Of a stretch of 28,635 nucleotides of DNA, positions 1 through 28,635 are shown piece after piece. The DNA is from a virus: IMG/VR virus record IMGVR_UViG_3300035698_015761, positions 1-28,635 of that record. One strand, written 5' to 3'. Numbering within the stretch: position 1 is the stretch's first letter; every line of letters starts with the position of its first letter. Under the pieces are notes generated by a model. That model was not told where the DNA came from, did no database searches, and worked only from the letters and a program-made list of their open reading frames with translations. Made by a program: the position numbers and the translations under genes.

Positions 1-2
1 AT

Positions 3-551
3 TTAATATTTGTAAGAGTGCCCGGTTATGGACTTTGGACAGCAAGTCAATCGTGGAATCAAAATCAATATGGGTACGATATCACAAGGAAGTTTCAGGG
101 TTCTTCAATAACTGCTGGTAATGTTCCTCACGGGTACTTCCAAGCAGAGGTAGCTATCGCACCAACCGATGAAGGTGACTATGACCTACTGACATACAAA
201 AATGAGTCTGGTGATGAGATCTTTGATATTGTTTTAGAGTGGGGAAATAATTTCTTTGGGCCGAGTACTCTGACAAATATTACGAGGGATAAACAACTAA
301 GCATTTATCATGCTATTTCTTACGCATCCGGGTTAATCCCAATAGATAGATCAGCAAAAACTATCAAGCTAGCGAAAGAATTATATCCACGTGGTCAAAG
401 AGATAGCTGGCAAGTTGGGGATAGAATAGGCATACTTTTCAACACACCCGGATTTTTAACCTTGGACACAACATCAGATAAAACAGTAATAGAGATGATT
501 GATGTGGACGGTGTTGCAGTTCCAAAATCAAAATTAACAATAAAATATTAA
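3..551 (+). CDS. Unidentified head-region protein, 5' end outside window
   Basis: The reading frame is open from the left edge, so the 5' end is missing. A GTG lies at 18, but the codons before it (3-17) are also open, so I treat the gene as partial. The visible part is about 182 residues, rich in aromatic, Asp and Gly residues, with no membrane segment and the look of a beta-rich domain. It ends in a TAA at 549-551, followed by a 68-base spacer before the protease. In lambda-like heads the gene upstream of the protease is usually the portal, but nothing here resembles a portal C-terminus. It could be a head fibre or accessory domain. I do not recognise the family. Confidence 0.6.
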   Translation, partial: LIFVRVPGYGLWTASQSWNQNQYGYDITRKFQGSSITAGNVPHGYFQAEVAIAPTDEGDYDLLTYKNESGDEIFDIVLEWGNNFFGPSTLTNITRDKQLSIYHAISYASGLIPIDRSAKTIKLAKELYPRGQRDSWQVGDRIGILFNTPGFLTLDTTSDKTVIEMIDVDGVAVPKSKLTIKY

Positions 552-619
552 TGAAAATTTAAATAGGGTATGGATTTGTGCAAGATGAAGAAATATTTAT
601 TTAATAACAGGAGAGAAAG

Positions 620-1828
620 ATGAAAAATAAATTACCAGTAGGAGCATTAAGATTAGCAGAACATGAGGACGGTAATATTGCTTGTTGTTTTGCTGAAGGG
701 GAAGCTAAAAAACTTAAGATGCAGATATATAGTGGTAAACCCATCACTGACCATTGGTATTGGGGTTCATTAGTTATTGATTTAGATGGCATGTCTGCTC
801 AAGGTTCTAAATTTCCTATTCTAGAAGACCACATGACGGATAAGAAAATTGGGTTTACAGCCAAGCCTATTGTAACAGATAGACACGCTCTCCAAGTAGA
901 TCCCGAAAAAACTGTATTTCTTGACACTATAGAAAGTGAAAATTTCCAAAAGCATTCTGCGAAAGGGTTTCCGTATCAAGCTAGTGTGAGAGGAACACCA
1001 ACAGAAATACAGAGACTTGGTGAAAAAGAAGTTGCACAGGTTAATGGTTATGAATTTAAAGGTCCTGGTTTTATTTGGAGAAAATGGGATTTTAAGGAAG
1101 GTTCAGTAACAGTTTTTGGAGCAGACTCAAAAACACAATCATCAACCTTTGCTGAAAAGGAAGATGTCGATATAGAAGTAATCGGGGAATTACCCGAAAG
1201 TTTTAAAAGTAAAGAACAAACAGAAGGCCCTTCCGAAACAGGGGAACAAATAATAATTAGAGCAAAGAGAAAGGAAAACGGTATGGAACTAAAAGATGCT
1301 ACATTAACCCAGCTTAAGGAAGAACGCCCTGAATTGTTTAAAGAAATACAGGATGAAGCTTCTCAAGCTAAAGCTACAGAGCTAGAGGATAAGTTTGCTG
1401 AGGAAAGAAAGACTTTTGAAGATAAGGAAAAAGATCTTTCTGCTAAAGTGGATAAGTTTTCAACTATTGTAGGTGAAGTACAGAAAGAGAATGCATTGAG
1501 TAAAGAGAAAAGCATGAAGAAAGATGCTGAATATGCATTTGATACTGCTTTGAGCGAATCCAATGTTGTAGATCGTCTTCATGATAAAGTTAAAGCAATG
1601 GTAAGATACACCGACTTTATTGAAGATGGTAATTTGAACATGGATAAATTCAAAGAAGCTATTGCAAAAGAATTGCCGGACTGGGAAAACATTGGTGTTT
1701 CTGATGAGGTTAAAGGTTTTAGCACTCAGAAAGAAGAAAAGACCAAAGATGATTTTTCAGAAAAGGAAGTGGACGATACTGTAAAAAGTATGTTGGACAC
1801 AACCGCTCATGTTAAAACTAAGGAATAG
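620..1828 (+). CDS. Prohead maturation protease with C-terminal scaffold domain
   Basis: 402 residues. The first 190 or so resemble phage prohead serine proteases. A His at residue 71 follows a hydrophobic strand (ILEDH, then KKIGF), and a Ser at 122 sits in YQASVRG, matching the usual His/Ser catalytic arrangement. A further strand, GSVTVFGADS (161-170), matches the conserved block after the serine. Residues about 215-402 are highly charged and rich in Glu and Lys, predicted coiled coil, as expected of an assembly scaffold cleaved during maturation. The start follows AGGAG at 610-614. It precedes the decoration and capsid genes, the standard order. The family is confident; the exact peptidase class is inferred. 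Confidence 0.85.
   Translation: MKNKLPVGALRLAEHEDGNIACCFAEGEAKKLKMQIYSGKPITDHWYWGSLVIDLDGMSAQGSKFPILEDHMTDKKIGFTAKPIVTDRHALQVDPEKTVFLDTIESENFQKHSAKGFPYQASVRGTPTEIQRLGEKEVAQVNGYEFKGPGFIWRKWDFKEGSVTVFGADSKTQSSTFAEKEDVDIEVIGELPESFKSKEQTEGPSETGEQIIIRAKRKENGMELKDATLTQLKEERPELFKEIQDEASQAKATELEDKFAEERKTFEDKEKDLSAKVDKFSTIVGEVQKENALSKEKSMKKDAEYAFDTALSESNVVDRLHDKVKAMVRYTDFIEDGNLNMDKFKEAIAKELPDWENIGVSDEVKGFSTQKEEKTKDDFSEKEVDDTVKSMLDTTAHVKTKE
1283..1828 (+). CDS. Nested scaffold protein (internal in-frame start)
   Basis: An in-frame ATG at 1283 (codon 222 of the protease gene) is preceded by AAAGGA at about 1270-1275 with seven bases between, a good ribosome binding site. It falls at the start of the charged, helix-rich scaffold part and would give a 181-residue protein. 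Nested scaffold genes inside the protease gene are known from lambda (C/Nu3) and Mu (I/Z). The site and frame are visible. Independent expression is inferred from position and the ribosome binding site. Confidence 0.6.
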   Translation: MELKDATLTQLKEERPELFKEIQDEASQAKATELEDKFAEERKTFEDKEKDLSAKVDKFSTIVGEVQKENALSKEKSMKKDAEYAFDTALSESNVVDRLHDKVKAMVRYTDFIEDGNLNMDKFKEAIAKELPDWENIGVSDEVKGFSTQKEEKTKDDFSEKEVDDTVKSMLDTTAHVKTKE

Positions 1829-1843
1829 AAAGGAAATTAAATT

Positions 1844-2530
1844 ATGCAGGATACTCCGAATATAATAAGAGGAATTCAAGGACCTGATTATAAGGCACTA
1901 TTTTTCTCAGAGCCTATGGCGGCTCTAAAAATACCTATTACTTTGAAAGCTGGATATGGTATAGTTGAGCAGGGAACACTTTTAGCAGAAGTTGAAGTGG
2001 CTGATGTAGGTACAGGTTACTATATACCTTACAATCCACTCACTTTTACAGGAGATGTGTTACAATGTGCAAGGGCATTTCTTGTAGCAGATAATAGTTC
2101 TTCTGCTGTAATTTATGTTACTCAAAAGGATAGTTATAGATTTGCTGTTGGTGACGATATAATTATTAATTCTACTGGAAATACTGCCGCTGATCTTGGT
2201 GTTATTAAAGAAATAGATAGAACTACTGAACGTCAGAGAGCAAAGATTACTGCAACTTCATCTTCTGGAACTACTTTTACCACTGCTCATTCTGCTTACA
2301 TTACTTGTGAAGCAGGTACGGCTGTTGGTACTGGTGGAACTGATTACTCCACAGCAGTTGGCGTCTTGGATAAAGATGTTGATACTGGTGTTGGAGAAAA
2401 TGCTAAGGGTGCGAATGCAACCCTTATTCTTGGGAATGCTGTTTTGTATACCAGTGCTCTCGTAAATCTTGATGATACAGGACTCACTGATCTTGGTGGA
2501 ACCTCTGTATCTCGTTTCACAAAAATATAG
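1844..2530 (+). CDS. Head decoration protein (lambda gpD-like) with inserted domain
   Basis: 228 residues. The N-terminal part (KIPITLKAGYGIVEQGTLLA, about 29-48) and the C-terminal part (VGVLDKDVDT, then ANATLILGNAVLYTSAL) match the two halves of phage head decoration proteins of the gpD type: a gain-of-stability trimer that binds the expanded capsid. Between them, residues about 84-154 form an extra beta-rich insert carrying AVGDDIII. A similar insert occurs in the capsid protein next door. Its place between protease/scaffold and capsid protein is exactly that of lambda D. The start follows AAAGGA. The protein is longer than the roughly 110-130 residues usual for the family, and the insert accounts for this. 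Confidence 0.75.
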   Translation: MQDTPNIIRGIQGPDYKALFFSEPMAALKIPITLKAGYGIVEQGTLLAEVEVADVGTGYYIPYNPLTFTGDVLQCARAFLVADNSSSAVIYVTQKDSYRFAVGDDIIINSTGNTAADLGVIKEIDRTTERQRAKITATSSSGTTFTTAHSAYITCEAGTAVGTGGTDYSTAVGVLDKDVDTGVGENAKGANATLILGNAVLYTSALVNLDDTGLTDLGGTSVSRFTKI

Positions 2531-2546
2531 AAAGGAGAACTAACTA

Positions 2547-3794
2547 ATGGCAAGAGGAAAATCATATATACCTGAACTAAGATTAGAGACATTAACGAGG
2601 TTTATGCAACAGTATAATTCTCCTGTAGATTCAACTCTAAGTAATATGTTCAGTACTACACAGTCACCGTCAAGTTCAATTAAATGGCAGAGTCAGAGAG
2701 GCGGAAGAGGAATGACTCCGTTTGTACCTCCAGGTTCACCTGCTCCGCTTACTTCTCCATTCGGTATCGCTTCTCATTCAGCTGAAGCGGCTTACTGGAA
2801 AGAGAAGATGTATTTTGACGAAGAGTTCCTTAACAATATGAGACAAGAGGGTACAGAAGCAGGTTATCTTTCTTCTAAAGCTCGTTTGTCAAGAGAGATG
2901 GCTGGAATTAAAAACCGTGCTGTCAGAAGAAAAGAGTGGATGTTCGCTAAAATGCTCTTTGCTGGTTCTTTTTCATATGCGGCCGAAGGTGGAGTTAAAA
3001 ACTCTGTTGATTATGGTCTGCCGGATGAAAATTCAGTAACACTTGCTACGGATTATTTATGGTCCACAGGTTCCAAAGCGGATATCTTGGGCGATATGAT
3101 TGGTGCAAAAAGAGTATTGAAAGACGGATGTGGTGGTAAAGTAGAGTTGGCAGTATGTACTTCCGCAGTATTGGAGTATATTGCTCGTGATCCTGCTATA
3201 CTTACATTACTCCAGAAATCCACATTTGGTAATGGCGATCTGTTCTCTGGGAATAAAAATAGTGTTGTTGGTGTTAATCCTAATATTCTTGCAAATCTGC
3301 TAGATATACCCACTTTGCTTGTTTATGATGAGATGTATGAAGTACGGTCATGGTTAACAGCCGTTGTGACATTAAATGATACCGTTGCTATTTCTGTTGA
3401 TGATGTAACTGATTGGGAAGTTGGTGGAGAGATGAGATTTCATAATAACCTTACTGGTACTTATGAAGATGTTACCATTGAATCTATCGAGCCTGAAGTT
3501 GGAACTGTAACAGTTGATACTGTAACGACTGCAAGTTATAGAGCAGGTCGTGACTATGTTTCAATGACCAGACGTTTCATTCCAGATGATCAGTTTTCAA
3601 TGTTTTGTCCTACAGTAGAAGGAATGCCTGTTGCTGAGTATATGCAAGCACCTTTTGGTCTTGGACGTACATGGGGACTGCAAACAGATACTAAAGAAAA
3701 TTGGGATCCTGATGGTATTTTCATCCGTGTTCAGGATAAGGGTCTCCCTGTTCTTTATAACCGAGATGCTATTTATACTCTAACCGTAGCGTAA
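2547..3794 (+). CDS. Major capsid protein, lambda gpE family
   Basis: 415 residues. It forms the icosahedral shell (HK97 fold). Recognisable features are the N-terminal FMQQYNSP-type segment, the helix with YLSSKARLSREMAGIKNRAVRR (95-116 region), the central alpha/beta region with a candidate strand GKVELAVCTSAVLEYI, and the C-terminal part in which AEYMQAPFGLGRTWGL is followed by PDGIFIRVQDKGLPVL. This matches the lambda E-type capsid family. Residues about 272-338 look like an inserted beta-rich domain. A strong AAAGGAG ribosome binding site precedes the ATG. Codons look more G/C-rich than in the downstream cassette, as expected of a highly expressed gene. Confidence 0.88.
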   Translation: MARGKSYIPELRLETLTRFMQQYNSPVDSTLSNMFSTTQSPSSSIKWQSQRGGRGMTPFVPPGSPAPLTSPFGIASHSAEAAYWKEKMYFDEEFLNNMRQEGTEAGYLSSKARLSREMAGIKNRAVRRKEWMFAKMLFAGSFSYAAEGGVKNSVDYGLPDENSVTLATDYLWSTGSKADILGDMIGAKRVLKDGCGGKVELAVCTSAVLEYIARDPAILTLLQKSTFGNGDLFSGNKNSVVGVNPNILANLLDIPTLLVYDEMYEVRSWLTAVVTLNDTVAISVDDVTDWEVGGEMRFHNNLTGTYEDVTIESIEPEVGTVTVDTVTTASYRAGRDYVSMTRRFIPDDQFSMFCPTVEGMPVAEYMQAPFGLGRTWGLQTDTKENWDPDGIFIRVQDKGLPVLYNRDAIYTLTVA

Positions 3795-3807
3795 AGGAGG
3801 AGATAAA

Positions 3808-4314
3808 ATGGCTGAAAGAACTGAAAATCCAAGAAGGATTCCAGCACCAAGTGTAACTTTTGACCAGCAGGTTAGTCAAGGTGTTATACCCGATATGCAG
3901 GCAACTGTTCCTGGTGATCTTACTGCAGATGTAGATAAAGCTGTTATATGTATTGCTAAGAAAGCGGGTAAAGTTAGAGCTGTTTCTATTGCTTTAGCTA
4001 GTTGTGGAATAGATAATGATTCAGATCTAACTTGTGAAGTAGATGTATTTATTAACGGAGTCACTTGTTTAAGTACTCAACCTAAAATTGAGTATGTAAG
4101 TGGTGAAGTTGACGATACTTATAAAGCAACAATGATTTCTGGTGAGTTTGATGGTGTTACTATAGGTGTAGTAGATCCTGATGCTAATACTTTCTCTCGT
4201 GGGGATATTATTACATTTGATATTGATGTTGCTTTAACTGCTATACCAGCTGGGTATATGAATGGTTTAGGTGTGCTTGTAGAAGTTGATCCAATTATAC
4301 CAGAAAACGCATAA
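3808..4314 (+). CDS. Small beta-rich head protein, possible capsid accessory
   Basis: 168 residues, no membrane segment. After a charged N-terminus (1-20), the rest alternates beta-prone stretches (VRAVSIALASCG, CEVDVFINGVTCL, GDIITFDIDVAL) in a pattern like a jelly-roll or immunoglobulin-like sandwich. Its place just after the capsid gene, with a strong AAAGGAGG ribosome binding site, indicates an abundant structural component such as a second decoration or capsid-stabilising protein. I do not recognise a named family. The role is inferred from position and composition. Confidence 0.6.
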   Translation: MAERTENPRRIPAPSVTFDQQVSQGVIPDMQATVPGDLTADVDKAVICIAKKAGKVRAVSIALASCGIDNDSDLTCEVDVFINGVTCLSTQPKIEYVSGEVDDTYKATMISGEFDGVTIGVVDPDANTFSRGDIITFDIDVALTAIPAGYMNGLGVLVEVDPIIPENA

Positions 4315-4332
4315 TAAAGAAGGGTACAATCG

Positions 4333-4641
4333 ATGGAAAAATTTAATATCGAAATTTTAAAATCAATACAATTTGGTAGAAAAGTTTATTATAAAGGGGC
4401 AACTCTTAAAGATAAACAAATAACTGCTGAAATATTAGCAGAAGCGAATAGAAATACAGGTACTCTACGGAAAGTTCCTATTTCCGTAGGGGATCCTGTG
4501 TCCTCTAAACCTGTTGAATCTACTATGACTTTTAAAGATGAAAGTTATAAAGAGGAGACAAAGGAAGAGGAAACAAAAACTGAGATCATAGCTCCGTCAG
4601 AAACAAAGACGAAGCAAAGAGCAACCAGAATAGCAAGGTGA
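4333..4641 (+). CDS. Small charged protein of the head-tail junction
   Basis: 102 residues. The first 55 could form a small fold (IQFGRKVYYKGATLKDKQIT). The last 45 are low-complexity and rich in Glu, Lys and Thr, hence probably disordered. It lies between the head proteins and the connector genes. Small proteins in this slot are common in siphoviruses and poorly defined. A strong stem-loop (4463-4491) lies inside the coding sequence. Function unknown. Confidence 0.6.
   Translation: MEKFNIEILKSIQFGRKVYYKGATLKDKQITAEILAEANRNTGTLRKVPISVGDPVSSKPVESTMTFKDESYKEETKEEETKTEIIAPSETKTKQRATRIAR
4463..4491 (+). repeat. Perfect 9-bp stem-loop within the small head-tail gene
   Basis: CTACGGAAA (4465-4473) and TTTCCGTAG (4481-4489) are exact reverse complements around a 7-base loop. 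In RNA a G-U pair and a further C-G pair extend the stem to 11. There is no U tract after it, so it is not a classical terminator. It may affect translation or mRNA stability. Confidence 0.6.
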
Positions 4642-4646
4642 AATAA

Positions 4647-5108
4647 ATGGCTTTAACTAAGATTGAACTTGTTGCATTAATAACGTCGGAAGTTAAGTCT
4701 TTGGCTAACTATCTCGACTCGGACGATTACGATCATGCATGTGACGATGCGAGTCGAGATACTGGCTGGTCTTTTCCTACTACAAGTAGTTTTCAAGATT
4801 TGTGGATTAAGGAAAGAGCAAAAAGGTACATTTTTTCATACATGCTAGCCGAGTCAGCACATAAGTTTAAGATCAAACAGATAAACTTGCAACATCGTTG
4901 GGAACATTATAAAGCAACAATACAGGATATGGATAAGGCTTGGTACTTTGCTAAGACGGAACATCCTGAGGAGTTTCTTAATGGACTCAACCCTGCACAT
5001 TTGTTTGGTACTAAAATTGATGCTGGATTTTCAACAGACTCTGTAGGACAGGATACTACCTACTTAGACACTAATGAAGTAGATTTCACACCTAAAGCGA
5101 GCGATTAA
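4647..5108 (+). CDS. Head-tail connector (adaptor) candidate
   Basis: 153 residues, mainly helical. An N-terminal helix (KIELVALITSEVKSLANYL) precedes an Asp-rich turn, then GWSFPTTSSFQDLWIKERA and a long helix (YIFSYMLAESAHKFKIKQIN) lead to a helix with EHYKATIQDMDKAW. Small helical proteins of this length directly after the capsid block are typically the ring that docks under the portal (adaptor, gp6- or gpW-type). It ends in TAATG, shared with the next gene, so translation is coupled. The role rests on position, size and fold appearance. A 12-bp inverted repeat lies within the 5' part of the gene. Confidence 0.55.
   Translation: MALTKIELVALITSEVKSLANYLDSDDYDHACDDASRDTGWSFPTTSSFQDLWIKERAKRYIFSYMLAESAHKFKIKQINLQHRWEHYKATIQDMDKAWYFAKTEHPEEFLNGLNPAHLFGTKIDAGFSTDSVGQDTTYLDTNEVDFTPKASD
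4710..4761 (+). repeat. Perfect 12-bp inverted repeat with 28-base loop
   Basis: TATCTCGACTCG (4710-4721) is the exact reverse complement of CGAGTCGAGATA (4750-4761). The loop contains the palindrome CATGCATG (4734-4741) and is bordered by a direct repeat GACGAT (4722-4727 and 4743-4748). It lies inside the connector gene, where it encodes an Asp-rich stretch. The G+C-rich arms stand out from the AT-rich surroundings. Confidence 0.7.
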
Positions 5109-5719
5109 TGACAGTTGGATTTGATGTTAAAGATGCTTATGAGGAAACAGCTACTAGGGCAAGATTAATTTTGCCTACTGGTGAAGCTGAGTATATTGAC
5201 TTTGAACCTAATTCGCAGGTAACAAAGCCTTTTATACAGGAGTTTTTCTTAGAAGCTTCTCTACCCTATGATACTGCTCAAGTAGTGGGTGGGATTGTTA
5301 GCTTAGATGTTGTTGGTCATAAATATATTGTAATGAATAAAATGGCTAATGTTTTTGAGAATGAAGTCTATGAAGTTCAAAGTGTTTATTATAAGTGTAA
5401 TGTATCAGGGGAGTTATTAAGACCTTCCGGAGAAAGCAGAGATCCTATCACATATGAATACCGAGAAAATTTTAATGTCATAGAAGAAAATGTTTATGCA
5501 TTACAAACGGAACCTTTGTTTGGTTCAGATACAGAAATAGAAGACCAGTTGGGAGTAATGGCAATTAATAAAGACGAGCTTTATATCCCTAGTAGTTATG
5601 GGGTTAAAGAACTCGACAGGTATCAGCCTCTGTCAGGGGAATATTACATGGTCAAGAAAGTACTTAGAAGGAGATTTGCAGGCGTAGATGTAGTAGAGTT
5701 AATAGAAGATAATCGTTAG
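5108..5719 (+). CDS. Head closure / neck protein candidate
   Basis: 203 residues, largely beta-prone. It starts at the ATG of a TAATG junction with the connector gene, indicating coupled translation. The C-terminal half contains YMVKKVLRRRFAGVDVVELIE, a compact strand-rich ending common in head-tail stopper proteins. In siphoviruses this slot, between adaptor and tail completion protein, holds the stopper (gpFII/gp16-like). I recognise no named family with certainty. It is the last gene of the head block before the glycosyltransferase cassette, and one copy of the GGTATCAGCCTC motif lies near its 3' end (5619-5630). Confidence 0.5.
   Translation: MTVGFDVKDAYEETATRARLILPTGEAEYIDFEPNSQVTKPFIQEFFLEASLPYDTAQVVGGIVSLDVVGHKYIVMNKMANVFENEVYEVQSVYYKCNVSGELLRPSGESRDPITYEYRENFNVIEENVYALQTEPLFGSDTEIEDQLGVMAINKDELYIPSSYGVKELDRYQPLSGEYYMVKKVLRRRFAGVDVVELIEDNR
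5619..5630 (+). repeat. GGTATCAGCCTC motif, copy 1
   Basis: Exact 12-base match to copies at 8847 and 14655. Here it lies inside the 5-base inverted repeat GACAG...CTGTC, near the 3' end of the last head gene and about 110 bases before the cassette. Role unknown. Confidence 0.6.
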
Positions 5720-5741
5720 ACAATCCTTTAAGGAGAAGCAA

Positions 5742-7877
5742 ATGAATAACAAAGTCTTATTAGTAGGAGATCATCCTTCTTCCACATCTGGAAATTCAGG
5801 TATGATGAATGAAATCTTGCGTCAAATTGAAGTAGAGGGTAAATATGAAGCATCTGTATTTGCTTTAAAGAGTGCTGGGTATAATTCCGCACAAGATGTA
5901 AATAAGAAGTACCCTTATACTATTATTGAGGGCTCTTCTGAAAAAGACAGAATAGGTAAAAAGAAATTATTAGATATATTACAAGTAACAGAAGCTAAAA
6001 ACATTATATTTGTAGGTCTAGATATTTGGGCTTATGTAGAAATTTTTAAACAGATACAGCAAATAAGAGTTCAACGTGGATTGGTACTAAGTACTATATT
6101 CCCCTTCGATATAAGAGAAGTTAGAAAAGACTGGGTTACTTGGATGAATTTTTTCGATTATCCTTGTGTATATTCCCAGTATGGTTATGACTCGCTTAAA
6201 GAACATGTTCCTAATTTAAGTTATTTTAGGCCTTCCTTGAAACAAAATAACATATGGGAGTCTTACTCAGATGAAAAAAAGTTAGCTACCAAGAAAAGAT
6301 TTTTCCCTGGTCTTGTTAAAGATGAACTTGTATTTGGATTTGTAGGCGTCAATCAAATGAGAAAAGACCCTCAGAAATTAATCAAAGCATATCCTTTAGT
6401 GAAGAAGGAATTGCCTAATTCCTGTATATATTTTCATTGTAATCTTAAACAAGGAGTTTATAATTTACAGCAGTATGTTGTTGATTGTGGGTATAAAAAA
6501 GGTTGGATGAGAAATAATGGTGGTAGTAGGCCATTTACAGATAAAGAAATGGTGGACATGTATAATTCTTTAGATGTATTAGTTAATTGTAGTATACAGG
6601 AAGGTCTTTCATGGACACCTCTTGAAGCTATGTTGTGTGGATGTCCTGTCATTGGAACGGAAACTACTTCTCAAACGGAGCTTATAGAAAAATCTGGCGT
6701 TCTAGTTAAACAAACAGTTCCTACATATATGCCTTTAATAGGTAGAGCAGGGAATACTTGGATGGATGCCATGACTTGTACTCCTGAAGCAGTAGCAGAA
6801 GCTATGTTATATGTAGGAAAAGATGTTGGGGTAAGAAAACAAATGAGGGAAAAAGGTTTAGCAATGGGTAAGGAGTGGTTAAGTCTTGCAAGTGATGTAA
6901 ATGTATTATTAGGAGAAATGACCAAGAAAGAAAATATAGTTCTTAAGTCTCAGAAAATAGATAAAGTATTGTTTGTACAGCATAGTTCCGCTGGTGATGT
7001 ATTGATGACTACTCAATGTTTTAAAGGGTTAAAAGAAAGACATCCAGGTAAAGAGTTAGTATATATGACTCAACCTCAATATATGAGTATCATTGAAGGT
7101 AATCCTTATATAGATGAAATAATTAGTTGGAACCCAGAGGAAGCTAAAAGATATGCTCATGTATATAATCCTCATAGTGATAAAATAGCACCTGGTAATT
7201 GGGGTAGAAATGCGAATACATTGTTGGCGGATTTCTATTGGAAGTTATTGGATGTAGAACCAACAGAAATGTTTATCGATCCAATATATTCCAAGTATTT
7301 GGATAATATTTCAATAGAAGGTAAAAAAGTAGTTCTAGTTCATACTACTGGAGGATCTAAAAAACATCGAACTTATAAGTATATGGATGAAGTTTGTAGT
7401 AAGATTAGAGAAGAAAGAAAAGATTTGGTTACAATACAAATAGGAGCAGAGGATGATTGTGAGGCAAATGCTGATATAGATTTAAGAGGTAAACTCTCTT
7501 TTCGTGAAACAGCATGGATAGTTAAAAGAGCTCATTATGCAATTACGGTAGATTCTTTTGTAAGCCATTTAGTAGGAATATTTGGTATACCTCAACTTTG
7601 TTTATTTGGTACAGGTAATTCTAGTGTAGTAAGGCCTAAGCAAAAGGAAAATTTATTAATATGTCTTTCTCTAGATTATATTAGAGATTGTCCTGGATTA
7701 GGTCCATGTTCTGGTGTAGTGGATTGTCCCCATCCTTGTTGTATAGGTATACATTCACCAGAGCTAGTATATAATATTTTTAAAGAGTTAATGAATGATT
7801 CACAACAATCGATTGTAAAATTTTATTCTACAACGAAGAAAGGAATGGACTATGAAGTTACCGATAATAGTAGGTAG
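5742..7877 (+). CDS. Bifunctional glycosyltransferase: GT4-like plus GT9-like
   Basis: 711 residues, two complete enzymes in one chain. Residues about 1-395 are a GT-B glycosyltransferase of the GT4 type: a Rossmann start (VLLVGDHPSSTSGNSGMMNE), the mid-protein strand FGFVGVNQMRKDP and the donor-site signature E287-x7-E295 in QEGLSWTPLEAMLCGCPVIG. Residues about 405-695 are GT9-like (heptosyltransferase superfamily): a fresh Rossmann start (VLFVQHSSAGDVLMTTQCFK), then VLVHTTGGSKKHRTYKYMDE, and the active-site region TVDSFVSHLVGIFGIP (Asp604, His608). A Cys-rich segment (CPGLGPCSGVVDCPHPCC) follows. The start has AAGGAGA upstream. It opens the cassette and overlaps the next gene by 26 bases. 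Donor and acceptor cannot be read from the sequence; transfer of two sugars in sequence is plausible. Confidence 0.88.
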   Translation: MNNKVLLVGDHPSSTSGNSGMMNEILRQIEVEGKYEASVFALKSAGYNSAQDVNKKYPYTIIEGSSEKDRIGKKKLLDILQVTEAKNIIFVGLDIWAYVEIFKQIQQIRVQRGLVLSTIFPFDIREVRKDWVTWMNFFDYPCVYSQYGYDSLKEHVPNLSYFRPSLKQNNIWESYSDEKKLATKKRFFPGLVKDELVFGFVGVNQMRKDPQKLIKAYPLVKKELPNSCIYFHCNLKQGVYNLQQYVVDCGYKKGWMRNNGGSRPFTDKEMVDMYNSLDVLVNCSIQEGLSWTPLEAMLCGCPVIGTETTSQTELIEKSGVLVKQTVPTYMPLIGRAGNTWMDAMTCTPEAVAEAMLYVGKDVGVRKQMREKGLAMGKEWLSLASDVNVLLGEMTKKENIVLKSQKIDKVLFVQHSSAGDVLMTTQCFKGLKERHPGKELVYMTQPQYMSIIEGNPYIDEIISWNPEEAKRYAHVYNPHSDKIAPGNWGRNANTLLADFYWKLLDVEPTEMFIDPIYSKYLDNISIEGKKVVLVHTTGGSKKHRTYKYMDEVCSKIREERKDLVTIQIGAEDDCEANADIDLRGKLSFRETAWIVKRAHYAITVDSFVSHLVGIFGIPQLCLFGTGNSSVVRPKQKENLLICLSLDYIRDCPGLGPCSGVVDCPHPCCIGIHSPELVYNIFKELMNDSQQSIVKFYSTTKKGMDYEVTDNSR

Positions 7878-8541
7878 TAATATGTATAACGAGAGAGATC
7901 AAGTTGAGGGATGGTTAAAGAATGTACGAGGATTCGCGGATGGTGTTTTTATTGTAGACAATGGTTCTACGGACGGAACAATAGAGTACTTTAGAAAAGA
8001 AGGTATACATGTTATTGAGAGTAATATTATTATTGAGGAAGGTTATGGACCAGCAAGAAATCATCTTCGTAAAACAGCTTTAGAACTTTATCCTAATGCA
8101 CATTGGTTATTGTTTATGGACGCGGATGAAAGAATTGATGAAGGCGATTACCATGCTATGCATTTTTTAGCAGATACTTTACAGGAGAAATATAATTGTG
8201 TGGCTTTTCCTAGAATAGATTGGCATGATTTAGAAAAAACTAAAGCTGAGAATGATTATAAAGTTTCTCCTGATTGGCAATGTAGGATGACTCGTTTGAA
8301 TAGTTCTGTAATGTATGTTAGGAGATTACATGAGCAAGTTGTGAATCATGTAATGTATGAAACTCCTCTCAATCCTGTTTTAAATCATTTTCATCGTTGT
8401 GCTTCTAAGGAGAAAAGGGATCAGGTAGGTAGAGTATGTAGTTATCTTCATAATACTGATACAGAATATGGTCATACCTATCCTAAACATCATAAAGAAG
8501 AGTTTTATGCTGAGCAACGCAAAGAGAAAGGTATTAAATGA
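7852..8541 (+). CDS. GT2 family glycosyltransferase
   Basis: 229 residues with a GT-A fold. The nucleotide-sugar site is seen in IVDNGSTDGT (34-43), and the metal-binding DxD is D90-A-D92 in LFMDADERID. MYNERDQVEGWLKNV near the N-terminus is typical of the family (the NE motif). The C-terminal part has conserved-looking RLHEQVV and LNHFHR. The start overlaps the preceding fusion gene by 26 bases and has AAAGGA seven bases upstream, so the overlap is genuine. It ends in an ATGA overlap with the radical SAM gene. No membrane segments: a soluble enzyme. Sugar specificity is unknown. Confidence 0.88.
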   Translation: MKLPIIVGSNMYNERDQVEGWLKNVRGFADGVFIVDNGSTDGTIEYFRKEGIHVIESNIIIEEGYGPARNHLRKTALELYPNAHWLLFMDADERIDEGDYHAMHFLADTLQEKYNCVAFPRIDWHDLEKTKAENDYKVSPDWQCRMTRLNSSVMYVRRLHEQVVNHVMYETPLNPVLNHFHRCASKEKRDQVGRVCSYLHNTDTEYGHTYPKHHKEEFYAEQRKEKGIK

Positions 8542-9485
8542 ATCCTATAGATAAATATACAAGTACAGGATGTAAATTAATACATCATCCAGAAGTTATT
8601 AGAAGATTACAGGGTGTTAAACGAGGAACGCCTATTTCATTACAAATAGCACCAACCAGTCGTTGTAATCTAAACTGTGAGTTTTGTAGTAATAGTAAAA
8701 GAGAAAGTCATGAAGATTTAGATTTTGATAGACTTTGTAGTTATCTGGAACAAATGAAGGGTTTAGGGGCAAAGACAGTAGAATGGACTGGAGGGGGAGA
8801 CCCCACCATGTATAAGCATATTGACGCTTCTATTAAGATAACGAAAGGTATCAGCCTCAAGCAAGGCTTGATAACTAATGGCTTAGCTATAAACACTTTA
8901 GAAAAAGACACTTTAAGAAGTTTAAGTTGGATACGCATATCTATGAACGGTCTTGATTATGGTAAGTTACCTACGTTTCCAGATAGGAAATATTTTAAAG
9001 GTACTCTTGGATTTAGTTATGTTATAAATAATAAGACTACACCAGATGTATTGAAGGAGTTAGATGAAATTGTAAAGAAAATTAAGCCTGCATATGTAAG
9101 AATAGTTCCTAATTGTTTAGCCACTAAAGAGCAACAAGTAATTAATAACAATTATTTGAGTGGTAAAGTTGAGCAGATGGGTAAACCTTATTTCTATCAG
9201 ACTAAAGTATTTAAAAAACCAGACTTTTGTTATTGGTATTTGTTTAAACCTTTTCTTCTTCATGATGGATATGTGTACCCTTGTTCTTCTGTTGTGTTAA
9301 ATGATACTGCTGATAGACAATTTCATGATAAGTACCGTGTGTGTAAAATGGAAGATGCGTATATGTCATATGAAGGTCCAATCATTGCTCACTCTGCTGA
9401 AAATTGTACTCATTGTGTATTTTGTGAGCAGAATCAATTAATTGAATCAATCCTAGAGCCAACGGGAATGGAGAGCTTTGTATGA
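8538..9485 (+). CDS. Radical SAM protein with C-terminal Cys cluster (SPASM/twitch-like)
   Basis: 315 residues. The [4Fe-4S]-SAM motif CxxxCxxC is C43-x3-C47-x2-C50 in PTSRCNLNCEFCSN, followed by a GGD-type SAM-contact motif (WTGGGDPTMYKH). The C-terminus carries additional cysteines (CYWYLFKPFLLHDGYVYPCSS, and CTHCVFC near the end) arranged like an auxiliary cluster domain. Such proteins generate a 5'-deoxyadenosyl radical to modify peptides, sugars or other small substrates. The start lies in an ATGA overlap with the GT2 gene, so the two are co-translated. One GGTATCAGCCTC motif lies inside (8847). Substrate unknown: a glycan intermediate or a virion protein are both possible. Confidence 0.9.
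   Translation: MNPIDKYTSTGCKLIHHPEVIRRLQGVKRGTPISLQIAPTSRCNLNCEFCSNSKRESHEDLDFDRLCSYLEQMKGLGAKTVEWTGGGDPTMYKHIDASIKITKGISLKQGLITNGLAINTLEKDTLRSLSWIRISMNGLDYGKLPTFPDRKYFKGTLGFSYVINNKTTPDVLKELDEIVKKIKPAYVRIVPNCLATKEQQVINNNYLSGKVEQMGKPYFYQTKVFKKPDFCYWYLFKPFLLHDGYVYPCSSVVLNDTADRQFHDKYRVCKMEDAYMSYEGPIIAHSAENCTHCVFCEQNQLIESILEPTGMESFV
8847..8858 (+). repeat. GGTATCAGCCTC motif, copy 2
   Basis: Exact copy of the 12-mer. It shares the longer AAGGTATCAGCCTCA (15 bases) with copy 3. Here it lies inside the radical SAM gene and merges into a small hairpin, TCAAGC-AAG-GCTTGA. Confidence 0.6.
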
Positions 9486-10264
9486 TAGATTTATGTGTTG
9501 TTATAAGCGGGATTAATTTAGATGTTTTAGTACCTTTGTTTTTTGAAACATTGAAAAGTAGATGTAACTTAGAACAAATAAATGTGCATGTTATTGTTAA
9601 GAGAGGTATTCCGGAAAATGTTGTGCTTGATAAAGAAGTATCTGATAATATTATGGAGTATATAACTTCCCAAAATGTTATTGTTTATGAAGTACCTTAT
9701 TTTTTAGAGAGGTATGGTTGGAGTAATAAACAAATACATTGGATGGCTGGTGATTGTGCATTAACTTTGGAATATATAATGCAAAATTGTGGTCAAAGTA
9801 AATGGCGAATTATATCTCATTTAGATGTATACTTTAAAAAAGATATTTTTGCTCATATGTCACCTTGTATGACAGAAGAAAGAGCACTTGTAGGTTTATA
9901 TAGTATGGGTATTTGTGCTATTAATAAAGAGGCTGTTGAACAAGCGTTCATTGGTTTTCAATCTATGACAGGTTTTTTTGCTGTACCTATTGGTAATGGA
10001 GGGCATAAGATTATACATGGATCGGATCCTAGATGTACTAATAAGTCAATTAGGATTGAAGGTTTTGATGTTTTAGACTTAATGGAAATGAATTTTCGTG
10101 GAAAAGCGTGGGATACTTATTTATTTAGTAGGAAAGAATTATCTGACTATTTTAACCATATGGGTCAAGGTAGTGGTTATCATCAGCATCCTTCAACGGC
10201 ACTTATTCAAAGAAATACAGTTATTGATTATTTACGGAAGTTTAATATAAAACCAATTCAATAA
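9482..10264 (+). CDS. Putative GT-A-type glycosyltransferase
   Basis: 260 residues. The N-terminus (LCVVISGINLDVLVPLFFET) and the strand VHVIVKRGIPE look like the start of a GT-A nucleotide-sugar fold. Residues about 110-118 (ISHLDVYFKKD) provide a strand ending in an acidic pair position like a degenerate DxD. Conserved-looking HGSDPRC and GSGYHQHPS segments follow. No membrane segment. It starts in an ATGA overlap with the radical SAM gene and is followed by a 13-base spacer with an AAGGGGA ribosome binding site for the methyltransferase. The glycosyltransferase assignment rests on fold appearance and on being embedded among transferases; catalytic residues are not certain. Confidence 0.55.
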   Translation: MIDLCVVISGINLDVLVPLFFETLKSRCNLEQINVHVIVKRGIPENVVLDKEVSDNIMEYITSQNVIVYEVPYFLERYGWSNKQIHWMAGDCALTLEYIMQNCGQSKWRIISHLDVYFKKDIFAHMSPCMTEERALVGLYSMGICAINKEAVEQAFIGFQSMTGFFAVPIGNGGHKIIHGSDPRCTNKSIRIEGFDVLDLMEMNFRGKAWDTYLFSRKELSDYFNHMGQGSGYHQHPSTALIQRNTVIDYLRKFNIKPIQ

Positions 10265-10277
10265 AGGGGAATTTTAA

Positions 10278-10823
10278 ATGAAAAGGTTTCAAACAATAGA
10301 TGGACCATTTGCAAATGAAGATGGAATTCAACTTCAAGAGTTAGCAAGAGGAGGAGTTGTATTAGAAATAGGTAGTTGGAAAGGTAAATCCACGGTTGCT
10401 TTAGCTGAGACAGCTATAAAAGTTTATGCTTGTGATCCGCATACTAAAATAGATAGACATGAACCTGGAGATGCTTTAGTTTCATTAGATGAATGGAAAG
10501 AAAATACCGAAGGTTATAACAATATAGTTTTATTGTTAGGAACTTCTGAAGAAATGGTTCCTTCTTTTGAGGATGGTTTCTTTGATCTTATATGGATAGA
10601 TGCATGTCATGATTATTTAGCGGTTAAACGAGATATAGAATTATCTTTATCTAAATTAAAAAAAGGTGGAATAATGGTTTTTCATGATTGGATGTGGTCA
10701 TATGACACTGATGGAGGACCTACAAAAGCCTTAGAGGAAGCGTTTAATAATGGCATTGTGTTTAAAAATAGGCGCGAGTTTCCAATGGAATTCAAAGACG
10801 GCTTAGTTTGGAAGGTAATATAA
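10278..10823 (+). CDS. Class I SAM-dependent methyltransferase
   Basis: 181 residues. Motif I is VVLEIGSWKGKST (28-40), followed by an acidic strand end (VYACDPH), then FFDLIWIDACHDYLAVKRDIE and GGIMVFHDW, the pattern of the Methyltransf_24 group of small-molecule and sugar O-methyltransferases. The Asp and His in IDACHDY and FHDW are the residues that usually bind the metal and catalyse. The stop codon overlaps the next start (TAATG). A shortened relative (12263-12631) lies downstream in the same cassette. A probable role is to methylate the sugar or the modified acceptor built by the neighbouring enzymes; this is inferred. Confidence 0.85.
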   Translation: MKRFQTIDGPFANEDGIQLQELARGGVVLEIGSWKGKSTVALAETAIKVYACDPHTKIDRHEPGDALVSLDEWKENTEGYNNIVLLLGTSEEMVPSFEDGFFDLIWIDACHDYLAVKRDIELSLSKLKKGGIMVFHDWMWSYDTDGGPTKALEEAFNNGIVFKNRREFPMEFKDGLVWKVI

Positions 10824-11644
10824 TGAATATACAATTTGAATCCACCAATCGGTGCAACTTAGCTTGTTTTGAGTGTCCCTCCACATTAATGAAACGTAAT
10901 AAACAAGATATGGAGCTAGATACTTTCAATAAATTGTTAAATGATTATATTGTTCCTTTAGAAGGTAATAGGCCTGCTATAATTTTTCATATTAATGGTG
11001 AGCCACTATTTGCTTCTAATTGGGAATATATGGTAAGAGAAGTTAGTAAAAAACGTCCTGATGCTTTTATAGACATATACACAAATGGTATTTTATTAGA
11101 CGATAAAGTAATGGATGTTCTTGTTTCTCTTCCTAGTTCTTTTAGAGTTTACGTTTCTTTTCATTTTCGTATGAAAAATAGTTCCGTTTTGGTAAATTAT
11201 AAGGATCTTCATTATGATCATATAGAGAGAAGTGTAAAGAGAAATGCTAGGAATGTGGAGTTTATTTTTGTATCCCATTTACACGATGGTATTTCAGAAG
11301 ATATTTTAGATGAATGGAAAAGTTATTGGGAACAAAAATTAAAATTATTTCCAAATAGAGTAGGTGGAGTTCATATTAACCCAAATATTAATCCTTGGGG
11401 GGAACTTATTTCAGATTCCCATTGTGTAACTTTTGCGAGCTGTTGTTATGAGAACGGGGAACATTTGTTTGTTGGAAATACAGGTAATGTTCTTCCTTGT
11501 TGTCTTGATTTAGAAGAAGAGATGATTTTAGGTAATATTATGATTGATAGTAAAGAACAAATAATGGAAAATAGAAATAAATTTTATTCTTCATTGAGTA
11601 ATAAGGAAACTTTAGGTGTAGTATGTAGGAGATGTTTAACATGA
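10823..11644 (+). CDS. Second radical SAM protein with SPASM-like C-terminus
   Basis: 273 residues from the ATG at 10823. A TTG at 10808 would add five residues, but the ATG sits in a TAATG junction with a GGAAGG ribosome binding site and is preferred. The cluster motif is C11-x3-C15-x2-C18 in STNRCNLACFECPST, and the GEP motif is HINGEPLFA. The C-terminus has CVTFASCC, NVLPCCLDLEEEMILGNIM and VCRRC, the cysteine arrangement of SPASM auxiliary clusters, which are typical of peptide- or protein-modifying radical SAM enzymes. It is not a close copy of the first radical SAM protein. It ends in an ATGA overlap with the next methyltransferase. Substrate unknown. Confidence 0.88.
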   Translation: MNIQFESTNRCNLACFECPSTLMKRNKQDMELDTFNKLLNDYIVPLEGNRPAIIFHINGEPLFASNWEYMVREVSKKRPDAFIDIYTNGILLDDKVMDVLVSLPSSFRVYVSFHFRMKNSSVLVNYKDLHYDHIERSVKRNARNVEFIFVSHLHDGISEDILDEWKSYWEQKLKLFPNRVGGVHINPNINPWGELISDSHCVTFASCCYENGEHLFVGNTGNVLPCCLDLEEEMILGNIMIDSKEQIMENRNKFYSSLSNKETLGVVCRRCLT

Positions 11645-12261
11645 ATTCAAATATTTATGATAGAGATTATTACGAAAGAGGTGTGCAAACAGGTAAGAGT
11701 TGTTACATGAATTATACTTGGATGCCTGAACTTACTATACCTATGACAATGGCAATGATAGATTACATGTATATTGAAAGAGAAGATTCTGTTTTGGATT
11801 ACGGATGTGCCAAAGGGTATGGTGTAAAAGCATTAAGGATGTTAGGTAGGGAAGGATTTGGTTATGACATTTCTGAGTATGCTGTAGAAAATGCCCCTGC
11901 AGAAATAAATAATTGGGTAACTAATGATATGGGGGTAATAAATAAATATACATTTGACCATTGTATCGCTAAAGATGTTTTTGAGCATATTTCTGTGGAT
12001 GAGTTAGAGTTATTTTTGTTTGATATTGCAGTCGATGGTAGTATGTTAGTCATTGTACCTTTAGGAGATAATGGAGTTTATAGAGTACCTGCTTATGCTT
12101 TAGATGTAACTCATATTAATGCAGAGGATGAAACTTGGTGGACAAAGTTATTTGAAAGAACAGATTGGAAGATTAAAGATTTTCAATACTTAATTCCTGG
12201 TATTAAAGATAATTGGAATAGTTATCTTAAAGGAAACGGTTTCTTTTTATTAGAAAGATAA
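11641..12261 (+). CDS. SAM-dependent methyltransferase
   Basis: 206 residues from the ATG at 11641. That start lies in an ATGA overlap and has AGGAG nine bases upstream, whereas the ATG at 11632 would have no spacing. NIYDRDYYERG near the N-terminus is frequent in sugar-cassette methyltransferases. Motif I is VLDYGCAKGYGVKAL, then GFGYDISEYAVENAP (acidic end of strand 2) and FDHCIAKDVFEHISVDEL (motif post-II). It lies between the second radical SAM gene and two small truncated-looking genes. Its substrate is not identifiable, but O- or C-methylation of the cassette product is likely. Confidence 0.85.
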   Translation: MNSNIYDRDYYERGVQTGKSCYMNYTWMPELTIPMTMAMIDYMYIEREDSVLDYGCAKGYGVKALRMLGREGFGYDISEYAVENAPAEINNWVTNDMGVINKYTFDHCIAKDVFEHISVDELELFLFDIAVDGSMLVIVPLGDNGVYRVPAYALDVTHINAEDETWWTKLFERTDWKIKDFQYLIPGIKDNWNSYLKGNGFFLLER

Positions 12262-12262
12262 T

Positions 12263-12631
12263 ATGAAAACAATAGCAAGAAAACATTATACTCAGATAGA
12301 CGGAACATTAACAGAAGATGATGCTTTGACTTTACAAGAGTATGCTAAGAAAAATAAGTGTTTAGTAATAAGTAATAACGATCAACCTGTCCTAGCAATA
12401 GCTCAAACGGCTAAAATAGTATGGGCTAAAAAGCATGAACATAGTATAGAGAATGTGGCAGGATATTCTACTATAAGTTTTTATGCTGAGCCGCATCTTT
12501 TAAAGGACGGTTATTTTGGCCTTTTATTTATAGATAAAGATATAGAAGAAGATTGTACCTTTAAAGTTAAAGAAGGTGGTATCATTTTTCACTTTGTAGA
12601 TGGAAAATTAACAAAAACAATTCAGGAGTAG
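12263..12631 (+). CDS. Miniature relative of the upstream methyltransferase, SAM site lost
   Basis: 122 residues. Aligned by eye with the methyltransferase at 10278: HYTQIDGTLTEDDALTLQEYA matches RFQTIDGPFANEDGIQLQELA; PVLAIAQTAKIVWA matches STVALAETAIKVYA; GYFGLLFIDKD matches GFFDLIWIDAC; and VKEGGIIFHF matches LKKGGIMVFHD. The glycine-rich SAM loop (EIGSWKGK in the parent) is replaced by ISNNDQ, and the segment between the two halves is much shorter. It is therefore probably not a methyltransferase; a binding or partner role, or decay, is possible. The frame is intact and starts two bases after the preceding stop, with no clear ribosome binding site, which implies translational coupling. 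Relatedness is by eye only. Confidence 0.6.
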   Translation: MKTIARKHYTQIDGTLTEDDALTLQEYAKKNKCLVISNNDQPVLAIAQTAKIVWAKKHEHSIENVAGYSTISFYAEPHLLKDGYFGLLFIDKDIEEDCTFKVKEGGIIFHFVDGKLTKTIQE

Positions 12632-12633
12632 TT

Positions 12634-13029
12634 ATGAAAAAGTTAGATGTAGAAATATTTATTGTAGATAGATTTTTGGATAAGAAGTTTACTCAAAAAG
12701 TTATAGATTCTTTTAAAGGAGAAGTGGTAAATATCACAGTTGTAGATAGTTTGTTTGAGATAAACTCCTTAGATAAAGTAGAAGATTGGTATGGTGTTTT
12801 TTATCAAGATGAAATAATATCTGATGAATTACTAGTTGCTTTGGAGTCTTTTTTTGATTTAACAAAAGCGGATGTATTAGTTGCTTTTAAAAAGGAATTA
12901 AATAGAATTACTAAATGTCCTAGATTTTTTAGAAACTATATAGAGCTGGATATGACTTGTTTATCCCCAGAAGATAAAGATGTTAAACATGAAATAATAT
13001 TGAATGGGTATATATTAGAAAATGATTAG
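12634..13029 (+). CDS. Small protein, possibly a reduced GT-A-like domain
   Basis: 131 residues. It opens with a strand (VEIFIVDRFLD) and helix (TQKVIDSFKG), then a second strand (VVNITVVDSLF), an order like the nucleotide-binding half of GT-A glycosyltransferases. VEDWYGVFYQDEIISDELL resembles the strand carrying the acidic metal site, and CPRFFRNYIELD follows. The length is about half that of a working GT2 enzyme. The start has AGGAG five bases upstream, and the gene overlaps the tail completion gene by 8 bases, tying the cassette's end to the tail operon. The assignment is tentative; it could be a small accessory protein of another fold. Confidence 0.45.
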   Translation: MKKLDVEIFIVDRFLDKKFTQKVIDSFKGEVVNITVVDSLFEINSLDKVEDWYGVFYQDEIISDELLVALESFFDLTKADVLVAFKKELNRITKCPRFFRNYIELDMTCLSPEDKDVKHEIILNGYILEND

Positions 13030-13513
13030 TGTCGTATTACAAAAAAGAGATATACAAAGATTAACTTTTGCTTTGAAGAACACTTCAAGACGATTAGCTA
13101 TTGAAGTAGATATTTTACCTAAAAGAGGTGCAGTAGAGTTTGTTAATTTATTAAAGGAAAGAATCACCACTCAAAATTTTGGGTCCGAAACATTTGATCC
13201 TCTTAATGAAAGATATGCTACTTGGAAATCTAATAAAAATAAGAAAACGGGTTTCTGGGAAATGGATGGTCATTTATTTAATAGTTTAACTGTATATAAA
13301 ACTATGGCAGGCGATTGGGTTGGGGGTGTACATCCTGCAGTTGTAGATAATAACGGTGTACCTGTTTCATACTATGCTAAAAGATTAGAAGAGGGTACAG
13401 AATATATACCTGCTAGACCTTTATTTGGTCCTGCATATCGTGATTTTAAATATCAAATATGGCCAGGTATGCTTAAACAAAGTATAAATAATATAAAAAA
13501 ACAATGGAGATAA
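13022..13513 (+). CDS. Tail completion / neck protein (HK97 gp10-like)
   Basis: 163 residues. The C-terminal signature YYAKRLEEGTEYIPARPLFG, followed by PAYRDFK, is the hallmark of the HK97 gp10 / Mu gpG-type virion morphogenesis proteins: Tyr-Ala, Glu-x-Gly-Thr, and Pro-Ala-Arg-Pro before a final helix. These proteins cap the tail and join it to the head. Residues 1-60 form a helical N-terminus (LAIEVDILPKRGAVEFVNLL). It is the first unambiguous tail gene and overlaps the last cassette gene by 8 bases with only a weak ribosome binding site, so translation is probably coupled. Confidence 0.8.
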   Translation: MISVVLQKRDIQRLTFALKNTSRRLAIEVDILPKRGAVEFVNLLKERITTQNFGSETFDPLNERYATWKSNKNKKTGFWEMDGHLFNSLTVYKTMAGDWVGGVHPAVVDNNGVPVSYYAKRLEEGTEYIPARPLFGPAYRDFKYQIWPGMLKQSINNIKKQWR

Positions 13514-13515
13514 CA

Positions 13516-13917
13516 ATGAAATTTTTAGAGAACAATCCAGATTGGAAAACTATAAAAAGTTCAGACCTTATTAAAATTATCGATAGTTGTTATTATAAAG
13601 CTAAAAAAGGGAAGTACTCCAGATTTGCTGTAGAGTGGGGGCAATGGTCAAGGGAAATGAATCTTTCATTAAAGGAAAGAATAGGGGCAAAAAATGAAAA
13701 AGAACACAATTATTTACACCTTGTATTTAATTACTGGGTTGTTAAGTCAAGTATGTTGGAATGTCATTTTGAGGGTGCTATAAGAAATATGTTCAAACTT
13801 AAAAGGTTGGGTATTGAAGCTCAACAAATTAAGTCAATTATTACTAATGGAGAAGATACACCTCTTGTGGAAGAAAGCTTTTTTGATTATGTTAATGCTG
13901 TAATAGGAGAAGCATAA
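13516..13917 (+). CDS. Unknown small protein of the neck/tail block
   Basis: 133 residues from the ATG at 13516, which has GGAG six bases upstream. An ATG at 13504 inside the preceding gene would add four residues but has no spacing support. The protein is mostly helical (FAVEWGQWSREMNLSLKERI, LVFNYWVVKSSMLECHFEGA) and has no membrane segment. It overlaps its downstream neighbour by one base (TAATG). I recognise no family. Its slot, between tail completion and tail terminator, suggests a minor structural or assembly protein. Confidence 0.6.
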   Translation: MKFLENNPDWKTIKSSDLIKIIDSCYYKAKKGKYSRFAVEWGQWSREMNLSLKERIGAKNEKEHNYLHLVFNYWVVKSSMLECHFEGAIRNMFKLKRLGIEAQQIKSIITNGEDTPLVEESFFDYVNAVIGEA

Positions 13918-14123
13918 TGAGTGATATTTTAGTATTGGATATTCGACCTAAAGACATAGAAATAACTTTAACTATACCTTTGACTTCTTTAAAAAAGGTT
14001 GTAAAGTGTATTGATAATTGTGAAATAGATTTACCAGAGACAGATGAATCATATGTATATTTTGCAACAGAGTTTTACTCTGATATACAAGAAATAATTA
14101 AAAGAGTTGGAGGAGAGGAATGA
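13917..14123 (+). CDS. Unknown 68-residue protein
   Basis: A short acidic protein with beta-prone ends (DILVLDIRPKDIEITLTIPL) and a helical C-terminus (FYSDIQEIIKRVGG). The start is in a TAATG junction and the stop in an ATGA overlap, so it is embedded in the translated operon and likely real despite its size. No recognised motif. Confidence 0.55.
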   Translation: MSDILVLDIRPKDIEITLTIPLTSLKKVVKCIDNCEIDLPETDESYVYFATEFYSDIQEIIKRVGGEE

Positions 14124-14602
14124 CTTTAGATGCTACTACTAGAGAATCTAATATGCGAGCGAGTATTATTAAATACTTTGTAGATACTATTAAAGGTAAT
14201 CATGGTATAGAAGTTATTTTTGATAAGAATTTAATTAAACCAGATACTAGTAGTAAAGTTTTAGATCAATGGGTATCTGTAAATATAGGACAAACAAGTA
14301 AAGGTAGTTTATCAGAAGTAATGCTCACGATATATTGTTTACAAAGAAAAGATAAAGAAGGTTATAAGTTAGCACAATTAGTAGATAAAGTAATTACTTA
14401 TTTAATGGTAGATGCAGATACATCTTCTGTAGACGATATAAAAAGGATACCGCTTTATAAAAACTTTCCTACTAGAACAGACTGGACAGAAATTGGTCAG
14501 TTTATGGTTCAGGGTATAATAGGTTCACAAGATATGTTAGGTCCTGATGGAACTAAATTTAGAATTTTAACAGTAACTTTACAATGGCCAGCAAAAGTGT
14601 AG
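14120..14602 (+). CDS. Tail terminator (gpU-like) candidate
   Basis: 160 residues with the alpha/beta look of tail terminators: an N-terminal helix (MRASIIKYFVDTIKG), strand VIFDKN, a central WVSVNIGQTSKGSLSEVMLT segment, a long helix (GYKLAQLVDKVITYL) and a C-terminal strand (FRILTVTLQWP). Length and slot (after gp10-like, before tail tube) fit lambda U, which caps the tail tube and meets the head. The start is in an ATGA overlap with GGAGAGGA upstream. Assigned by fold and order; no exact motif exists for this family. Confidence 0.6.
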   Translation: MTLDATTRESNMRASIIKYFVDTIKGNHGIEVIFDKNLIKPDTSSKVLDQWVSVNIGQTSKGSLSEVMLTIYCLQRKDKEGYKLAQLVDKVITYLMVDADTSSVDDIKRIPLYKNFPTRTDWTEIGQFMVQGIIGSQDMLGPDGTKFRILTVTLQWPAKV

Positions 14603-14718
14603 AAAAAACGCATACTTGTGTATGCACTATTACAATTCGTTGCTTTATCGTCAAGGTATCAGCCTCAGTTTTGTATGTATTTTTTACTAATCATCGGTTT
14701 ATATAGAGGCCCAATACA
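14603..14718 (+). promoter_or_regulatory. 116-base spacer with hairpin and GGTATCAGCCTC motif
   Basis: The largest non-coding gap in the window. It contains a perfect 6-bp stem, GCATAC (14610-14615) and GTATGC (14620-14625), with a 4-base loop and no following U tract, and then motif copy 3 at 14655-14666. A TTGTAT...TATATA pair (from 14670) could be a weak promoter, but the spacing is poor and I do not call one. The spacer may hold a regulatory element for the tail tube operon. Its action is not shown by the sequence. Confidence 0.4.
14655..14666 (+). repeat. GGTATCAGCCTC motif, copy 3
   Basis: Exact copy, intergenic here, about 50 bases before the start of the Com-like gene. It is the only copy outside a coding sequence. 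Confidence 0.6.
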
Positions 14719-15045
14719 ATGGAACAGAATAGTACAGAAGAAAAAAAGAATTTTTATGTTTGTAAGCATTGTGGTAAACGCTTGATAGAAAGGTTGCCTA
14801 ATGGAGTTTGGAAATTTTGTTATGGTAGAAATCCTAAATATTCTTCAAGTCCTTTTCCACCTGTAGAAATATATATATTTGGGTCTTTGAAAATGAGATG
14901 TATAAGTAGTAAATGTGGTAAAATGAATACGTTTAATTTTTTTCCAGGTGAAATGAAAACATTTGGAGAAGATGTAAAACAATCGTTACGAGAACAATAT
15001 CTCGGATCGAAAACTCCGGAAGAAATTAAAGTAAATAATGATTAA
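14719..15045 (+). CDS. Com-like zinc-finger protein
   Basis: 108 residues. C15-x2-C18 in FYVCKHCGKRLI and C61-x4-C66 in LKMRCISSKCGKMNTFNF, with C34 between, form a likely zinc site. The second half (hydrophobic, Arg-Cys ... Cys-Gly-Lys, then hydrophobic) resembles Mu Com, a small zinc protein that binds an mRNA stem-loop and switches on translation of mom. The segment between the two Cys pairs is longer here than in Com. GAGG lies about ten bases before the ATG, and a small RNA stem-loop lies upstream. No mom-like gene is seen in the window. It could regulate translation of the neighbouring tail genes, or be a structural zinc protein. Family assignment is tentative. Confidence 0.45.
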   Translation: MEQNSTEEKKNFYVCKHCGKRLIERLPNGVWKFCYGRNPKYSSSPFPPVEIYIFGSLKMRCISSKCGKMNTFNFFPGEMKTFGEDVKQSLREQYLGSKTPEEIKVNND

Positions 15046-15064
15046 CTAGAAAGGTAATAATATT

Positions 15065-15661
15065 ATGGCTGGACCAAGAACGAAAGATAGTGGAGCAGTA
15101 AGAATTGGACTTATGCAGATTAGAGTAGATACAGCATCTGATCATATTGGTGAGACATCTCCTCAATTATCGGCGTCTGACTCAATAGGAGCATTGGCAA
15201 GAACGAAGTATATGGGTAGTGTTGATTGGTGGGATCTTGAAACTGGTTATCCTATGCTTTTGGATGCTAAATTTCCTATTAGAGAGAGTGCTTCATTAGA
15301 AGGGGATATGATGGAAATCACTCCTGCTAATATGGCATTTGCTCATGGGTTGGATGGAACTTTGCCGGCTTATGCTACAGAGTATTCTGGAGAAATTGCG
15401 TTAGGCGCCAGAATTGCTCCTGTAGATTTAAGAGTAGAAGCTAAAGGTGTTTTTCCTGATGGTACTAAGGAAATAAACTTTATTTTTCCTAAAGCTATTA
15501 TAACATCTTCAGCGGAATTAGAAGATCAAAAAGAAGAAGGTGCTAGTATGCCGATAGTAATTACGGCCACACCTGCGGATGGATCAGTAACAAATGGTAA
15601 TGCTGTATGGAATGCTATGCCTTTGGGTAGAATATTCTTTACACCAGATACTACAGATTGA
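15065..15661 (+). CDS. Major tail tube protein
   Basis: 198 residues. It has the beta-sandwich rhythm and loop composition of siphovirus tail tube proteins: an N-terminal RIGLMQIRVD strand, a long loop with SVDWWDLETGYPMLLDAKFP, then GEIALGARIAPVDLRVEAKG and KEINFIFPKAIITSSAELE, and a C-terminal PIVITATPADGS strand. The segment with strand-then-Pro-Lys-Ala (FPKAIIT) is common in these proteins. It stacks as hexamers around the tape measure. It sits directly before the G/GT chaperone genes, as in lambda (V then G/T), and has AAAGG upstream. Confidence 0.75.
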   Translation: MAGPRTKDSGAVRIGLMQIRVDTASDHIGETSPQLSASDSIGALARTKYMGSVDWWDLETGYPMLLDAKFPIRESASLEGDMMEITPANMAFAHGLDGTLPAYATEYSGEIALGARIAPVDLRVEAKGVFPDGTKEINFIFPKAIITSSAELEDQKEEGASMPIVITATPADGSVTNGNAVWNAMPLGRIFFTPDTTD

Positions 15662-15691
15662 ATAATTAATTAATTTTTAAGGAGACATACA

Positions 15692-16249
15692 ATGGATACA
15701 CCGGAGAGAGATAATGCAACAATGAATCCTCAGATTGTAAGGGGCTTTGAAGTAGGTACCCGCAATCTGAGGCAACTCACAATCTACCCTTTGTCAATGG
15801 GTGACCAAGTAGAGTTGGAAGGAATCATAACAAAGTGTTTAACTGATTGGTATGCAGAAAATGCAGAAGGTGGGGATAATATAGCCTTTGTAACATTTAT
15901 ATTAGATGCTTTAAAAAGTAATATGTTAAGAATTTTAGAACTTATTACAGATGCAAAGAAGGAAGAGTTGGTGGATATAGGCAAATCTTTTTCAAATTTT
16001 CAGTTAACGGAGTTGATAGCTCTTATTTATAATATGAATTATCTGGACCCGTTTGAAAAAAACTTAAAAAGCCTTCCACTGATGGACAAACTATCTCAGT
16101 TGGTGAGGCAACCGCCATCTTTCTCAGACGATACCCTCAGTACAGAGTTGAAGACATCTTCCGAAAGCATTTTAAAGAAGGAGGACTCACTAATAGACAG
16201 TTCAGATTCCTCCTCGAAAAAGCCCATGAGGACGAAAAGAGAAGGATGA
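15692..16249 (+). CDS. Tail assembly chaperone G (short form)
   Basis: 185 residues. It lies between tail tube and tape measure, the standard place for the G/GT chaperones that coat the tape measure during tail assembly. Residues 1-124 look folded and helical (MGDQVELEGIITKCL, ELIALIYNMNYLDPFEKN). After the slip site the zero-frame tail becomes Ser- and Lys-rich and low in complexity, as in lambda G. AAGGAG precedes the ATG at 15692. A 10-bp inverted repeat (15728-15772) lies close to the start and may modulate initiation. Confidence 0.8.
   Translation: MDTPERDNATMNPQIVRGFEVGTRNLRQLTIYPLSMGDQVELEGIITKCLTDWYAENAEGGDNIAFVTFILDALKSNMLRILELITDAKKEELVDIGKSFSNFQLTELIALIYNMNYLDPFEKNLKSLPLMDKLSQLVRQPPSFSDDTLSTELKTSSESILKKEDSLIDSSDSSSKKPMRTKREG
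15728..15772 (+). repeat. Perfect 10-bp inverted repeat at the start of G
   Basis: CCTCAGATTG (15728-15737) and CAATCTGAGG (15763-15772) are exact reverse complements. A second inner stem (GGG at 15741-15743 with CCC at 15759-15761) could form. It begins 36 bases after the first base of the start codon. Confidence 0.6.
16057..16063 (+). promoter_or_regulatory. Programmed -1 frameshift site, A AAA AAC
   Basis: In the zero frame of G the codons are GAA AAA AAC, giving the canonical X XXY YYZ heptamer A AAA AAC. The -1 frame has a TGA at 16054-16056, immediately upstream, and is then open to 16419. A small hairpin (ACTG 16078-16081 with CAGT 16097-16100, extended by CC/GG around a bulge) starts 12 bases or so downstream and could stimulate slipping. 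Confidence 0.85.
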
Positions 16250-16419
16250 CATTTGAGGCTGGCATTCATGGTATAGATTTGAATAAAGAAGAGAAGGAAA
16301 ATTCAGATGAAGGTTGGTTATGTGTAGATCCAAAAGATTATGAACATCTTTCTAAAGAGGAAAGAGAAGCTCTTACAAAAGAGAGGATTAGTAAGTTTAA
16401 TAAGCAGGTGAATACGTAG
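16063..16419 (+). CDS. T extension of chaperone GT, reached by -1 frameshift
   Basis: This frame has no credible start of its own but encodes a well-formed protein segment of 118 residues, with YRVEDIFRKHFKEGGLTNRQ, RFLLEKAHEDEKRRMTFEAG and DPKDYEHLSKEEREALTKER. Fused to residues 1-124 of G it gives a 242-residue GT protein. The region from 16063 to 16249 is read in two frames. The T part of lambda GT binds the tail tube while G coats the tape measure. It ends in a TAG that overlaps the ribosome binding site (GGAGAGGG) of the tape measure gene. Confidence 0.85.
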   Translation, partial: LKKPSTDGQTISVGEATAIFLRRYPQYRVEDIFRKHFKEGGLTNRQFRFLLEKAHEDEKRRMTFEAGIHGIDLNKEEKENSDEGWLCVDPKDYEHLSKEEREALTKERISKFNKQVNT

Positions 16420-16428
16420 GAGAGGGAC

Positions 16429-19400
16429 ATGTTTGATGTAGCAAAGGGTTCAGCAGGTGGCGTGCAATTAGGAATTCAGTTTGTACTTAAACAAAATCCG
16501 CAGGTGGCTAAAGCCTTTAAAAAGTTAGAGACCCGAGTTAAATCTCTTACTACTCAGTTAGGCAATCAAAAGAAAAAGAATAAGGAGTTGGTTACTTCCC
16601 AAAATGCTGTATCTAAATCTGTGGATAAAACTACCAGGAGTATGAATAAGGGTGCTAAGTCTACTCAGGCTTATGGAGCAGGTATGATGAAAGTAGGTTC
16701 TGCTTTTAAAACTCTCCTTGCATATGGATTTGCTGGTCGTGCTATTATGATGGTTACTTCTGCTTTTACACAAGGTTGGATGGAAATAATAAAATATGAT
16801 CAAGCTCTTAAAAATCTACAAGCTATTACAAGAGCAACAGAAACAGAAGTAGCCGCAATGGGTGAAACTATTAAGGAAGTTGCACTTACTACAAAATTCT
16901 CTACTGCTGAAATAGGTAAAGGGATGGTTCTTTTATCTCAGTCAGGGTTTAGTGCGGCTGAGTCAATGACCGCCATGCAGAGTGTTTCTGATTTAGCTAC
17001 TGGTACTCTCTCCTCTATGGTTCAGGTTACTGATTTACTTACAACATCTATTAGAGCATTTGGATTAGAAGCATCTGAGTCAAGAAGAGTTGCAGATGTT
17101 ATGGCCAATGCTGTTAATAAATCTAAACTTACAATAGATAAAATGAGAATCGCATTCAACTTTGTAGGTGCATCTGCTTCTCTTGCAGGTATATCTATAG
17201 AGGAGACTGCGGCCTCAATGATGGTCTTAGCTAATAATGGTATTAGAGCATCTACCATTGGTACTGGTTTAAGACAAGTATTGAAAAGACTTATAGCACC
17301 CAATCAAAAATTACAAGATGCATATACTCAATCAGGAATAGAGTTAGATAAAATTAATCCTAGAACTATTGGTTATAAAGAAGTATTATTAAATTTAACC
17401 AAGGTGTTATATGATTCTGAAAAGAAAACAGTTGATATGGCTCGTGCTTTTGAGTTGTTTGGACTTAGGGGTGCTCAGGCTGCCAGTATTTTAGTTAAGG
17501 AGTTTGCCGCGAATAAGTTTAGTGAGGCTTTAAAGAAAACATATGATGCAGGTACGGCCGCAGAAATGGCAGGTATACAATTTACAGGTCTTGAAGTATC
17601 TATTAAGAATTTAAAAGATGTTTGGGGAGTATTATTCGTTACTTTGGGTGATAGTGGAGTTAAGAGTGCTTTTGCAGAGATTTTAAATGGTGTTAGGGGA
17701 GTACTGAATATTTTTGTTGCTTTAGCAGGAGGACCTATAACTAGTTTGATAACTCAAACTGCTATGTGGACAACAGGGTTATTTGCTCTAAGTTATGCTC
17801 TTTCATGGGCTTTGATAGGAGTGAAAGCTTTATTTATTGGAACGGCTAAATATGCGGCCTGGGCGGCTATGTATAATCCTATGATACTTATAACAATAGC
17901 TTTAGGTGCGGCCACAGCCGCAGTATGGAAATTAGCTCATGCTAATGAAGAATCAGCTAAATCTTATGCCGTAGCTTCTTTAAAAACTAAAAGTATTATC
18001 ACGTCTTTAGAAGTTTATTCAGCGGCCTTGAAGAGCATAAAGGAAGAGTATGATGCAGGGGATGATGTAAGTGAAAAATATATTCAGACATTGGAAAGAC
18101 TTAAAAATGAGTATCCCGAACTTACGAAGAATATAGAACTTGCTATCGATGCTCATGAAAGAAATATGGAAGCGATAGATGGGACTACGAGCGATCAAAA
18201 AATTAAACAGATGGAGGAACTTACGAAGAGTGTGATTGCATATGGTAAAGCAATTAAGTGGTCGGCTATGTGGAATGGATTATTTAAAGATGGTTTGGAT
18301 GATAAACCTTTTAAGCCGATAGAACCCTCTGTTGGTCCGAATGTAGTTAAAGGTATGACTAGAGGACAAAAGGGTGAGGTAGATAATGCTTTAGATGTAA
18401 TTATGAAAATGTTTGGTTTTAGTGGTTCTCCTGGAAAGTTATTAGATAAAGCAATAGTTAAAGGCAAGGAGAGATTAAGCCTTGCTACCCAGTCTTTAAT
18501 AAAGGACGGTATTAATCATCCGGACACTATAAAACTGTTAAAAATGGAAGCTGAATCTTTTGCCGGTCAAATTACTAGTGCAATAGCATTAAAGGATGCT
18601 ACACCAAAAGGTGAAACATTTGATATAAGGGAATGGTTTAAGATAAAAGGCTTGGATAAAAAGTACGATATGAGACAACAGGATGCTTTTTTTAAGTTAT
18701 ACGAAGAGACTTTGAAGATAAATAAGAAACTAAAAGAAGCTAAAGATATGCAGAATGCATCTTTAAAAGATTTAGGGGAATCTAAAAAGGATGAAGAATA
18801 TGAGAATTTAAGAGGATTTGCAGATCCTATTCAGTTAAAGAAACTTAGTTCTATGCAAGCTTCTTATGAGTCAGAGATTAATGCTTTTATGGATAGGGAG
18901 AAAAAGCGTTGGAAAACAAGAAGGTTCGATGCAGAGAGGATAAAAAAAGAAAGAGTAATAGCTAATAAAACTGTGAATGCAATGTCCGAGGAAATGTATA
19001 GAGGCATGAAACAATATTTAGGGAAAGGTGAAATAGAGACTGCCACTAAATCTATACGAGAGTTTAAATTAGAACTTCAAGCGTATAAACAATTAGAAGA
19101 AGAAGATAAACCTGGTGTTTTACCTAAAATTAAAGAACGTTATATTTCTTTAAAAGAAGAGGTTTTTGAAACAACTGGCGCTTTGAGGGAGTATTTTGCT
19201 TTACATGATGCCGCTCCTGAGGATTACGCATTTTTAGATAAACTAGAAGAAGATGTTTTAAAAAGTGGTATTGCGATAGATGGACTCAATAAAAAGATGA
19301 AGAATACATTCGGAGGTTGGAATGATTACTTTGAGGACTTAGCCGTTGGGGGCGTTAATGATTTTGCTGATATCTTGTCTACCATAGGGGATAGTAGTGT

Positions 19401-19851
19401 AGACATAAAAGAAAAATTTAAAGACATGGCATCGTCTATATTAGAGGATATAGCGGCCATGATATTAAAGTACAGTATTTTTAATGCTATAATGGCTATG
19501 GCTGGAGGACAAGGTTCTGTAGGAACAGGAGGAACAAAAGGATTCTTTGCAAATATGGCTCAGGCTGGTTTAGCTAATATAGGTCAGGTCTTTGCAGGCT
19601 TTGGTGGAGGTGCGGATAGTTCAGGTTACACTAGTCAGCCTTTAGGTTCTGGTGTTGGTGGTAATCCTTATTATTCTCCTTCAACACCACAAGCAAGCTC
19701 TTTATCTTCACAGGCAATGCCTAACACAGTTGTTTATAATAGTATAACTGGAATGGATAGTCAAAGTATATTCAGAGCGATGTCTTCTCCGGCTGGAATA
19801 CAGGCGATTAAAAATAATTCTAATATAATGACTAAAAGAAATATGGTGTAA
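16429..19851 (+). CDS. Tail tape measure protein
   Basis: 1140 residues. The N-terminal third is long helix and coiled coil (KKLETRVKSLTTQLGNQKKK), then a conserved TMP core (LKNLQAITRATETEVAAMGE, FSTAEIGKGMVLLSQSGFSA, GIRASTIGTGLRQVLKRLIA, AFELFGLRGAQAASILVKEF) shared with the PhageMin_Tail type. Residues about 420-502 are strongly hydrophobic (FVALAGGPITSLIT, FALSYALSWALIGVKALFIG), the membrane-active segments expected of a protein that reaches the host envelope. The C-terminal half is helical, ending in a Gly/Ser-rich tail. At roughly 0.15 nm per residue it predicts a tail near 170 nm (family rule of thumb, not measured). The position right after GT supports the call. Confidence 0.92.
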   Translation: MFDVAKGSAGGVQLGIQFVLKQNPQVAKAFKKLETRVKSLTTQLGNQKKKNKELVTSQNAVSKSVDKTTRSMNKGAKSTQAYGAGMMKVGSAFKTLLAYGFAGRAIMMVTSAFTQGWMEIIKYDQALKNLQAITRATETEVAAMGETIKEVALTTKFSTAEIGKGMVLLSQSGFSAAESMTAMQSVSDLATGTLSSMVQVTDLLTTSIRAFGLEASESRRVADVMANAVNKSKLTIDKMRIAFNFVGASASLAGISIEETAASMMVLANNGIRASTIGTGLRQVLKRLIAPNQKLQDAYTQSGIELDKINPRTIGYKEVLLNLTKVLYDSEKKTVDMARAFELFGLRGAQAASILVKEFAANKFSEALKKTYDAGTAAEMAGIQFTGLEVSIKNLKDVWGVLFVTLGDSGVKSAFAEILNGVRGVLNIFVALAGGPITSLITQTAMWTTGLFALSYALSWALIGVKALFIGTAKYAAWAAMYNPMILITIALGAATAAVWKLAHANEESAKSYAVASLKTKSIITSLEVYSAALKSIKEEYDAGDDVSEKYIQTLERLKNEYPELTKNIELAIDAHERNMEAIDGTTSDQKIKQMEELTKSVIAYGKAIKWSAMWNGLFKDGLDDKPFKPIEPSVGPNVVKGMTRGQKGEVDNALDVIMKMFGFSGSPGKLLDKAIVKGKERLSLATQSLIKDGINHPDTIKLLKMEAESFAGQITSAIALKDATPKGETFDIREWFKIKGLDKKYDMRQQDAFFKLYEETLKINKKLKEAKDMQNASLKDLGESKKDEEYENLRGFADPIQLKKLSSMQASYESEINAFMDREKKRWKTRRFDAERIKKERVIANKTVNAMSEEMYRGMKQYLGKGEIETATKSIREFKLELQAYKQLEEEDKPGVLPKIKERYISLKEEVFETTGALREYFALHDAAPEDYAFLDKLEEDVLKSGIAIDGLNKKMKNTFGGWNDYFEDLAVGGVNDFADILSTIGDSSVDIKEKFKDMASSILEDIAAMILKYSIFNAIMAMAGGQGSVGTGGTKGFFANMAQAGLANIGQVFAGFGGGADSSGYTSQPLGSGVGGNPYYSPSTPQASSLSSQAMPNTVVYNSITGMDSQSIFRAMSSPAGIQAIKNNSNIMTKRNMV

Positions 19852-19854
19852 ATT

Positions 19855-20532
19855 ATGAGTAATGAAATTTTTAAATGGCAACCAGATCTAATAGATGTAT
19901 CGGGAGGTTCCACTTTTAATGTAGTAAAGACTCCTTTTGAAAATGGTATGAGCCAAAGAGCTCTTGTATCAGAAAGAGAGACTTTTAATTTCAAGTTTAG
20001 ATATCAGAACCATCTATATAGAGGAAACTCTACTATTGGTAGCAAACTTAAAAATGAGATTAGAGCCTTTTGGAAAGCTCGTCAAGGGGCTTATGATAAC
20101 TTCTTCTTGCCTTGTTGGGAGTTGGAAACAAGGTTGGATCAAGCTAAGGACAAAGGGTTATCTTATTTGGGTATGTCTATAGGATTAGATGATACAATTA
20201 CTCCTCAGGATTTAGGTTTTTCAGCAGTAGAAGGAGAAGCAGGGAATGAAATTTACCTATGTAAAACTTTTGCTAGGGGTTTTGAAGTAACAACTATTCA
20301 TGAAATAAATAGAATTACCTATATGAATTTCAATGGCAATGTGTGGATAATTAGTTTGGATGAACCTTTAACCAATGACTACCCTGCAGGGACGTATATA
20401 CAAAAAGCTTATAAAGTAAATTTTGATATGGAAGAATTACCTCATACAATGAATATACCTGATGCAGTAACATACGATTTAAGTTTTAAAGAAGATATCG
20501 CTAGTTCTTATCAATCAACTTTTGGAGTATAA
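19855..20532 (+). CDS. Distal tail / minor tail protein (gpM- or DUF2460-like)
   Basis: 225 residues. It has the layout of the first tail-tip protein after the tape measure: IFKWQPDLIDVSGGSTFNVV and VKTPFENGMSQRALVSERET near the N-terminus, then EIRAFWKARQGAYDNFFLPC, resembling the lambda M and gene transfer agent gp12 (DUF2460) pattern of a short beta protein that forms the ring between tube and tip. The C-terminus, with AYKVNFDMEELPHTMNIPDA, fits the RF-then-D ending of that family. It overlaps no neighbour, and the next gene starts two bases after its stop. Confidence 0.65.
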   Translation: MSNEIFKWQPDLIDVSGGSTFNVVKTPFENGMSQRALVSERETFNFKFRYQNHLYRGNSTIGSKLKNEIRAFWKARQGAYDNFFLPCWELETRLDQAKDKGLSYLGMSIGLDDTITPQDLGFSAVEGEAGNEIYLCKTFARGFEVTTIHEINRITYMNFNGNVWIISLDEPLTNDYPAGTYIQKAYKVNFDMEELPHTMNIPDAVTYDLSFKEDIASSYQSTFGV

Positions 20533-20534
20533 TA

Positions 20535-21494
20535 ATGAGACAAGCACCAGTTACCTTTTTTAGAGAAACAGAAAATCAGCAGTACAATTATATTGATTTA
20601 GTTGCCTTAGAAATCTCTACTGTATTTACACCTTCTTTAATAGATTATGTGCAATACGTTGGTTTTGCTCTTGTACAAATATCATTGGAAGTAAGTAATC
20701 TTATAGATGATTCTGGGTATGATTTAAATGAAAGTGATGATGGATGGTGTTGGACAATTTATTTTGAAAGTGGGCCAAATGTAGGGCAATTTAAAAAAAT
20801 AGCATTTCGTAGTTCCACTCTTCTCATTTTGTATAACTTTCCAGATTTTAAAAGTGCTGTTGGGGATAAAATTCGAATAGCTAAAACATTATTTTTGACT
20901 AATAGAAATAAACCTGTAGATTTTTATTTACCAGATGATTCTAATGGTGACGATGAGCCTATGAAATATTTGCCTTTCCCTTTTAAAATTAAACCAATAG
21001 GTACTAATGCTAAAAATGAAGTTATGAGTATTGATTTGACTGTATCTGCTGTGGATAGAACAATATCTGATGCTATACAAACTATTGATGGTTTACAAGG
21101 AAGTAAATTAACACATATAAGAACTTTTGATAATGTATTAGACCAGGGTAAAGAGTATTGTATAAAAGACGATGCATATGTAGATAGTATAAGTATATCT
21201 AAGGAAGAGATTACTTTTGAGTTAGAGAATAAGTATAACATTGTAGGAGTTACATTGCCCGGTAGAACGTATACTAAAGATTTTTGTAGTTTTTCTTTTA
21301 AGGATGATAATTGTACTTGGGAATCAGGAGATCAAGGGTTTCGTACAGTATTAAATGAAGAAGGTGAAATTATTTTTTATTACCCTCATGTTAAATCAAC
21401 CTCTTGCGATCATACTTTGAACGGTCCTAATGGATGCAAAGCTCATAATAATTCTTTACGTTTTGGTGGGTTTCCAACACTAGTTAATTTATAG
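20535..21494 (+). CDS. Minor tail protein L-like, four-Cys iron-sulfur candidate
   Basis: 319 residues. The N-terminal two-thirds are beta-rich. The C-terminal part carries four spaced cysteines, C251, C260, C291 and C301 (contexts KDFCSFSF, DNCTWES, STSCDHTLNG, GCKAHNN). This is the pattern of lambda gpL and DUF2163 proteins, in which the cysteines hold a [4Fe-4S] cluster in the tail tip. It sits between the M-like and NlpC/P60 genes, exactly the lambda M-L-K order. The cluster is inferred from family knowledge; only the cysteines are visible. Confidence 0.75.
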   Translation: MRQAPVTFFRETENQQYNYIDLVALEISTVFTPSLIDYVQYVGFALVQISLEVSNLIDDSGYDLNESDDGWCWTIYFESGPNVGQFKKIAFRSSTLLILYNFPDFKSAVGDKIRIAKTLFLTNRNKPVDFYLPDDSNGDDEPMKYLPFPFKIKPIGTNAKNEVMSIDLTVSAVDRTISDAIQTIDGLQGSKLTHIRTFDNVLDQGKEYCIKDDAYVDSISISKEEITFELENKYNIVGVTLPGRTYTKDFCSFSFKDDNCTWESGDQGFRTVLNEEGEIIFYYPHVKSTSCDHTLNGPNGCKAHNNSLRFGGFPTLVNL

Positions 21495-21500
21495 GCAATT

Positions 21501-21899
21501 ATGAAAAAATGGGAAAAGTACATAGGTATACCTTATAAGCATTTAGGAAGAGATTGGAATGGATGCGATTGTTATGGTATAGCTATGTTATATTACAAAG
21601 AGTTATTAGATATAGAGTTAAAAGATTGGTGGTATGAACCTAATTGGTCTAAGTTGGGTAAAAATCATATGTTAAATAGAGCAGAGGAGTTAAAGTTTAT
21701 AAAAGTGGAAGAACCTAGAAAACATGATTTGGTTTTAATGAAACTAGATATTACTGCAATTATTCCGAATCATTTAGCCATTGTGGTTAAAGTTCCTAAC
21801 ATAGCTATATCTGGAATGAGAGGTGGAGTTCGTGTGATGGATTTAAATTCTTCAGCAATTAAAAAAAGAATAGAAGGGTATTATAGATGCCAAAATTAA
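21501..21899 (+). CDS. NlpC/P60 tail peptidoglycan hydrolase (gpK-like)
   Basis: 132 residues. The start IGIPYKHLGRDWNGCDCYGI places the catalytic Cys at C24 (DCYG), KHDLVLMK (74-81) is the PGD-type strand, and the catalytic His is H91 in NHLAIVV. These are the key residues of the NlpC/P60 cysteine peptidase fold that cuts peptide cross-links of peptidoglycan, here used to open the cell wall during DNA entry. The JAB/Mov34 domain that precedes NlpC in lambda K is absent, as in gene transfer agent gp14. The end overlaps the start of the giant tip gene by 13 bases. Confidence 0.85.
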   Translation: MKKWEKYIGIPYKHLGRDWNGCDCYGIAMLYYKELLDIELKDWWYEPNWSKLGKNHMLNRAEELKFIKVEEPRKHDLVLMKLDITAIIPNHLAIVVKVPNIAISGMRGGVRVMDLNSSAIKKRIEGYYRCQN

Positions 21900-24800
21900 T
21901 AATTATAAAAAATCCTTTATTGCCTAATGAAATACAGACTTTCGAATCTAAAGAGAGGGAGTTTACTCCTTTCATGAATCGTTTTCTTAAAGTTAACCCA
22001 GAGTTTTGGGATATATTTGAAAAAGGTAATTTTTCTTTAAGACATAACGATACATTAATAGATGATTCTTTAAGAGCTTTGAATCTTAGATTAAAAAGCG
22101 ATGATCATTTAATATTTTATCCTAATATAGAAGAGCCTGGTAGTATAACGGCGGGTATAATTTTAGGATTAAAAGCAGCTGTTTCTTTTGGTGTTTGGGG
22201 TGGTGGTTTTGTTGCTGGAACAACCTCTGCTATAGGGTTTAGTATTGGTATGATGGTAGGAGGAACTGCTTTGAGTATGGCTATTTCTTATGGAACAAAT
22301 GCTTTGTTTGGTCCTGATTTAGCTAGTAGTAGTGGACCATCAGATGATAGTCCTTCTTTTACTTGGAATATACGTTCTACTGCTAGAGAAGGTATAGCTA
22401 TACCTGTAGTTTATGGTGAAATGTTGACAGGTGGAAATATAATATCTTCTGCTAAAGAATATGCTCCTAAGAGAGAGTGGGAATGGAGCAATTATAATGG
22501 ACAACCTCTTATTTCAGATATACCCAATTTCACTTTGCATGTTATAGGAACAGATAAACCTATAAGGGGAATAGAGTTTACAATCCAGGGTAGTGGTGAT
22601 CAATTACTTTTTTATTATAGGGTTTGGGATGAAATAGCCCAGCAAAAATTTTGGACGACTTTTTATGAGGAATATCAAAATGGAGGAGGAATTGCACTTT
22701 ATGATTTTCAAGAAGATACTGATCCAGCATATATTAATAAAACTCTTTCCAAGGGGTTGGTAAAAAATGTAGAGGCGGCCAAAGTAAAAATTAAGAGGAA
22801 AATGAGGGAAGCACAGGCTGAAACAGATTCTTCAGGTACAGTAATAGATATAACCCAAGATTATATTAACGATGTTTTGGTAGATATTCTTTCTGTAAAT
22901 AATACTTATGAAGCAGAAGATTTTATATACAGGGAAGATAACACTCTTGTAAACAGGGATAGAAGAACTTTTTTTAGTGCTTGTATTTATGCAGGTGTGT
23001 TGGCAGCTCAGGGGGATTCTTTAACTTCTACATATAAAGCACAAACAAATTGGTACAATAAGGATAGAGGGTCTCAAGATTGGACTGTTACTTTTGATTC
23101 TGGAGCAGGAAAAGTAGCAAGTTTGGGTGTATATGTTGTGGGTGGCTTTAGCATATCTCCTCCTGAAGGGTCTCGTTATTTAATGAAAAGAGATGAATGG
23201 GAACTAGTGTATGCAGATAAATTTGCTTGGATTTATGGTTTTGACTTTACGGAGGCATTTTGGTTGTGGTATATAGGTCAATCCCCATCGCCAGGTGAAA
23301 CATATAGTTTTTTCTCACACGATAATTACGAAACATTTTTTGATAAAGAAGATGAGAATTGGGTTCCTGGGCTAGGTGGTTTTGTAATCACAAGTGTTTT
23401 TGGGGCTAAATATCAAAATATTGAAGAACAGTACGGCACGATCGACGGACCCTTGTCTCAGTATGATATAATGTATGACCAATATTTACATCGTTTAATT
23501 AGTTTAGGAGAAGGCAGATGTTCAGGTATTAAACAAGTATATGTAAATGATATGATTTCTTCAGGTATGACTAATTTCTCTTATAAATTTTTTAATGGTA
23601 GAAGTGATCAGAATCTTACAGCCGGAATGTCAAATCTAGATAATTTTGAAAGTTGGAATACTTCTTCTATTTTTCATACTACAGATAAAGATTTGACAGA
23701 AAACGGAGATTATGAAGAATTTTTATCTACAAAGAATTTTGATGTTGATAATATTTTAATAGAGCTTACCACTGTTGTGTATCATGTAACCAGTAAAGGT
23801 GTAACTAAAAAAACAAAAACGAATGAGCTACTCAAGTTTGCTATATTAGTTGGTTTTGAAGATGCAGATTTTGATTCTAATTTTTCCTACACTCGTGAAC
23901 CTACGGAAGATGATTTATATGGTGGTAACTATTTATACATACCTTATGAATTAGCAGGGACTGGACATACTAATGCTGTGATAGGAGTATACCCTGCTAT
24001 ACCTATAAGAGATTTGCAATGGAAAAAGGCAAACTTAGGAGAAGTGCATGAGATTATAGCGGCTTTCCCTGCTGGTGCTTTTGGTATGTGTGCTTGGTTA
24101 AATTTAGAATTTGATGGAGAAAGATTTGATAGTGCAAGATATTCCGGGTATCTTGGTAAGGGAGATGATGATACATACAAAGAATTAGTTGATTTGGGAA
24201 TACAAGCGGAAGTCAATAACCTTATTCATACCCAAGCAAAACGTCTTAAAGTAAGAATTGTAAGATTATGTGGAAATTGGACGGAAGAAACAGATAACCA
24301 TAGACCAGGCGCCACAGATTTAAAAGTTACTGGTTTTCAAGAAGTCTCCTACAACGGTTCTAATTATCCGAGCACCGCTTTGCTAGGGATTAATTTCCAA
24401 GCCACTTCTCAATTTAGCAATTCTATTCCAAATATCACAGCCTTGTTAAAAGGTAAAATGATATGGGTTCCTAAGTTAATAACTAACCTTGTTATGGAAG
24501 CAGGTACTTACGATACAGAGGAAGAAACTATTGAAGTTACTCATGAACTTGCATGGTTTGATGAGGATATAAATCAATATAGAAGTATGTTGCATAATGG
24601 TAGACCCTGTACTTATAGTAAGGATAAAAATGGTCAATTAGAATGGGTTTTAGAATGGTCGGATAATCCTGTTTGGTGTTTATATGATTTAATATTATCT
24701 AAAACATATGGTTTAGGTAAGTTTACAAATCAGTCCAATTTACCTATAGATTGGTTTATAGATGCGGCCGAGCATTGTGATACTTTAGTTCCTGACGGAA

Positions 24801-27800
24801 TTATTCGTCGAGCAGATTCTATTTCTGTTAATGGTTTATCTGATTTAAGTACTAATTTTTATAGGAACGCAGATGCTTTTTTTAAAGATAATAATACAAA
24901 TGAATCTGGATATGACGATTATTCTAGTAATTTTGAAAGTGAGCCTGATGTTACACCTATAGAGATAGATTTTGTTAAAGTAATTTTGGGTAACTGTGTA
25001 TTCGCTAGAACAAACGATGAGGGTTGGACAAGAGCAGTAATTGGAGGCATTACTAAAAGAACTTCTTCGGAACCAGATTTGACTTTTATGAAAGGCTATG
25101 TTGGTAATGGTAATGGTAATGACTATTGGACAAATGGGTTGCCTATTTCAGACATCAATAACGAGTATTACAATTATTATCAATTAGGTGAAAAAAGGTA
25201 TACTTTAAATATAGGTGTAGATAATACAAGTAGTGCTATTGATTGGTTAAAAGTAATTTGTGATACATTTAGAGCATTTCCTATGTGGGTAGGTAGTGGT
25301 TATATGCCTGTAATAGATAAAGCCCAGATTTCTACTAAGACAATAGGTATGGGTAATATTATAAAAGATTCCTTTTCATTAGCTTATAAGCCTATATCTG
25401 AAACTCATAATTTAATAAAAGCACAATTTATTAATAGAGAAAATCGTTTTAATTTGGATACTAGACAACTTGTAGATCCTGATGTAGATGTTGTTAATGT
25501 TTTGGATGTTAAAAATACAGTTAGAGAAGTAGAAATTAAATTAACTGGTATTACCCGACCTTCCCAAATAGATAGAGAGTTAGCATATTTATTAAGTATA
25601 GGAAAAAATAATAAAAAACTTATATCCTTTGGTATGGGTATAGAACATCTTACAATGACAGCAGGTAATGTATTCTCTTTTAATCATTACGTACTAAAAG
25701 AAACTACTGTTAGCGGTAGATTATTAGGTTATGAAGCTCTTACAGATGAATATGTAATTTTAGATCAAAATGTTTCTACTTTATCTTTGCCTTTAATTTT
25801 AAGAGTTACACATATTGTGGGAGGTACAGCATGTCCTTTATGTGGTAAAGTGACAGGTGTTATTACAGATTTAGTATGTCCTGATGATGGAACTCCCTTA
25901 AATGCAGAAGAGTTTGTAGGTGAATATGAGATTACTTCTATAGAAGGTAAAAAAGTATACTCTAATTTTGGTTCTATTAAACCAGCTAAATTTAATACTT
26001 ACGAGTTAGGAGAAGCCTCATATGCTGTTCAAGATTATAGAATAATAGAAGTTTCTCCAGAAGAAAATGGAGTTGCAGGCATCACCGCTGTTAGTTACCA
26101 TAAAGAAAATCATGGTTTAGTGAGGAATACAGTTTGCGGTGGTATTACAGCTTATAATGAAGTCGGTCTTGTAAAAGTAGAGACTACGAAATCTGCTAGA
26201 AGTATTTCCTCCATAAATGTAACAATAGAAGCCGCCGATGTTCTTAATAATCAATTTACGGTTGTTATAACAGAACCTGCTAGTACTATCAATAAAACAA
26301 AAGTGTATGCAGGCTCAAACATTATAGTGCAAAATGCAGGTGGTGTTCAGGTTTCTTCTTCCTTTGTATCTGCACAAATAGGAACTCAGGGGGTAATAAT
26401 AACAGTTCCTAATATAAATGAGGAATATAATTTAGTAATAACTCCTACTTATGAAGGTGGTATTGAAGGGGATTCTATTGTTAGAACAATTAATTTAAAT
26501 TCTTTGTCTGCAAAGTTAAATAACGAAGATGCTATTTTACCTAATCCTGTAAGTAATTTTAGATTAGTTCCTAAGTGTAGACCAAGAGCAGAGTTTTCTA
26601 ATGAGGATTATAATTATTTTGTTACTGAGTATTTACATTTTATGTGGGATGGTGGATCTTTAACACCAGAAGATACAGAATTTTTAGTTAGAAATTCTTT
26701 GACTATAGCAGGATATAGATTAACAATATACTTGAGGAATAATTCTAGTGTTTGGATACTTTCTAAATCATACACATTAAGTAAATATGATATAGATAAA
26801 AAAATAGAGCTTTATAATCTTTTAGATAAAAATGGGGATGATTTAACTAACACTTCTTCAGAAGCATTAGGTAATATTAATGGGGTTAGAACAGAGATAG
26901 TTGCATTTTCAGAGTTGGGTGTTGAAAGCAATCCTATTGTAGAAGAATTTTATCCTTATGTTCCTAAACCACCAACTAAAGTTAAGGTTGTAGACTTGTT
27001 TGGTAGTGTAGACATCTCTTGGGAGAAAGAAGATGATTGGGGTAATGTTGATAAATTTGAAGTGACTTTAACAGTAACCAAAGAAATAACAATAGGGGGA
27101 GAAAGAACTATTGTTTATACTTCACCTATTCATACTACTACGGATTATAGAGAGTTAATAAAAATACCAACAGAGGAATTAACAGAATTAAATTCGATAG
27201 GCTTTTTATGGGGTTGTAGATTAGAAGCAAGAGTAAGAGCAGTTTCTAAAATAGGTACTCGTTCTTCTACTAGAGTTACTTACCCAGAAACAGAATCTTA
27301 TACTCCACCAACTGCTGAGGATTGGGTTTTAGATACGGCGTCTACTAAGACATCTCAAGTAGCGATACCGGATTATATGTTGAGTAAACCTGTCTCCCAT
27401 ATAACTGTTTATGATAAAGTAAACTCCTTACTTACAAATCTTAGTGTAGCTTCTCATAGAATAGATAATTTTTCAACTTATGAAAATAGACAAAAATTAA
27501 TAGATGGTTATTTAGGCATAGGTGTAACTTATACAGGATTAGATCTTGCTACAAGTTTGGGAGTTAGAATAACTTATGAGTCTCCTAATGAAGAAGAGTT
27601 TTCTAAAGTATCTTTTACTGTGGATAAAGAATGTTATGCACTTGTGGAGTATTTAAATCAAGATGAAGATGGTGATTATTTATATGGTGATTGGGAATAT
27701 CTTTCTGGGGATGCAGGAGCACTTGATGCCGACAATACATTAACTTATTACGACAATGTAACAGACGCTTTAACAAACATGTGGCATCTGACAAGCTCAG

Positions 27801-28635
27801 GCACTTATACTGCAAATTTTCCTTTCAACTTGAAAAATAAATACATAAGACTTATTTTATTGCCTGTTACTGGTGAAACTGAAATTACTTTAAGTGAACT
27901 CAGATTTGTTAGGGTAGGAACTTTTGAAGAATTAACTGTAGATGTGATTAAAAATATTGATTGGGATAGTGGAGATGAAAAGTTTTATCTTGATGCTAAT
28001 GCAAGTGGAGAGGATCCTGTATTTTGGGTAGCGGATGGAGGTATAGGTGGAACTAGAAGTGATCCAAAATTAGACCTTACTGTAGATGGTATTAGAGCTA
28101 TAGCAGAATCAGCAATAAGAGTAGGAGCAAGTGGAGAGGTTCCTTGGCAATTAATTCCAGAGACTATTAAAAATAGATGGACCACAACTATTATATTTAG
28201 TTCAACAGGTAGAGATAATATAAGTTGGACAGGTGGAATAATAAATCTACCTTTGTTATTACCTGCAGATCCTTATACTATATCCTCTGGTAGTCAAACT
28301 ATTACAGCCAATAGATTTGTTTATTTGGATCCTTCTGTAAGTACTTCCATACTACAAACATCTGAAACATATGCAGATGCATTCGCCGAAGGATGTATAT
28401 TTCTTTGTAGAGGTATTTATTCCCCAGATGCTACTCAAAAAGCTTCTGTAATAACTGTTGGCGCTCTTGTGCCCGTAATAAATGAAACTAATATACAAGA
28501 TAATTCTATTTCAGAAGTTAAAGTTCAAACAAATGCTATATCAGAAATAAAGATTCAAACAGATGCTGTAACTGAAACTAAAATAGAGAATGATTCTATT
28601 TCAGAAGTTAAAGTTCAAACAAATGCTATATCAGA
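21887..28635 (+). CDS. Giant tail tip protein, gpI-gpJ fusion type, 3' end outside window
   Basis: Open to the right edge, at least 2249 residues. GAAGGG lies eight bases before the ATG. Residues 1-85 are a beta-grasp-like start (ending DDHLIFYPNIEEPGS), followed by a Gly-rich hydrophobic stretch (about 86-143), as in lambda gpI. The J part follows: REGIAIPVVYGEMLTGG (near 165), SDNPVWCLYDLILSKTYGLG (from about 924, cf. lambda AWCLWDMLTHPRYGMG), TLVPDG, and DWLKVICDTFRAFPMWVG (1119 on). A Cys knuckle C1316-x2-C1319...C1331 is inserted. FN3-like domains (around 1693), an F5/8-type beta-sandwich (about 1905-2010) and a fibre-like section (YLDPSVSTSIL, 2146) come next. From 2198 there are 10-residue repeats. 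It binds the host receptor; specificity is unknown. Confidence 0.9.
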   Translation, partial: MPKLIIIKNPLLPNEIQTFESKEREFTPFMNRFLKVNPEFWDIFEKGNFSLRHNDTLIDDSLRALNLRLKSDDHLIFYPNIEEPGSITAGIILGLKAAVSFGVWGGGFVAGTTSAIGFSIGMMVGGTALSMAISYGTNALFGPDLASSSGPSDDSPSFTWNIRSTAREGIAIPVVYGEMLTGGNIISSAKEYAPKREWEWSNYNGQPLISDIPNFTLHVIGTDKPIRGIEFTIQGSGDQLLFYYRVWDEIAQQKFWTTFYEEYQNGGGIALYDFQEDTDPAYINKTLSKGLVKNVEAAKVKIKRKMREAQAETDSSGTVIDITQDYINDVLVDILSVNNTYEAEDFIYREDNTLVNRDRRTFFSACIYAGVLAAQGDSLTSTYKAQTNWYNKDRGSQDWTVTFDSGAGKVASLGVYVVGGFSISPPEGSRYLMKRDEWELVYADKFAWIYGFDFTEAFWLWYIGQSPSPGETYSFFSHDNYETFFDKEDENWVPGLGGFVITSVFGAKYQNIEEQYGTIDGPLSQYDIMYDQYLHRLISLGEGRCSGIKQVYVNDMISSGMTNFSYKFFNGRSDQNLTAGMSNLDNFESWNTSSIFHTTDKDLTENGDYEEFLSTKNFDVDNILIELTTVVYHVTSKGVTKKTKTNELLKFAILVGFEDADFDSNFSYTREPTEDDLYGGNYLYIPYELAGTGHTNAVIGVYPAIPIRDLQWKKANLGEVHEIIAAFPAGAFGMCAWLNLEFDGERFDSARYSGYLGKGDDDTYKELVDLGIQAEVNNLIHTQAKRLKVRIVRLCGNWTEETDNHRPGATDLKVTGFQEVSYNGSNYPSTALLGINFQATSQFSNSIPNITALLKGKMIWVPKLITNLVMEAGTYDTEEETIEVTHELAWFDEDINQYRSMLHNGRPCTYSKDKNGQLEWVLEWSDNPVWCLYDLILSKTYGLGKFTNQSNLPIDWFIDAAEHCDTLVPDGIIRRADSISVNGLSDLSTNFYRNADAFFKDNNTNESGYDDYSSNFESEPDVTPIEIDFVKVILGNCVFARTNDEGWTRAVIGGITKRTSSEPDLTFMKGYVGNGNGNDYWTNGLPISDINNEYYNYYQLGEKRYTLNIGVDNTSSAIDWLKVICDTFRAFPMWVGSGYMPVIDKAQISTKTIGMGNIIKDSFSLAYKPISETHNLIKAQFINRENRFNLDTRQLVDPDVDVVNVLDVKNTVREVEIKLTGITRPSQIDRELAYLLSIGKNNKKLISFGMGIEHLTMTAGNVFSFNHYVLKETTVSGRLLGYEALTDEYVILDQNVSTLSLPLILRVTHIVGGTACPLCGKVTGVITDLVCPDDGTPLNAEEFVGEYEITSIEGKKVYSNFGSIKPAKFNTYELGEASYAVQDYRIIEVSPEENGVAGITAVSYHKENHGLVRNTVCGGITAYNEVGLVKVETTKSARSISSINVTIEAADVLNNQFTVVITEPASTINKTKVYAGSNIIVQNAGGVQVSSSFVSAQIGTQGVIITVPNINEEYNLVITPTYEGGIEGDSIVRTINLNSLSAKLNNEDAILPNPVSNFRLVPKCRPRAEFSNEDYNYFVTEYLHFMWDGGSLTPEDTEFLVRNSLTIAGYRLTIYLRNNSSVWILSKSYTLSKYDIDKKIELYNLLDKNGDDLTNTSSEALGNINGVRTEIVAFSELGVESNPIVEEFYPYVPKPPTKVKVVDLFGSVDISWEKEDDWGNVDKFEVTLTVTKEITIGGERTIVYTSPIHTTTDYRELIKIPTEELTELNSIGFLWGCRLEARVRAVSKIGTRSSTRVTYPETESYTPPTAEDWVLDTASTKTSQVAIPDYMLSKPVSHITVYDKVNSLLTNLSVASHRIDNFSTYENRQKLIDGYLGIGVTYTGLDLATSLGVRITYESPNEEEFSKVSFTVDKECYALVEYLNQDEDGDYLYGDWEYLSGDAGALDADNTLTYYDNVTDALTNMWHLTSSGTYTANFPFNLKNKYIRLILLPVTGETEITLSELRFVRVGTFEELTVDVIKNIDWDSGDEKFYLDANASGEDPVFWVADGGIGGTRSDPKLDLTVDGIRAIAESAIRVGASGEVPWQLIPETIKNRWTTTIIFSSTGRDNISWTGGIINLPLLLPADPYTISSGSQTITANRFVYLDPSVSTSILQTSETYADAFAEGCIFLCRGIYSPDATQKASVITVGALVPVINETNIQDNSISEVKVQTNAISEIKIQTDAVTETKIENDSISEVKVQTNAIS
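28478..28635 (+). repeat. 30-base (10-residue) tandem repeat with 90-base higher-order period
   Basis: The end of the tip gene encodes units INETNIQDNS, ISEVKVQTNA, ISEIKIQTDA, VTETKIENDS, ISEVKVQTNA, IS. Bases 28503-28545 and 28593-28635 are identical (43 bases, offset 90), and the match is cut by the window edge. The alternating hydrophobic pattern fits a fibre beta-helix or triple-strand stalk. Confidence 0.9.

Follow-up and report, generated by a model that had tools for sequence, protein, structure and literature searches.

Temperate phages carry Gtr cassettes, glycan genes that switch a surface type; these act on the host O-antigen and need the membrane proteins GtrA and GtrB. Glycosylation of the virion itself is known from few tailed phages. 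In mycobacteriophages, which have their own glycosyltransferases, glycans are reported on capsid and tail-tube subunits (Freeman et al. 2023, as cited in PMC12619734 and PMC13313380). The chlorovirus PBCV-1, a eukaryotic virus with an N-glycan on its capsid protein, encodes a multi-domain enzyme with two transferase domains and methylates its glycan (A064R/A061L), and its capsid glycan variants form antigenic classes (PMC9614988). Hypervariable regions of pelagimyophages and cyanomyophages (PMC7029224; HTVC008M) contain cassettes of glycosyltransferase and radical SAM genes.

The locus described here, which begins with the gene c1, resembles each of these in part. Set against the mycobacteriophage systems, it occupies a fixed place at the head-tail junction with eight genes, among them a GT4-GT9 fusion and radical SAM genes, and has two exchangeable haplotypes; its phages are unrelated and uncultured. 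It is likened to PBCV-1 by the domain layout of c1. The pelagimyophage regions, on the other hand, belong to myoviruses, lie near tail-fibre genes and were interpreted as modifying the host O-chain (PMC7029224). The c1 cassettes also differ from Gtr cassettes in being almost without membrane proteins. A literature search found no account of the c1 locus, and radical SAM enzymes appear not to have been tied to virion decoration before. We consider the cassette to be, quite probably, a diversifying locus for virion glycans.

Gene order and site of the cassette

The window, meaning the whole stretch of 28,635 bases that was analysed, is an IMG/VR virus record and is read as part of the structural operon of a siphovirus. 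Nine plus-strand ORFs, c1 to c9, occupy 5742-13029 with overlaps or gaps of at most 22 nt (Table 1). Upstream are genes for a head protease (620), the major capsid protein (MCP; 2547; phrog_29, E 4.7e-34) and connectors; downstream, the Neck1/tail-completion gene n10 is followed by TMP and then J. The arrangement originally predicted, nine co-directional and mostly overlapping genes at the head-tail boundary, was borne out by these ORFs and flanking genes. The cassette is thus placed among structural genes, as a virion-glycosylation locus would be, and it would be expressed late from the structural operon. The layout is polycistronic, and between 3500 and 16500 promoter- and terminator-like sites are not in excess over shuffles. 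The J-like gene (21887-28633) encodes at least 2249 aa and is cut off where the record stops; a match to phrog_32 close to its beginning suggests that a tail assembly domain may be fused to it.

Table 1 Genes of the cassette and its surroundings in the window
Gene	Position	Strand	Description	Matches
g05	3808..4314	+	Candidate carrier of the glycan; lies between MCP and g06; jelly-roll head/decoration protein by prediction	
g08	5108..5719	+	Connector gene that forms the constant left border	
c1	5742..7877	+	GT4-GT9 fusion glycosyltransferase; constant opening gene of the locus; mosaic gene whose GT9 half comes from a different lineage	PF00534 E 1e-11 (GT4); PF01075 E 1e-4 (GT9)
c2	7852..8541	+	GT2 glycosyltransferase, type A	PF13704 E 4.8e-10; phrog_13126 E 7.8e-19
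c3	8538..9485	+	Radical SAM protein; haplotype A marker	PF04055 E 2e-9
c4	9482..10264	+	Putative glycosyltransferase (H-x-D motif, 4-sequence alignment); haplotype A only	
c5	10278..10823	+	Class I SAM methyltransferase (Methyltransf_24)	PF13578 E 1.5e-20
c6	10823..11644	+	Radical SAM protein with SPASM-Twitch	Nearest solved structure BtrN
c7	11641..12261	+	Class I SAM methyltransferase, haplotype A	PF13489 E 1.4e-6; phrog_27380 E 2.2e-33
c8	12263..12631	+	Decayed methyltransferase, c5 paralogue; SAM-binding motif I lost	
c9	12634..13029	+	Truncated GT-A fold protein (predicted), 131 aa, degenerate DXD; overlaps n10	
n10	13022..13513	+	Neck1/tail-completion gene that bounds the site on the right; overlapped by c9	phrog_26 E 2.8e-5

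Related loci were collected from IMG/VR by MCP (79), c1 alignment (80) and g05 alignment (34), several of them overlapping, and were grouped at 90% MCP identity into 97 clusters, 53 with c1. The c1 search, by which most c1 loci were fetched, is blind to neighbouring genes. Where both genes are visible, c1 directly follows g08 in 108/111 loci (searches pooled, not deduplicated); the exceptions are L133 and the pair L085 and L128, apparently a single phage. Chance occurrence is excluded because the locus recurs in about 53 distinct relatives, and the site is fixed rather than one of chance insertion because c1 adjoins g08 in all but those three loci. Empty sites exist: in many other relatives n10 comes immediately after g08, in some of them with c9 and in others without.

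A pattern scan of 84,980 species genomes found the full-length c1 fusion on two contigs only. Both carry head genes of the window phage, and a host origin of c1 was rejected on these grounds. The original prediction proposed to look in related phages for this set of genes at this position, and counted unrelated placements in host-conversion loci as evidence against it; the former holds, and no host-conversion placement was seen among the relatives, the fusion in genome assemblies being confined to contigs of this phage family. An Alphaproteobacteria MAG and a Melioribacter MAG contain one relative each, although binning may have put them there by chance. Among GenBank phages, c1 gave only a weak GT4 match. 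The glycosyltransferase of Tetrasphaera phage TJE1, weakly similar to GT4 and located upstream of terminase in another context, was rejected as a c1 relative.

Could the site simply tolerate insertions, and the cassette be cargo that is selfish or neutral? Its content varies greatly, and HNH-type endonuclease-like genes occur in the cassettes of some relatives. However, c1 presence shows few changes on the capsid tree (4), its catalytic residues are near-invariant and the haplotypes are linked, so that cargo is very improbable.

Some relatives have other features at or near the site. In L035 (5330-7519; also in L036), which lacks c1, a 729-aa Ser/Thr-rich mucin-like protein stands in place of the cassette. 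L081 (1-3813) has the g07-g08-cassette region, but the MCP, protease and g03 of this family were not recognised upstream, possibly indicating a different head module.

Enzymes of the cassette

Conservation in c1 was counted over 73 distinct sequences, with 69 or 61 rows per position. In the GT4 half, R207, K208 and E287 are present in 69/69 rows, and position 295 is E in 56/69 and Q in 11/69. In the GT9 half, D419 is present in 69/69, and D604 and H609 in 61/61. Both domains have their catalytic residues (R/K and E-x7-E in GT4; D, D and H in GT9), as a GT4-GT9 enzyme should.

The CxxxCxxC cluster motif of the radical SAM superfamily is present and invariant in both c3 and c6. In c3, the motif cysteines (C43, C47, C50) and four C-terminal ones with Twitch/SPASM-like spacing (C231, C249, C290, C293) are invariant in eight homologues. 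The protein is 30% identical to an HTVC008M protein adjoining a methyltransferase, although that match lies near nucleotide metabolism, unlike the head-tail site of c3. The start codons of c6 and c7 are probably the ATGs at 10823 and 11641, judging by homology to L049.

BtrN oxidises an aminocyclitol and serves butirosin biosynthesis. A c6 profile matches BtrN (4m7s; also solved as 4m7t) at E 1.3e-19, with the next best structure at 2.8e-5, and the single c6 sequence does so at 8.4e-13. The similarity covers two stretches, the core and the C-terminal cluster (Twitch) domain, which makes c6 BtrN-like by sequence. Because BtrN, its nearest solved structure, acts on an aminocyclitol, sugar chemistry is plausible for c6, which might oxidise a sugar or cyclitol hydroxyl. 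Searching viral contigs and GenBank phages with the single c6 sequence gave no match.

Alternatively, the radical SAM enzymes could act on a peptide, which the glycosyltransferases then glycosylate, yielding a peptide-derived or small-molecule modification. Both c3 and c6 weakly match peptide maturase models, SkfB is among the structure matches of c3 (the closest being 5v1q, an entry named simply Radical SAM), and the fold of c9 is like that of SunS. Yet the maturase scores are far beneath the curated cut-offs, c6 is much nearer BtrN, a small precursor gene was not recognised beside the radical SAM genes in the window, and the other cassette content is sugar chemistry. We regard such a peptide product as improbable.

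Matches of c5 include phrog_2675 (named DNA methyltransferase; E 2.5e-12), the sole match in the cassette to a DNA-modification family, although its Pfam family is the general Methyltransf_24. To our knowledge, a GT4-GT9 fusion is no known DNA-glucosylating type. Placement in the structural operon also speaks against modification of phage DNA in the manner of T4 glucosyltransferases, which is the least probable reading even though hypermodified bases are often targets of phage glycosyltransferases (PMC12619734).

With no match in Pfam or among PDB structures, c4 was not accepted as a known glycosyltransferase. It has one hydrophobic stretch (hydrophobicity 1.97), as does c7 (1.89), and both look like strands of globular folds. 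Credible Pfam matches are absent from c4, c8 and c9.

The decayed c8 is similar to c5 in BLAST (E 2e-10), and its homologues directly precede c9 in L003 and L004. The AlphaFold2 model of c9 (pLDDT 93.9) resembles SunS, TarP and WrtF in Foldseek with probability 1.00 and TMq 0.6-0.72, at a best E of only 1e-3, and has a GT-A fold. An active GT-A enzyme would have an intact DXD and a full-length domain; c9 is truncated and its alignment has YQDE/YDNE where DXD is expected, this position having been placed by eye. It is a probable pseudo-glycosyltransferase. A Pfam match to Peptidase_M16_M, below cut-off and in 1/13 members, was dismissed. Among relatives, c9 is present in 25/26 with c1 and in 6/27 without, so it is loosely linked and was not kept as a full member of a nine-gene set.

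Among the identities originally predicted, the GT4-GT9 fusion, the GT2, two radical SAM proteins and two methyltransferases agree with Pfam, whereas the glycosyltransferase assignment of c4 stays putative. The two proteins described as reduced can be specified as a decayed c5 paralogue and a GT-A fold, the latter only partly a cassette gene. The haplotype switching, the mosaic make-up of c1 and the link to g05 described below go further than that prediction.

Two haplotypes and variable content

By their GT9 half, the c1 sequences divide deeply into type A (14 rows, the window among them; support 100) and type B (43 rows). In its GT4 half, the window c1 groups with L138 and L160 (support 98), its nearest capsid kin, whose GT9 halves are type B unlike that of the window. 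A GT9 tree constrained to unite these three loses 149.5 log-likelihood units, and its AU p of 0.00024 is indicative, the tested group having been picked after seeing identities. GT9-half similarities of 70, 66 and 61% to L162, L149 and L008 are an artefact, as those truncated genes span the conserved start only.

Other genes follow the GT9 type. The c2 tree separates by it without error (14 vs 29, support 100), and c3 is found in 12/14 type A but 1/38 type B loci (Fisher 5e-9). In complete cassettes, c7 occurs in 7/8 type A vs 0/25 type B and a B12-radical SAM gene in 0/8 vs 13/25, although the latter is present in three truncated type A loci. These linkage tests ignore relatedness.

The GT9 type changes 10 times on the MCP tree for 11 type A rows, 8 times on the GT4-half tree (shuffle mean 11.7) and once on the GT9-half tree. 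These counts imply that an exchangeable block moved between lineages and that the GT4 half mostly stayed. The locus exists as two alternative haplotypes: the types of GT9 and GT2 and the set of radical SAM genes travel as one, with a breakpoint inside c1, and were exchanged about ten times between capsid lineages.

Cassette content was collected as 314 genes of many families from 60 representative loci, and the genes downstream of c1 are replaced rapidly among relatives. B12-radical SAM, GT4, GT8, NAD epimerase, GNAT and methyltransferase genes were confirmed by Pfam, as was a truncated DegT-type (aminotransferase-like) gene; sulfotransferase and pyruvyltransferase matches are below cut-off. 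Nucleotide-sugar synthesis genes were not recognised in the window cassette. The HNH-type endonuclease-like genes, read from sequence within the cassettes of L150 (11740-12264) and L117 (15953-16621), could drive block exchange. A small protein-kinase-like or phosphotransferase-like ORF was noticed by eye within a type B cassette (L120, 14793-15278).

Probable target and candidate carrier of the glycan

Membrane proteins were counted with a 19-residue hydrophobicity cut of 1.9, which is passed by 2/314 cassette proteins vs 74/1031 other unlabelled ORFs. Membrane flippases and polymerases therefore seem essentially absent, and the pair typical of Gtr cassettes, a membrane flippase and a bactoprenol glucosyltransferase, was not found. 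With membrane proteins so scarce, a soluble acceptor fits better than O-antigen work of the Gtr type.

Host surface remodelling, an alternative in the original prediction, is thus disfavoured in its Gtr-type form. The LPS core is still a possible target: the cassette could remodel it, or similar host glycans, in the later stages of infection and so block superinfection or release onto debris. GT9 would then behave like a heptosyltransferase of the LPS core, at the cytoplasmic face. Heptosyltransferases make up family GT9, enzymes of both GT9 and GT4 also work on the LPS core from the cytoplasmic side, and pelagimyophage cassettes of glycosyltransferase and radical SAM genes were so interpreted by their authors (PMC7029224). 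Weighing against this are the near-lack of candidate flippases, polymerases or membrane glycosyltransferases among the 314 proteins, the constant location within the head-tail junction in nearly all relatives and the association with the head gene g05. We judge host surface remodelling unlikely, though it is the strongest competitor. Virion glycosylation, the leading hypothesis from the start, remains the best reading and gains partial support from the site and the few membrane proteins.

Both g05 and c1 are present in 42 clusters, neither in 32, c1 alone in 11 and g05 alone in none. The association (42/0 vs 11/32) has a Fisher value of 3e-14, uncorrected for relatedness. The capsid tree offers just 3-6 independent contrasts, none contrary, and the link is not significant there, so it was not taken as statistical proof. 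The g05 model is a beta sandwich (pLDDT 71.6) with weak matches to C1q/TNF/viral jelly-roll folds. Because g05 is never found without c1, it is a candidate glycan carrier; seven c1-bearing lineages are without a g05-like gene.

For virion glycosylation, we infer the following course. Expressed late, the soluble cassette enzymes would draw on host nucleotide-sugars in the cytoplasm. First, c1 would start a short glycan with GT4 and extend it with GT9 on a freshly synthesised virion protein, with g05 the likeliest acceptor and the MCP or tail proteins possible ones. Second, c2 and perhaps c4 would add further sugars. Third, c5 and c7 would methylate hydroxyls, and c3 and c6 would apply radical chemistry to ring carbons, oxidising, epimerising or otherwise reworking them. 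Both c8 and c9 would be pseudo-enzymes, c9 perhaps serving as a scaffold. Recombination within c1 would swap the two haplotypes and alter virion surface chemistry, as bacterial serotype loci do; the benefit might lie in evading recognition by the host or in the environment, in stability or in a change of receptor.

A more specific version is tentative and somewhat short of an even chance. It holds that this large siphovirus lineage has a serotype-like particle system built on an ancient GT4 anchor. Joined to the anchor would be an exchangeable block, made up of GT9, GT2 and radical SAM enzymes together with methyl-, acyl- and other transferases; recombination within one gene would switch the glycan type, and the radical SAM enzymes would make unusual sugars on a jelly-roll head protein. 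If the virion-glycan reading is right, virion glycosylation would be an ancient, site-fixed and rapidly switching trait throughout a lineage, on a par with the serotype loci of bacteria, and radical SAM enzymes would gain a place in virus surface chemistry. The locus supplies a set of putative carbohydrate enzymes and a testable carrier protein.

In four of the eleven c1-alone clusters, those of L083 (8018-8578), L135, L157 and L091, unrelated small proteins between MCP and g06 replace g05. By eye, their N-termini are GPWPS-like and recall the GPxP with which many g05 proteins begin, as if an anchor peptide were kept while the outer domain was swapped.
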